DNA from: Methanobacteriota archaeon
GTDB lineage: Archaea; Thermoplasmatota; Poseidoniia; Poseidoniales; Poseidoniaceae
Direction: 5' to 3'
NCBI GenBank assembly: GCA_018659375.1
Contig: JABJMO010000058.1
Location: forward strand, 1 to 64,000
Length of the DNA: 64,000 bases
Each line of letters begins with the position of its first letter. Positions within the stretch are counted from its first letter, which is position 1. Under the pieces are notes generated by a model. It saw only the letters and a program-made list of their open reading frames with translations, was not told where the DNA came from and searched no databases. The translations under genes were made by a program, and so were the position numbers. Shown piece after piece: positions 1 through 64,000 of this stretch.

Positions 1-502
1 CCGCTAAGGATACTTTTCAGCTTTCACTCACGTTACTTGTAAACTATCGGTCTCGAGTTGTATTTAGGATTGGAAGTATTTGCCTCCCACATTCACACGC
101 GATTTCCAGCGCATGCTACTCTTTGACGGTCACGTGGTCATATCATGTACGGTTACGGGACTTTCACCCTCTATGGATGTGTCATTCCAGACAACTTCAC
201 CTTCCATGACTTAGACGATAGACCGACAACCACATCTCCCTCACTTTCGTTTCGGGATTCGGCTTGTCCTATTCCGTGTTCATTCGCCACTACTTACGGA
301 ATCTCATTTGATTTCATTTCCTCCTCCTACTAAGATGCTTCAATTCGGAGGGTTCCCTATCGCATCGCGATTATTTGGGAAGTCCCATTCGGCAATCTGC
401 GGATCCATGGTATTCATGCACCTCCCCGCAGCTTATCGCAGCTTGTCACGACCTTCTTCGGCACTCGAGCCGAGCGATCCCCCAGTTGGGTTGTAGCATC
501 AC
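1..502 (-). rRNA. 23S rRNA, 5' part (gene continues beyond window start)
   Basis: Reverse complement contains archaeal 23S domain I landmarks: GGATCGCTCGGCTC...GACAAGCTGCGATAAGCTGCGGGGAG, TCCGAAT-like segments, GTGAAAGTCCCGTA, CGAGACCGATAGTTTACAAGTAACGTGAGTGAAAGCTGAAAAGTA. 5' end (about 502) estimated by alignment from memory to Haloarcula 23S, uncertainty about +/-10 nt. Confidence 0.93.
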
Positions 503-654
503 ATGTATGTATTCCACACCATGCGAGTAACCCTTCGGTATCTAATTCATGCCAATTCGGCTTCCTCAGAAGACCAACTCCTCTAGGATGGTCCCCCTCA
601 GCCCTTCCCCTGACATAGGCATGCCAAGGTGCTAAGCAAGCAACCGACCTACCT

Positions 655-690
655 CCTGTATATGAATAAATCGGTTTGTTCGAACAATTA
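655..690 (-). promoter_or_regulatory. Candidate archaeal promoter for 23S rRNA (TATA-like TTTATTCATATA with upstream CGA/BRE-like bases; TGTTCGAACA palindrome just upstream)
   Basis: A/T-rich box at 659-670 read on minus strand, about 160 nt upstream of the mature 23S 5' end; perfect 10-bp palindrome at 677-686. Position-based inference. Confidence 0.4.
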
Positions 691-759
691 TTGACAGTAA
701 AAAATAGTTTAGTACACTGTTTAGAATGTGATAATAAAATACCCTTGTTAACGCCAAAA

Positions 760-2040
760 TCACAGTAAACGGGCTAGATTCTCATCCACAATAGCGTCCC
801 CGCGGTATTGAGCGAGTATCACCTTGGCATTGACACTCTGCCCCAAACTTACCAAAGCCGCCGCATGTAAATTGGCCCCTTCGACTGAGTTAATGTTTTT
901 GGCATTGTGAACTTCGATGATTTTCAACGCTTTTTCTGAACGGCCGCTAACCAATAATGCATGGGCTAGATTTAGCAAGATTAAGGGCTCGTCAGGATTA
1001 CTTTTAGCTGCCTCACGCAGGGCCAGGATTGCTGATTCAAATTGTGAATTTGCTAGCATCTGTGTGGACTGTTCTGAATCTTTTGCCATTTCTACAGCAC
1101 GCTGCAAGAGCGCCAGACCGTAATTGTTGTAAACTGCAGAATCTCCTGGCATTCTAGATGCAATACGTTGGAATTTAATCGCTGCATCTGACCAAGAACC
1201 CTGAGCAATAGCAAAATATCCCGCCTCTAAATCTTCGCGGCACTCGGGATTGTTAGAGAGATTAACATCCATTGCGCGTGCTGAATGAAGTCCTAGTGAC
1301 ATTGACTCTCCGGTTAGTTGTGAGTTTGCGTCAATTGTGGGATAGCCTGCAATATTTTCATGTTGATAAACTAAGACATCTTCCTCTGGTTTGTGCACTA
1401 CTTCGACAACCTCCGAAGATTCAGCATAAATTTCGTCTAAATTAGTCTCAGCGGGATAGATTTTCCATTCATCTGGTATTTCAATCAGATCTTCTGCTGC
1501 TGGTTTTTCAACAATATCTGGCAAAGTGGTCGCTAACGATGAATGTTCGAGGCCTTTTGTGACCTCCTCGGCTATCGGGGTAATTCTAAATGTATCTGGT
1601 CTGGCAATAATGACTTCTGGAATTAGTTCTTGGTCCGTTAATTTATTTGGCGAAACTTCCTGTATCTCAATTGATTCTTCTTGATGTTTAATAGAATCAA
1701 TCATTTCACTTTCGCTCTGCTCAAACGGAATACCCTCTGCGTGACTGCCAATTCCAAATGGCAACCTAGACACTGAAATATTTGATTCGCCCTGGAAACC
1801 AAATGGTAAATCGCTAGACTCACTTGCTGAATCGAGCGGCATATTGTCGGCATCTTCAGTACGGTTTGAACCTTCTAAATCATGCCATGAATCGGCTGCG
1901 TCCTCTAGACCTGGTATCTCTGTGGGCAATGGTTCTTCTGCGTCGTCGTTAGCAGACAAGTCAATGAGGTTTTGACTACCACAAGCAGGGCATGATACCG
2001 CATTTAGTGAAAGTAAACCACAGATGGTACACTCTAACAT
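760..2040 (-). CDS. Zinc-ribbon (CxxC...CxxC) N-terminus + acidic linker + C-terminal TPR-like protein
   Basis: 426-aa ORF; N-term CTICGLLSLNAVSCPACGS; C-term helical repeats (AGYFAIAQGSWSDAAIKFQRIASRMPGDSAVYNNYGLALLQRA...). Confidence 0.8.
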   Translation of the reverse strand: MLECTICGLLSLNAVSCPACGSQNLIDLSANDDAEEPLPTEIPGLEDAADSWHDLEGSNRTEDADNMPLDSASESSDLPFGFQGESNISVSRLPFGIGSHAEGIPFEQSESEMIDSIKHQEESIEIQEVSPNKLTDQELIPEVIIARPDTFRITPIAEEVTKGLEHSSLATTLPDIVEKPAAEDLIEIPDEWKIYPAETNLDEIYAESSEVVEVVHKPEEDVLVYQHENIAGYPTIDANSQLTGESMSLGLHSARAMDVNLSNNPECREDLEAGYFAIAQGSWSDAAIKFQRIASRMPGDSAVYNNYGLALLQRAVEMAKDSEQSTQMLANSQFESAILALREAAKSNPDEPLILLNLAHALLVSGRSEKALKIIEVHNAKNINSVEGANLHAAALVSLGQSVNAKVILAQYRGDAIVDENLARLL

Positions 2041-2108
2041 AACTTAGCCCCGCCCACACCAAACAGGCTTGGGCTTTCAAGTAAGCGCTTAGAAGATGAA
2101 TAAAAGAC

Positions 2109-3839
2109 CTATTCTGCCTCAGATGCGCCCACAACTGCAGACTTGACCTGTTGGATTTTCTTGCTAGCTAAATCTTTTAATTCTTCATAATCATTATCGA
2201 CTAGTGAATCTGCTAAATTTTTACCCTTTGATTTCCCACGATAGACTTGGTAAATAATACCGAGTAGAGAGATGCCAACAAGCACTAATTTCCACATCAT
2301 ACCGCCGCCTCCTACGGCGTAAACTAGAACCATGTACAAAGAAATTATCGCTGTCGTTAGCAACATCATTGGGAACCCTGCCCTAAAGAATTCTGTGAAT
2401 GACACAGGGTAACCTGCTTCTTCAGACATTCCAGCCATTACAACGTTGGCTGAGGCACCTATTAGTGTCCCATTACCACCTAGGCAGGCCCCGAACGCTA
2501 AAGCCCAAATTAGCGGCCCTAGATCCACGTTGGCTCCTTGTGAAATTTGTAGCACGATAGGAATCATTGTAGCTGTATAGGGAATGTTGTCAATGAATGC
2601 CGAGGCAATGGCAGAAACCCATAGCAGGATTAACATTGCTGCTGTAAGACGAATTATTCCGCCATCGCCTTGAGGGAACCAAACGATTGCTTTTTCCACA
2701 TATTCGCCAATGAAGTTGATTACACCCATGTATTGAAGGGAGTGTACCAAAACGAATAACCCAGCGAAGAACAATAATGTTGTCCACTCAACCTCTTCAA
2801 GAGGTTCTTCAAGATCATGTCGATTGGTTGCTAGCAACATGAAAACGGCCCCACCAAGAGCAATCCAGGAAACTGGCATGTGAGTGATTGGATGGAGGAA
2901 GAAACCAAGGATTACTAGGCCGAGTATTATTCCACTAGTGGTTAACATCTTAGCATCTTTAATACCATATTTAGATTCTAATTCAGCTACATCTCTGATA
3001 CGCTTACCGGAGAACTCGTCACGGTACATCCACTTGAGCAACATAAATGCAGGAACAACGGTCATCAGTATACCAGGAGCCATTTCGATAATGAAGTCAT
3101 TGAAGTTAACACCATCGCTAGCCAACTCTGCGTATTTACCGTTTTCAGCAGATGCAATAGCCGATTCGGAAAGGCCGGAGCCAATCATAATATTTGGCGG
3201 ATCGCCAATCATGGTTGCTGCGCCGCCAATATTAGAAAATAAGACCTCTGAAATTAACAATGGCACCGGTTGTAAATCTAAAACTTTAGCCAGTTGTATT
3301 GTGACGGGAGTTAGTAGTAGGATAGTAGTAACATTGTCTAAGAATGCTGAAAGGATTGCTGTAACTATACATAAAATCACCACTAAAGACCAAATGGAAC
3401 CTTCGCTTTTCTTGTAAGCTTCAACGGCAAACCATTCGAATACGCCAGTGTGCGATATCACTCCAACCATCACCATCATACCGAGTAATAATCCGATAGT
3501 TTCCCAATCAATCATCGTAGTAACTGCTTTTAGGCTTAGAGCCGGCTCGTTAGTAAAATAATTTAGCGCTATAATTGCGGCTAATCCACCAACTGCTGCA
3601 GCCAGAGTCCTGTGTACTGTTTCAAAAATAATCAGTACGTAAACTACTATTAAAATTGACAAACCTACGCCTATAGCCCAGTTTTCTAAACCGTCTTTGA
3701 CAGTTAATTCGAGATGAACATCCGTACCGCTGCCTCCAGCAGCGTTTGTATGCCCCATTATTGATAGACATCCAACAACCAACAAAAGAGTAAAGGCAAT
3801 TCTCCTTGAGTGACTTTTCTTATCGACTAGATTAAACAT
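2109..3839 (-). CDS. ArsB/NhaD-type (SLC13/P-protein-like) Na+/H+ antiporter or anion permease
   Basis: 576-aa polytopic ORF with ion-transporter superfamily motifs LSAFLDNVTTILLLTPVTIQLA, SNIGGAATMIGDPPNIMIG, SAFIDNIPYTATMIPI, GGNGTLIGASANVV. Confidence 0.85.
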   Translation of the reverse strand: MFNLVDKKSHSRRIAFTLLLVVGCLSIMGHTNAAGGSGTDVHLELTVKDGLENWAIGVGLSILIVVYVLIIFETVHRTLAAAVGGLAAIIALNYFTNEPALSLKAVTTMIDWETIGLLLGMMVMVGVISHTGVFEWFAVEAYKKSEGSIWSLVVILCIVTAILSAFLDNVTTILLLTPVTIQLAKVLDLQPVPLLISEVLFSNIGGAATMIGDPPNIMIGSGLSESAIASAENGKYAELASDGVNFNDFIIEMAPGILMTVVPAFMLLKWMYRDEFSGKRIRDVAELESKYGIKDAKMLTTSGIILGLVILGFFLHPITHMPVSWIALGGAVFMLLATNRHDLEEPLEEVEWTTLLFFAGLFVLVHSLQYMGVINFIGEYVEKAIVWFPQGDGGIIRLTAAMLILLWVSAIASAFIDNIPYTATMIPIVLQISQGANVDLGPLIWALAFGACLGGNGTLIGASANVVMAGMSEEAGYPVSFTEFFRAGFPMMLLTTAIISLYMVLVYAVGGGGMMWKLVLVGISLLGIIYQVYRGKSKGKNLADSLVDNDYEELKDLASKKIQQVKSAVVGASEAE

Positions 3840-3898
3840 ACAGCATCCCCTAACCGAGCCGACCGTGATTCAATAATTGAGCGTTGTGGATACTTTAG

Positions 3899-4165
3899 TC
3901 AGCGCTTCCACAAAACTCCGACATTTCCTCTAAGGGTAACGATTGTCGAATTTGTAGACTCTGCGAGGTGTTCCCACAATTGCTGTAAGTCATTTTTGTC
4001 AAATAAACCACGATTTACCTTTATTTTAACCAAATCTTTGCCGGCTAACTGTGTAACAATCTCCGATACTAAGTTATCTGTCAGGCCTGATTTACCGATT
4101 CTGATAGTTGGTTTTAAGTCCCTTGAAAGGGCTGATTTTTTAATGTCACTTGGTATGTTATTCAT
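3899..4165 (-). CDS. YhbY / CRM-domain RNA-binding protein
   Basis: 88 aa; LKPTIRIGKSGLTDNLVSEIVTQLAGKDLVKIKVNRG and C-term TIVTLRGNVGVLWKR resemble the CRM/YhbY fold; follows rpr2. Confidence 0.85.
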   Translation of the reverse strand: MNNIPSDIKKSALSRDLKPTIRIGKSGLTDNLVSEIVTQLAGKDLVKIKVNRGLFDKNDLQQLWEHLAESTNSTIVTLRGNVGVLWKR

Positions 4166-4495
4166 TCAATTACCTCGGTTAAATTTTGGACCCTTGCCAT
4201 GGCGCCTAATGTGATTGCATGCTAGGCAAGTTTTGATAATCATTCCGTTTTTCACTCTAACCCTAGTATTACTGGAATTAGTAATTATTGAACATTTATG
4301 GCAGATTTGAGCCTGTAATGACTTAGGCATTTTTAATCGATGTTTACGATTAAGGTCGACCAACTTATTGGCAACTGTTTGTTTGAATTTTAAGTCATTA
4401 TTTGTGCTAATTAATTCTACTAATTCCGTTTGATTTACGTTAGCAGCAGAACGCCGATAACGTTTTGATTTACTTGATGAATTCATTCTAGACAT
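4166..4495 (-). CDS. rnp4: Ribonuclease P protein component 4 (Rpr2/Rpp21)
   Basis: 109 aa; zinc ribbon CHKCSIITNSSNTRVRVKNGMIIKTCLACNHIRRHGKG typical of Rpr2; stop adjoins the YhbY start. Confidence 0.85.
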   Translation of the reverse strand: MSRMNSSSKSKRYRRSAANVNQTELVELISTNNDLKFKQTVANKLVDLNRKHRLKMPKSLQAQICHKCSIITNSSNTRVRVKNGMIIKTCLACNHIRRHGKGPKFNRGN

Positions 4496-4503
4496 TGCAA
4501 CAC

Positions 4504-5136
4504 CTAGTTGAGTGCGATGAGAATATCTTTAGTAATTTCATCAATTGCTTTGTCGCCGTTGACATTGCACAAGATACCCAATTCATCATACCAATCAGCC
4601 AGTGGTGAAGTTTGTACATGATAGGCAGATAATCTTTGTAGAACTGTATCTTCATTATCATCTGCTCTTCTTTTCATGTCTGTCGAGCCACACTCATCAC
4701 AGACTCCATCTTGCTTAGTTGGGTTGAAAGTCTCATGGTAGACTATACCGCAAGAAGCACACGAATATCTTCCACAAATACGTTCAACAATCCTTTCATC
4801 TGGTACGTTAATCGCGATTACGTGCGTTACTTCAGTAATTTTTGACAGCGCCTCTGCTTGAGGTATTGTACGTGGAAAACCATCGAACATTAGACCTTTG
4901 ACGGCATCTGGATCTTGGACTCTAGCTTTTATTAAATCAATGATAATTGAGTCCGGAACTAATTTCCCTGCGTCCATATATTGCTTTGCCTCGATGCCAG
5001 TTTTGGTTCCGTTCTTTACGGCTGCTCGCAACATGTCACCAGTCGAAACTTGGGGTAGCCCTGTGGTTTGAGTAATCCTTACCGCTTGTGTACCTTTTCC
5101 GGCGCCGGGCGGGCCAAACAAAACTATGCTGCTCAT
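4504..5136 (-). CDS. adk: Adenylate kinase, zinc-lid type
   Basis: GPPGAGKGTQ P-loop, STGDMLRAA, FDGFPRTIPQAE, lid C-x2-C...C-x2-C (YSCASCGIVYHETFNPTKQDGVCDECG). Confidence 0.96.
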   Translation of the reverse strand: MSSIVLFGPPGAGKGTQAVRITQTTGLPQVSTGDMLRAAVKNGTKTGIEAKQYMDAGKLVPDSIIIDLIKARVQDPDAVKGLMFDGFPRTIPQAEALSKITEVTHVIAINVPDERIVERICGRYSCASCGIVYHETFNPTKQDGVCDECGSTDMKRRADDNEDTVLQRLSAYHVQTSPLADWYDELGILCNVNGDKAIDEITKDILIALN

Positions 5137-5173
5137 GGTTAGGCGTGTGATTCATATATTTTCAATGTAGTAC

Positions 5174-8100
5174 TTACGGCTGATTCTTTTTTAGCCACAT
5201 GTGGCCATACGCATTCCATTGTTCCATAGTCCAACCTGGTGGCAATCCTGTTGCTGGAAGAGGTGCTATAGTGGATTGATTGGCTTGTAGTGGAGTAATT
5301 GGAGGAGGTGGTAAATTAGGAATAGATTTTTGCGGTAATGGCGGTGGCATACCTTGTGGTATCTGATTCACCGGAGGCATACCAGCAGGAGGCATACCAA
5401 TGGGCAGGATTGCAGGAGGAGCAGGCTGGCTAAACTGAGAGCCTATTGATTGTGCAAGGGCAGCTGCTATTTCGTCTTGTGAGACTTCACCACTAGTCAT
5501 ATCATCTGATGCCAATCCAATATCCAATACTTTGTCACGACGTCCACCCACATCACCGGGGGTGGTGTACGCATTTACTGCAATTAATTCTGTTCCATCA
5601 TCATTAATCGAGCCAGATGACTTCACTCTTCGTGAGATAATAACTACAACAATTGCCAAAGAAAGCAGAATGCCTACAGATACGTACCATGGTACGATGT
5701 TAAATAATCCGGAGTTACCATTAGCGGGTGATGAAGATGTTTGTAGTGAAATAGTGCTGATAAGACCGTCCGAGTTGGAAAGGTTCACCACTACTTGATA
5801 CGGCCCTCTCGAAACATCTTCTGAAGGATTTAAGGTGATCTTAAGAGTTTCCAACTCACCAGGATTTAGCATAGTTATGGAAGCTGGGCTTATTCTTGGT
5901 GACCAACCTGATACTAACTTTCCATCCTCATCCAGTATTACGATGGTTAAATCTCCTGAAATAGCAGTATTGCCATCATTTCTAAGCGTAACATCTGAGG
6001 ATTGACTGCCGCCTTTTGGAACTCCTATCAGAGGTTGTAATACCTCACCATTAAGAGTCATATTACCAAACGTTGAATCGATTACCGAGACATCTAGTAA
6101 TGCACTTTTTACTACTTGCCTATCGCCATTTTGTGCGGTAACACTCACCGTTATTTTGTAGGCACTCTCGATAACAGGTTGGTTTATTGGAGGAATTATC
6201 CCCAAACTTATGTTTGCCGATTGTCTTGGTTCAAGACTTGTCACTGGGTTCGCAAAACCAACAACCCAGCCGTCTGGGGGCAAGGAAAAACTCCATTCAA
6301 GTTCTGCTAGTGAGTTTCCATCATTGGTCAAACTAAACTCGGCAAATGAGTATTCTACACCGATTGAACATTCAATCAAGTCAGGAGATTGTAAGTCGAT
6401 AGACAGTTTATCCATTATGACTAACTTTGTTGAATTAATCACATAATCAAAGTTCGAAACCTCTGCTTTTATGTTGAAAAGATTGAAGTCACCCTCCAAA
6501 GAAGAGGTTGGTGATATTATGATTACTTCAACAACTGTTGATTGACCTGCCGGAACCTGGATAGTTGCTTCTTTACTGTAACTTAAGCCGTTAACAATCA
6601 ATTCAACATACCAACTTGGATTTGATGGTTGAACAATCACATCTAACTCTATCTCAATATTACCTTCATTAATCACACTATAATCTAAGGTTATTTCTTC
6701 TCCGCTATCAATTAGAATTTCCCTTACCTCTAGGTTGGTCCCGATATCATTGCCATTTACTCCGAGGTTTGTGCTATAGTCTGATAATTCCAGAACAGTT
6801 ATGGTCACTGATTGCGTATAATTTAGAGTTTGATCGGTTGTTGAAGTAACATAACACTCAACAATATCTTGAAAATTTGCTGCTGGAGAACCACTGGAAA
6901 CTGGAGGAACAAAAATCCTAACAGGCATTGAGAGATAATTAGCGATATCTAATGGTTCGAAATCTAAAGAAGAGGAATTAGAATTACCCAGCATTATTTG
7001 CCAAAGGTTTTGCGAAGAACACTCTACTGAGTACTGTGCCTGTGAATTACCCACATTTAACGCGGAAATTGCAAAAGCCGCTGATTCACCTGGTAGAGCC
7101 GATAAACCGTTAGTACCACTAACTACTATTTTCACGTCATCCACTTCGTCGACAATAATTGTTAATCGCATTGAATGGGAAACCAATGGAAGTGATTGGT
7201 ACGCAACCGTGACATCTACGTAGAAAGTCCCTGAACGAGCATATCTGGGTGTATTGGGGTCTGATAAATCAGCATATTTATTTTCAAAACTCAAAATCAA
7301 TTCAATACTGTCATCACTAGCTCCTTGAGGGCCTAAAGTGTAGGGACTCGTTTGAGATACACTCTTTGTCCATGCATCCTCGGGAGAAATGAAATAATTA
7401 AACACTGGGTGTTTTTCCTGTACGTTGGTGTAAGACAATGTTACTGCTTCGGTCCCTGTACCCTCATTCATGATGGTAATTGGTATGTTTATTGTAGTTT
7501 CATTCCTGACATCAAAATTCTTTATTGCTGCTTGTTGTCTATCTTCTTCTAATGCCGGCACAGAACCATCAGCATTGAGAGGCACTACCCTCACTCCAAG
7601 CGCAGTTACCTCAATATCTATCTGAATTATGTTATTGTTAACACCAGAAGATTCGTCATTCATTTCATCTAGTACATTGTTGGTATCAAGACTTAGTTTT
7701 AGTGTGTGGATACCTGTGGTTGAGAACGATCTAGTGGTTATCTCTGATTGGATTTGACTAGATGAAACCCCTTGAGAATCTCCCTCCATCAGTATTGAAC
7801 CCTCAGTCAAGTCTTCCAGTATCCAGTGGAAACCGCTAGCAGATGCTGTGCCCTGATTCATCCAAGAAACTCTCAACGAAAATATATCATTTTGTAAAGG
7901 GCTTTCTGACGATAGATAAATTGATTCTGGGAACGCCACTAAATCAGGCCGGGAAATTAGACTCGCATCTGCAGTCATAACAATACTAAAGTCCTGATTT
8001 GAACCTCCACGATGAAGGATTTGCACGAGCCATTGGCCTGATGTTGAACCAATTTGTGGAGCAAGACTGATTCTTTCAACATTATTAAGATAATCAGCTG

Positions 8101-8182
8101 TGCCACCAGTAACCGAAAAGCCAGATGCAAAATTATTACCAAGCCAAGTATCACCGTTTGGTGCAACGAGTAACAAATCCAA
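5174..8182 (-). CDS. C-terminal fragment of frameshifted subtilase: KP-43-like beta domain, CARDB/NEW3-like repeats, TM helix, Pro-rich linker, W-rich tail
   Basis: 1002-aa ORF beginning DLLLVAPNGDTW, which continues the upstream subtilase ORF when one base is restored near 8187/8188; TM WYVSVGILLSLAIVVVIISRR; tail GLPPGWTMEQWNAYGHMWL. Confidence 0.85.
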   Translation of the reverse strand: MDLLLVAPNGDTWLGNNFASGFSVTGGTADYLNNVERISLAPQIGSTSGQWLVQILHRGGSNQDFSIVMTADASLISRPDLVAFPESIYLSSESPLQNDIFSLRVSWMNQGTASASGFHWILEDLTEGSILMEGDSQGVSSSQIQSEITTRSFSTTGIHTLKLSLDTNNVLDEMNDESSGVNNNIIQIDIEVTALGVRVVPLNADGSVPALEEDRQQAAIKNFDVRNETTINIPITIMNEGTGTEAVTLSYTNVQEKHPVFNYFISPEDAWTKSVSQTSPYTLGPQGASDDSIELILSFENKYADLSDPNTPRYARSGTFYVDVTVAYQSLPLVSHSMRLTIIVDEVDDVKIVVSGTNGLSALPGESAAFAISALNVGNSQAQYSVECSSQNLWQIMLGNSNSSSLDFEPLDIANYLSMPVRIFVPPVSSGSPAANFQDIVECYVTSTTDQTLNYTQSVTITVLELSDYSTNLGVNGNDIGTNLEVREILIDSGEEITLDYSVINEGNIEIELDVIVQPSNPSWYVELIVNGLSYSKEATIQVPAGQSTVVEVIIISPTSSLEGDFNLFNIKAEVSNFDYVINSTKLVIMDKLSIDLQSPDLIECSIGVEYSFAEFSLTNDGNSLAELEWSFSLPPDGWVVGFANPVTSLEPRQSANISLGIIPPINQPVIESAYKITVSVTAQNGDRQVVKSALLDVSVIDSTFGNMTLNGEVLQPLIGVPKGGSQSSDVTLRNDGNTAISGDLTIVILDEDGKLVSGWSPRISPASITMLNPGELETLKITLNPSEDVSRGPYQVVVNLSNSDGLISTISLQTSSSPANGNSGLFNIVPWYVSVGILLSLAIVVVIISRRVKSSGSINDDGTELIAVNAYTTPGDVGGRRDKVLDIGLASDDMTSGEVSQDEIAAALAQSIGSQFSQPAPPAILPIGMPPAGMPPVNQIPQGMPPPLPQKSIPNLPPPPITPLQANQSTIAPLPATGLPPGWTMEQWNAYGHMWLKKNQP

Positions 8183-10155
8183 ATCGTTACTAGTTTTGCA
8201 TCTGTTTGGGGCGAATTAGCGCTTCCTGCATCGTCATTCCATGCTAGAGTGATATCAATGCCATGAGAGGGGTCCATATCAAGTTCGTAAACCAAGCCAA
8301 ATGAAGGTTGCAATACTTTACCATCATCAAAATATGTTGATAGTATTGTGCTGCCTTCAGTGGGCATAACTGTATTTTCAAGGTTTAATTGCCCCCATCC
8401 TTCGTTTTGGTTTGGTACGTCTGGAGTCCCTAAATCCTCTGCTCCATTAATCATCGCCGCCTTAATCAAGGATGCTGATGGTGAGACAATATTTACTTGT
8501 TCACGAATGAATTCTCTAGTTAATGCAGCAAGACCCCCCGCAACTGATGCTGATTGAGATGTACCTGAAACCGACATGTATAACGAATCACCATCAGCAT
8601 GAACACCGCTCCCACAGGCAAAGCCGATTGGTGTTTTTGCTTCCTCAGCGCGTCCGGAACAAATTTCTACTCCAGGTGCTACAACATCGGGTTTGATTCT
8701 ACCGTCAAGGGTAAAACCAACTCTAGAATTAGAGTCTACTGAACCTTCAGGAGTGGTGCCAAGACTACCTGTAGTACTTACCCCAACTGATAGTACATTC
8801 TTAGCTGTTGCCGGGGCGGTAATTAGCGTGCTACCTTGGCCGTCTGTATCACCAACTGAAAATATCGGCAATAATGTTGTTTCATCATGAACAAACTGGT
8901 CAACTGATCTTGAATCAGCAGTATATTCTCCGAAATTACCATTCAAGCCCCATGCATTAATTGCTATTCTTGCTGTTTTTTGTTTAGCGTCTAATAATAA
9001 ATCGTAAATAGAGCCTTGCCGACCAAATACGCCTGTTGGGTCGTGCTCTAGAGCATACATCGTCACCCCAGCACTTGGAGCGATTCCTTTGCTAGAAGTG
9101 TCCCCCGAACCATCGCCAACTGCGGTTAATGTTACGTGAGTACCATGACCGCCATTAGTATCTGCAGGTGAAGTATCTAAGCCAAATTGCGTATAAACAG
9201 CGGCAACTCTTCCGCTGATGTCAGGATGGTCTCTATCTAATCCGGTATCGGCAATTGCTAACATTTCCCCCGAACCATCTAAAGTAAACGTCCCTGACAA
9301 ATCTACATTTGCCACGCCAGTTATTGCTCTGGCTACGGCATTGTGGACCACCATCTTACCAACCGGTTCAGTCCAAATAATTCTGCCATCTTGAGAAACT
9401 AGATTGGCAAAGTGAAGTGAATTTTCGACGGTTACTTGACAGGTAGTATAGCCACACCAAGCGTCTGTTGCACCGTAATTAGTTAGCGATAAAGCAAGAC
9501 TTTCATAGCCACCGTACCCCAAATCATTTGATGGAATCAAAGACAGACTATGATAATTAGACTCATAGATTATCGAAGGATGAATACGATAACCAGGGTT
9601 GATGTTGCCAAACCATCTTACTTCATCGCTTGTAGCAAGCATATCGATAGTAATCTGTTGATTATGTTCAAGCCTGATAATGAAATTTCCGTCACCAAGA
9701 TTGTCTAACACATGTAAAAATGATTTACTTTGCAATTCAAATAACCAATCAAAATCATATTCATTCAATTGAACAAACATCATCCCAGTAGACAAATAAT
9801 CTTCACTTGAAATGAAACTTTCTGGTAAGTAAGGTGGTTCGGTAGTAAGTGGATCGAAAGAACCATGAGCCAGATTAAGCATTCCAGAAAGGGCTCTAGT
9901 TTCTTGATTATTGATGATGTAACTAGACGCTTGATGCCAATGTTCAGCTGCTACCGATAACTGTTCACTATCACTGTTTGACTCGATATTTTCTACAGAT
10001 AACTCAGGATTATTAGCGTGGTCAAACAAGTAAGGAGTTGAGGTCACACCAAGAAGCAGAATTATTGCTAATATGACCTGCTTTTCCTTCTGCATGGTTA
10101 CCGCAAATCCGCATGCTTTTTGAAAACAACCGTCTATTGATGATAATTTGCTCAT
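7975..10155 (-). CDS. Subtilisin-like serine protease (S8), N-terminal and catalytic fragment; frame lost after about 8190
   Basis: Signal/TM VILAIILLLGVTSTPYLF; catalytic motifs IADTGLDRDHP (Asp), GGHGTHVTLTAVG (His), VSGTSQSASVAGGLAAL (Ser); reads out of frame after QTDAKLV. Confidence 0.9.
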   Translation of the reverse strand: MSKLSSIDGCFQKACGFAVTMQKEKQVILAIILLLGVTSTPYLFDHANNPELSVENIESNSDSEQLSVAAEHWHQASSYIINNQETRALSGMLNLAHGSFDPLTTEPPYLPESFISSEDYLSTGMMFVQLNEYDFDWLFELQSKSFLHVLDNLGDGNFIIRLEHNQQITIDMLATSDEVRWFGNINPGYRIHPSIIYESNYHSLSLIPSNDLGYGGYESLALSLTNYGATDAWCGYTTCQVTVENSLHFANLVSQDGRIIWTEPVGKMVVHNAVARAITGVANVDLSGTFTLDGSGEMLAIADTGLDRDHPDISGRVAAVYTQFGLDTSPADTNGGHGTHVTLTAVGDGSGDTSSKGIAPSAGVTMYALEHDPTGVFGRQGSIYDLLLDAKQKTARIAINAWGLNGNFGEYTADSRSVDQFVHDETTLLPIFSVGDTDGQGSTLITAPATAKNVLSVGVSTTGSLGTTPEGSVDSNSRVGFTLDGRIKPDVVAPGVEICSGRAEEAKTPIGFACGSGVHADGDSLYMSVSGTSQSASVAGGLAALTREFIREQVNIVSPSASLIKAAMINGAEDLGTPDVPNQNEGWGQLNLENTVMPTEGSTILSTYFDDGKVLQPSFGLVYELDMDPSHGIDITLAWNDDAGSANSPQTDAKLVTIWICYSLHQTVILGLVIILHLAFRLLVAQLIILIMLKESVLLHKLVQHQANGSCKSFIVEVQIRTLVLL

Positions 10156-11192
10156 TAGATGTTGTTATATTTACTAATCGCCGAGTCTGTCTTCTCAACC
10201 GATTTGCGCCAATCTGACTCGGTGCCCATCAATGCCCTTATGGCATCAACATTTTCGGGAATCACATCAGATTCTTGATGTATTGCTTGGAAATAATATA
10301 ACGTATCACCATTTAACTTCACACCGTCTTTCCAGACAAAGATTTCGTGTAAATCACCCCACTTTCGGCCGATATCCCTAGCATATTCCATTACTTCAGC
10401 CGTGGTTGTAATACCTGTTTCACCACCATTCATGAGAACAATCCTAGGTTCATTGGACCACATGTCAATAACTGACTCAGTAGTAAGACCATGGCCGTTT
10501 GGTAGTTGTGCGACTATGACGTGTACATGCATAATTGTTGTTGGAACTGCAACTGCCATTGAATTAATAATGATTTCAGACTTTACAGTCATAACATCCG
10601 GCCCGTGATGAGATGGCACTTTTAGTACTGGTTTGATAGCATTAATCGGACCTTTGCTAGAATCCCCCGGATCAGCTGCCCTTCGAATCATGGTACACTC
10701 TACTGAGAGTGAACCACAGTGATTATACAACGGCATTAAGGTTCTTGATAATCCTGTGGTGTTACACGATACGACTCTTGTGCCATCAACATTGAGATTC
10801 TCTATGTGGTTAGCGGAGGATGTGTATGACATACCGGTCATAGCATGCTTTTCGCCGCCTTGAAAAATCCATTTGACGCCCGCAGATAGATATTTTTCCA
10901 GATTATTTGCACCAACCTTACCGGGTGAACAATCTATTACTATATCGGCAATCGATAACAAGTCTGACAAACCCCCGTGACAGGTATAGCCCGCATCTGC
11001 AAAAGCTTGTATTTTTTCCTCCGCGTCATATGTGCAGAAAATTGGGTACCCTTTTCTAACAGCTAAATCGCAGCCAAAGGCTGGTCTAGTCTTAGTTACT
11101 CCAACAATTTCCATGTCATCTTGGGCATCAACTGCATCTGCAACCCGCTTGCCAATTGTGCCATATCCGTTTATTGCTACCTTGATTACCAT
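10155..11192 (-). CDS. gap: Type II (archaeal) glyceraldehyde-3-phosphate dehydrogenase
   Basis: 345 aa; VAINGYGTIGKRVADAV Rossmann motif, active-site VVSCNTTGLSRTL, archaeal GAPDH layout. Confidence 0.95.
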   Translation of the reverse strand: MVIKVAINGYGTIGKRVADAVDAQDDMEIVGVTKTRPAFGCDLAVRKGYPIFCTYDAEEKIQAFADAGYTCHGGLSDLLSIADIVIDCSPGKVGANNLEKYLSAGVKWIFQGGEKHAMTGMSYTSSANHIENLNVDGTRVVSCNTTGLSRTLMPLYNHCGSLSVECTMIRRAADPGDSSKGPINAIKPVLKVPSHHGPDVMTVKSEIIINSMAVAVPTTIMHVHVIVAQLPNGHGLTTESVIDMWSNEPRIVLMNGGETGITTTAEVMEYARDIGRKWGDLHEIFVWKDGVKLNGDTLYYFQAIHQESDVIPENVDAIRALMGTESDWRKSVEKTDSAISKYNNI

Positions 11193-11321
11193 CGTCTCAC
11201 AATCCCTGTGTCATGGTAGAATATCTATTAACAAATCGTATTATGATCATGATTAAGAAACCATCAATTTCAATTCCATAGAAAAGAAGACTATATGGCC
11301 ATGCTACATTGACAGCAGTAC

Positions 11322-12899
11322 ATGGCGGATGCTCTAGATGTCGTTGCTAGGTCATTCAACATCAATTCTAAATTAGGGCCGAAACTGACAGCGGCTGCTG
11401 AACAAAATGCAATATTGCGAATTGGATGGACAAATGCTGGCGATCCAGTCCCAAAAAACGGGGAACTCGGACTGTGCCCGGGATTACCAAAAGGCGCCAA
11501 AGTTAGGGCGTTAGGGAAATTAGGTTCTTGGACAGCAGCTTTTGGCAATGGAGGAACCTTTACCATTCAAGGTGATGTAGAATCATATCTTGGCGCAGGT
11601 AACGGCGGGAATACCATCACCTGTGAACGATCTGCAGGGAATTATGCAGGATATGGCATGAAATCCGGTAAGATTTCAATATTAGACGGGTGTGGCGACG
11701 ACCTTGGTTCATGTATGGAAGGTGGTCTGTTATTTGTTAGAGGCAACGCTGGAGTTAGAGTCGGAGGGGGCATGAAAGACGGAATTATTGTTGTTGATGG
11801 TGACATCGGCAATGACCCTGGTGCCGGGATGAGTGGTGGTTTGATTATCATCAACGGAAGATGCCCAGATCCACCTGAAGGGGTAACACTTCGACCAGTC
11901 ACAAAAAGCGAACTAACAAAAATTAACAAGGAACTCGATATCAAAGATTTCCAAATCCCTAATGACTCTGTATGCTTAGAATGTACTAGCCCAAAAAATG
12001 ATTCAAAATCGAATCATGTGGTCTCATCTGGAGATATGTCTACAATCGGATTGGTACCAACAGATGCACCACACAAAATGAATTACATCACCTGTGACAC
12101 TGTAGCTCTGATAGGAGAGAGAGGAGATACCAATACGCCAATAGCCTTACCGCTACCACTAATGCCGGTGATATCGGATGGTGATATTTTATCTAAATTT
12201 GAGTCAGATGGCTCATCAGTTAACCGAATAGATACTCAACCATTCATTGTTTCAATAAATCCAAGAACAATTGATTTCGCCCTTATCAGCCATGATAATC
12301 TAAACATCATTGGTCCAAAACTAACCCAATGCGGTGGAATGGTAATTGACATGATGAGACTACCTAGCATGAATTCAGAGGAAATCGATGGCATGCTTGT
12401 CTCCCTGCGTTCACTACTTGGACAAGACAAACCATTTGCTTTCAGCAATGGAGTTGGCCGTATAGACTATTTGCACAAAACTTCTGCTTACCACAGAGCA
12501 GATATGGCAATTTCGTCTATTGAAGACGGCACAGGTATATCAGAACCAGCAAGTTTACCATTAATCGGTAGAAGCAACAAAGCAAATTTAGAAGACTACT
12601 ATACTGAATCGGTAATCAACCTTGGCTTTTCAGCAAATGCCGATGATATTGTCAAATTTTGTGCTGCAGGGCTAAAGCTTGTGTGTTGTGCAACTCCAGC
12701 TGAAGATGGTTCTGAAATCAATAACTGGTTAAATGTAATCCATTACGACCTTTCCACAACACTTCAGAGAATAGGATTGGAGAGTATCGATTCACTTTCC
12801 AGACAAAACCTTAGAGCACTTGATCATGAAACCGCAGCAGTAAGTGGCCTAAGACTAGTCGGATATGAGAGGCCACTCCCTCACTGGTTTGCAAGATAG
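11322..12899 (+). CDS. GXGXG (glutamate synthase domain 3-like) protein with C-terminal degenerate GltB FMN-domain-like region
   Basis: N-term repeats (FTIQGDVESYLGAGNGGNTITCERSAGNYAGYGMKSGKISILDG...GGGMKDGIIVVDGDIGNDPGAGMSGGLIIINGRC). C-term SSIEDGTG..., ESVINLGFSANADDIVKFCAAGLKLV, NWLNVIHYDLSTTLQRIGLESIDSLSRQNLRAL resemble the GltB C-terminal FMN domain. Confidence 0.72.
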   Translation: MADALDVVARSFNINSKLGPKLTAAAEQNAILRIGWTNAGDPVPKNGELGLCPGLPKGAKVRALGKLGSWTAAFGNGGTFTIQGDVESYLGAGNGGNTITCERSAGNYAGYGMKSGKISILDGCGDDLGSCMEGGLLFVRGNAGVRVGGGMKDGIIVVDGDIGNDPGAGMSGGLIIINGRCPDPPEGVTLRPVTKSELTKINKELDIKDFQIPNDSVCLECTSPKNDSKSNHVVSSGDMSTIGLVPTDAPHKMNYITCDTVALIGERGDTNTPIALPLPLMPVISDGDILSKFESDGSSVNRIDTQPFIVSINPRTIDFALISHDNLNIIGPKLTQCGGMVIDMMRLPSMNSEEIDGMLVSLRSLLGQDKPFAFSNGVGRIDYLHKTSAYHRADMAISSIEDGTGISEPASLPLIGRSNKANLEDYYTESVINLGFSANADDIVKFCAAGLKLVCCATPAEDGSEINNWLNVIHYDLSTTLQRIGLESIDSLSRQNLRALDHETAAVSGLRLVGYERPLPHWFAR

Positions 12900-12907
12900 G
12901 TGAAAGT

Positions 12908-14599
12908 ATGCCAACAATTTCTGTAGACCAAGCACTAATTAAGCGATTAATGGCAAAGCACGGTTACCAACATGACACCGAATACCTGGCAGATAATCTA
13001 CCTTTACTAGGCACAGATATCGACAAATGTGACACAGAAACTCTTGATATTGAAATATTTCCTAATCGTCCTGACCTATTATCAGGTGAAACCTTATCAA
13101 GAGCCATTAGGAACTTTATTCATCACGCTCCTGCTGCTCCAAATCTCATTATTAAAAAAGGCGATTTGGAACTTATTGTCGACAGTGAACTAAAACAGAT
13201 ACGACCTGTTATTCTTGGAGCAGTAGTAAGGGGTGTTAATTCTGGCAGCTCCGAAATGGAATCTGATGCCTTCATCAAATCATTAATGGATCACCAAGAA
13301 AAACTACACTTTGCATTAGGTAGAGGAAGAAAACGGGCCTCAATAGGCGTTCATGACTTGGCTAAGATCAAACCTCCATTTTTTGTAAAAGCTGTTAACA
13401 ATGACACTCATTTCACACCGCTTTCCATGGATGATGAAATGTCTATCAAACAAATTTTGTTAGAACACCCTAAGGGGATTGATTACGCACATTTACTTGA
13501 CGGCTTTGAAAAATACCCTGTGATTGTTGATGCAGAAAATAGAATCTTATCATTTCCACCGATAATAAACGGTGACCACACGACAGTTACTGCTGATACA
13601 ACTGAATTTTTTATCGACGTAACAGGTTGGGATTATCGCTCATGTGAAGCATGTTTGATGCTGATTGCCATGCAATTAGAAGAATACGGTGGCACCATTG
13701 AATCTGTTAAAGTAACCGCGTGTGATGGTTCGGTTCAACATCTACCTAACGGAGATGCTATTGAACATAAGCTGCCCACAACACTGTTGAATGGCTTGAT
13801 TGGTGACAGCCTAGAGGAAAATCAAATTTCAAGTGCCATAAACCGAATGGGTGGTACACTAATCAGTAAAGGTGATGATTATATCAACTTGTTAATGCCG
13901 AGATGGAGATTTGACATATTACATCCAGTTGACTTGCTAGAAGATATTGCGATTGGACATGGCTATGAAAATTTAGGAACCGATATAGCAAAATCACCAA
14001 TGACTGCTGTTCCTAGGAAGGACAATAATATCTTGAGAAGAATTAGAGATTCAATGCAAGGACTTGGCATGATGCAGATACAATCCCTTACTTTATCCAA
14101 CGACCTTGATCAGTTTACCTTGATGCGTTGGGACAATGTTGGCGAAGTTACTAGGATTACCAACCCAATAACTATTGATCATACATTACTAAGACAATAT
14201 CTGATGCCTGGGTTGCTAAGGCTACTATCAAGTAACCGCCATCATGACTTGCCACAAAGCGTTTACGAGTTAGGCACAGTTGTAAGAGGTCATCACAATT
14301 CCACTAGATTAGCATTCTTAGTGGCAGAAAGAAGTGGTGGATTTGCGGCAATTAGAGGCAAAATCCAAGCATTCTTGAGAGATTTAGGAGCGCAAAACCA
14401 TGAGATAACTCCTCTTTCGGATAATGATGGACCTTGGCTAGCTGGAAGAGCTGCTAAGGTAATAGTAAACGGAATTCATATTGGTTGCTTTGGAGAGATA
14501 GACCCAAATGTGGCCGAACAATTCGAACTAAAGGTACCATTAAACGGCGCAGAATTTTCTGTTGACCAAATATTGCTGGCTATTCCAGACCCGGTATAA
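12908..14599 (+). CDS. pheT: Phenylalanyl-tRNA synthetase beta subunit (archaeal type)
   Basis: 563 aa; IEIFPNRPDLLSGETLSRAIRNF, B5-like PRWRFDILHPVDLLEDIAIGHGYENL, GEIDPNVAEQFEL near C-term. Confidence 0.95.
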   Translation: MPTISVDQALIKRLMAKHGYQHDTEYLADNLPLLGTDIDKCDTETLDIEIFPNRPDLLSGETLSRAIRNFIHHAPAAPNLIIKKGDLELIVDSELKQIRPVILGAVVRGVNSGSSEMESDAFIKSLMDHQEKLHFALGRGRKRASIGVHDLAKIKPPFFVKAVNNDTHFTPLSMDDEMSIKQILLEHPKGIDYAHLLDGFEKYPVIVDAENRILSFPPIINGDHTTVTADTTEFFIDVTGWDYRSCEACLMLIAMQLEEYGGTIESVKVTACDGSVQHLPNGDAIEHKLPTTLLNGLIGDSLEENQISSAINRMGGTLISKGDDYINLLMPRWRFDILHPVDLLEDIAIGHGYENLGTDIAKSPMTAVPRKDNNILRRIRDSMQGLGMMQIQSLTLSNDLDQFTLMRWDNVGEVTRITNPITIDHTLLRQYLMPGLLRLLSSNRHHDLPQSVYELGTVVRGHHNSTRLAFLVAERSGGFAAIRGKIQAFLRDLGAQNHEITPLSDNDGPWLAGRAAKVIVNGIHIGCFGEIDPNVAEQFELKVPLNGAEFSVDQILLAIPDPV

Positions 14600-14650
14600 T
14601 CTTACACAACAAATAGCATTATTTGATATGCTAATTGTATTACAGAAACT

Positions 14651-17104
14651 ATGCGCAGGGCATCGGTTGCACTAGTCTTGGTCTTGTGCATTTTCACGCC
14701 GATGGTTGAAAATAGTGCTGCGAATCTGGAAAACGGAATTTTTGAAATAGATTCAACAACAAGACATGTCATACATCGAGGGGAAACTATTGAAGCCTCT
14801 ATTACGATAAGAAATATTGCAGACCAAGTAAATGAAGTTTCTTTCCAACACGCACTACCAGACAACATCTCAATTAGCAATTTGCCAGATGAATATGTAT
14901 TATCCCAAGGACAAGTTAGACAATTTAAATTCTATTTTACCTGTGATGATTATGCACCATATCAAACAGTTAATGCAGTAATTACTATCACTTCGTCACT
15001 AGATTCACAATTAAGCATAGATAACCAATTTGATTTGGTAATTTCTAAGCAATCAAATCTGCAGTATGGCGTAAATGGTGACTCACAATTCGTGGTAGAC
15101 CCTGGGATTAAGACCAATTTAGCAGTTAATATGACAAATTATGGATTATTTGTTGACAATGTCACTTTCTCCTTAGCGACAAACTCAAATTGGGAATGGG
15201 GATGGACAATGAACAACACACAAAACCTAACATCTTACGAGTATTTCACACCAAATCAATTGAAGTATATCTATCTGTGGATTCAAGTACCACAAGTGAT
15301 AAATTCACAGCCACTTTTTGAATCAGGACCACGCTTTTCATTAGTGGCAACATCCAATTTAGATGAGTGTACTACTACATGGAATTTTGACTTATTGATG
15401 TCAGAATTTAGAAATGTGTCGATTTTGGAAACAGAAACCAACCTCTCGTTATCGCCAGACTCCAGTGGTAGAACTCCAGTTACAATCACTAACGTTGGCA
15501 ATGTAGAAAATATTATGAGCATTGATTTACAAGTAATCAACAGTCAAGGTAATCCAATAATAGGGGTGCCAATATCTGATAGAATAGACTATGATGGTTG
15601 GATAATAGCTGTTTTTGGCGGCTATGAAGATGAGTTTATTCAACCAACGAATTCCCGTACTTTTGAAATTGGTTTTCAATCACCAAATTCTAATAGCGGA
15701 GAAATCCATGTCAGGGTAATAATAACACCTAGTGGAGCGACTAATCGGGCTAAATATGTTGACTTACAAGCAACAGTAGTCTGGCAAAGAGAGGTGAATG
15801 CAGACCTCATTTCAGATGACTGCTCACAATTGTTACCAAGTGAGTCCTGTGATGCCGGTTTCAGGATTTATAATGAAGGTAATTATCAAGATAATTATTT
15901 GGTAGAGATCATTGAACAACCTAACTTTGTGAGTCTGTCTCTTGGAACTACTTCACTTGAAATTGGTAAGAATTCCTTTGTTGACATAAATAGTTTAACA
16001 ATAACTGCTAATCAAGATGCAAGTGCTTTTGCCAATGGAAATGTCATAATTGCAATATCACTCACCAATTCGAACCAAAATCCAGTGTTGATTAATTTTG
16101 ATGTGGTAATTGCACCCGAAATATCATGGTCTTTACAAAATTTGGTTCAAGAAAATGATGCTATTGGCAGGGTTAACATCGCTATGACCCTACGTAATAA
16201 TGGAAATGCAATGGACGGAATTATTGTTCAATTACAATGTTCACACTTTACAGAAATGTCGTTTATCCCGCCTAGTGGAGCGATTTATGAAAGTGGCATT
16301 GAATATCCAAGATCATTTGAAATAAATGATATAAACTTAGCTTCTAACTTTACTGTCAGAGCTTGGGCAGAGATTCCTGTGGATCAAATTAGCAATGGAA
16401 CAATGTACCTCAACATATCAATACGGTCTATTTTCACTCCTGATGAACCAATCGAATTTACCACATCTGTCCAATATTATGGCACAAATTGGCAAGATGA
16501 TGAAGTAAAGACAAATGAAAAAACTTTAGGAGATTATGTAGAGTTGACCACCGATATTCTAAAGTCATGGTTCTGGATAATAATATCAATATTAGCATCG
16601 GGTCTAATCATCAATAAAGCCGTAAGAGATCGAAGTGACCGATTAGAAAATCAAACCATGATTGATACCATAAATTCTGCAAACACAGCTGAAAAACAAG
16701 ATGATTGGTTGGCTAAATTTGGGTCAAAAAGAGTAGAAACTACACTGATTGAATCTCCGGAAATTGCTGCCGAGCGGTTTGAACGTTCGTTCAAAAATCG
16801 CGCTGGACAATTAAAACCTGTTACTGCGCCAATTGATGAAAAATTAAGGGATGCTGCTGCTTTAGTATTGGACACCCATGACAAATCAATAGTTAGAAAT
16901 GAAGCCGATGAATTACTTAATGCAATAGACCTTGGAGGAATTAACCAGCCCGTTAGTGACAATGAAAAACTGCCGACAGCACAATATAATCCAAAAATGA
17001 CCAAGCGTAGTGACCCGAGAAATATATTGACTGATGGGGAACAAATAGCAACAGAATTCACTAAATCTGTTCCGTTGCCTGATGAAGATGATTTAGATTT
17101 TTGA
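14651..17104 (+). CDS. Secreted single-pass protein with CARDB/NEW3-like repeats and a cytoplasmic tail
   Basis: 817 aa; signal peptide RRASVALVLVLCIFTPMVENSAA; Ig-like beta repeats; C-terminal TM WFWIIISILASGLIINKAV followed by about 150 aa charged tail. Confidence 0.75.
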   Translation: MRRASVALVLVLCIFTPMVENSAANLENGIFEIDSTTRHVIHRGETIEASITIRNIADQVNEVSFQHALPDNISISNLPDEYVLSQGQVRQFKFYFTCDDYAPYQTVNAVITITSSLDSQLSIDNQFDLVISKQSNLQYGVNGDSQFVVDPGIKTNLAVNMTNYGLFVDNVTFSLATNSNWEWGWTMNNTQNLTSYEYFTPNQLKYIYLWIQVPQVINSQPLFESGPRFSLVATSNLDECTTTWNFDLLMSEFRNVSILETETNLSLSPDSSGRTPVTITNVGNVENIMSIDLQVINSQGNPIIGVPISDRIDYDGWIIAVFGGYEDEFIQPTNSRTFEIGFQSPNSNSGEIHVRVIITPSGATNRAKYVDLQATVVWQREVNADLISDDCSQLLPSESCDAGFRIYNEGNYQDNYLVEIIEQPNFVSLSLGTTSLEIGKNSFVDINSLTITANQDASAFANGNVIIAISLTNSNQNPVLINFDVVIAPEISWSLQNLVQENDAIGRVNIAMTLRNNGNAMDGIIVQLQCSHFTEMSFIPPSGAIYESGIEYPRSFEINDINLASNFTVRAWAEIPVDQISNGTMYLNISIRSIFTPDEPIEFTTSVQYYGTNWQDDEVKTNEKTLGDYVELTTDILKSWFWIIISILASGLIINKAVRDRSDRLENQTMIDTINSANTAEKQDDWLAKFGSKRVETTLIESPEIAAERFERSFKNRAGQLKPVTAPIDEKLRDAAALVLDTHDKSIVRNEADELLNAIDLGGINQPVSDNEKLPTAQYNPKMTKRSDPRNILTDGEQIATEFTKSVPLPDEDDLDF

Positions 17105-17111
17105 GATTAGT

Positions 17112-17834
17112 ATGTTACACATTGGGGTTGATGAAGCTGGTAGAGGACCAGTAATTGGTCCATTAGTTGTTGGATGTGTTTGTATTCCAGAAGGAGACAT
17201 ACAAATGCTTGTTGAGGCTGGAGTCAAAGACTCGAAAGATTTGAGTAAAAAAAAGCGAGAAACGATTCGCACATGGTTCTTTGAAAATTGTCAAACAAGA
17301 GGATGGAAATATTCAGTCATTTCCTGTCCACCATCACGAATCGATATAGCCGTGGCAAATAAAGGTCTAAATATTTTAGAAACACAGTTATTTGCTGAGG
17401 CAATCAACAAATTAGCATTGGTCGGTAATGATAATAGTTTTATGATAACCAATGATGCTTGTGATGTAGATGAGCAACGATTCACTAGAAGAATAAGTGC
17501 CCTAATTGACCAATGGCCTTGGCCTAATTCCGAAATGGTAAGTTTTCACAAAGCAGATGAAAATTACCCCATCGTTGGGATGGCTAGTATATTGGCAAAA
17601 CAACACAGAGATCATTGTATAACTGAGATTGAAAATAAGGTTGGCTTTCCAATTGGGTCAGGCTATCCAAGTGATAAAAAAACAGTTGACGCAGTTCATA
17701 TCTTGATAGGAGACAAACCCCACGAAGACCTACGTTGGTCATGGTCGACAGTTAAGCGTATTTGGTCGCAGAAACACGATATCGAATTACCTGATAGGTT
17801 AATCTCTGATGGTAATCAAACTACTTTATTTTAA
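17112..17834 (+). CDS. rnhB: Ribonuclease HII
   Basis: 240 aa; GVDEAGRGPVIGPLVVG and ASILAKQHRDHCI / GSGYPSDKKT motifs. Confidence 0.95.
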   Translation: MLHIGVDEAGRGPVIGPLVVGCVCIPEGDIQMLVEAGVKDSKDLSKKKRETIRTWFFENCQTRGWKYSVISCPPSRIDIAVANKGLNILETQLFAEAINKLALVGNDNSFMITNDACDVDEQRFTRRISALIDQWPWPNSEMVSFHKADENYPIVGMASILAKQHRDHCITEIENKVGFPIGSGYPSDKKTVDAVHILIGDKPHEDLRWSWSTVKRIWSQKHDIELPDRLISDGNQTTLF

Positions 17835-17883
17835 ATTAACCATTCAATTCATCAAGGACTGGTGTTAGGGGGAATTGATTGGC

Positions 17884-19596
17884 ATGGATTGGACTCCCGA
17901 TGAAGCAACAGATACAATGTTATGGCATATGGCAATCCAGAATGCCATTGAATACTCAGGAAAAGCGAATCCTGGTTCAGTAATTGGTAGAATAATGGGT
18001 ATGCGTCAAGATTTAAGACAATATGGTAAATCTCTAAGTCCTTTAATAGCCAAGAAAGTCGCCCAAGCAAATAATTTAGCAGGGGAGAATGGCCTTGATT
18101 ATTTACGAGAAATATTGCAAAACGAAGCGCCTCATCTCCTAGAAGAAAGGGAAAAGCAGACCAGAAGAGAGGGTTTACCTGAATTAAATTCAGCTCAAAA
18201 AGGGAAAGTCGTATTGAGATTTGCACCTAACCCGAATGGTCCGTTATCATTTGGCCATGCACGAGGAATAATCATCAATGGTGAATATGCCAAAGAGTAT
18301 GAAGGTGAACTAATATTACGATTTGATGACACAGATACTACTGTCAAACCTCCTCTTCCAGAAGCCTATGCAATTATTGAACAAGAGGCTGAATGGTTAC
18401 TTGGTTTCAAGCCTCATAGAATTATAATAGCCAGTGATAGAATCGACCAATATTATCGACACGTAGACATTATGCTGAGCGGAGGTTTTGGTTACGTTTG
18501 CCAATGCAGTGCTGACGAATTTAGAGAGTTTAGAGTTAGCAAAACAAATTGTCCATGCAGAGCAAATGAAATTGAACCTAATATTGAATTATGGAATAAA
18601 ATGCTAGACGGTACATTTGTACCCGGAGACGCTGTGGTGCGAGTAAAAACTGACATGGAACTAAAGAATCCAGCTCTCAGAGATTGGCCAGCATTACGAA
18701 TTCAAGATACCATTAAAAATCCTCATCCAAGAAAGGAAATAGGTTCAAAGTACCGTGTATGGCCGCTTTTAGATTTCCAAAGCGCCGTTGAAGATCACTT
18801 GCAAGGAGTAACCCATATTATCCGAGGCAAAGATCTAATGGATTCAACACGTAAACAGACATTACTCTATCAGCACTTTGGATGGCAGTATCCTGAAACA
18901 ATGTACTGGGGAAGAGTAAAAGTTCATGAATGGGGTGGATTTTCTACTTCACAAATGCGCAAAGACATCGAATCAGGGAAATTCACAGGTTGGTCTGATC
19001 CACGACTACCAACAATAGCAGGCCTTAGTGGCACTGGTATTCAAGCTGAGGCTTTACGTAATTTCTGGATTGAATTAGGCGTGACTCAAAAAGATATATC
19101 GGTACCGTTAAGTTCACTTTATTCACACAATACTAAGATTATTGATGATGATGCACCGAGAATATCATTCATCAGAGACCCAATTTTACTTGCTTTATCG
19201 GGCAACCAACAGAGTATTGTTGAAATCCCCACCCATCCAAACTTCCCGGCAATGGGAAGTCGAAAAATTCAATTGAATTCTCAGCAAGTGTTAATTGAAT
19301 CAACAGATTATGGTGAAGGAAAATTAAGATTAAAGGAATTTGCTGACTTTGATATTTCTGAAAAATCTGCCGAGTTTATCTCGCAAGAGAGAAGTGATGC
19401 ACGCAAGATTATCCATTGGGCTTCTGTTGATACATCCAGCAAGGCTACTCTCCAAACGGTTAACAATGGTCAAATTTCCAAAATTGAAGGTGTCCTTGAA
19501 CATCATAATTTATTGAAAGGAGACGTTGTGCAAATTGAACGAATTGGCTACGGTGTGATTGGTGAAAATAATACAATTATATTCACTCATGACTAG
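17884..19596 (+). CDS. gltX: Glutamyl-tRNA synthetase (archaeal type)
   Basis: RFAPNPNGPLSFGHARGIIINGEYA, RFDDTDTTVKPPLPEAY, DFQSAVEDHLQGVTHIIRGKDL. ATG at 17884 preferred over the upstream TTG at 17875. Confidence 0.95.
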   Translation: MDWTPDEATDTMLWHMAIQNAIEYSGKANPGSVIGRIMGMRQDLRQYGKSLSPLIAKKVAQANNLAGENGLDYLREILQNEAPHLLEEREKQTRREGLPELNSAQKGKVVLRFAPNPNGPLSFGHARGIIINGEYAKEYEGELILRFDDTDTTVKPPLPEAYAIIEQEAEWLLGFKPHRIIIASDRIDQYYRHVDIMLSGGFGYVCQCSADEFREFRVSKTNCPCRANEIEPNIELWNKMLDGTFVPGDAVVRVKTDMELKNPALRDWPALRIQDTIKNPHPRKEIGSKYRVWPLLDFQSAVEDHLQGVTHIIRGKDLMDSTRKQTLLYQHFGWQYPETMYWGRVKVHEWGGFSTSQMRKDIESGKFTGWSDPRLPTIAGLSGTGIQAEALRNFWIELGVTQKDISVPLSSLYSHNTKIIDDDAPRISFIRDPILLALSGNQQSIVEIPTHPNFPAMGSRKIQLNSQQVLIESTDYGEGKLRLKEFADFDISEKSAEFISQERSDARKIIHWASVDTSSKATLQTVNNGQISKIEGVLEHHNLLKGDVVQIERIGYGVIGENNTIIFTHD

Positions 19597-19631
19597 AAAC
19601 TATCAAAATGCAGTAGCGGTACAGGCTAACT

Positions 19632-20051
19632 ATGCCTAGCAGTGACAAGACCGTCGCAGATTTAGACTTAAATGATGAACATATTACCGCTGGTCTTGAA
19701 GATAGCCTGCAAGAAGCTGCTAAACGTCTACTTACTGTCCCAGGTGGCATATTGGTAATTCTGGATGATGAATCAAGAGTAAAAGGAGTCATTGGTAACA
19801 AACAGATTCTTACTGCAGTTGTTAAGGGTGTAGAACCTATTAGTGCCAAATGCCGCGATTATATGGAAATTGATTTCATGGAGATAAAACATAACCAAAA
19901 TCTATCTGAAGTGCTTAAGCAAATCAAACAAAGAACACCACAAGCTGTCGTTTCAGTTGACGAAAACGGAGAATTTAGCGGCTACTTTTCACCATCTGAT
20001 TATTTAGAAAGTAAATCACTAGTCAAATCGTTGAAAAGTCTGAAACTATAA
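19632..20051 (+). CDS. CBS-domain-pair protein
   Basis: 139 aa; two CBS-like halves (LTVPGGILVILDDESRVKGVIGNKQILTAVVKG; TPQAVVSVDENGEFSGYFSPSDYLE). Confidence 0.7.
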   Translation: MPSSDKTVADLDLNDEHITAGLEDSLQEAAKRLLTVPGGILVILDDESRVKGVIGNKQILTAVVKGVEPISAKCRDYMEIDFMEIKHNQNLSEVLKQIKQRTPQAVVSVDENGEFSGYFSPSDYLESKSLVKSLKSLKL

Positions 20052-22121
20052 TCAACCAACTATTTTGATGGTTTTCCCACACCCACTACAGGCGATTTTT
20101 AGTGGCCTCTCATCGCTTGTTACAGGTATTTTAGTATCACAGGCTGGACATCCAACAACAGGTACATCTACTGTGAGTTCTGGTTTTTCTTCAACACCAT
20201 TTAGCTGCAAACGCCTGGGGCTTACCAACGCGGTAAGTAACCATAATCCGGAGGCAACTGCTGAAGACCCAATAACGAATAATCCCGGGTAAGCGAAGAA
20301 GTAAATCAGTGCAACAATTGGTAGTAGTACTAATTCTAACAACAGGAATCTACGGTGCTTATTTTTAGTCATTGAAAGAGATATGACTAGGCCAAAAGAA
20401 ATTATCATTAGGGTAATTATGGTTAATGGCATAGGTGTCGAGATTAAACTTTTACTTGGTTGAATGTAGAATGAAAATTCCTCGTCAAGACTCATTGATG
20501 TCCCTTCAACCTTGATTACTTCACCCCATGGATACCTAGAATGGGTAAATGAAAGGTCATCAGTCTCCAATAAATCAGCCGTTCCAAATGAAGTAGTAAT
20601 TGATGATTTCGCCTCCAATTTGTAGGTATAAGATTGCCATAGTGGCGCACTCTGTGTTGATGTAAAACTACTTACTAGGTCAAATCTTTCGCTATTTTGA
20701 ACGGTTTGGAGGGTAGAGAAAGTCAGGCTCAACGGATGGTAGATAACTCTGTCTTCTCCTAGCAAATCGAGAGATATGGAGATGGTATCAAAATCTGTTG
20801 AATCACCAATCAGGTCTGAACTATCAATTTGCATACCGCTAATATCCGACATGTAGGTTCGATATCTTTTACTCAATTCACGTTCAAATTGTTCTAGTTC
20901 TACGTTTTCAATACTACGGCTTTCTCGGTCTTCATCTGAGACACCTCCTGGACTCCAGCCGTAGAAGACTGAGTTAGTTGGTAAGTCGTTATCGCCGATG
21001 TGGTCCATGCCCCACCTCATCCAATAAGCCATTTCACCATCAATTTCTAATGTGGTAGTCCTTGATAATTTCAAGTTGCCATCATCACTAGCAAGATCAA
21101 CGATTTGTGTAATAGCTAGTGGGCTACCACTACCACCAGTTCTTAGCGGCTCATTTTCTGGGTAAAATGTACCTGTACCTCCACCACTATCTGATGTTTC
21201 AATGGTAAATTGGGCTGAGCCTTCAATCAAGGGGCCGTTATCTTGGAAATTTAATTTAACACTGACCTGTATTGACTGTTCGCCACCTGAGGCTTCAGTC
21301 CAAGTCCAAGTAACCACGATTGAATCCCCACTTTGGGTTTTAATTGGCTCTCCGGGTACTTGTTGATTATCAACTGTCAATTCAATAGATTCTGAATACG
21401 CAAGAGCATCAAGGCCATACGGTGAATCGATAATCACGGAAATGTAGGCATCACTACCTTCAATTTCAGGTTCATCAATTGACAATTCCATCAATGGGAT
21501 ATCGGCAGTTATCTTTGAATCAAAGTCTGTAGAACCCCATAAGAATTCTAACTCTGCATTTCCACCAGGAACGCTAAAAATTACCGAACGCGCACTAAGC
21601 ACTAACTCGATTTCACTAGATGAGGAAACTGTCATTTCATCAACTGGTATTGAAAATTCAATGGTACCTTCCCCTTGTGTAAGCACAGACGAATCTATAT
21701 TGGTCGAATCAGAGAACGTTTGTGAACCTATATTTATTGTTGCAGTAGCATTAATTTGTGCTCCACCTGCATCACTTACCCGATAGTTCATGACAAAATT
21801 CCAGTTGGATTCGGGTATTGAACCTGGCCAAACTTTACCCATGCTCCAAACTCCTACCTCTTCTTGCGAGGTGATGGAATTGGTAATCAGTGAATTACTT
21901 GCCTCATCCTCTAATAATTGAGAAAAAGGAGTTAAGGTGCCACTTGAACCACCGATAAGATACAAGTCAACATCATGAGAATCATCACAACATACCACTA
22001 CTGATTCTGCTTCAGCAATACCGGAAAGTTGTGATGAAAATGGTAAAGAAATCATCAATAATACTAAGGTGAACTGAACTATTCTTGCCGACAAACCCTT
22101 CACCACAAATCGCCGAATCAT
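20052..22121 (-). CDS. Secreted/membrane protein with C-terminal TM segments and cytoplasmic zinc ribbon
   Basis: 689 aa; N-terminal signal, long beta-rich ectodomain, three hydrophobic segments, terminal VGCPACDTKIPVTSDERPLKIACSGCGKTIKIVG. Confidence 0.7.
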   Translation of the reverse strand: MIRRFVVKGLSARIVQFTLVLLMISLPFSSQLSGIAEAESVVVCCDDSHDVDLYLIGGSSGTLTPFSQLLEDEASNSLITNSITSQEEVGVWSMGKVWPGSIPESNWNFVMNYRVSDAGGAQINATATINIGSQTFSDSTNIDSSVLTQGEGTIEFSIPVDEMTVSSSSEIELVLSARSVIFSVPGGNAELEFLWGSTDFDSKITADIPLMELSIDEPEIEGSDAYISVIIDSPYGLDALAYSESIELTVDNQQVPGEPIKTQSGDSIVVTWTWTEASGGEQSIQVSVKLNFQDNGPLIEGSAQFTIETSDSGGGTGTFYPENEPLRTGGSGSPLAITQIVDLASDDGNLKLSRTTTLEIDGEMAYWMRWGMDHIGDNDLPTNSVFYGWSPGGVSDEDRESRSIENVELEQFERELSKRYRTYMSDISGMQIDSSDLIGDSTDFDTISISLDLLGEDRVIYHPLSLTFSTLQTVQNSERFDLVSSFTSTQSAPLWQSYTYKLEAKSSITTSFGTADLLETDDLSFTHSRYPWGEVIKVEGTSMSLDEEFSFYIQPSKSLISTPMPLTIITLMIISFGLVISLSMTKNKHRRFLLLELVLLPIVALIYFFAYPGLFVIGSSAVASGLWLLTALVSPRRLQLNGVEEKPELTVDVPVVGCPACDTKIPVTSDERPLKIACSGCGKTIKIVG

Positions 22122-22191
22122 TCATGGCTCATAATTTACTCTATTACATGACGCAATTTAAGAGTATTATATGGGATTAAATTATATTCCG

Positions 22192-22548
22192 TCAAAGTGC
22201 TTTTTCTAGCATTGCACCGAGTTCTTTTTCGAATAATGAAACCAGTGCTTCTCCCACTTCGCCCTGCAAGTCGTCAGGAAGTAATCTTAATCCAAGCCTT
22301 GTTACTGCTCTAGTAGCTTTCAACTCTGCGTAGATGGATCGTGCCTTTGACTGGAAATAATAAGATACAGCTTCTTTTATTTCGCTCTTTAATTCCGGAT
22401 CTGCATCCACTTTGTTACGGATGTGTGTCTTTAATTCGTCTTTGACAAGGTCCCTAAATGCCTCGATGACTAAATCTTCTGTGGAAAGTAATTCCTTGAT
22501 TTGGTCTTTGATACTTCCAGTGAGTAATCTCTCTATTGCCATGTCCAT
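22192..22548 (-). CDS. Small alpha-helical protein of unknown function
   Basis: 118-aa ORF with helical, charged composition, positioned immediately downstream of the RecJ/Cdc45-like candidate. Confidence 0.6.
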   Translation of the reverse strand: MDMAIERLLTGSIKDQIKELLSTEDLVIEAFRDLVKDELKTHIRNKVDADPELKSEIKEAVSYYFQSKARSIYAELKATRAVTRLGLRLLPDDLQGEVGEALVSLFEKELGAMLEKAL

Positions 22549-22585
22549 CCCACACAGCCATATGGTTTGAATTCATCGACCAATG

Positions 22586-23485
22586 TCAGATTAACTGACC
22601 CGCGGTGATTAGTTGCTTTAGGAGGTTAGCGGCAAATGACTTACTCTCATCAATGTCTTGTGGCCATGCTTCCTGAGTATTGTAAATTTGTGAATGCAAA
22701 TCTTGCTGTTCTTCAGCAATCACTACCCGATACCAAATCAATTCCTCCAACCTTGGAGTTGATAGTTTATCATTAGAAAGGCAAGGAAGGGCCAATTCAC
22801 TTAGTGCCTGTTGACGTTGTTCATAAGCCATCTTAGGCCATTTCTTGGTCAATCTCTTCAGCATCGAAACAGACATGCTGGGCAACATTCCAAGTTCGGG
22901 ATTAATTATTTCAGGCAACGATAATAACCGAATTGAGCCCTCATCCTGTAAGATATCTCTAATTTTAGTGTAAACAGGATCGTAGGAATTGTCCAAAGAT
23001 TCCCTAAGCCAATGGCCAACACCAGACAATGGTCGTAACCTTCTGACTCTGGCCCCGTTAGGACATACTTCAGAAGCTATGGCGGCACACTGAATTACTA
23101 CATCAAGAGCGCCTTGATGATCTTTATCTGAGTTGGGATGATTTATCGAAATCGCTATTGGGACAATACGCATCCTGGAGGATTCATCAATTTCTTGGTG
23201 TTGCCAAGTGTCTTCATAGTGTTCGATACTGATCACTAAATCTGCATTAGATTGATAGTTGTAATCTTCACCTTTTGGTAGGTGTGTTTTAGATTGCAGT
23301 ATTTTCCGACTATACGGAACATTAGCATCGATCATTGCGGATTCTAAATATGCCAGTGAAAGTATGCTTTCCAAATCTGCTGTTGCAAAGATGGCAACAC
23401 TATTTGCTGATTTGATTTTTTCCACTATGGAATTAACCCTAATTTTGACATCACGAAACAGATTTGTTTCTAGGATATCATTCAT
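22586..23485 (-). CDS. Candidate degenerate DHH/RecJ-Cdc45-like protein
   Basis: 299 aa; N-term ...KSANSVAIFATADLESILSLAYLESAMIDANVPYSRKI resembles the DHH motif I strand-helix (DxDGxxSaa) with catalytic residues not conserved; adjacent to rps15, as archaeal RecJ/Cdc45-like (GAN) genes often are. Confidence 0.5.
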   Translation of the reverse strand: MNDILETNLFRDVKIRVNSIVEKIKSANSVAIFATADLESILSLAYLESAMIDANVPYSRKILQSKTHLPKGEDYNYQSNADLVISIEHYEDTWQHQEIDESSRMRIVPIAISINHPNSDKDHQGALDVVIQCAAIASEVCPNGARVRRLRPLSGVGHWLRESLDNSYDPVYTKIRDILQDEGSIRLLSLPEIINPELGMLPSMSVSMLKRLTKKWPKMAYEQRQQALSELALPCLSNDKLSTPRLEELIWYRVVIAEEQQDLHSQIYNTQEAWPQDIDESKSFAANLLKQLITAGQLI

Positions 23486-23535
23486 GGCTATCAGTTAACC
23501 TATGAGGCTAGTTGTTATTCAATCTCTCGATGAAC

Positions 23536-23994
23536 TTACTCGACCATTAGTCTGAGTTCGTCTCTCTTGTATCGCCAGTCCGCAGGTAAACTACCTTCAG
23601 AAATGTAATAACTTGCCAATCGCCTAATCTTTGATTCGGTGATTTCGAGTGAACGCTTGTTGTGAATGTCTTTGTGATTACCACTACCTAGATGTTCGAT
23701 TATTCTAACCGCTTGGCGCATTAGATTCATCATGTCTTCTGGATAGGTTCCTCCGATGTCATTTTCTGCTAAGATTGCACCAATTCTCTTACCGGTAACT
23801 AATTTTACATTCGGGACAGCGTGTTGGTCACGCAAAATTGTACCAATTTGTGCAGTTGTATTACCTGACTTTCCTAGGTCGACAACCAGCTTAGTGACTT
23901 CATCAACGTTGGTATTGGACCAATCTGGAGCTGCTGTAACGTGAGGTTTCGATGAACCGCTTTGGCCTTTTCTGGACTTGTACATACGTGCCAT
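23536..23994 (-). CDS. rps15: Ribosomal protein S15 (archaeal, S13e-type)
   Basis: MARMYKSRKGQSGSSKP...WSNTNVDEVTKLVVDLGKSGNTTAQIGTILRDQHAVPNVKLVTGKRI; start chosen at the internal Met (ORF reaches 24003). Confidence 0.95.
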   Translation of the reverse strand: MARMYKSRKGQSGSSKPHVTAAPDWSNTNVDEVTKLVVDLGKSGNTTAQIGTILRDQHAVPNVKLVTGKRIGAILAENDIGGTYPEDMMNLMRQAVRIIEHLGSGNHKDIHNKRSLEITESKIRRLASYYISEGSLPADWRYKRDELRLMVE

Positions 23995-24070
23995 GTTAAT
24001 CACTCAAGCACTCTGCCGACTTGCCTCTCATTATTAACCACTCCGCATGCCGACATATAACTCACCTAAA

Positions 24071-25852
24071 CTAGATTCTTTGATGACCTTTTGCGACAAT
24101 ACCCGGAATCTTATCCCATTCCCATCCTGAAGCAGTTGCTCTTGCCAGCCCAATGGGTTGATTATTTTGCAATATCAAGACATCATCACCTGAGGTTATT
24201 CCGTCATCAAAAGATTCTACTATCGATGAAAATACGTCTCCCTTCCACTTTATTGAGGGTTTAATTGTCGCTGTCTTGAGAGAAGAATTATCCGCAATGA
24301 GTTTAACAGATGATTTGGAGAGCGAAAAACCTCTCCGATCATTAGACCATTGCGCTATTTGTTTCCCATCTAAATCAATCTTCCAGTATGGCGGCTTTCC
24401 GCGTATTTTGACGCCCTCTAACCACTGATCATTGTTCATTTTATATCTCGCCACACTTTGAAAATTATCAACTAATATACGATGATGGCGACGATTACGA
24501 GGAGCGAGTTCTTGAGTTATTTTGGCCACGGCTTGACTCAGGTTTTCAAGAGCACCTTTAGAGGTGGCAGGCAGATTGTTTCTTGTTTCCAAATATGTGA
24601 CACCATCTAATTTGAAACTCATTGATGAATGATTAATCACAGTGTGATAATTGTGACGGGACAACAAGTCTTTGACCATTTTTTCGGAACGAGAAAATTC
24701 GTCAAGACTCCAATCTCCAGTCACGGGAATATCATAGTGTGAAGCAGGCCAAACCTCTTCCAAATCCCTGGGGACAAGTCCAAGAGGCGAGGTAATCATC
24801 ACTTCATGATAACTACTTATTCCAATCGCATTCATAAATTTTCGATGTGATTTCGACATTCGGTATGGCTTCCTAGCAGAACATGGCAACAGAATCAACA
24901 CATTATCAATACCCTTTGGAGCCACATAATTATTAGACATGAAATCAACCCATTTAGTGATGATTGGATTTTCAAGTGAAATGGATGAATTACAATGCAA
25001 CATTGTTGTTGAATCAACATGCGATATCCCGAGGTTAGGATTGCTTCTACTCAATTTGTCATGATGGCGCAAATGTTCAACTAATTTCGGACTGTTAAGT
25101 GATTGTCGTTCTACTAAATTCCTCAAAGTTCCACCAGCTAAATGCGATTTTATTTCTTTGAGGGCATTGTTCCATTGAGCAATTTGACAACTCATATCAG
25201 CACTGTCGTCTGTATCAGCGACTAAATCCCTAGGACCAGATTCAGTTAACAATAAATTAGCAGCCATACATTGTCTTGAACGACTTAAATCAAATAAATC
25301 CACTCCAAACCAAACGAGTACTGCAGCATTATCTGGACCTCCAAGCCCAGGTGTCCAAATTAAGGCGCCAGGAAAGCGGTTCTTGATTACCGACAAGGCA
25401 CGAACTAACTTGTCCTTTTGAGCCGCTAGTTGTACAGCATCAACAAGAACAACAATACTTGGTTGAAGATTGCTATCAGTTAACTTTGAATCATGATTCA
25501 AGCGTTGCCATGAAAGTGGTAATAAAGAACCTGTCTCTGCTAATTCACCAGCATCAGCCTCTTCCAAGGAAGGTGGCAAAACATGACCGATTTTAGCGAT
25601 TAGTTTTGGAGATGGTTGTTGAAAATCTGGCGGTGATAGTGGAAGTTTAGCATCAATAGTCAAGGTTGCAGGAATTTCATTATCAGTTGTAGTCAAAAAT
25701 GGCGCTAATTTGGCAGGGATTTCAGGGTCACCATCTAATTGTATTAGACATGGAGTCGTAGCAGAAGGTACCTTTCGATCACCTAACCCCCAACTCCTAG
25801 CATATAGGTAGCGATGAATTACTGTCCGCCCTAATTCATTCCCCATGTTCAA
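24071..25852 (-). CDS. arcS: Archaeosine synthase (ArcS/TgtA2-like) with C-terminal PUA domain
   Basis: 593 aa; LLPCSARKPYRMSKSHRKFMNAI motif characteristic of ArcS; C-term DGITSGDDVLILQNNQPIGLARATASGWEW PUA-like. Confidence 0.85.
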   Translation of the reverse strand: MNMGNELGRTVIHRYLYARSWGLGDRKVPSATTPCLIQLDGDPEIPAKLAPFLTTTDNEIPATLTIDAKLPLSPPDFQQPSPKLIAKIGHVLPPSLEEADAGELAETGSLLPLSWQRLNHDSKLTDSNLQPSIVVLVDAVQLAAQKDKLVRALSVIKNRFPGALIWTPGLGGPDNAAVLVWFGVDLFDLSRSRQCMAANLLLTESGPRDLVADTDDSADMSCQIAQWNNALKEIKSHLAGGTLRNLVERQSLNSPKLVEHLRHHDKLSRSNPNLGISHVDSTTMLHCNSSISLENPIITKWVDFMSNNYVAPKGIDNVLILLPCSARKPYRMSKSHRKFMNAIGISSYHEVMITSPLGLVPRDLEEVWPASHYDIPVTGDWSLDEFSRSEKMVKDLLSRHNYHTVINHSSMSFKLDGVTYLETRNNLPATSKGALENLSQAVAKITQELAPRNRRHHRILVDNFQSVARYKMNNDQWLEGVKIRGKPPYWKIDLDGKQIAQWSNDRRGFSLSKSSVKLIADNSSLKTATIKPSIKWKGDVFSSIVESFDDGITSGDDVLILQNNQPIGLARATASGWEWDKIPGIVAKGHQRI

Positions 25853-25923
25853 TCCTAATGCTATTCGTACAAGAATAATTCCTTCTAATCCCTAACTTCA
25901 AACATGACATCGAGTACGGCAAG

Positions 25924-28128
25924 ATGATGCAGGGGGGTAAACAGTTAGTAAATGCGAAAGCTATTGCGCTAGTAATGTTGTTTTTTTGTTCAATTTACAG
26001 TTTGTCGATTAACAAAACCCTAGAATATGCTGAACAAGAGAATAATCACGCTCAATTCTCGGATAGTAATTCTAATAATCATCAGTGGAATATTACTGCT
26101 GGACAATGGTACAGCATTGAGATATTATGCGAGACTTGCACAGCAGACCTAACACTAAACGAAGCAATATTATCTGAAGAGGCTAGACAGTTCATGGGAC
26201 AAGTCAACACTACAGGGATTTTAGAATTGACAATTGAGAATCATAATGCACAAGATATGGAGGTAATTTCACTATTTGCACCAAATGAAACCTTTCCAAC
26301 AATAAGACCTTCTCCGGGGGAGATTCATCCACTAGTAGAAATCTATGACTGTCATCAAACTGATTCTTGTATCGATAAAGAATCAAGTATTCTAGCTACA
26401 TATCTCGGGACTGGTAATCTAAACGAGGAATTCTACCTCAATGGTTTGCTCGATTCGGAACAATCTGAATTTTTGGGGATAGATGTTGAAGTTGGGGATA
26501 ATTTAGAACTATCAATTGCGTATAGTAGTTCTGATATTGATTTTGAATTATATTTTCAAGATCAAATAAATGAATCCTATTTAGGAAGTATCCTAGCGAC
26601 CTCAACAACAAGCAATTTTTTCGAGAATCCAAATGTTGTATTCATCCCTGTAACCAATAGCGGACGAATGATTGTCAAAGCAACATCTCAGAACGTCAAC
26701 ACATTGTGGTCACTGAAAATAATTAATCATCCACCCATTAGTTCGATGATGTGGAACTTGTCTGAACAAAATGAAATCTTCGGACATACTTCAAAAACTG
26801 TAATCATTGATACTAATGACACTACTGCACTCATATTCCATCCGACAAATATACCCACAAATTACTCTTACCAATGTCTCGTGGGAGGAACTTGGCTATC
26901 TGCTGGTGATGGAATAATGCAGCCTGCAAAAGAAAACTGGATATTTCCACTGCCGAACTCCTCTGCCATAAGGGTGGTATTTACCGGTAGTGCATTTCAT
27001 TTAACTGCGCAATCAGATGTTTTTGCCGACGGCCAAAGTGGCTATGATGCCCCATCATTACCACCAATGAGAATTTCAACAGACAATTCCTCCTGGCCAA
27101 CAATTGATTTAACAAAACCAACTATCAAAGGTGAGTTTACTACTTCTATTGGGGATACATCTGATGTATACAAAATAGAAATTACTGCCTGGGAAGATTC
27201 GGTCCACTTTGTTAAGTTTGAAATCGAGGGAGATATTGAATCACTTGAAATAGAAATGATTTCAAAGGACTTAGTTGACTGGTCAGACATTGATTCAAAA
27301 ACCAAAACAATTGTCAACGGTAAATTACAAGTTGCTATGGAAGTACCAAGAGGTACCCACTTTTTCCGTATATCATTAATTAATTACACTACAACTATTG
27401 ATTGGGGTAATTACACAACACCTATTGATTACACTATATTGACAACCTATCAACTTGTAGATGAAGGTGAAGAACCCTGGTTCCCACCAGATGAAAACGC
27501 TGAAAAATGGGGTTCTATTGCACGATGGATTTTTGGATTCCTATTCCTAACTCCAGCAATATACTTGCTAATCAGTGTACAGAAGAAAAAGTTGTTTGCT
27601 GAGCGACTTAAATCAAAAAAGCAACGACTAGAGTGGTTAAAGATACAGCTTGACAAGGGAATAAGCCCTAAACAAAATCGTCGGTTATTGGCAAAGTCGC
27701 TTGAAGCTGTTGCTATACTTGATTGGGAAGAAGCATGTGAAACTTGGGGGCAGGCCGATGTAGTTTATCGGACTGAAAATGTCGCAATCGTTGCTTGGAA
27801 ACTTGACCAAAGAATAGCCAAACATAATGATTCATGGCCTATAATGATTGGAGTTTACATAATTAAAGGATCATGGGAAATATCTGCTCTGCGATTGGAT
27901 TCACCAAAAGGACAAGCATGGGAAATAGATTCAGTCACTCCTAGGTTCTTGTTTTCCGGCGATGAAATATTTCTAGATTCAATGAATGCAGGCAACAAAA
28001 CCTTTGTGTCTGTGGAACTGAGTGGGACTGCTAGTTCAGTAGACATTGAATTAAATGGAAGAATGGATGGAGAGCCCTCAGCATCCAGAGTTGCTCAAAC
28101 ATTGTACAGAATTAACGAAGAAGAATAA
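25924..28128 (+). CDS. Secreted ectodomain + TM + cytoplasmic domain protein, unknown function
   Basis: 734 aa; N-terminal signal ALVMLFFCSIYSL; TM WIFGFLFLTPAIYLLISV near residue 535; C-terminal soluble domain of about 180 aa. Confidence 0.7.
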   Translation: MMQGGKQLVNAKAIALVMLFFCSIYSLSINKTLEYAEQENNHAQFSDSNSNNHQWNITAGQWYSIEILCETCTADLTLNEAILSEEARQFMGQVNTTGILELTIENHNAQDMEVISLFAPNETFPTIRPSPGEIHPLVEIYDCHQTDSCIDKESSILATYLGTGNLNEEFYLNGLLDSEQSEFLGIDVEVGDNLELSIAYSSSDIDFELYFQDQINESYLGSILATSTTSNFFENPNVVFIPVTNSGRMIVKATSQNVNTLWSLKIINHPPISSMMWNLSEQNEIFGHTSKTVIIDTNDTTALIFHPTNIPTNYSYQCLVGGTWLSAGDGIMQPAKENWIFPLPNSSAIRVVFTGSAFHLTAQSDVFADGQSGYDAPSLPPMRISTDNSSWPTIDLTKPTIKGEFTTSIGDTSDVYKIEITAWEDSVHFVKFEIEGDIESLEIEMISKDLVDWSDIDSKTKTIVNGKLQVAMEVPRGTHFFRISLINYTTTIDWGNYTTPIDYTILTTYQLVDEGEEPWFPPDENAEKWGSIARWIFGFLFLTPAIYLLISVQKKKLFAERLKSKKQRLEWLKIQLDKGISPKQNRRLLAKSLEAVAILDWEEACETWGQADVVYRTENVAIVAWKLDQRIAKHNDSWPIMIGVYIIKGSWEISALRLDSPKGQAWEIDSVTPRFLFSGDEIFLDSMNAGNKTFVSVELSGTASSVDIELNGRMDGEPSASRVAQTLYRINEEE

Positions 28129-28132
28129 ACCG

Positions 28133-29251
28133 TTATTGTCGTCGCTCTTTGGCATCTTTAATGACTCGTTCTTGCAACTCATCTTGAGAAAGTTCTACAT
28201 TCATTTGTTTGACTAACTTCATGTCGGCTTTACTGATTTTTTTAGGCAGATGTAATTTAACCAAAACCACCACGTCACCTCTGCCAGAACCTCTGATTCT
28301 AGGCAAACCTTTGCCACGGATTTCGATGGTTTTACCAGAGTTAGTCATTTTTGGTATTGAAATTTTTAGCTCTGTACCGTCTATGTGTGGCAAAGTCATT
28401 GTCGTTCCGGCTACCAAATCGGGATATAATAACGGTAAAGACATAATTAAATCTGAACCCGAGCGTTCAAACCAAGGGTGTTCCTCAATTTCAAGTTCAA
28501 TAAATAAATCGCCATTTTCACCTTTACCTCTGTGAGCAGGCTCACCTTTCCCGCGCATTCTAAGCCTTGTGCCGTCCTCTGCACCTCGAGGAACATTAAA
28601 CCGTAATTTAGTTTCTTTTATCTCTTGCCCAGAGCCACTGCATGTTTTACATTTGGTTTTTATTAATTGTCCTACACCAGAACAAGACGGACAATCGCGG
28701 ATTACGTCTTGAACGAAAGGTCCAACTTGTTGGCGTGCTCTTACTTTACCTTGACCACCACAATTACTGCACGAGATAATGTCACCATCTTCTGCACCAG
28801 TTCCATTGCAAGGTTCGCACTTAGAGGGCAGATCTATTTCCAATTCTTCACTGGTTCCTTCAAAGACTGATTCGATGGTTATTGAATACCTTACAATAAC
28901 ATCATTACCGCGGCTTCGTGATCTTCGCCCTCCACCACCAAAAAAGCTGGAAAAGAAATCGCCCCCTAAAATGTCATCTAAATTGATGTTAAATGAACCA
29001 CCGCCAAACCCGCCAGACGGAGAGCCACTAGGACCATTATGACCGAAGCGGTCATACATTTGCCGTTTTTCAGAATCTGAAAGTACTGCATAGGCTTCTT
29101 GAATTTCCTTAAATTTATCCTCAGCATCTTCTTCAGTGCTTCTATCAGGATGATATTTACGTGCTAAACTTCGAAAGGCATTCTTGAGCTCTTTATCGCC
29201 TGCAGATTTATCAACACCGAGTACTTCGTAATAATCCCGTTTCTCAGACAT
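28133..29251 (-). CDS. dnaJ: Chaperone DnaJ, full-length with zinc fingers
   Basis: RDYYEVLGVDKSAGDKELKNAFRSLARKYHPDR J-domain; four CxxCxGxG repeats (CEPCNGTG, CSNCGGQG, CPSCSGVG, CKTCSGSG). Confidence 0.96.
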   Translation of the reverse strand: MSEKRDYYEVLGVDKSAGDKELKNAFRSLARKYHPDRSTEEDAEDKFKEIQEAYAVLSDSEKRQMYDRFGHNGPSGSPSGGFGGGSFNINLDDILGGDFFSSFFGGGGRRSRSRGNDVIVRYSITIESVFEGTSEELEIDLPSKCEPCNGTGAEDGDIISCSNCGGQGKVRARQQVGPFVQDVIRDCPSCSGVGQLIKTKCKTCSGSGQEIKETKLRFNVPRGAEDGTRLRMRGKGEPAHRGKGENGDLFIELEIEEHPWFERSGSDLIMSLPLLYPDLVAGTTMTLPHIDGTELKISIPKMTNSGKTIEIRGKGLPRIRGSGRGDVVVLVKLHLPKKISKADMKLVKQMNVELSQDELQERVIKDAKERRQ

Positions 29252-29314
29252 CAAAATCCCCCTTCATGCTCTCGGATAACACAATGTCTTTCAATATCTC
29301 GGATGGATTTTGGC

Positions 29315-30325
29315 TCAAATAACATCTAGACCACAATTATCGCAGAACCTGTCACCAGTTTTGATGGGATAATTACAACCTCGACACTGTGGTTGTTGAA
29401 GGCTTACAGGTGGATTAAAAGTCTGTTGATTACTATTTGGCAGCATGGCCATTGCTTCTATTGAGTGGGTCGAATTATTGCCTGCATTTGGTGCTGCAAA
29501 GGCAGAATAATTCTTTACTACTGGAGTGGGATTATTTGGCGAACCTTGCTGTTCTAGTACATTTGGCGTATCAGAGTCTACATTATCTGAATATAAAACT
29601 TCAGAGTCTGGATCGATGGAAACCTCATTTCGCTCATACTGAATCGGTGCTTGTGGTTTCACTGCTCTAACTGGGGCTGCTTCAGCAGCGGCAGTAAGCG
29701 CTGCCATTCTTCTCTCCTCTCTTGATTCAGCAGATGAATCACCCTTAAATAAACCGGAAATGAAATCAAGAAGCTTATCCATAGGACTAGTTTTCCTAGT
29801 TGCACCAATAGTTGCTGTAATCTCTTGTTCATCAAATGTTGATTTGCCTGAAACTCTCCTAGTTGCTTCTACGATAGTTTTTGATTCATTTAACATATCA
29901 ACATCTACTTTATTATCATCCGATAACTCCATTTCTGGTGATTCTGTAGATATCTGCGAGACATTTTTAGCTAAATTAGTTGTATCATTCAACCTGTCTG
30001 ATATTTCAGCATTACTTTGCCAAACCCCGGACTCTTCAGCAGCGTAGGTCTTCTTCATTTGCCTCATCACTTTAGAACGACGATATTCGTAATCCTTGAC
30101 TGTATTGGATTTGCGGTAAATGAAAATCCCGATTAACACACCGGTTAGATAATACGGTATCATCAACAATGGTTCGATTTTGAATACGTCTCGAAGAGGA
30201 GTAATAATCACATGAAAAAAACCCAATAATAAAATTGGCAGAACCGAGACACTCTGAGAACTAAGTGACTTTTCAACCATTGTACTCATCTCATGAAATG
30301 TGGCATTGTTATTGAGAGTTCCCAT
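29315..30325 (-). CDS. Membrane protein with C-terminal zinc ribbon
   Basis: Two N-terminal TM segments (VSVLPILLLGFFHVIIT; LLMIPYYLTGVLIGIFIYR) and C-terminal CRGCNYPIKTGDRFCDNCGLDVI. ORF extends to 30364; internal Met start overlaps the upstream GT gene by only about 17 nt. Confidence 0.65.
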   Translation of the reverse strand: MGTLNNNATFHEMSTMVEKSLSSQSVSVLPILLLGFFHVIITPLRDVFKIEPLLMIPYYLTGVLIGIFIYRKSNTVKDYEYRRSKVMRQMKKTYAAEESGVWQSNAEISDRLNDTTNLAKNVSQISTESPEMELSDDNKVDVDMLNESKTIVEATRRVSGKSTFDEQEITATIGATRKTSPMDKLLDFISGLFKGDSSAESREERRMAALTAAAEAAPVRAVKPQAPIQYERNEVSIDPDSEVLYSDNVDSDTPNVLEQQGSPNNPTPVVKNYSAFAAPNAGNNSTHSIEAMAMLPNSNQQTFNPPVSLQQPQCRGCNYPIKTGDRFCDNCGLDVI

Positions 30326-31361
30326 CTTTTGATTCTCTATCGTTAAAAGAACTAGGCTTACCAATTAATCCGTAAATTAGGCCAAGTGAAAACATGAAAT
30401 GAAGTAAAAAGATGCAAATCGGCAAACCAAATAATAAGGAGATTCTGCGCTTAAGTAAGACTAATCTTATAGATTCTAGAATTAATGTTACGCCATATAG
30501 TGTGGCAGGGACAAACCAAAACGGCGAGGAAGTCATCAACAAAATAGATGTTAAAATCACGCCAAACCATGGAAAAAACTCCCTTAACCTAAGCCTTTTG
30601 GGGTGCCTTAAGACGGTTTTAGTACGCCAAAAGCCATACCTAAAACCCATTTTAGACCAACTATCCAAAGATTTGCGCTTAGTCATACCGACTTTTACTA
30701 AATCGGTTTTGAACAATAAAAACCCTGCATCAATCATACGCATGGAAAGATCACTATCTTGACTAGTGATAAAATCTGTATTCCAACCACCCACTAATTC
30801 AATTGCTTCGCGACTGTGAAGACAAAAAGCAGGTACAGAGGTTTTCACTGTCCCGGTAAAATTATCAAATTGCCCAGAACCACTGCCTAGAGGAGATGAT
30901 AATGCACCTTCGACCCATGATTCAACCAGTTCTAATTGTCCTATTCGAGTGGTAACTTTACTCCCTAGTGCACCAATAGGTTGTTTATTTATTGACTCTA
31001 ATCTTTCCATTTCGTCTAACAATGTAGCAATGTGAGTCTCACTTACAGTACAATGTCCGATTATTTCCAAAAAATACTTTACCGAATTTGGAACTAGTTC
31101 CATGGCTAAGTTTCTAGCCTCTGCAACATATTTGCCATCATTTTTCGCAAGTATTATTTCAGGACCATCGCTGTTCTGTTCGATAAATTGTTCGATAATT
31201 TGGATCGACTTGTCTGTTGATCCGCCGTCTAATACAACAATTATATGTTGGTCTTTAGAAAGTGTTTGATTAGCAATTGAACCTAGGCAATCAGCGATAT
31301 TATCCTGTTCGTTTAATATCGGTATCACTGTTGCTACTAACGGATTAGTTGCCCCAGCCAT
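30309..31361 (-). CDS. Family 2 glycosyltransferase, membrane-associated
   Basis: ATVIPILNEQDNIADCLGSIANQTL, IVVLDGGSTDKS, AEARNLAMEL, SQDSDLSMRM; C-terminal TM segments. Confidence 0.9.
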   Translation of the reverse strand: MAGATNPLVATVIPILNEQDNIADCLGSIANQTLSKDQHIIVVLDGGSTDKSIQIIEQFIEQNSDGPEIILAKNDGKYVAEARNLAMELVPNSVKYFLEIIGHCTVSETHIATLLDEMERLESINKQPIGALGSKVTTRIGQLELVESWVEGALSSPLGSGSGQFDNFTGTVKTSVPAFCLHSREAIELVGGWNTDFITSQDSDLSMRMIDAGFLLFKTDLVKVGMTKRKSLDSWSKMGFRYGFWRTKTVLRHPKRLRLREFFPWFGVILTSILLMTSSPFWFVPATLYGVTLILESIRLVLLKRRISLLFGLPICIFLLHFMFSLGLIYGLIGKPSSFNDRESKDGNSQ

Positions 31362-31431
31362 GATGATGGATTAGTGTACACAATTTCATACTTACCCGTA
31401 ATTTTGGTAAAATGAACAGTTTGAATAGTAA

Positions 31432-31962
31432 TTGTCTACTAGCCGTATTGTGTCAGCACAAAGGATTATGTTGAATGGCCTTGATGAAGGAATCAAGGTC
31501 CAAATATCTACTACAATAACGGGAGCTGAATCTCCAAAACTGGTTATGGAGAGCGTACAAAACATATTTCCTGATTTTACCGCAGATGAATGTGCAGAAC
31601 CTGAATTTGGAGTTAGTACTAATTATCATTGGATAAATGAACAAATATCGCTAAATAATTTCCTTCAAATGGTTCACAAACAAGCAATTTTAGATACCGC
31701 CCTAGATGTAATGAGTTTGAAACTGAAACATCAGAAAACCAGTTTCCAACTATTACGTCAAGCGAGTATTGCAAACAAAATAGCATTCAATTTGGAACAA
31801 GGCAACCCACTTGGTGGGGTGATTAACGTTGAGTTGAGCGGTGAGAATCTTGCTGACTGGCTTGAAGCTGCAACATGGCATAAGGGTAGAGACGCAGTGC
31901 CAAAAAAAATCAATGACGAGCGGAAAATGGAAGTTGACGGTGAGGCTTCTACTTGGATTTGA
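31432..31962 (+). CDS. UPF0201-like archaeal protein (RNA-binding-like)
   Basis: 176 aa; KVQISTTITGAESPKLVMESVQNIFPDF pattern resembles UPF0201; begins at a TTG codon. Confidence 0.6.
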   Translation: MSTSRIVSAQRIMLNGLDEGIKVQISTTITGAESPKLVMESVQNIFPDFTADECAEPEFGVSTNYHWINEQISLNNFLQMVHKQAILDTALDVMSLKLKHQKTSFQLLRQASIANKIAFNLEQGNPLGGVINVELSGENLADWLEAATWHKGRDAVPKKINDERKMEVDGEASTWI

Positions 31963-32983
31963 GTATCCTTAGAACCTCTTTTGCCGCATCTTTATCAGCA
32001 CCCAATAAGTCAACCTCACCGATACTGTCAAACCATGAAATATAGTCATGGCTAGTCCACTCATCAACATTATCATAACGTTGATTTGCAGTCAAAGACA
32101 GTCTCATTAAATGTAATACAACACAGAGTTCATCATACTCAAAAAACCACTTACCAAAGTTAGTGCACTCAATTACATGCCAATTAAACTCTTCTTTGAT
32201 TTCCCTAATTATCGCTTCCACCAAAGACTCATTCGCTTCGACTTTACCACCTGGGAACTCCCATTTACCTGGCATATTAGATGACATATTTCGACGGGCT
32301 AACAACATCTTGCCATCATCGATAATCAAGCCCCCAACTACCTCAATTACTGGTTTAAAAAAAAGTCTGCTAAATATTTGATATAATGAAGTTAGCGATT
32401 CGGCTGCAGGTATTCGATCCTCACTTGGCAAATGAATAAAGCAACACTGTATTCTATTTTGGAGATGTTTAGTTGACAATGCTAACAATGTCTGATAATA
32501 TGTCTCATTACAAATAAAACTACCAGCGTCGTTTGATTTGGTAATGTATTTGATTGGTGGATATGATAACCTTTGAATCAAAGCATCATTAGCCAAAATA
32601 TCACTATCGCCCAGTTTACTATCCTTCACCATACGCCCAGAATTATCACTAATCCTCATATCAAGAACGTTTTTAGCAGTGGTTTCAAGTCTTATTTGAT
32701 CACATGAATCACATAAACCAAGATGTATTATGGCGTCCCATACCTCACCTTGCTCCAATCTTTTAGCGATAGCATTGCTGCCATTCTGATCTACAGTTAA
32801 GACCATCTTTTCCACAAAAATTTGTTGGTTAGAGAGTTTTTTATCGCGATAGTTCTGCCATGGGTCAGAAATGGTAAGTATTTCTGGTACATTTTCAAGT
32901 ATGTCCATGGAAATATTGGTTTTATGGTCGCCAAATGGTTCAAATCCTGTAACCAATATTCGCACCATGAAAACCCGAGTCAA
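31949..32983 (-). CDS. Pyroglutamyl-peptidase I (C15) fused to a Nudix hydrolase
   Basis: N-term ILVTGFEPFGDHKTNISMDI, catalytic Glu in LETTAKN, Cys in FICNETYYQTL, His in FIHLPSE; C-term VVGGLIIDDGKMLLARR...WEFPGGKVEANESLVEAIIREIKEEF (intact Nudix box). Confidence 0.9.
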   Translation of the reverse strand: MTRVFMVRILVTGFEPFGDHKTNISMDILENVPEILTISDPWQNYRDKKLSNQQIFVEKMVLTVDQNGSNAIAKRLEQGEVWDAIIHLGLCDSCDQIRLETTAKNVLDMRISDNSGRMVKDSKLGDSDILANDALIQRLSYPPIKYITKSNDAGSFICNETYYQTLLALSTKHLQNRIQCCFIHLPSEDRIPAAESLTSLYQIFSRLFFKPVIEVVGGLIIDDGKMLLARRNMSSNMPGKWEFPGGKVEANESLVEAIIREIKEEFNWHVIECTNFGKWFFEYDELCVVLHLMRLSLTANQRYDNVDEWTSHDYISWFDSIGEVDLLGADKDAAKEVLRILKSK

Positions 32984-33061
32984 CCATTACTTTTGACCTG
33001 TTCGTGTTTTTTTATGGGTTATATTGACATGCAATTAGGGTTTGGTGTTAATTGAGCCAGT

Positions 33062-33403
33062 ATGAACAATTCTCAATTTGTCCAAGTTGAAGAAGAGCCC
33101 AAAACGGGCGTCACTGGCTTCAAAATTTTCCGTCAGATTTGGAAAGAAATGACTTTGGGAGTCGGATTTTGGGGAGCATTACGACCTTTGTTTGCCGCGA
33201 TCATTGCCGCAGTCCCATTCTTCTTTTTAGGTCAACATTTCAATAGAAAACATCAGAAGGGGTTTGACTGGGCATTACTACAAATACCACTCGCTTTAAC
33301 GGTAGTTTTGTGGTTTGTTCTTTGGTTCTACTCGATATTTGATGCTTGGAGAGAAGCAACCAAATTTGTCGCTGAAAAAAATAATCAATTAGTCCACAAT
33401 TGA
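33062..33403 (+). CDS. Small membrane protein, unknown
   Basis: 113 aa with two hydrophobic segments. Confidence 0.6.
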   Translation: MNNSQFVQVEEEPKTGVTGFKIFRQIWKEMTLGVGFWGALRPLFAAIIAAVPFFFLGQHFNRKHQKGFDWALLQIPLALTVVLWFVLWFYSIFDAWREATKFVAEKNNQLVHN

Positions 33404-34170
33404 TTGTTGGTTTCAATCTCGCCACTCAACATGCCCGCAAGGTCATTTAGGTCATCGGAATCAAAATCATCGGGTAATTGACCTGTTATTATGTTCCCAA
33501 TATTAGCTGACTCTATAGCCCAATACATGACCGAATCTTCATTATTTGAATGGCCTTCATGCTCCTCATCTTCGTGTTCTACCGGCGATTCATAGACCAA
33601 ATTAACCAGTCCTAACAAATGACCGAATTCATGAACTAAAACACTGTTTTCAATTTCTTCAGCAGATGGTCTGTTGAAGATAGGACCCTCAGCATCATCC
33701 ACAGCATCACCAAAAACTGCTACGGTAGATGCATCTACCGCCACACCAAGAACACCGTCATTAGCGTACTGACCTGATGGGAAAATCGCTTGCCAATAAA
33801 GGGTAGAACCGCGTTCAGGATCATTTAACTTTGCATTCCAACCTTTTTCTCTTACATCATTTGAAGACCATTGACCTTCGTGCCCAAAATCTGTCTCTGT
33901 AAGAAGTATTTCGATACCCTGTGGTTTGTTACATACCTGTTCAAGACGGGTTTTTACTAAATCAATGGAGGTTTGTTCAGGCAAATAGCCTGACTCATAA
34001 TCAATTTCTACGACCATTGAAGTATATTTATCGTCGCTTAAACAAGCAAGAGTTAATCCTCCAGGTATGCCTCTTTCTAATTCTTTTGAATCATCACCAA
34101 AGCATCCTGATAGTCCAGCACTAATCATGAGGAAAACAAGCAGTACCGGGATTGAATTGCTGCTTGCCAT
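33385..34170 (-). CDS. Lipoprotein metalloprotease (metzincin-like)
   Basis: Lipobox LMISAGLSGC; HEFGHLLGLVN followed by VEHEDEEHEGHSNNEDSVMYWAIE Met-turn-like segment. Start set at internal Met (ORF reaches 34230). Confidence 0.8.
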   Translation of the reverse strand: MASSNSIPVLLVFLMISAGLSGCFGDDSKELERGIPGGLTLACLSDDKYTSMVVEIDYESGYLPEQTSIDLVKTRLEQVCNKPQGIEILLTETDFGHEGQWSSNDVREKGWNAKLNDPERGSTLYWQAIFPSGQYANDGVLGVAVDASTVAVFGDAVDDAEGPIFNRPSAEEIENSVLVHEFGHLLGLVNLVYESPVEHEDEEHEGHSNNEDSVMYWAIESANIGNIITGQLPDDFDSDDLNDLAGMLSGEIETNNQLWTN

Positions 34171-34207
34171 GGTTTCACCCGAAATATCATTATTATAAAA
34201 AAAATGG

Positions 34208-34681
34208 CTACCAATCTTCTGGAATCTCAAATGGAGAAAATAATTGACCTGGTGAGGTAATGCTAGATAATTGGCTCCTTGCCAAATGCTCCCACATTCT
34301 TAGGGTAGAAATACCGTCAATAAGAATCATTTCTGTTTCGACCATTGTTACTCGTATTAAGGTCATCAAAATATCCATTCGATCCTCGTCAACAACTGAT
34401 AAAATTTTATCTACACTAAGGGACGATGCTACTTCTTCACTGATTGGTGTGATAATAGGCCACTGATTTTTCAACTTTTCAGGTATCTCACTATTATTCG
34501 TTGCTGCATGTTCTTCTAAGGATGTAAGCATTGGAGAAAGCATATTTTGTATTACGATGCTTACCTCAACCAAGGGCATATTTAATTGTTTTATTAGGTT
34601 TACAACACGTTCTTGGAGAGTTACCAAACCCTCTACCGCATCTTCTGACATAATTCCACCAAATTTAGTTGTAAGTCTCAA
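34208..34681 (-). CDS. Unknown alpha-helical protein
   Basis: 157-aa ORF overlapping by 4 nt the end of the giant TSP3 gene (translational-coupling arrangement). Confidence 0.55.
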   Translation of the reverse strand: MRLTTKFGGIMSEDAVEGLVTLQERVVNLIKQLNMPLVEVSIVIQNMLSPMLTSLEEHAATNNSEIPEKLKNQWPIITPISEEVASSLSVDKILSVVDEDRMDILMTLIRVTMVETEMILIDGISTLRMWEHLARSQLSSITSPGQLFSPFEIPEDW

Positions 34682-37600
34682 CCAGTTTGTCTCGAGTCAT
34701 ACCTTAACGGGGATGAATCGCCTCGCAGGCCGTCTTCCTCATCATCATTTACTTCAAACCAATCAACAATCCAATCGCCGTCAGTATCCCAGTTAATTGG
34801 GCTGGTTCCTTCGGCGATATGGTCATTATCTAAGTCTACATTATACCAGCCAAATTCGTGCTCGCCAACAATCCTAACAGGTGCTGTCTGTGGTGAACTA
34901 GTGTAGTATATTTCCCACTGGTCAGTAAGTGCACCTGATACTAAGGTCTGGTCATTGCTTGGATTTAGGGTAAGGAAATCGTCATCATTGTCGTCAACAA
35001 TCAAAACATATCTAAAATCAGTAGAGGATTGTTTGTCCATCTTCAAGTAATTTGTAGTCCCTTCAGATGGAGTCCCAAGGCCTAACAGATATCCGCGGAA
35101 TTGCCACCATTCTTCAACTGGATTGCCTTCATAGACTAGTGGTGCTAATCGCACAGCATTTGGAGATGTCAAATCTACATCAGTCAATGCGAAGAATTCT
35201 TGGAAATTAGTGTACGATTCATAGCTACACCCAGCTCCTGAACAGTCATAGTTTCCATCATTATCTGGATCATAATTGGCGTCAACCGGATCTGCAGGGT
35301 CCAAGGTAAACCAAGCTAATTCCAAATCAGGTCTTGATAACTTATCGCCATTTAGTGAAAGTGGCAAACACGATATGGTATTAGTATCACATTCATCACC
35401 TGTCAATGAATCTATCCAAATAACTTTAATTTGTAGCAGTGAGGAGAAATTATCATTCGATTCATTCCATGCCATTTTATATTCATACCAATCTGGCAAC
35501 ATATCGCCATCGGTGTCGTTATCATTAGGATTTATACCATACTTGAATACTTCACGTCCATCACTCAGGTTGAAATCAATTTCATGAGAAATTACCGCTC
35601 CATTGGAAGTTTGAGTGTTATAGATGATTGAATCACCATCAGTATCGTTCAAATCTGGTCGAGTATTATTATTCCATTCCATTAGGTTAGTGAATGGCAA
35701 GGAACCAGGTCCGGGTTGAATTATCACGCTACTCGAGGTAAATTCTCTTTCATCCCATTCACCTTGCTGGGCTGGAATGTCGAACGCACTTCGATCATAC
35801 CAACCATCGCTATCACCGTCATAATTTACATCGTGAGGGTTAACTGGATTTGCTGCCCAGTGATCTTGGGTAGAAACATCTGGCATGCCATAAATCGCAT
35901 AACAATATTCCCAACCATCTGGGATGGAATCACCGTCAGAATCACTACTGGTCGGGTCAGCAACTCCAACCAGGGTACGATTAAAATTATTGGAGTCATA
36001 TGAATTAATTTTCACCATCCGATCTGCACTGTCTTGGCTCTTTGAAATGAAGTCATTATACAAGGCAGTTCTCGCTTCGAAATAGGTATAACCCATCTCT
36101 TCGATGTAAGCATTTATCGCATCATCGCCGAAACTTAATATTCCAACTTCTTGAGGGACTGTATTTCTTTCTGAGTACTTACCCCAAGTTCTAGATTCCC
36201 ATTCTCTAAGGTTGGAAAAACGTTCATCTAATGAAATATTACCATCACCATTACAGTCAAAACTATCTCCGTCTGTATCTAATAAAACATCTCCGTCTAT
36301 GAGTGGGTTAATACTCCATAAATTGGCTTCTAGATCCCATTCTGCGAACCAATACTCAAATCCATCATACATACCATCCCCATCTGTATCTGGATTGGTT
36401 GGATCAGTTATCCCCATTAAAATTGAGATAAAATTATTTGCTGGTTCACCATTTTGCCAATCATTAAAATCATCTAGTAAACGCTTACCTCTAGTTTCTT
36501 TTGAAATTAGAATATTGAACATTCTCTGAGCTTTTTCAGTAGGCTGTAATAAGTCTCCATCAATGTGTAGCAGAGGTGCATCTGACGGATGGTCGATTCC
36601 ATTGTCAGGATTAGAAGTCACTAAAGCGAATTCCTGTAAATCTATTAGTCCATCCTCATCAGAATCAAACAGTCCATCTCCGGGTACCAAAGGATTTAAC
36701 GTCCAAGTTTCAGCAGATTGATTCCATGTGGTAAATAACAATTCCACACCATCAATAATGCCATCTCCATCGGTATCGATATTGTTAGGGTCGCCTGTGA
36801 GCCCAGTAAGATTTCTCTGGGTTGAATTTACAAATGAACCAAAGGAGAGGTCAGTTTGAATTCCAGCCCATGCTTGGAAAGTGTAAGCACTACCAATTGT
36901 TGTCACAAACCATTTTGGCGATGAACGGTTGACATCTGTTTCAGTCATTGCTGGGTCAATCGCATTGTATTCTTCCCAGTTTGTCATTCCATCTTGGTCC
37001 GCATCATCCCATCGATCAGATGGTTGTAGAGGATTAAGAGTCCATTCATCTTCTAGTATATCCCATCGAGAAAACCAAATTTCCCAACCGTCGGGCATAC
37101 CGTCATCATCGGTATCCGAATCAAGTGGGTCTGATGAGCCCGCATCGATAGAATTCTGTGTAGCAAGTAAAGAACCTGCTGCACGTTCTGCATACGATGC
37201 TTCAGGTGCGCCATTATTGCTTACGTTCGTGAATAAATCCGTACGTAAGCCAAATGGTAAAGCATTGAAATCTGTGGGATTATCTTCATCAAACAAATCA
37301 TATCGCAAATGATATTCAAGATAATTAACAAAGGCTTCATTTTGTTGGATTATGCCATCTCGGTCAATATCAAATCCGTCTCCGTCAGGGTTCTTTAGTG
37401 AATCTGAACCATTCAAAGGATTTATTCCTACTCTGGAACTATCCCATGAACAAGAATATGATGATTCCCATCCATCTGGTAAAGAATCCCCATCTGAATC
37501 AATATTGTTTGGGTCTGAATCTGACCACAATTCTGCAAAGGTTGAATTCTCACCATGTGATTCTAATAATAATCCATTGATCGCCTGTTGCTTTACTTGA

Positions 37601-40470
37601 GTCCATTGGTATTCACACAGATTTTGTAATCCGTCGCCATCAGCATCCCAATTTGCATCCTCAGCCCTGTTAGGGTCTAGGGACCAATTATTGCCACCAG
37701 TGAATGATGAACCAACCCACCTTCTATTCTCAATTTCCCAGCCATCAGGCATTCCGTCGCCATCTGAATCTGGATTGGTTGGGTCAGTTCCTAAATCACT
37801 GGTAGACAAACTGAGGTATGTTGCGTTTGCGTTATCGCCTATTTGGCTATCACAAATATACTCTAGTTGTACAGAATAATAACACCATAGATTGGTTGAC
37901 TCATAAAAGAAACCAAAATACTCTTCACCATCGCTTAGTCCGTCACCATCAGTATCACCTACATTTGGATTGGTAGAATTATACCCTTCGTCAGTTCTCT
38001 CGACATACCTAAACTCATCGAGATTGGTCCACAGCCTCTCTAAGATACCATCGCCAGACTGATCTAAGTCTAGGCCATCGTAATCGAAATCTAAAAGCGC
38101 ATCCCAAGGGTCTGTTGGATCTAAATTGTTACCAATCTCCCATCCATCTGGCATTCCATCACCATCTGAGTCATTAGATTTAGGATTCATAAGTTCAAGG
38201 TTAGCAAATTGGCCCGGTTCTGAAGATGCAAAAATAGTCATATTTTCCGAAACACCAATAGTGGCAATTTCTGAAATGTATCCTGGTATTGTCTCTTGTT
38301 GGTCAATCTCGTATACGTTGGAGTAGTCGCCAGAAAGAACCCATGTACCTGCATTGGAACCAATAATAATTTGTTGCCCAGTAGAGTGTATTGCTCTTAT
38401 GCTGTTGATATCTCTTGTACTAACTTCATTTGAACCAGGGTTTTCTAGCAACCCACTGTGACTAATTACATTATCAATTAGCCGCATTTGATGCAGACCT
38501 GAAGGAGTACCAAACCAAAGAACTTGGGGGTTATCAGGTGATGGCCCATCTAGCAATATATCTCTTACTTCCGCAGGATTTTCTGAACTACCTGATGGTA
38601 ATGTCCTCAATTCATTTATCGATGCAAAAACACCAGTATCTTCTCTGGAGAAAAAGAATCTCCATTCTGCATTATCACCATCCCTGCCAGAGTTAGTTTC
38701 ACAAGTAAGCAGACCCCTATCGGTAGCGACAAACAGTGTCAAGTTACCATTAGCAAGGCCATGCTCTATATCGGTAACAGTAACATTGCCATTGGATAAT
38801 TGAGTTGTAATAGCTTGACTAACTTCGTGTACTTGTTCGATAAGTCCAAAGCTACTAACTTCAAACACATTACCGGCACCAGCTAAGCCTAATCCAATCA
38901 ATTGATTATTTGGGCTATTAATCAAAAGTTCTTCCACTTCATGTATAGTTTCTGTTTGTGACCAATCCCAATTATCCACTGATTGAAGAAATCCGTCAAG
39001 TTGAATTCTTGCCACCCCGAGGCCCACATTTGAAGCAAAAGCGATGGCATATACCTCATCATTTTGATCCCGCAATATCGTTGAATCATAGAGTTGTACT
39101 CCTTGTGGAATCCAGTAATCACTAGAAGAAGAAAGTGAATTATCAATCACGGTGACTCCGTATTTGGTGGTGACATACAATAATGATTCAACAACCTCAA
39201 GCGACCTTATATCGTGATTTATTACGCTAATTTCCTCATTCTGTGCCGCAAATGATATCGGATATTGGTATAGGGTTGATGTGTCGCTATCGTATGCAGT
39301 CGATTTAAGTCCTGCCATTACTGTATTACCTTGATCGTAATAAATATTATATTCTTCGATATTGGATAACTGCTCACCTAGTTCAAGAGCAGTTGCAGTT
39401 CGACTAACATCTGGAGAAATGACGCCGTCCAAATTTTTGTCCCAACCATCGAAGTCTTCATCGGATAATGCACTACTTCGATTTAATGGATCTAAACCAA
39501 AATGGACTTCCCAACCATCGGGAATGCCATCGCCAAAAGATGGGAATAAACTTCTCACCGAAAAACCGTCCCAATTATATCTATCTGAATCCTTTAGTAA
39601 GGGGTCTGTACCTAACCATAAATCTTCACCAACTGGTGATTCAATGTTTGTACATGCAGATAAAATATTTTGGAATGTTGCGTTTATTCCCGTGGGAATA
39701 TACGGCCAGTTAGTTAACAGAGAACCATCTGGAAGTGTCGCAGTGCACCAAAGACCATCAAGTTCAGTAGTATGATTTGATGGAGCACCATAGATATATT
39801 CTTCACTAGAAGTGTACCATTCATTAAAACTCATAATGCCATCTCGATTTACATCAAAACCATCTTTATCAGGATCTTTAGTCGCATCACTGGCGTTTAG
39901 TGGATCAAAATCATTACACTCGTATCGTTGAGAAAATACATCAAAACCACCAATCCTTAGGCACATGTAGGCTTCATAGCCATCAGGCATACCATCTCCA
40001 TCGGTATCTGATTTTCGAGGATCTAGATAAGAACGGAATCCTTCACCATCAACAACACCAGTTAGGCCCCGTAAGAAACCTGGATCTGTACATTCAGCAG
40101 GATAAGGCCAACAATACTCCTCGGTCGAATTTAAACCATCCTTGTCAACATCAAGTATTGCATCAGAGGCATCATCTTTATCCATGCCTTCCATTGAATA
40201 ACCTCTGCCATCAATAGCAGTAGAATTGATCCATTCATAAAAGATATCTTCGTGAACATCAGGAATTCCATCACCATCTGAGTCAGTAGTTGGTGGTCGT
40301 TCCTGATTAGTATCATCTGGATGAACATTTGATACCGGAGATATAGCTGGGAATTGTGACATAAATAGCAGACTGATAACCACTGCCAAAGTAGTAAGCA
40401 GTGTAGATTGACTTCGACGCATGCCTTCACCTGTCACGAAGTGTAGTCTTCGCAATTGCTGTCTCTCCAA
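34678..40470 (-). CDS. Giant secreted protein with thrombospondin type-3-like / EF-hand-like calcium repeats and an internal propeller-like region
   Basis: 1930 aa; about 13 copies of D[ST]DGDGxxDGWE plus EF-hand/dockerin-like DxDxDGxDxNxDGxxxxxE segments; N-term signal STLLTTLAVVISLLFMSQ. Confidence 0.9.
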   Translation of the reverse strand: MERQQLRRLHFVTGEGMRRSQSTLLTTLAVVISLLFMSQFPAISPVSNVHPDDTNQERPPTTDSDGDGIPDVHEDIFYEWINSTAIDGRGYSMEGMDKDDASDAILDVDKDGLNSTEEYCWPYPAECTDPGFLRGLTGVVDGEGFRSYLDPRKSDTDGDGMPDGYEAYMCLRIGGFDVFSQRYECNDFDPLNASDATKDPDKDGFDVNRDGIMSFNEWYTSSEEYIYGAPSNHTTELDGLWCTATLPDGSLLTNWPYIPTGINATFQNILSACTNIESPVGEDLWLGTDPLLKDSDRYNWDGFSVRSLFPSFGDGIPDGWEVHFGLDPLNRSSALSDEDFDGWDKNLDGVISPDVSRTATALELGEQLSNIEEYNIYYDQGNTVMAGLKSTAYDSDTSTLYQYPISFAAQNEEISVINHDIRSLEVVESLLYVTTKYGVTVIDNSLSSSSDYWIPQGVQLYDSTILRDQNDEVYAIAFASNVGLGVARIQLDGFLQSVDNWDWSQTETIHEVEELLINSPNNQLIGLGLAGAGNVFEVSSFGLIEQVHEVSQAITTQLSNGNVTVTDIEHGLANGNLTLFVATDRGLLTCETNSGRDGDNAEWRFFFSREDTGVFASINELRTLPSGSSENPAEVRDILLDGPSPDNPQVLWFGTPSGLHQMRLIDNVISHSGLLENPGSNEVSTRDINSIRAIHSTGQQIIIGSNAGTWVLSGDYSNVYEIDQQETIPGYISEIATIGVSENMTIFASSEPGQFANLELMNPKSNDSDGDGMPDGWEIGNNLDPTDPWDALLDFDYDGLDLDQSGDGILERLWTNLDEFRYVERTDEGYNSTNPNVGDTDGDGLSDGEEYFGFFYESTNLWCYYSVQLEYICDSQIGDNANATYLSLSTSDLGTDPTNPDSDGDGMPDGWEIENRRWVGSSFTGGNNWSLDPNRAEDANWDADGDGLQNLCEYQWTQVKQQAINGLLLESHGENSTFAELWSDSDPNNIDSDGDSLPDGWESSYSCSWDSSRVGINPLNGSDSLKNPDGDGFDIDRDGIIQQNEAFVNYLEYHLRYDLFDEDNPTDFNALPFGLRTDLFTNVSNNGAPEASYAERAAGSLLATQNSIDAGSSDPLDSDTDDDGMPDGWEIWFSRWDILEDEWTLNPLQPSDRWDDADQDGMTNWEEYNAIDPAMTETDVNRSSPKWFVTTIGSAYTFQAWAGIQTDLSFGSFVNSTQRNLTGLTGDPNNIDTDGDGIIDGVELLFTTWNQSAETWTLNPLVPGDGLFDSDEDGLIDLQEFALVTSNPDNGIDHPSDAPLLHIDGDLLQPTEKAQRMFNILISKETRGKRLLDDFNDWQNGEPANNFISILMGITDPTNPDTDGDGMYDGFEYWFAEWDLEANLWSINPLIDGDVLLDTDGDSFDCNGDGNISLDERFSNLREWESRTWGKYSERNTVPQEVGILSFGDDAINAYIEEMGYTYFEARTALYNDFISKSQDSADRMVKINSYDSNNFNRTLVGVADPTSSDSDGDSIPDGWEYCYAIYGMPDVSTQDHWAANPVNPHDVNYDGDSDGWYDRSAFDIPAQQGEWDEREFTSSSVIIQPGPGSLPFTNLMEWNNNTRPDLNDTDGDSIIYNTQTSNGAVISHEIDFNLSDGREVFKYGINPNDNDTDGDMLPDWYEYKMAWNESNDNFSSLLQIKVIWIDSLTGDECDTNTISCLPLSLNGDKLSRPDLELAWFTLDPADPVDANYDPDNDGNYDCSGAGCSYESYTNFQEFFALTDVDLTSPNAVRLAPLVYEGNPVEEWWQFRGYLLGLGTPSEGTTNYLKMDKQSSTDFRYVLIVDDNDDDFLTLNPSNDQTLVSGALTDQWEIYYTSSPQTAPVRIVGEHEFGWYNVDLDNDHIAEGTSPINWDTDGDWIVDWFEVNDDEEDGLRGDSSPLRYDSRQTG

Positions 40471-40608
40471 CTACACTTAAGAGTATGATGGAGTGATGTT
40501 CCGACATTGACTCAGTTGGTGGGGTGAAGAATTACTCAAATTCCAACTATTTGGGTAATTGCAAGCGGTTTGTTCAATACCTTTCCGCGACGAGGGTAGA
40601 ATATCACC

Positions 40609-41433
40609 ATGACATTGCGAATTACTCACTTAGGAACAGGTAGCAGAGGTAACTCAACGCTGCTTGAAACTAGCGAGGTCAAGGTATTAGTTGATCTGGG
40701 ATTCAGCGGCGCCCAGTTGCAAAAGCGATTAGCTATGCTCAACATCACGCCAGAAGAAATTGATTGTGCTCTAATAAGCCACCACCATGGAGACCACGGC
40801 GGTGGAGCAAATATCGCACAACGTAAGTGGGGGATGAAAATTCTGGCTAATGAAAGAACTGCGCAGGAATTGGATTTAGATCCAAAGTTAACGTCGTACT
40901 TTGGACCTTTGGACGTCATTAGGATTGGTGACCAGTTGTCTATTCTAACTGTACCAGTGCCTCATTCAGGTTCAGATAATGTTGCCTTCGTAGCGAGTTG
41001 CGGTGGAGAAAGGGCTGCGATTATTACTGATTTAGGGTCTTGGACAGATGAACTAATCAAGCATGTGTATGGTTGTGAGCACATTTCTATCGAAGCCAAC
41101 TATGATGAACAAAAATTGAACTCCGGACCGTACCCCTATTCCTTGAAGGAGAGAATTCGGGGTAGAGGTGGCCACTTATCTAATAATCAAACCGGGCAAT
41201 TTTTAGCCGAAGTTAGTACCAAAAATACCCGCAGCATAGTATTAACGCACTTGAGCGAAAAAAATAATTCACCACACCTTGCAGAATCTACTGTACTATA
41301 CTACATCTCAGAACTTTTTGAAGGAGACATATACATTTCATCACAAGACGGTCCGGAAATGACTCACTATATTGGAGACAATAATCTCAAAAATCTTGCA
41401 CCCACCAAACTAAATCGAGTCGAGATTGACTAA
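40609..41433 (+). CDS. MBL-fold metallohydrolase (WalJ/YycJ-like)
   Basis: ITHLGTGSRGNSTLLETSEVKVLVDLGFSG, SHHHGDHGGG, IITDLGSWTDEL. Confidence 0.9.
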   Translation: MTLRITHLGTGSRGNSTLLETSEVKVLVDLGFSGAQLQKRLAMLNITPEEIDCALISHHHGDHGGGANIAQRKWGMKILANERTAQELDLDPKLTSYFGPLDVIRIGDQLSILTVPVPHSGSDNVAFVASCGGERAAIITDLGSWTDELIKHVYGCEHISIEANYDEQKLNSGPYPYSLKERIRGRGGHLSNNQTGQFLAEVSTKNTRSIVLTHLSEKNNSPHLAESTVLYYISELFEGDIYISSQDGPEMTHYIGDNNLKNLAPTKLNRVEID

Positions 41434-41462
41434 AATTTAGTCGGATTTAGGTCAATACCTAA

Positions 41463-42542
41463 ATGATACCGAAGTGTGAGAGGTTTGTGCCAACTAGCAG
41501 ACGCTACATTTCTGGACCTCGGAGACGGGAAAATGAAGGTGGCGTGAGCGAAGTCCTTGGTGTGATAATGATGCTCGCTATGGTTGTTACAATCATGGGA
41601 GGTGTCTGGGTATTTTTGAATCCCTATATTTCTGATTTTGAAGATAATACCAACTGGAACGCAGCAAATGGCATAGCAGATCGCTTAGAAGATCGGATAG
41701 ATGTCGCCTCAGAGGCACCAGAAGGGACTGGTATCCGCCATAGTTTACAGATGCGAACCTCGCTTTTACAAGGAGTCAGCAATCTTGAAAATTGGGTAAT
41801 AAGTGCTGATTTGACACCATTTGAAGTAGTTGATATTGGACAGTATAGCAATAATTCGTTTGTGATAACCAGTATTAACCAAACTGCAGCAAAAGTCACA
41901 ATAACAACAGAGAATAGTGAATACACCCAATTAATAAGCGCCAACGATGGATTAGTCGAGCATAATATGCAACTAGGCCAGTGGTATATTATCACTATTT
42001 TTAACGATAATGATGACCCAATCCACCGCAGCGTTAAATATTCATTATCTGGACTGCGTTTAATCACTAGCTTAGGCAATGGTGCGCATGAAATATATCT
42101 TATCAACAACGCCAGAATTGAACACTTTGCTGATTCAGCTTGGGAAATTAGTCAGTTTCCACGAATCGAATTTGACGAGCTTGCTACAGGAGGAACACGA
42201 TTATCCATGGTACTAACTAACGTGCTAGTTAACGGAAGCCTAGGCAATGCTAATCAACTTGGCATTGACATTATTTCAGCAGGGTCAATGAGTCCATTTT
42301 CGGGAGAGTGTTTCAACATCAGGTATGCAACTACAAACGCTGTATCTCCTGTTATAAGTCCACAATATGATGATTTATGGTTGAACTCTTATGCCTTAAA
42401 TAGGGCATCAGGAACACTTGATTCCTATGTAGGATTGTCACCATTTGAAAGAGCGAGTGGGATTGATGGAATTAGTGTAAATTCTTTGGGTCAATCGGTA
42501 TTTTTTGATGTAACTATTAATCAGGTGGTTTTGGAAAGATGA
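41463..42542 (+). CDS. Archaeal type IV pilin-like protein (class III signal peptide)
   Basis: RRRENEGGVSEVLGVIMMLAMVVTIMGGVWVFLN at N-term matches the archaeal pilin pattern (charged-GG|VSxVLGVIxMLA). Confidence 0.78.
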   Translation: MIPKCERFVPTSRRYISGPRRRENEGGVSEVLGVIMMLAMVVTIMGGVWVFLNPYISDFEDNTNWNAANGIADRLEDRIDVASEAPEGTGIRHSLQMRTSLLQGVSNLENWVISADLTPFEVVDIGQYSNNSFVITSINQTAAKVTITTENSEYTQLISANDGLVEHNMQLGQWYIITIFNDNDDPIHRSVKYSLSGLRLITSLGNGAHEIYLINNARIEHFADSAWEISQFPRIEFDELATGGTRLSMVLTNVLVNGSLGNANQLGIDIISAGSMSPFSGECFNIRYATTNAVSPVISPQYDDLWLNSYALNRASGTLDSYVGLSPFERASGIDGISVNSLGQSVFFDVTINQVVLER

Positions 42543-44764
42543 AACAGAACCTAACCCGAAATGAGGAGTCGGTATCAGCAGCAATAGCTACGGTCTTATT
42601 ATTTGGTGGAGTTGTCTCAATTATTGGCTTGATGTTGGTATCAATGCTGCCAATCATCGAAGAATTGGAGGGCTCCATAGAGCGAGATGACATGTCTTCA
42701 CAAATGATGATCTTAGCACAACAAACTGAAATTTTAAGCGAACATGGGATGCCGGGAGATTCTACTGAAATTGACCTAATACCAATTGATGGAACCCTTT
42801 CTTGGGACACAACTAGGGGAGGAATGTGGTACTCATCAACATGGAATAGTGACACAACATTTAGGATGAAAGGCGTTTTGGATTTTGATGATACAATACA
42901 GATTAAACATCCTGAAAGTCAATCAACATCAGTTTGTTTCGACGACCTTCGCCTCGGCCCGACAAAACCATTCATTTATTCCATTCCAGACTACATTGAA
43001 GAAATTATGGTAAGTCCCAACCAAGGAATTGCATCGCCACTTGGCCCCATAGAACTCAAAGTATATTCTGAGAATCAATTTGTTGAAAAAATTGACCTAA
43101 ATCTAGGTGACACTGTCAAAGTAAGCACTACTGAATTACAATTGTACAAAATCGAATCGAGTCATCAACTTAACATTTTGGCAAGTTTTGGTAACGGCGG
43201 AAGTACGATGTTTATGCCAGACAATCCTAGCCAAAGTGATTTTACCGGAAGGTCTTGGAGCATACCAATGGATCAAGGTGCCAACACACTTCACATTATG
43301 AGTGAAACATCTAATTTAATTGAATTAATGATAGATCAACAACCAACGTCCCATATGGTCACAAGCGGTAGTGACATGAGAATTGGAGTGTCATGGACTC
43401 ACACAATCAATTTAGATTCTCCTCAATTAGTGTCGCTTTCAACAAGTGCTCCTTCAAGACTTATTATGCTATCAACAGATAATAATCTGACAGGTAGTTT
43501 AACCCTACAATCAACATCAGGTGCGCTTATTGGTTCTGAATTCAACACGCCAGAACTTCCCGGAAGCTTAGAACTGTTCAACCCAAATGATGAACTTGCT
43601 ACTGTTACTTGGAGAGGAGGAGGGATTTCAATATTATCAGATTCAACTGTTGTCATACCGTGGCCACCTCAAGGAATAACTGGGACTCCTATCATTGATT
43701 CGGACGAAGAAATAGCCGCATACTGGCACAATAATGATTCCAGTAACCCAAGTAACGGACTAAACATAATCCCGGCAAAAGATACTGGATTTTCATCGGG
43801 TAAATCTCACCGTTATGCCACCTTTTCCAGTAGCGGCCTAGAATCCATACACACACAATTAGCAGGTTATGAGACGATGCTAAATTATTCAAACAGCAAC
43901 TCTGCCACTCATAATCTTACATTTGACAACCCATTCCATAACCTACAAGTAAACCAAGGAAGCCATAATATTTCTGTTGAAGAAGGACATCCAATAAGAG
44001 TACATAGGAGCACTGGAGACTCTGGACTAGTTCAATTGATGCATGATGGGCAACAAAGATGTGTCGGGATCAATACTACTGCAAGTGGATGGATAACTAC
44101 AGAGTTACCATGGAATTCCGTCTCTGGCCGAAGTGAAGGTCAAATTATAGAGGCATGGAGTGATGGGTCGCATCCCTCAAGTTACTCGATTAATCTAATT
44201 GGCAATGATGGGAAAACAGACCACAAAATAATTGCATCATCGTGGATCTTTCATATCTCTCGACTTACATACTCGTTCTCTTCTTCCATTACTGGACTTG
44301 AAGTTGCTTACTCAAACGGTGCAGTTGTAACAAACCATCCTGAATTTTTACCTACAGTCCTAAAACAACCAAATGATAGATCCGGACCTGGGCCTAGATT
44401 TGCCGCAACAATTCCTGCGTTAAACCCGACAGCAGGTAGTGCATCGGGTGCAGGAGTAATGAACTTGGACATTGAATTAGCCTATCGAGAATCTCTAGCA
44501 TCAGATACAGCATATGAAGTAAGACGTGGATGGTATAGTCCATATGGCGAAGAGATTGCCAATTCTGCAGCTAGTGGCCTAGATTCCAGCATTGATTGGA
44601 CAATTTATCCAGGTCGATTAGACCTCCTTACTGATTATGTAGGGTGGGTCCCGGACCCGAGCATTGGTACTTCTGAAGCAGTATGGCATACTAATGGTGA
44701 CCCTATTCAGTTTAGCTTACAACTATCTTCACTGGATGTTACTATGACGGAGGCAGTCGGATGA
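42539..44764 (+). CDS. Pilin-like / pseudopilin large surface protein
   Basis: 741 aa; N-term RNEESVSAAIATVLLFGGVVSIIGLMLVSML; ATGA overlap with upstream pilin gene. Confidence 0.65.
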   Translation: MKQNLTRNEESVSAAIATVLLFGGVVSIIGLMLVSMLPIIEELEGSIERDDMSSQMMILAQQTEILSEHGMPGDSTEIDLIPIDGTLSWDTTRGGMWYSSTWNSDTTFRMKGVLDFDDTIQIKHPESQSTSVCFDDLRLGPTKPFIYSIPDYIEEIMVSPNQGIASPLGPIELKVYSENQFVEKIDLNLGDTVKVSTTELQLYKIESSHQLNILASFGNGGSTMFMPDNPSQSDFTGRSWSIPMDQGANTLHIMSETSNLIELMIDQQPTSHMVTSGSDMRIGVSWTHTINLDSPQLVSLSTSAPSRLIMLSTDNNLTGSLTLQSTSGALIGSEFNTPELPGSLELFNPNDELATVTWRGGGISILSDSTVVIPWPPQGITGTPIIDSDEEIAAYWHNNDSSNPSNGLNIIPAKDTGFSSGKSHRYATFSSSGLESIHTQLAGYETMLNYSNSNSATHNLTFDNPFHNLQVNQGSHNISVEEGHPIRVHRSTGDSGLVQLMHDGQQRCVGINTTASGWITTELPWNSVSGRSEGQIIEAWSDGSHPSSYSINLIGNDGKTDHKIIASSWIFHISRLTYSFSSSITGLEVAYSNGAVVTNHPEFLPTVLKQPNDRSGPGPRFAATIPALNPTAGSASGAGVMNLDIELAYRESLASDTAYEVRRGWYSPYGEEIANSAASGLDSSIDWTIYPGRLDLLTDYVGWVPDPSIGTSEAVWHTNGDPIQFSLQLSSLDVTMTEAVG

Positions 44765-45231
44765 GAACTAAACATTCGAAGATAAATGACATCAGTGGCG
44801 CTGCTACTGAACTTGGTTATATCTTTACGTTCCTACTTGGAGTTATGTTGCTATCTGTGTTCAGTGTTTGGACATGGGATATAGAAACTGCAACAAGAGA
44901 CAGATGGAATGAAAAGGCTGTGGAAATGAATTTGGACGACATTGCTGATGCCATCGAGCGTGCTGATGAGGCTAGTCGATTAGGTGACATCGAATATTCT
45001 GAGTCTGTGTGGTGGAGAGCAACAGAGGCTGACGAAAACTTGTTCACGTTACAACTATCTGACAATTACTTGATTCTGGTAGATGAGGGCGGTTCACTAG
45101 ATACCCAAGTATACCTTTCAGGAACAGGCACAGGCGGTCATACGGGAACTGTTAGTTTATCAGGATCTCAGATGGTTTGGGTGAGTCACAAAGATGGAAT
45201 CACTAGTATTGATGTTGATAGACCGCAATAA
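44761..45231 (+). CDS. Minor pilin-like protein
   Basis: 156 aa; single N-terminal hydrophobic helix AATELGYIFTFLLGVMLLSVFSVWTW; ATGA overlap with preceding gene. Confidence 0.6.
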   Translation: MRTKHSKINDISGAATELGYIFTFLLGVMLLSVFSVWTWDIETATRDRWNEKAVEMNLDDIADAIERADEASRLGDIEYSESVWWRATEADENLFTLQLSDNYLILVDEGGSLDTQVYLSGTGTGGHTGTVSLSGSQMVWVSHKDGITSIDVDRPQ

Positions 45232-47754
45232 TCATCTTCCCATAACAGCGTTGTGTACTTTGGTTTGTACCTCACGCATTCTAGATTTAGCTCCAAGTTC
45301 CCTGAATACTGCTAGAGCTCTTTGCAAATATTCCATTCTTCGAGATTTTTCTGGAGCTACGCTTCCCAGACGAATCAATAATTCTCCGATTTGCATCCTA
45401 AGGTCATTAGCCTCAGCAATTACCAAGGCCTCTCTGAAATGTTCCATGGCCTCATCATTTTTACCTGAGTCTTGCAGAACCTCACCCAGCAGAATAGTTA
45501 TGTCCACCATTGCTAATATGTCCCCTTCTTCGTTCATTGCCTCTAATGCTTGTGAATAGTGGTGTGAAGCAACATCTAGGTCTCCAACCTTAGCATAATA
45601 ACGTCCCAAGACAGCTTGAGCTCTAGCATGTAATTGTTTGTCATTCGATTTTTCAGTTTTGTCAAACGCAGTTAGAGCATGATCTCTTGCCCGGTCAATT
45701 TCCCCTAAATCCATAAGTGAACGGGCAAGAATTAATTGTGAACTTATCAACTCAGGCTCGTCATTTTCCTCAAGTATTCGTTCTACCTCACTGTATGACT
45801 CTATGGCTTTGGAGTTGTCATTTTTCCTTCTAAGTAAATATCCCATATTATTGTAACTTCTTGCAGCTCCTACAGCATGTTTTTGCTTGATAAATATCTC
45901 AAGGGCCTCTTTATGCATGCTGAGAGATTCATCTAAACTACCTTGTTTTAAGGATATATCTGCAAGTGCAGACAATGCTTCTGCTTGTATTGAATTATTT
46001 TTACCCTTGACCGCCTGTTCTTGAGCAGAACCAAATGCCACCTTTGCCTCCTCAAAACGACCTAGAAGAGATAATATCTCTCCCTTGAATTGTAGAATGT
46101 TTGCTAGCATCTCCTGAGGAATGTCCTCCAGTGTGATAGAATCTATCAATCCAAGTAGTTCCATATGTCCTTGAGAGATTAGGGTACGGCCATCTTCTAC
46201 AATCATACTTGCTGCTTCTGCCATTTTATCTGAACTTAGTAAGTGGAAAATTAGCTCAATTGTATACCCTGGTGTTTGGCTAGATTTCTTGTACCAGTTG
46301 CTGCATTTTGCATGTAATTCGGACTTTGTCTGATTATCTATGTTCCTTAACAAAAACTCTCTTATCAAATCGTGAACGTCATAGATTTCAGTTTCGACCT
46401 GTCTTGCTAGTCCTTGCTCAACAAGTGAATCTAAAATGTCAATGTTTAGATTTTGCTCAGCTAAGGCTTCGATAGAAACCGGTTCTCTAAATATAGATAA
46501 TACTGAAAGGACTCTTTTCTGTTCTGCGGTAAGTTTGGAAAAAATCTCGACGGTGACATAATTCTCTAATGTTTCATGGAACGCTGTAGCAGAAGCCCCC
46601 CGATTGATTAACTCTAACACCAATGGATGCCCGCGTGAAATCCCATGAATGTATAGCCATTGTTCATCTTGCAAATCGGTAAAACTGCTTAACAACTTTC
46701 TACCCGAGAGTGAATCTAATCCATCTAAAGGCAATACTAGACTGGCTATTCTACCCTCTGCATCCTTAGAGGGAACCACTGGCTTGAAGGAACGGGAGAA
46801 CAATACTAAACCTATTTTTTCATCACTGCCAAGTAATCCTAGAGCCATTGCTTGGAAGGTTTGATGTAGAATTGTATCAGATACTTTATGAAAATCATCG
46901 ACAACAATTAGAGTTGGAGTACTCTCTAATGCGCCAATTAACAGGTTTGCAGCCTCAGCAGGCTTTGGTACTGGAGTTGTCGCAATATAATCTGCGAAGG
47001 TGGAATCCCCAATGTTAGCCAGCCATTCGCCCACTGACTCAAAGAAAGAACGAGAACCTTCCCAATCTTGACATCTATGATAAAGTAGGTTCCTTCTGTG
47101 CATAAATCGCTCGATAAGTTTACTTGCCATTGTAGTCTTTCCAATACCTGCAATCCCAGGAACTAGCAGTGTAGTCGCTCTTGCTTCAAGCAGATTATAC
47201 ATATTGTCGAGTTCGTTTTCACGGCCATAAAAATGCCTGAGGCGTGGCAAATCACCGAGCGATGTTACTAACTGTTTCTCAACATGTTTCGACAAATCAC
47301 GTTCAATTAAGTCTGCCGATAATGTCCTAGAATCGATTATACAATTATCGTCCATGTATCGAATAATATCTACTGACCTCATACTAAAAGGCAAAATAGT
47401 ATTTATTTCTCCTAAAGTAGTAGACTCAATTTTACCATCTTCTAAGATACAGCGCAAATCGAATGAACGCAATTCATTCCAGGTATCCTCGGCCAATGTT
47501 TTTCCAGATTCGGTCAAAAAATAGGCTTTTCTTTTTCTCGAAACGCCCTTTACATGGGCTTGTCTTTCTATTAGTAGACCCTGGTCTTTCAGACCAGCAA
47601 TTGCTCTAGGAACATTCGAACGCGCAATCGCCACTGCATTAGCAATACCCATTTGTGATAACGAAAAAGGGACTTCTACACTGTTTTTGTAGTCCGAATA
47701 ATCTAGTAAATGGAGTAATATCCGCTCTTGGACACCAGGTTTTGTGCTTGCCAT
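45232..47754 (-). CDS. wHTH-STAND (AP-ATPase/NB-ARC-like) TPR regulator
   Basis: N-term winged-helix (SLSQMGIANAVAIARSNVPRAIAGLKDQGLLIERQAHVKG..KRKAYFLTESG), P-loop VPGIAGIGKTTMASKL, Walker B TLIVVDDFH, C-terminal TPR array. Confidence 0.88.
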   Translation of the reverse strand: MASTKPGVQERILLHLLDYSDYKNSVEVPFSLSQMGIANAVAIARSNVPRAIAGLKDQGLLIERQAHVKGVSRKRKAYFLTESGKTLAEDTWNELRSFDLRCILEDGKIESTTLGEINTILPFSMRSVDIIRYMDDNCIIDSRTLSADLIERDLSKHVEKQLVTSLGDLPRLRHFYGRENELDNMYNLLEARATTLLVPGIAGIGKTTMASKLIERFMHRRNLLYHRCQDWEGSRSFFESVGEWLANIGDSTFADYIATTPVPKPAEAANLLIGALESTPTLIVVDDFHKVSDTILHQTFQAMALGLLGSDEKIGLVLFSRSFKPVVPSKDAEGRIASLVLPLDGLDSLSGRKLLSSFTDLQDEQWLYIHGISRGHPLVLELINRGASATAFHETLENYVTVEIFSKLTAEQKRVLSVLSIFREPVSIEALAEQNLNIDILDSLVEQGLARQVETEIYDVHDLIREFLLRNIDNQTKSELHAKCSNWYKKSSQTPGYTIELIFHLLSSDKMAEAASMIVEDGRTLISQGHMELLGLIDSITLEDIPQEMLANILQFKGEILSLLGRFEEAKVAFGSAQEQAVKGKNNSIQAEALSALADISLKQGSLDESLSMHKEALEIFIKQKHAVGAARSYNNMGYLLRRKNDNSKAIESYSEVERILEENDEPELISSQLILARSLMDLGEIDRARDHALTAFDKTEKSNDKQLHARAQAVLGRYYAKVGDLDVASHHYSQALEAMNEEGDILAMVDITILLGEVLQDSGKNDEAMEHFREALVIAEANDLRMQIGELLIRLGSVAPEKSRRMEYLQRALAVFRELGAKSRMREVQTKVHNAVMGR

Positions 47755-47769
47755 AACTCAATCACCCAA

Positions 47770-50700
47770 CTACTGGTTGTTGTTTACATAATCTGGATCT
47801 GGAACCCATTGATTTTGTTCAGCATTCCACAACCATCCAGGATGTTGAGATGTTTGCTGAGCAACTACCGCTTCTTGTTGTACTAGCTGGGCTGTTGCTT
47901 GTTGTGGAATCTGATTTTGTTGTGATTCTATGTTTGGAACTGCTTTGGCTTTAGCCCATGCATATGGATCTTCTGAGGCTTGCGTTATACCAGTTGATTC
48001 TTCTTCATCATATTCTTCAAAAGTAAAGAAGAACATACCGACTGCTAAAAGAGCAATTACTATCACAATTCCAATGATAATGTATAGCAACAAACTACTA
48101 CTATCTTCTTCCGATTTAGTCGACACATCGAATTGTGCATCAGTGCCAGATTCATCGGCGAATATTTGACCATCCATCTCGAATACTATCTCTCGATTTT
48201 CCTTTGAGCCAAGTTGACTGGCACTAATTTGCATACTCCAAGTGCCATCACCTAATACTCTAGTAGAATTAATCATTTGACCTGACTTTGAATCAAACCT
48301 AGCTTTTACTAGGCTGTCTGGCAATCCTTGCCCACTAAAAATAGCCGGGCTAGAATCTGAAACAACACCGGTGTTTTCACGTATTACTTCGAAGGAAACC
48401 TGTTTAACCAGAACGTTCACTGAACGAGAAACTTCCCAAAGATCACTTCCATCTGTGGCAACGAATTTTAATCCAACTAACGACCATGAATCTATACCAT
48501 CTGACCTTGTTGTTGGTGGATTATAGGTTGCTATCCCTTCGGATGATATGGACATGTAATCATAATACAAGTCATCTGTAGTCACACTTGGATCGTTGTA
48601 TACATTGAATCTTAGTAATCCCCCTTCAGGGTCGGTGAAATAAGCACCCAAATCAAATACAGCCCCGCTGCCGCAACTATCGAGACTTTTTGAATTGGCA
48701 TCACAGTAGATTACCACAGTATTTGCCCAGCCGTCAGGAGTGAAACTTGGAGGTGAATTATCTACTGAGTTGTCAATGGTGATAAACCTAGACTCTTCAT
48801 CAGAATATGACTCGCCGTCGAAGGATCTCACTACAATCTCATACATTGAGTTATGTGGGACGTTGTTAGTTTTCCATAACGAATTAGTACTCCATGATGT
48901 GTTAAACTCGCCATTTTGAATTTGATCTTGGGTTATAGTAATGGTATTTGCTGCCGAGCCGCTATCTCTACCATTCTTGTAAATGTCAATGTCAACTCGA
49001 GTTATTAGTCCGTCGTTATCCCAAACATAACCAGAGATCGATGTAGATTCGCTGCCTCTGACTACAGAGTTATCCAATGGAGAATCAAGCGCAATATTTG
49101 GTTGAGCATTTTCGTTGACTATTTTCAAATTCAAAGTCATTACATCACAAGTCTCATCGCTGGTGTCATCTTTACAAAAGTCACTATCTGCCGCCCAGAT
49201 TCTAAAAGTATAATCTCCAGAAGCATAAGTAAGGTAATTCCAATCATATTGCCAAGCTGAAAGAGTTTCCCCGACAGATGGCGTCAAAGCAAATTTAGAA
49301 GTTAATTGCGGGCTTGAATCTTCTATTAATTCGAACCAGATTTCTTTTATGTCGTTACCATTAACACCAAAGTATGGGTCACTTGAAGTGCCACTAAATG
49401 ATACTACTGGGCCTTTTGGAGAATTAGAATTATGTTCTGAGTTTTGAGCTGGTGTGTTGACCACTATAGAAGGTGCTTCAAGATTAAGTTTGTACCGTTT
49501 GACAGTAACTGGCGAGTAATCAAGGCCATCATAGGCCCGTACTCTAAAAGTCACATCGCCTTCTCCTTCAGGGTGATTAGACATATCATATTCAAATGCC
49601 CATGTACTAAATGGGTAAGATCCTTGAGTTATTTCGCCACCTGAATTAGAGGTATCTACAGCAGACATCCATACTTCAGAACCTGGAGTTTGAATTTGGA
49701 CATCTTCAACCATTCCAAACTGCTTTTGTTGGGCAATTATATCGCTGGCATAAGGTGGTGCTTCACCATCCCAAGCTGTACCAGATAATCTAACGATTCG
49801 AGCAAAAGATGTCAACTCTGGTTGTTCAACTGTAACGCTTGGAGCCATGTTTACTAGATTGATAATATCGTCAACTGGTCCGTTTAGAACAAAATCATAT
49901 TCCATAATCCCTTTGCCAAATTTGTATGCCTCTACACTATATTCTGGGATTTCACGACCATTTGCGCAATCTGGGTCATTTTCGTCGGTAAGTGTGTCTC
50001 CATCATTGTCATAGCCGTCCGAACAGGTGTTTTCATCGAGGGTTTCGGTAATAGCAGGTGGACCAGGAGTAATTATGACCTGAACATCTTGTTCTCCAAC
50101 TACGTTATTCCAATTTCTATCCAAGTAAAAATCACTTGGAAGAGTTACCTCTGGAGTGTAGCCAAACTGGTCGGTAGTTAGGGTATAGAGTGGAAGTCCA
50201 GTTGATTCTTTGATGATTACAGTCGCCCCATCTACGTTAATGTTAGATGCCTTTACTTGGAAACGAACCAACTCTCCCTCCCTTACTTGAGAGCCCCAAG
50301 GTGAGTTTTGGTTTTGGACATGAATTTTAGTATTGTCAAAATTTTGTAATCCAGCATATGATAAAACTGTGGAGTTATTGACTAAATCTAGGGACATAGG
50401 CATTTCTGCCGGAGGCATATTAGCAGTATCTGGTACTTTCAAACATTCATTCTGAACAGATGGACACTCTGAACCGAGCCATTGTAATTGCACCGGATGG
50501 ATTTCATTGCCACCTGCATCAGGAATATATTCAGATTGAATAGTAACCCTTGATTCTGTAATGTTGTAGACTTGGGTTGCATTGGTAAATGTGTTGCCCG
50601 AAAAGTATCCGATTGAACCATATTTATTGCCATAATTATCATCATGATGTGAGATGTTCACTGCAAAACTTTCTGTTTGCATATTATTATTCTGTACATT

Positions 50701-52167
50701 TACAATACTTCCTTTAATTCGTAAAGCATCACCAAGATTATTTTTCACGGTGTTGTTGTATATGGTTGCTGAAGCTCTAAAGATATGAATAGCAGGGCAC
50801 TGGAAATCTCCACCGTACATTTTAACTGAATTGCATGTTGCAGCATTATTTTCGATTATGTTATCGGCCATATAGAGCCTAGATTCCGTTGGTGCTACTG
50901 AAGGCCATCCTGAATCTTGATAGTGGTATTCTCCGTGTACTATTGGTTCTTTACCAACATCTGTGATGGTATTTCCGATCGCAGTCACATCTGAAGTACC
51001 ATATATCCAGATTCCGTTGAACCCTCCAATCGGCCCAATGATATTGTTTTGAAGATCTACAATAGAGGACCGGATGGCGATTCCTGAACCCTGTTCTGCC
51101 CCGGATACAGTATTACCATGAGCAGAAACCCTTGCTTGATCATATGCGGTAATCCCTGCACCATCTGTGGTTGTTAAGACATTGTCATTAATATCTAGGG
51201 TATGCTTTATTGAACCTGTTTGCTTGAATCCTTTGGTATCGATGGCTGCACAGTTTACTGTTATATCTGAGTTTAATACCTCGCCGGATGACTGGGACAA
51301 GAAAATACCGTAGCCATTGTCGGAGATTGTCACATCATTAACTGATAGATATGAATTGTCAGCATAAATCATCGAGATACCCGAACCACTATTTCCACAA
51401 CTTCCTTCGGCATCACCAGTGAAAGTCGATGTAGAGATACGTAGTGGGTCATTGATTCCAGCACCAGCACCATAGGCAGATATTGCAGCTCTTTTACCAA
51501 TTGAGTATGCATCATTACCGAGGGTAAAGGTAGAAGAAGTAATTGTGGGATCGGCAAGATTAGTCAAGAAAATGTTGGATGAATTAGTATTGGTGAAGAC
51601 CAAACCATTTGCATTAGTTCTAGGACCGTCAAATACCAATGCGGCATGTCTAGCAGCAGCATTACCGCCGATGTTTAGAATTAGTTCGTATCCGTAAGCA
51701 TTCTCAAATTCAACATAATTTAGACCTGTCTTAGCCTCATCTATGGTATTTCGAATCACCATTCCTGAACCACAAGCAGCATCGATACTGCCCGCACACG
51801 GCCCCCTGACTGTGTAATCAGTTGGCAAACTCCATGCGAACTTCACTGCATTGGATGCAGTTCCGTCAGAGGGGGCACCACAAGCAGCAGCAGCAACGCA
51901 TATTGCACCCATGACATCGATGTGTTTGCCAAATGGTATGTTGATAGTAGTGCCGGCATTAACTACTAAACTTGCACCTGGAGCGACTGTAACGTTGTCT
52001 GTCAATGTGTGAGTACCTGTCCAGGTTTCTTGACCGTTTAGTAGACCGGCAGTGGTTTGATTAATACCTGCCGCAGAAACTGCAGGAATGGAAATCATCG
52101 AAAGGGCGACTGATAAGAATAACAAACCAATCATTGTGACACTTTTTTTCTTTAAATTTGAAGACAT
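47770..52167 (-). CDS. Giant secreted right-handed beta-helix protein with C-terminal TM and W-containing cytoplasmic tail
   Basis: 1465 aa; signal peptide MIGLLFLSVALSMISIPAVSAA; PbH1-like repeats (DNVLTTTDGAGITAYDQARVSAHGNTVSGAEQGSGIAIRSSIVDLQNNIIG); TM LLLYIIIGIVIVIALLAVGMFFF; tail HPGWLWNAEQNQWVPDP. Confidence 0.88.
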   Translation of the reverse strand: MSSNLKKKSVTMIGLLFLSVALSMISIPAVSAAGINQTTAGLLNGQETWTGTHTLTDNVTVAPGASLVVNAGTTINIPFGKHIDVMGAICVAAAACGAPSDGTASNAVKFAWSLPTDYTVRGPCAGSIDAACGSGMVIRNTIDEAKTGLNYVEFENAYGYELILNIGGNAAARHAALVFDGPRTNANGLVFTNTNSSNIFLTNLADPTITSSTFTLGNDAYSIGKRAAISAYGAGAGINDPLRISTSTFTGDAEGSCGNSGSGISMIYADNSYLSVNDVTISDNGYGIFLSQSSGEVLNSDITVNCAAIDTKGFKQTGSIKHTLDINDNVLTTTDGAGITAYDQARVSAHGNTVSGAEQGSGIAIRSSIVDLQNNIIGPIGGFNGIWIYGTSDVTAIGNTITDVGKEPIVHGEYHYQDSGWPSVAPTESRLYMADNIIENNAATCNSVKMYGGDFQCPAIHIFRASATIYNNTVKNNLGDALRIKGSIVNVQNNNMQTESFAVNISHHDDNYGNKYGSIGYFSGNTFTNATQVYNITESRVTIQSEYIPDAGGNEIHPVQLQWLGSECPSVQNECLKVPDTANMPPAEMPMSLDLVNNSTVLSYAGLQNFDNTKIHVQNQNSPWGSQVREGELVRFQVKASNINVDGATVIIKESTGLPLYTLTTDQFGYTPEVTLPSDFYLDRNWNNVVGEQDVQVIITPGPPAITETLDENTCSDGYDNDGDTLTDENDPDCANGREIPEYSVEAYKFGKGIMEYDFVLNGPVDDIINLVNMAPSVTVEQPELTSFARIVRLSGTAWDGEAPPYASDIIAQQKQFGMVEDVQIQTPGSEVWMSAVDTSNSGGEITQGSYPFSTWAFEYDMSNHPEGEGDVTFRVRAYDGLDYSPVTVKRYKLNLEAPSIVVNTPAQNSEHNSNSPKGPVVSFSGTSSDPYFGVNGNDIKEIWFELIEDSSPQLTSKFALTPSVGETLSAWQYDWNYLTYASGDYTFRIWAADSDFCKDDTSDETCDVMTLNLKIVNENAQPNIALDSPLDNSVVRGSESTSISGYVWDNDGLITRVDIDIYKNGRDSGSAANTITITQDQIQNGEFNTSWSTNSLWKTNNVPHNSMYEIVVRSFDGESYSDEESRFITIDNSVDNSPPSFTPDGWANTVVIYCDANSKSLDSCGSGAVFDLGAYFTDPEGGLLRFNVYNDPSVTTDDLYYDYMSISSEGIATYNPPTTRSDGIDSWSLVGLKFVATDGSDLWEVSRSVNVLVKQVSFEVIRENTGVVSDSSPAIFSGQGLPDSLVKARFDSKSGQMINSTRVLGDGTWSMQISASQLGSKENREIVFEMDGQIFADESGTDAQFDVSTKSEEDSSSLLLYIIIGIVIVIALLAVGMFFFTFEEYDEEESTGITQASEDPYAWAKAKAVPNIESQQNQIPQQATAQLVQQEAVVAQQTSQHPGWLWNAEQNQWVPDPDYVNNNQ

Positions 52168-52288
52168 GAAAACTCCTCTAATTTACCCTATGCTGGCAAG
52201 CAATATAATACTGCTCTAATATTGACAAAAATTAGAATATCAAAATAACCCGATAGTATCACTGCTAGTGGCGATTAATCATGGCTAA

Positions 52289-53503
52289 TCACTGGCAAAT
52301 AGGCAATTTTCTTGCTTCTTCAAGCCAATTACCTGCGTGTAATTCACCATATCCTGAATGACTATCATGAATATTACCGCCGCTTGGAGTACTCATTCGT
52401 AATGCTTCTTTTACCGAATCAACACAAGAACCATCTGAATCTGCTTGTGGCCTTAGCATTGGTAAATCTTCTAGAATAAGGGCCAATGCTGCTGCAACAA
52501 ATACTGTTGAATCCGATGTCCCACTGCTGGAATACCAAGTATCGCCTACTCCTGTACTGATAATTGATTGACCAGGAGCAATTATTTCAGGTTTAAAGTT
52601 TGGATTGGTACGTAATTCACCTGCCAGAGTAGTTTGCTGACCCATTGAACTGTTATCCCAAACACCTCCTCCCTTTACTGAGGCACCCACAGATATTGCC
52701 CTCGGGACATTGCTTGGCACCGATACTCTACCATCGTCATCTGGACCTCCATCGTTACCTGCTGCTGCAATAACATAAATCCCCATATCTGTCGCTTTTC
52801 TAGTAACTGAAACCGATGGGCCCTCACGACTCATACCATCTGTTTGGGTACCTCCTAGTGATAGGGAAATTATGTCAGCTTGGAAATCTTCAATGCACCA
52901 ATTTATGGCCATTGCTACTGTTTCTTCGTTAGCAGTGTTTTTTCCACTACCATCATCACCCAGTGCAGCCACAACCCCTAACCTGACATTGGGAGACATA
53001 CCAATTTGATGACTTTGAGCAATGAGTAAACCCCCCATCAGTGTACCATGTGCCAAAAACCCATAATCAACTGGTGTGGTTGAAGCCCCAATCATATCTT
53101 TGAATTCCACACTAACCCCTGCGAAGGCAGGATTGCTTAGATCGATGCCTGTATCTACGACGCAAACCTTCACTCCTTCACCAGACAATCCGTTGAGGAT
53201 CTCATCATCAAACCCTGCTTGTTCAGCAGCCCATTCAGACTTGGCTGGCGGCACCTCAATTAGGAAATATCCGGATTGCCAGATCCACAGCATTAGAACT
53301 GCAAAAATGGCGAATAGTATACTATTGGTAACTAAGAACCTCTTCCTTCGAACTCGATTGATTGGAGTAGGTCTATTGGGTGCCCAACCAGTGATTTCAG
53401 CTCGCCATTCATCTTGAAAACCAACAGCGGATGGGTCAATTGCTGAGAGGATATTCCTATCATCAGGTTCAGGGAGGAGTTCCACTGTATCTAACGAGCT
53501 CAC
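52289..53503 (-). CDS. Membrane-anchored subtilisin-like serine protease (S8)
   Basis: 404 aa; N-term TM FLVTNSILFAIFAVLMLWIWQSGYF; VKVCVVDTGIDLSNP, YGFLAHGTLMGGLL, SSSGTSDSTVFVAAALAL. Confidence 0.92.
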   Translation of the reverse strand: MSSLDTVELLPEPDDRNILSAIDPSAVGFQDEWRAEITGWAPNRPTPINRVRRKRFLVTNSILFAIFAVLMLWIWQSGYFLIEVPPAKSEWAAEQAGFDDEILNGLSGEGVKVCVVDTGIDLSNPAFAGVSVEFKDMIGASTTPVDYGFLAHGTLMGGLLIAQSHQIGMSPNVRLGVVAALGDDGSGKNTANEETVAMAINWCIEDFQADIISLSLGGTQTDGMSREGPSVSVTRKATDMGIYVIAAAGNDGGPDDDGRVSVPSNVPRAISVGASVKGGGVWDNSSMGQQTTLAGELRTNPNFKPEIIAPGQSIISTGVGDTWYSSSGTSDSTVFVAAALALILEDLPMLRPQADSDGSCVDSVKEALRMSTPSGGNIHDSHSGYGELHAGNWLEEARKLPICQ

Positions 53504-53555
53504 TCTCTCACCAATTGCTGACTTACTAGTCAGGCATTTAACTGATTGTCTGAAA

Positions 53556-56500
53556 TCAGAATCTATTGCTACCCTTGTTACGTGCTACCTTGGTTCCACC
53601 ATATGCTACAAGTAATGTAAGAACAATAATTACCACCATAAACCATGAAGAAGTTCCTTCTGCTTTGTCAAGAATTGTTTCTTCTTGGTAATCGAATGAG
53701 TCTACAGAATCTTCAACATAATCGACAGGTGTCAAATCCTGTGTCGAGGTCACCTCTACGCTAATTGCAAATCTATTGAATTTTGAAGAAGACGGGTCGA
53801 CTACAAATGTTGCGTTAATTGTTTGTCCGGCTGGAACTGAGATATTTAGGGACTCTAAAGTGTCAATAACTTCTGTACCAGCATCGTTGGTTAAGTCGAC
53901 TGAAACCAATACGTTACTTGCGGTGCGGTAACCACTGTTGGTAATTGGGACAACTAACTGTCCGTTCTTACTCTCATAGACCTTGGTTAATTCTTGTGAT
54001 AGAGTTTCGTCCACCGAAAGTGAAATTCTCGCTGATACGATATCGACAACTAATGTTTCAGAGGTCAAACCATCTTCGCTAGTAATTGTTACAGTCGCTT
54101 CAATTTCTCCAGAAGTGAAATCTTCTGGCGCAAATATTGAGAATTGTTGTGTTCTTAAGTCACCCTTTGAGATAGTTAATGAAGTTGTAGAAGGGGTGAT
54201 CTGCCATCCTTCAAGCAAGTTATCTGCCAGTTCTATGGTATAGGTGTCATCTCCATTTCCTGTGTTTGACAATGTTACGGCAAAGTTGCCAGTACCACCT
54301 GGTGAAACACCAGTTTCTTCTACAACATTTGTTAACTCCATACCGTAGTATTGTGGCACATTTACTCTTACATTTGTGGAACTAGAAACCCCTGCTTCAC
54401 CAGTCAATTCAATATTTACCAGATGACCAGAATCCAAACTGATTGAAGAACTTAGATTTGGCAAGTTTACTCGCATCTTGACAATTGTAGAATTATCCAC
54501 TGTGCTGTCAGAAATTGACTCACCTATACCAAGTATGACATCTAGGCTCGAAACCCAATTTGTACCATTGTACACCTCTACAGACCAATCACCTGAGTCT
54601 TGAGCATTGGCAACAAAACCACTTACTGTTAGCTTGTCACTAGTTTCAGTACCTTGGTACTCAACATCTAAGTCAAATTCAATGGTTTGGTAATCTTCGC
54701 CTGAAACTACTGGAGTCAAGACGTTGTTACCAATCAAGGAAGCATTCACTACTGAATTGTTGTCTACCGCGACTATTGAGTCTGAATTGAGCGAACGTGA
54801 GTATGCTAATTCTAGATCAATAATACCCTGTTCAATTATTCCGTTCGAGATTCCAAAGTAATCCATTTCCAAGTTTCTTTCATGCTGAATTGATGTAAAA
54901 GTGGATGTGACTTGGAAATCCCCAACTGGCAATAATAAGTTGAGCATACCATCATCATTCAAACTATAATTCCATATCGCACCTAGTCCAATATCAATAG
55001 AAACCTCAACTGGTTCTTGAATCATTTCAATACCGGTACTATTGCTTCCCACATGATGGCTTTGCAATTGGATATCATCCCATGTTGTACTGAGGTCGAC
55101 AAACCCTCCTGAGGACATAGTCATGTTCAATGTACCTCCGTCAATGATATTTGCATCTAGGAAACCAACAGAAACACCACCGGTATTCTCATCAAACACA
55201 GAACTTTCCACAACAACAATCCATACACCGGGTTCAACATTTGTTGACCAATCTAATGAACCATTAGAGTATTGTCCAGTAACAGTAATAGGTTCCGAAT
55301 CTCTAGTTGACTCAGGATAAAGTATGATTGAAGCATCTACTAAACTAGCTTCTTCATTTTGCAGGTTTGAAGTTATTGAACCGCTAATCAAAACATTTTC
55401 AGCAGTTGTAGTTATATCTTCTATTATAGATGAGTCTTCAACTACTAGCACATCAGATTCATTGAATGAATAATAAGCCGTACTGTAACCTTCTTGCTGT
55501 ATAGTAATGTTGTAACTGTTCATTACCGGAACAAATTGTTTCCATACTCCAAATTCATCAGTTTCTGTGATAAATTCTAAGGATTCATCCACTGAAGTAA
55601 TGGTAACATTGGCACCAGAGATTATTTCAGTTAAATCCCCTCTATCGTTTTCATTTGAATCCCAATAGAATTTACCACCGATCAGCACTTCTAAATCAAC
55701 TGACACATTTCCAAGTTCTAATGATTCACCAGATTGTGTTGTGACTTGATAATTAGCATCAACAAGTTCCCATTTTTCGTCACTAATCTCTTTTTCCAAG
55801 GATAATATCCAGTTACCTGGCATAATTTTATCAGACACATGGCCGTTTTCATCGCTAGAAGATAGTGTGACATTTCCTAATCCATCTTGGCTAATAGCAA
55901 CAACTCTAGCATTTGCTACAGGGTCGTTAGTATCCTCTTCTATCAAGCTGAAATTCAGTAACGCTGCTTCTGACAAAACAAGTTGTAAATCGGTCCTTGA
56001 TGAAGAATCATCCGTTATTAAGATTGGAGTTCTAAGTGTATATGTTACGTTGTCGATATCCACTGGAGAGATTATAACAATCCAATCACCAGATGGAATA
56101 TACTTGGCGAAAGAGCCAGTATCATTAGTATTTGCAGAGAGGAATTGATTATTTGATTCATTGAACAGAAGGAACTGCGAGTTCGTGAAGTTTTCACTTC
56201 CAGCAGTTATTGTTCCTGAAAACAATCTCTCATCACTCAGGATAATTTCTATATCCTCGTTATCTGATTCAAACATACTGACAAACACCTCAAATGTAGT
56301 ACTGAAGGTGTTGAAATCAGTGGCATTTTCATCGTTGGCTTCTGTATAGTTTGTAATTACCGAGTATTTACCAGGCATAATCTGCAAAGCCGCTTTACCT
56401 TCCACGTTGAAATCTGTTTGAGTCAAATAATATTGACCAGCGTTTGTACTAAGCGGATTGAATGTAACATCCGCATATTTTGGTATAGATTCATTGCATC

Positions 56501-59500
56501 CATCATCTTGTTCTAAAGTCAAGCAAACAGATATATTTACGGAGACCAATTCAAGATTAGCGGTAAGGTTAATGTTTTGGCTCGTGATGAACGAAGTTAC
56601 GTTCCAATCATCTATTGGAGTTATGTTGTACTCTGCATTCTTTGCAGTGAAATCATATTCGCCTCCTACTAAATCAAAGGAGAAACCACCTAAGGCAGTT
56701 ACTTCAGACTCCCATTCAATTCCATTTGCATCGGTTGCCACCACAATAGGAGTTAGACCGTCATAGAACTGACCATTCCAAGTACTGTTAGCATCATTAA
56801 CAAATAGTGTTCCTGAAACTGCATACAAACGGTTGAGGAATATATCCCCTACAGAAAACTCAAGTTGACCATCTGGCATTACCGACATTCCAACGCCGTA
56901 TGTTGAACCTGTTGTGGACGCTTTCAAGACATATTCTAGATCGCCTGGCACGGTTATCGAGAAATTCCCATCCGAGTCTGTCGAGGTGGTGAATTCATAG
57001 TCATCTGAAGACAAAAATACCTCAAGACTAGATGCCTTTGTAGTATTAGCATCAATATCTGCTTGAGTCCAATCAGAGTTAAATTCAGTTACATATGCCA
57101 GTACAGTCCCTGAAATTTTACTGGCGATGGTATATTCCAGATTTATTTCCAAGTCAGAATCAGTTACTTCTAGAGTACTAAACAACAAATAGTCATTAAC
57201 TTCTTCTTGAGCAATGTTGTAATCACCTACAGGGAGTTCAGCATAAACCATGCCTGTTGAATCAGAAGTAAATGTTTCCGTGTATCCAAGTATTCCGCTG
57301 ATTGTTAGGTTGACATTTGCTATGTCAATTAAATCATCTCCAGATTCATTTACCGGAGAGATTAATTGCATAGATACATCAAAAGTGTCTGGAATCACAT
57401 TCATTGGTTCATATATTGCAGTTTCTTCTCCGACAGTAATTTCTCCAGAGATTTCGTAAAATCCATCATCATCCAAATCTATTTGATATCGATAATCACC
57501 TGAGGACAAAGGACCGTACTTGTATCCACCTGTTTCGTTGGTCAAGACAGATACCGAAACATCATTATTTGCCAAGTCAATCAATTCAAAGGAAGTGTTG
57601 TCTAATGCAAAGCCTGTTGAATTAGTTAGATTGCCCAACAATAGCGAACCTGGCATTGTTAGAGATATGTCATAGCTCGGCTCTATACCAATGGAAACAG
57701 TTTGAGGTAATTCTACTTCTTTGCCGTTTGTTAGATTTACAAATGCCGCATATTCACCAGGCACTATTCCTGTTTGGTAGAATGAACCAGGATTAACCAT
57801 TGGACCAGAAAACATTCCTTTGCCAACAAATCTTCCTGTTCCATTGAATGTACCTTTGCCTTCAAACAGACCTATTCCTTCAACGTAAGATCCATCGTGT
57901 TCTTGAACAAGAATTGTGTCCCCATTAGAGGTGAAACGACCGTTGGCCTGTACCTCTCCTTCAATCATGTATGTTGGTAAGGTGTCGGTTGAATCCTTTA
58001 GACATACAGTTTCATTTTCAGGCATAGATATGTCAGAGGAGTCGGTGGTATTTACCACACAATCTAACACAGAATTTGTGTCAATGTCAATCCATGATGC
58101 TTTAATTTCACCTGAACCATTCCAAGTACCATTTGCAACATACGTCCTTCCATCATTAACTGTTCTAGTAAATGTTCCATGGAAATCAACAACAGAGGCT
58201 AATCCTTCACTTTCAAAAGTTCCGTTTTCTACGAATGTTGCTTCTCCAGTACCTTGAATTATTCTGGTTTCGGTTGTTTCAAAAGAGCCATTTGTGGTAA
58301 TTATTATGACATCTTCAGATGCATCGTGGTTATTTCTTAAAATCAGAGTAGTGTCGACTATCGGTTCATTGTTAAACAAATCATCTCCGGTCCAAGTTAG
58401 TTGACCAGAAATGCCGCTGCTATCTACTGCGATATCCATTGTATCTAACACATCAGCTGTTCGGTTTGCTTGCTCTCCTGTAACATTCATTACAGTATCT
58501 CCCAACCAAGTCATGTTTGCTACGTTACCAAGGATAGAGGTAATTGGGAACACAGTCCTTCCGTTATCGGAGGGCAAACAAACTCCGTATTGAGAATTAT
58601 ATTCTTCATACGAATTACAAAGTATGTCGGCGAAATTTTGCATATACGAACCATCATTAATTGACGCCTTAGATGGTTCAGCATCAAAAGTACCAACAAA
58701 TGCACTGACTCTTATCTTTCCTGCTGGTGCAGTGAAAGACCAGTCACCATTTTCATCCGCATCTGTATAACCAATTGGAATCCAATAAGTATCGGCGTCT
58801 AAGTCCTCAGCACCTTCGCCAGAAAAGGCATCTCTTTCGATTAATAGCCTGACTCCAGGGAGAGGGTTACCGTTGTCGCTCATAGAAACTTGGCCACTAA
58901 TTTCAGCACCAGAATAATACTTCATTATCTTGACAAAGGTGTTTGCGGCAAATGTTGTATCATTTGCGTCTTCACTGTACCAGTTAGAGATAACAAAGTG
59001 GTTCATCATAGCCCCAGGCATTGGAACTGCATTTTGCAATATTGACCCAGGAGAACCAGTTTGGCGGAAGTGTTGGGCTGGTTGTGGATTAGAGAATGCC
59101 GTATCTACACCTAGCGAGGAAGCACCATATCCAACATAGGTTCTCGCCAGCATTGTTTCGAAGAACGCAGGATTGTGATCAACTCTTACATCTTGGACCA
59201 ACAGCGGATCAATTTCCAATCCTGCTTGTTGGTCGAGGAAATCGTTTACCATTGCTTCATCGACTTCTTCTCTTGTCATCTCAAAGTTTCTGTCTCCTCG
59301 AGAAGTCTCATAAGTTTCATCCATGAAAGTTGAGATGTCTTGGCCACTCAAGATTGCTGGAGCACCAAAGATTCCCATTGGTTGTTCGCCATTGTATGCT
59401 GCATCAGCAGTATAACGTCCAGCCTTGGGGTACAATCGATTATCGATAGCAAAGTATCTTATCTCGTGGTCTCTTTGAATCATATCTCCTGGCAGACCTT

Positions 59501-62500
59501 CATAGTCTTGGACTGAGTAGTAACCTTCCATGCCAATTAAGTCATCATACAGGTTGACTATCTCTGATTCAGTCATAATATCGTTTAACAACTGAACTGT
59601 TAACGCTAATCTGGCGTTTGCTCGATGAATGTGCGTAGATACTGAATCGAATTCATCCCGCAAATCGCTGGTATACCAATAATCTCCAAAGATGTAATGA
59701 GTAGTTTCGTAATTAGTTTCTTGTCCAGATCTTACATTGTTGTTGAATGTTACATTGGCATCTGAAAAATCGCTCCAATCTCCATCGACACATGAAGTAG
59801 AGACATCTGGGTCACAATCAAGTCTTTCACCGTCTTGGTATAATCTATAGTAAAGAGTGCTTGTGTCAGCAATTCCGTCAACACGATGATAACCAGTGGC
59901 CATTACATTGTGACTGTTTTCTTGAATTTGAGATGCTTCATTAGTTTGGATGACTGTGAAAGCATAGTCATCAATTATCTCACGCATGTTATCGTTGTCA
60001 CGCTCTTCTTGAATAGTTTCAAACAAGTCGTATTGTTCTGAATCCATATGGTCGTTAACAGTATTGGTAAACCCTGAAGTTAGTTCATAGTCGCCGGTGT
60101 TGATTTGAGTGTACCGCAGATCTCCTGTTGCTAATTGCCAAGTAAACATAGAGATTAGGTCGGCTTGGTTTCTAGCGAGCAACATGTTACCAGAAGCTGG
60201 AATTCCAGACTGGAAGTTATCAGAAACGGATGGGTGCTCGCCAGTATCAAGAGCTTGGAAACCATAATCCCACCAAGAAACAAATGCTGGCTTTTGTGAA
60301 TATGGCATCTGAGCATCCTGTTGCGTCATCCAATCATAAGCACTATTCCAGCCGTAATCGTTGAATCCAGAACCAAAGGAACCAAGATACCAATTACCTG
60401 AATATGCACTACTATCCAATACTGAAAATCCTGCTAATTCCCATCTTAGGGCATCTGGAATGATGTTGTAGATGTTTTCATCTATACTATCCTCACCTTC
60501 ATCGGAACCGGGAATTGCTGCATCTAGCCCGTAAGTGAATTGTTGTCCACCAACTAGTAAGATGACTAGCAAAATAGCAGAGAATGAGGGAGTCTTCCAT
60601 ACTGCTCTTCTAGCGCCTGCAATTCTATCTGCAGGGGTTCTGATTCCGAATTTTTTCCATGCTTTAACAAGGCCGCGGAAATTGGCTTTATCCCACAAAG
60701 CGACTATTCCCCAAGCACCTAGTACTGCTACTGCAGGTGTTGCGTTGAACATGAATCTTGCAGCAGTCCAAGACATGTAGGACGCAGTGAAAATCCATAT
60801 TCCAAAGAATAGGTGAGTCTGATTTTTGTTTCTAAAAGTAGACCAAAGTGCATAGAATCCCATGGTCAACGCAAGTACCAGCACAATAGGTCCTAATTGA
60901 GCGAATAACTGTCCACGGTCAGGTGCATTAGCCTCTGCAACAGTCCCAAATATCTTTGTCTTGGTGAAATATCCACTTCCAGTGAATAGAACATCCCAAG
61001 CATTACTGTATTCTAATTGCTTCATGATGAATAGTATGACGAAGAATACTGTTGCTGCCACAAATAAGGTTCCCAAAACTAGCAACCATGGTTTGTCTCT
61101 AAAGCCAGTGGTTACATAGGCTATAGCAACCGTAAATCCTAGCACAAACAAGAATGGTTGTAATCCAGTTCCATCAAGAACTAGATTCATTTGTGGATGA
61201 GCATAGAACGGTAACGCCATTAGAAGATTCGCCAACAACATTGTCAAGAACAATGCATTGAGTGAAGTTGAATCCTTCCTGCGGAACATGTTTAATGCTA
61301 CTTGAGCAAAGTAAGCCAAGAAAAGTATGCTTGGTCCAACTACGAAACCTTTCCACGCCAATGAAGCAATACCGAATGACACACCAGCAAGAACCGCAAA
61401 TGCCATTGCTGGTCTGCGTTCTCTTGCTATAACACCATAAGATTGTAAAATCGATGAAATACGTGGGGATGAAGTCCTAGTTAGACGATCATTGCTAGAA
61501 TACTTGATGGCTTTGAACCAGAACATGAATCCCATAGATATGAACAACATAACAAATGCATCGTGGTCTGCAAGCGCCCAAGTAGAGTGAGAAACGTGTG
61601 CAGGCATGAAAGCGATTAACCAAGCTGCAACCACACCAGTGGATTTACCGAAATTGTCTTTTGCAATGGTTGCAATTGGGAAAATGGTAAGCGCACCATA
61701 AATTGCTGGCAGGCCTAGAATAGCATACCAAACAGCATCGTCACCAAGCATTGGCTCTAGAATCATTGCTAGTAGGGCAATAGACCAAGTGAATAATGGC
61801 GGACGTGGGTTGACGCCACCGAGTGGATAAGCACGGTCTGCATCGAATATCAAGTGCGCATTATTGGCTAGGATATAATCTACAACACGCTTCATGTACC
61901 ATGGGTCAGAACCTCCAGTCAGGTCCCAGTCGCCAGTACCAACGGCATTCATTGATGGAACAATGTACCACTGGATTCTGATTACTAGTCCGAAAAAGAA
62001 AGCCATTCCAACCATCAAACTAGACCAATGGGCATCCCAGAACTTTCTTGCTCCGCTGGCTTCGTGATCGTCTAAATTTGCCCATCCACCATATTTCTCG
62101 TGAGTTGATATCATGTATATTCCAACACAGATAAAGAATGTGAAACCAAGCCAAATTAGTGAACCCCAAGTCCCCTCAAGTTGTTCAGATTCCCAAATCC
62201 CTGCTTCGTACCATGAAGACACCAAGTAAAGAGCCCACATTGAACCGATAAACATTGAACGAGTATACCACTTCTCAGCAGCCATTCCAGCAACTACCAT
62301 CGCAACCATACCAGTAAAGAAAGCACCCCAGAAGCCGAAATGCCCGTGATAGCCGTCTGCGCCTGTAACGCCCAGTTTATCTGCCATCGAGACAGCATCG
62401 AAATGGTATAGGCTACCAACATGTGCTAGAATCCAAACTGCTGCCGCAATTTGCAATGGTAGAGTAGATTTATTGTAAGAGCCCTGATGTTGAGCAATCT

Positions 62501-63125
62501 TCGAGAACCAGCCTTCTTGTCCTGCTGGATTAAGTGTACCTCTGGCAAGTATTCCTGTAAGTAATCCAAGGATGACAAATATAGTCAAATAACTGAAAAA
62601 CACATAACCTAGCGCTTGCCTTTGAAGATTTAGAGTGTCTATGAGTGACCCATCTGGATTAGTGTAAATAGTGACTAATTCACTAGTGTATGAACCGGCA
62701 GCAACCATTCCGACATTAATTCCCATTACCGCAAAAGTAAGCATTGTAGCAAATTCATGACGACCTCTTGAATCAAACAAAAATACACCAAAGGCAACCA
62801 CCAGGAATTGTAGCGCCATAAATGCACCTTGGTCTGTCAAGTGAATAATTGCTTGATGCCCAACCAATGCAGCACCCAATGTTGCTAGAGCAAGCGCCGA
62901 GGAAGAGAGTTTTACGGCACCATTATCTCTGACAACTCTTGGAGTAATACCCAAGATTGCCGCAACTGCAACAAGCAGCATCGGCGTCATATTTTCTAGG
63001 TTTAGGTCGAAGTCTATTCCTGCGACCATAATTGCTGCGATAGCCAGCATTACTGCAAGGGGTGCAATAAGCCACCCGAGCATTGGTGCTGGAGAGTTTC
63101 GCAATGTTGTTGTTTTCTCTTCCAT
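53556..63125 (-). CDS. aglB: Giant AglB/STT3 oligosaccharyltransferase with very large C-terminal repeat ectodomain
   Basis: 3189 aa; multi-TM N-terminus with GSDPWYMKRVVDYI and STWALADHDAF loops, WWDYGFQALDTGEHPSVSDNF catalytic-core motif near residue 950; then many carboxypeptidase-regulatory-like beta repeats, a NEW3-like domain and a C-terminal TM. Confidence 0.9.
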   Translation of the reverse strand: MEEKTTTLRNSPAPMLGWLIAPLAVMLAIAAIMVAGIDFDLNLENMTPMLLVAVAAILGITPRVVRDNGAVKLSSSALALATLGAALVGHQAIIHLTDQGAFMALQFLVVAFGVFLFDSRGRHEFATMLTFAVMGINVGMVAAGSYTSELVTIYTNPDGSLIDTLNLQRQALGYVFFSYLTIFVILGLLTGILARGTLNPAGQEGWFSKIAQHQGSYNKSTLPLQIAAAVWILAHVGSLYHFDAVSMADKLGVTGADGYHGHFGFWGAFFTGMVAMVVAGMAAEKWYTRSMFIGSMWALYLVSSWYEAGIWESEQLEGTWGSLIWLGFTFFICVGIYMISTHEKYGGWANLDDHEASGARKFWDAHWSSLMVGMAFFFGLVIRIQWYIVPSMNAVGTGDWDLTGGSDPWYMKRVVDYILANNAHLIFDADRAYPLGGVNPRPPLFTWSIALLAMILEPMLGDDAVWYAILGLPAIYGALTIFPIATIAKDNFGKSTGVVAAWLIAFMPAHVSHSTWALADHDAFVMLFISMGFMFWFKAIKYSSNDRLTRTSSPRISSILQSYGVIARERRPAMAFAVLAGVSFGIASLAWKGFVVGPSILFLAYFAQVALNMFRRKDSTSLNALFLTMLLANLLMALPFYAHPQMNLVLDGTGLQPFLFVLGFTVAIAYVTTGFRDKPWLLVLGTLFVAATVFFVILFIMKQLEYSNAWDVLFTGSGYFTKTKIFGTVAEANAPDRGQLFAQLGPIVLVLALTMGFYALWSTFRNKNQTHLFFGIWIFTASYMSWTAARFMFNATPAVAVLGAWGIVALWDKANFRGLVKAWKKFGIRTPADRIAGARRAVWKTPSFSAILLVILLVGGQQFTYGLDAAIPGSDEGEDSIDENIYNIIPDALRWELAGFSVLDSSAYSGNWYLGSFGSGFNDYGWNSAYDWMTQQDAQMPYSQKPAFVSWWDYGFQALDTGEHPSVSDNFQSGIPASGNMLLARNQADLISMFTWQLATGDLRYTQINTGDYELTSGFTNTVNDHMDSEQYDLFETIQEERDNDNMREIIDDYAFTVIQTNEASQIQENSHNVMATGYHRVDGIADTSTLYYRLYQDGERLDCDPDVSTSCVDGDWSDFSDANVTFNNNVRSGQETNYETTHYIFGDYWYTSDLRDEFDSVSTHIHRANARLALTVQLLNDIMTESEIVNLYDDLIGMEGYYSVQDYEGLPGDMIQRDHEIRYFAIDNRLYPKAGRYTADAAYNGEQPMGIFGAPAILSGQDISTFMDETYETSRGDRNFEMTREEVDEAMVNDFLDQQAGLEIDPLLVQDVRVDHNPAFFETMLARTYVGYGASSLGVDTAFSNPQPAQHFRQTGSPGSILQNAVPMPGAMMNHFVISNWYSEDANDTTFAANTFVKIMKYYSGAEISGQVSMSDNGNPLPGVRLLIERDAFSGEGAEDLDADTYWIPIGYTDADENGDWSFTAPAGKIRVSAFVGTFDAEPSKASINDGSYMQNFADILCNSYEEYNSQYGVCLPSDNGRTVFPITSILGNVANMTWLGDTVMNVTGEQANRTADVLDTMDIAVDSSGISGQLTWTGDDLFNNEPIVDTTLILRNNHDASEDVIIITTNGSFETTETRIIQGTGEATFVENGTFESEGLASVVDFHGTFTRTVNDGRTYVANGTWNGSGEIKASWIDIDTNSVLDCVVNTTDSSDISMPENETVCLKDSTDTLPTYMIEGEVQANGRFTSNGDTILVQEHDGSYVEGIGLFEGKGTFNGTGRFVGKGMFSGPMVNPGSFYQTGIVPGEYAAFVNLTNGKEVELPQTVSIGIEPSYDISLTMPGSLLLGNLTNSTGFALDNTSFELIDLANNDVSVSVLTNETGGYKYGPLSSGDYRYQIDLDDDGFYEISGEITVGEETAIYEPMNVIPDTFDVSMQLISPVNESGDDLIDIANVNLTISGILGYTETFTSDSTGMVYAELPVGDYNIAQEEVNDYLLFSTLEVTDSDLEINLEYTIASKISGTVLAYVTEFNSDWTQADIDANTTKASSLEVFLSSDDYEFTTSTDSDGNFSITVPGDLEYVLKASTTGSTYGVGMSVMPDGQLEFSVGDIFLNRLYAVSGTLFVNDANSTWNGQFYDGLTPIVVATDANGIEWESEVTALGGFSFDLVGGEYDFTAKNAEYNITPIDDWNVTSFITSQNINLTANLELVSVNISVCLTLEQDDGCNESIPKYADVTFNPLSTNAGQYYLTQTDFNVEGKAALQIMPGKYSVITNYTEANDENATDFNTFSTTFEVFVSMFESDNEDIEIILSDERLFSGTITAGSENFTNSQFLLFNESNNQFLSANTNDTGSFAKYIPSGDWIVIISPVDIDNVTYTLRTPILITDDSSSRTDLQLVLSEAALLNFSLIEEDTNDPVANARVVAISQDGLGNVTLSSSDENGHVSDKIMPGNWILSLEKEISDEKWELVDANYQVTTQSGESLELGNVSVDLEVLIGGKFYWDSNENDRGDLTEIISGANVTITSVDESLEFITETDEFGVWKQFVPVMNSYNITIQQEGYSTAYYSFNESDVLVVEDSSIIEDITTTAENVLISGSITSNLQNEEASLVDASIILYPESTRDSEPITVTGQYSNGSLDWSTNVEPGVWIVVVESSVFDENTGGVSVGFLDANIIDGGTLNMTMSSGGFVDLSTTWDDIQLQSHHVGSNSTGIEMIQEPVEVSIDIGLGAIWNYSLNDDGMLNLLLPVGDFQVTSTFTSIQHERNLEMDYFGISNGIIEQGIIDLELAYSRSLNSDSIVAVDNNSVVNASLIGNNVLTPVVSGEDYQTIEFDLDVEYQGTETSDKLTVSGFVANAQDSGDWSVEVYNGTNWVSSLDVILGIGESISDSTVDNSTIVKMRVNLPNLSSSISLDSGHLVNIELTGEAGVSSSTNVRVNVPQYYGMELTNVVEETGVSPGGTGNFAVTLSNTGNGDDTYTIELADNLLEGWQITPSTTSLTISKGDLRTQQFSIFAPEDFTSGEIEATVTITSEDGLTSETLVVDIVSARISLSVDETLSQELTKVYESKNGQLVVPITNSGYRTASNVLVSVDLTNDAGTEVIDTLESLNISVPAGQTINATFVVDPSSSKFNRFAISVEVTSTQDLTPVDYVEDSVDSFDYQEETILDKAEGTSSWFMVVIIVLTLLVAYGGTKVARNKGSNRF

Positions 63126-63260
63126 TTTTATTCCCTCATCGGTGTTTCGCGACAGCCTAAAGGCTGGAGCAACTTGTCCACTTGAGAACCTCTTTTAATA
63201 GTGACGCACGATGGAAGATTTATCTTTGACTCAGTATAGCGTTTAACATAAGAAAATAAG

Positions 63261-64000
63261 TCAACGATTTACGCTCAATATTTGGCCCCCAATATCACTT
63301 CGATAATGGCCCCCTTCCAAGGCGATTGTTTCGATTAACTCATAGGCTAAAGTCGCTGCACCAGACAGTGTTTTTGACATAGCGCTGCAAGACAAAACCC
63401 TGCCTCCATTGGCAATGATTTTGTTTTCCACTAATTTTGTACCTGCATGATTTACCCAAGAACTTTCTAGACCAATGTTGGCAAGTTTATCAGAGATACC
63501 CTCAACAATCCGCCCTTTAACTGGTTGATTTGGGTAACCTTCTGAAGCCAGCACAATAGTCAAAGCATGTGCTTTATGAAATTCTACTTCTAACGAGGAT
63601 AATTTATCCACAGAAGCACTATGCAGAATTGTGAATAGATCCGTTTTAATCAAGGGCAATGTTATTTGACATTCCGGGTCCCCAAACCTTACATTAAACT
63701 CAACAACATTAGGATCACCTGACTCAGTTATCATTAATCCAACATACAACACACCACGGTACGGAATTGTCATTTTTGACAAATGCTCAAACATTGGTCT
63801 GACGATTCTAGATATCACCTTTTCATATACCGATTTGGTCACAATCGGAGCGGGACAATACGCCCCCATGCCGCCGGTGTTGGGGCCTAAATCCCCATCA
63901 AACGCACGCTTGTGATCTTGACTTGGCGGCAGACAAACAAAACCAGAACCATCCATGACCACAAGCATACTTGCTTCTTGACCCGGCAAAAATTCCTCTA
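63261..64000 (-). CDS. purD: Phosphoribosylamine-glycine ligase, C-terminal part (gene continues beyond window end)
   Basis: EEFLPGQEASMLVVMDG, LPPSQDHKRAFDGDLGPNTGGMGAYCPAP, VEFNVRFGDPECQ. Confidence 0.94.
   Translation of the reverse strand, partial: EEFLPGQEASMLVVMDGSGFVCLPPSQDHKRAFDGDLGPNTGGMGAYCPAPIVTKSVYEKVISRIVRPMFEHLSKMTIPYRGVLYVGLMITESGDPNVVEFNVRFGDPECQITLPLIKTDLFTILHSASVDKLSSLEVEFHKAHALTIVLASEGYPNQPVKGRIVEGISDKLANIGLESSWVNHAGTKLVENKIIANGGRVLSCSAMSKTLSGAATLAYELIETIALEGGHYRSDIGGQILSVNR

Follow-up and report, generated by a model that had tools for sequence, protein, structure and literature searches.

Members of the archaeal order Poseidoniales have an AglB that is about three to four times the usual size of this enzyme. 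N-glycosylation in archaea has AglB as its defining enzyme, and Poseidoniales are abundant marine archaea. In the window, i.e., the whole stretch of 64,000 nucleotides that was analysed, aglB is a single unbroken frame on the minus strand with an ATG start and no internal stop. The protein, as read from its sequence, is built of three parts: a lineage-specific domain of ten transmembrane (TM) helices, the STT3 core, and a chain of about 1,700 residues of beta domains (the arm) ending in a C-terminal anchor (Table 1). The identity and the architecture of this doubly extended, lineage-wide AglB are secure. An earlier note on this DNA had claimed an AglB/STT3 of 3189 residues in the same frame, and with an STT3 match above the cut-off this claim holds.

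Table 1. Coordinates of aglB, the parts of its product and the two genes downstream (residues are those of the 3189-aa protein)
Feature	Residues	Positions	Strand	Basis or remark
aglB/STT3-like gene	1-3189	53556..63125	-	3189 aa; the genome's sole STT3 match
Extra N-terminal 10-TM domain	1-362	62040..63125	-	AlphaFold, distribution, positive-inside topology; Poseidoniales only
STT3 transmembrane region	363-880	60486..62039	-	acidic motifs and TIXE-type motif
C-terminal globular catalytic part	~881-1410	58896..60485	-	weak AglB_core-like match and WWDYG
First beta domain of the arm	~1411-1540	58506..58895	-	well conserved, 54-63% identity in 1351-1500
Glycine-rich, long-strand (beta-roll-like) segment	~1570-1795	57741..58418	-	AlphaFold; many invariant Gly
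Array of ~10 transthyretin/CarboxypepD_reg-like domains	~1800-2750	54876..57728	-	Pfam, model, Foldseek
NEW3/choice-of-anchor-like domain	~2912-3023	54057..54392	-	NF041740 3.4e-11, below its cut-off
CARDB/FxLYD-like beta domain (weak assignment)	~3030-3150	53676..54038	-	FxLYD E 0.12
C-terminal TM anchor, then short basic tail	3162-3180	53586..53642	-	hydropathy peak
S8 subtilase (N-terminal TM; Asp/His/Ser triad motifs)		52289..53503	-	conserved neighbour, directly downstream of aglB
1465-aa surface protein		47770..52167	-	third gene of the conserved cluster

The Pfam STT3 family (PF02516) matches residues 406-800 with 56.9 bits (cut-off 24.5), and no second STT3 match is found in this 1.9-Mb Poseidoniaceae genome. 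TIGR04154, the model of the archaeosortase-associated oligosaccharyltransferase subfamily, spans residues 371-1034 with 163.8 bits and does not reach its curated cut-off of 450. With the oligosaccharyltransferase loop motifs (DXD-type and TIXE/SVSE) defined as in PMC8342417, loop 1 has D407 within SDPWY (GSD rather than a strict DXD), loop 2 has D520-H-D522, and loop 5 has T728-V-A-E731, which across the set reads T728-V/I-A/G-E731. WWDYG is found at residues 951-955 (nt 60261-60275). It is present in all 30 proteins compared, and the catalytic residues of all four motifs are invariant among them. The region 1205-1340, examined for the DK/MI motif, contains conserved residues. Simple hydropathy finds 11 segments within residues 363-880, compared with the 13 TM helices of the AglB/STT3 core. 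By its sequence, the protein is evidently the AglB of this cell, its oligosaccharyltransferase core being intact, and it presumably transfers glycans. AglB of Archaeoglobus fulgidus (PDB 3waj/5gmy/7e9s) shares the STT3 core, the acidic loop motifs, the TIXE-type and WWDYG motifs, and the C-terminal globular core. While the Poseidoniales protein has 3189 aa, the A. fulgidus enzyme has only 875, with neither the 10-TM N-domain nor an anchored arm of beta domains. Note that STT3 homology starts at about residue 363-378. The catalytic unit, which the earlier note had drawn as residues 1 to about 1400, thus begins near residue 363, and residues 1-362 before it form an extra membrane domain.

The unusual length is not an oddity of one genome. 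Among other genomes of the order, 29 full-length relatives have 3124-3261 aa, and the same range holds for another 27 complete records, partly of the same species, that a scan of named genomes returned (lengths are those of stop-to-stop frames in both sampled Poseidoniales families). The long form is a fixed trait of Poseidoniales. The relatives from the named-genome scan belong to Candidatus Poseidoniaceae and other marine Euryarchaeota; identity across the core is 97-98% for the nearest ones. A survey of the phylum gives about 3150-3260 aa for most STT3 frames of both families, apart from those truncated by a contig end. It had been feared that a join artefact lies at positions 58500-59000 (residues ~1375-1542). 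This region shares residues with a stretch that is among the best conserved of the protein: at residues 1351-1500 the mean identity to the two families is 63% and 54% with about 1% gaps. Signs of misassembly are absent. Since full-length orthologs exist in other genomes, chance or misassembly is excluded. The arm has gaps of only 1-11%, while its identity between the families drops to 17-35%. That the length is constant despite this low identity suggests selection on both length and architecture.

Three aglB frames are broken by frameshifts at three different sites, with homology resuming in the next frame, and a fourth leaves its contig. With differing sites and continuing homology, these frames do not point to a natural gene split. 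In a single-contig genome of the same genus (L153, G015), aglB has a frameshift near alignment residue 1551, which is either a sequencing error or a real lesion. A Poseidoniales-like purD-aglB contig (L144) is filed under a Rhodobiaceae bacterium MAG, probably by binning contamination.

The N-terminal domain is modelled by AlphaFold as ten helices (pLDDT 84, pTM 0.84). Searches of residues 1-362 against Pfam, PDB sequences, PDB folds, and PHROG return no match, so that a membrane protein known to these collections is ruled out. The domain is seen only ahead of Poseidoniales AglBs, except that in one fragmented assembly a piece of it lies on another contig, at its end. It is absent from a related lineage of the same class (f3) in the distribution survey. 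Its charges obey the positive-inside rule with both termini inside the cell (K+R per sequence 10.3 inside and 0.7 outside). With this topology the invariant or nearly invariant residues R122, E124, R195, E284, and R360 would lie on or beside the cytosolic side. Another Thermoplasmatota AglB (L074 of genome G011, f13) has its own extra multi-TM region at residues 1-250, and no relationship of this region to the Poseidoniales N-domain is detectable.

The arm consists of about 10-11 transthyretin-like domains, a beta-roll, and NEW3/CARDB-like domains, and it is strongly acidic. Carboxypeptidase-regulatory-like repeats, a NEW3-like domain, and an extra C-terminal TM, together an ectodomain of about 1750 residues, had been described from the sequence, and all of them are found. 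CarboxypepD_reg matches the arm past residue ~1440 with 53 bits (cut-off 32). The transthyretin/CarboxypepD_reg-like units are spaced by about 95 residues; their number is approximate, being derived from a motif pattern by eye and script and from a model of residues 1440-2639. The NEW3-like and choice-of-anchor-T-like matches are below their cut-offs in the 3189-aa protein, while NEW3 is strong in other members. In a Pfam scan of the 28-row family alignment, NPCBM_assoc is matched in 7 members (best 2e-11) and CARDB in 5. The AlphaFold model of residues 1440-2639 (pLDDT 85, pTM 0.43) is a string of beta domains that are confident individually but not in their overall arrangement, and such low global order is expected for flexible beads. 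Foldseek matches of the arm model are the CNA-B/SdrD/pilin surface stalks of bacteria. In Gram-positive bacteria these stalks are likewise strings of prealbumin/Ig-like domains outside the cell. Unlike the arm, however, they are anchored to the cell wall, have a free end, and are not fused to a glycosyltransferase.

All 29 Poseidoniales relatives have the C-terminal hydrophobic segment and a net positive tail, and anchors are found at both ends of the arm in all Poseidoniales sampled. With both ends in the membrane, the chain must loop back. The earlier picture of a very long extracellular arm is right as to a long chain outside the cell but not as to a free one; by its predicted topology, this is an arch or loop tethered at both ends.

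Homologous, C-terminally anchored arms are evident from sequence comparison in many other Thermoplasmatota, while AglBs of further lineages have few domains and no anchor. Profile alignment shows that the arms are colinear. The long forms outside Poseidoniales (2081-2740 aa) end in a TM and a basic tail in all cases but one, and the exception is cut by the end of the fetched stretch. Their arms are shorter by several hundred residues and they lack the Poseidoniales N-domain. Eight short forms (908-1427 aa) have no such C-terminal TM. Since some Thermoplasmatota AglBs have few domains and no anchor, the arm is dispensable for catalysis in general. On a tree of the core, the anchored forms need one change only, but branch support is weak (41/66), so a single origin of the anchored AglBs is possible. 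Orthologs with the ectodomain encoded on its own would have spoken against the earlier note, but none is found among the relatives examined. Nine genomes were sampled for a short AglB, and in these a search with the arm profile finds no separate protein covering the arm. For the most part, the repeats of the profile match AglB itself in these genomes; other proteins match single repeats or the generic NEW3/CARDB part.

The arm is also rich in N-x-S/T sequons (2.8 per 100 residues), more so than other proteins of the window. The arm of the 3189-aa protein has 48 sequons compared with 30 in reversed reading, a modest excess for one protein. Over the arms of 30 proteins the counts are 1321 forward and 565 reversed. 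Control patterns show no comparable asymmetry (D-x-S/T 864/910, Q-x-S/T 235/272). The arms are related and are not 30 independent tests, yet the positions of the sequons turn over strongly and individual ones are mostly unconserved. The excess may be read as a sign that glycosylation of the arm is selected for. As no other STT3 is found in the genome, the arm is presumably glycosylated by AglB itself.

From these features we infer that the arm serves as a scaffold around the enzyme, anchored twice and glycosylated by the enzyme itself. The acidic, sequon-rich chain would form an arch or fence outside, beside the active site. Either in cis or in trans, AglB would glycosylate it, and the glycan-coated arm would space AglB in the envelope and hold or present emerging secretory substrates. 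Taken jointly, these steps are tentative, and we place them somewhat short of even odds. More doubtful is the proposal that the 10-TM domain docks a partner (translocon, ribosome, or lipid-linked-oligosaccharide machinery) through the charges of its cytosolic face. To the explanation of arm and N-domain as a whole, architecture together with inferred function, we assign a probability of about 50%. The mechanism is that part of it which we infer. The arm domains are of a generic fold and could be a pure spacer.

The same sequon density and acidity would also fit an arm that is a major cell-surface glycoprotein, replacing part of an S-layer or glycocalyx, with the enzyme in part its membrane anchor. 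The resemblance to bacterial surface stalks points the same way, as does the gene neighbourhood: the order purD - aglB - S8 subtilase - 1465-aa surface protein (47770-63998, minus strand) is kept in both Poseidoniales families wherever the available stretch is long enough, and thus aglB is clustered with a giant surface protein. However, such a coat would be costly at one enzyme per arm and its reach is limited by the double anchoring, and we consider it unlikely. The cluster bears on another reading, in which the membrane-anchored subtilase, encoded directly downstream on the same strand and having its catalytic motifs, cleaves the exported chain so that the catalytic part and the arm act separately. 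While the gene order is strictly conserved, synteny alone is weak evidence, because the purine-synthesis gene purD is kept equally strictly. A cleavage site is not identified, and the C-terminal anchor and constant length favour a single unit. Processing is the least probable of the readings weighed here. For the cluster as a whole, a shared envelope role or proteolysis is conceivable but lacks support.

Another reading couples the arm to protein export. NOMO in eukaryotes is a BOS complex subunit at the multipass Sec61 translocon and has a C-terminal membrane anchor. The Poseidoniales arm has the same general layout, tandem prealbumin-like domains followed by a C-terminal TM, and a NOMO-like chain fused to the glycosylating enzyme would link AglB to export. 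A profile of the non-Poseidoniales arms finds NOMO2 in the PDB with E 1e-34, the next unrelated protein being SdrD (2e-8), and with the Poseidoniales profile NOMO2 is first at 2.5e-7. Of the matches of Pfam NOMO_5th across 145 genomes, 5 of 5 are in AglB frames (by position and length). In this phylum, so are 4, probably 5, of the 9 matches of NOMO1-like_9th, while of the generic CarboxypepD_reg only about 5 of 150 among the matches listed are AglB. Against this, no NOMO model is above its cut-off in the 3189-aa protein (NOMO1-like_9th 21.3-26.8 bits, cut-off 27), and one arm (L064) passes NOMO_5th by whole-protein score only. When pieces of NOMO2 are searched directly, all matches are weak, to 8 of the 17 long arms from outside Poseidoniales and to 3 of the 15 control arrays, and the 50 best Foldseek matches of the arm model do not include NOMO2. 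Profiles made of two control or two arm sequences both have no match in the PDB and are too weak to judge NOMO specificity. NOMO2 may rank first simply as the solved chain richest in such domains. Furthermore, NOMO (PDB 9c7v) is a separate, non-enzymatic, eukaryotic protein. We regard the coupling to the translocon as quite improbable. It is a shade less probable again that the arm and NOMO share common ancestry, which would make the Thermoplasmatota AglB a covalent fusion of enzyme and translocon chain, in which the 10-TM domain would be another module for docking. If true, export and N-glycosylation would be coupled within one polypeptide. As to where NOMO came from, the arm offers a lead that can be tested.

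In the eukaryotic oligosaccharyltransferase, lumenal beta domains and extra membrane helices are supplied by separate subunits. In this widespread marine lineage, the catalytic chain itself has been extended by outside domains of similar total mass and by a membrane domain that is new. Nature thus provides, in Poseidoniales AglB, a system in which the role of the non-catalytic parts of an oligosaccharyltransferase can be studied. The open-access literature that was searched has no report of such AglBs in Poseidoniales, though one could be published elsewhere. A metatranscriptome study (PMC9723583) lists oligosaccharyltransferase among highly transcribed MGII genes and does not describe its architecture.

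Two other genes of the window may be mentioned. A frame of 1930 aa at 34678-40470 (minus strand) has an N-terminal hydrophobic segment, 28 sequons compared with 18 reversed, and no Pfam match at E<=1. Adjoining the surface-protein cluster, at 45232-47754 (minus strand), is an HTH/AAA (STAND-like)/TPR protein, probably a regulator.
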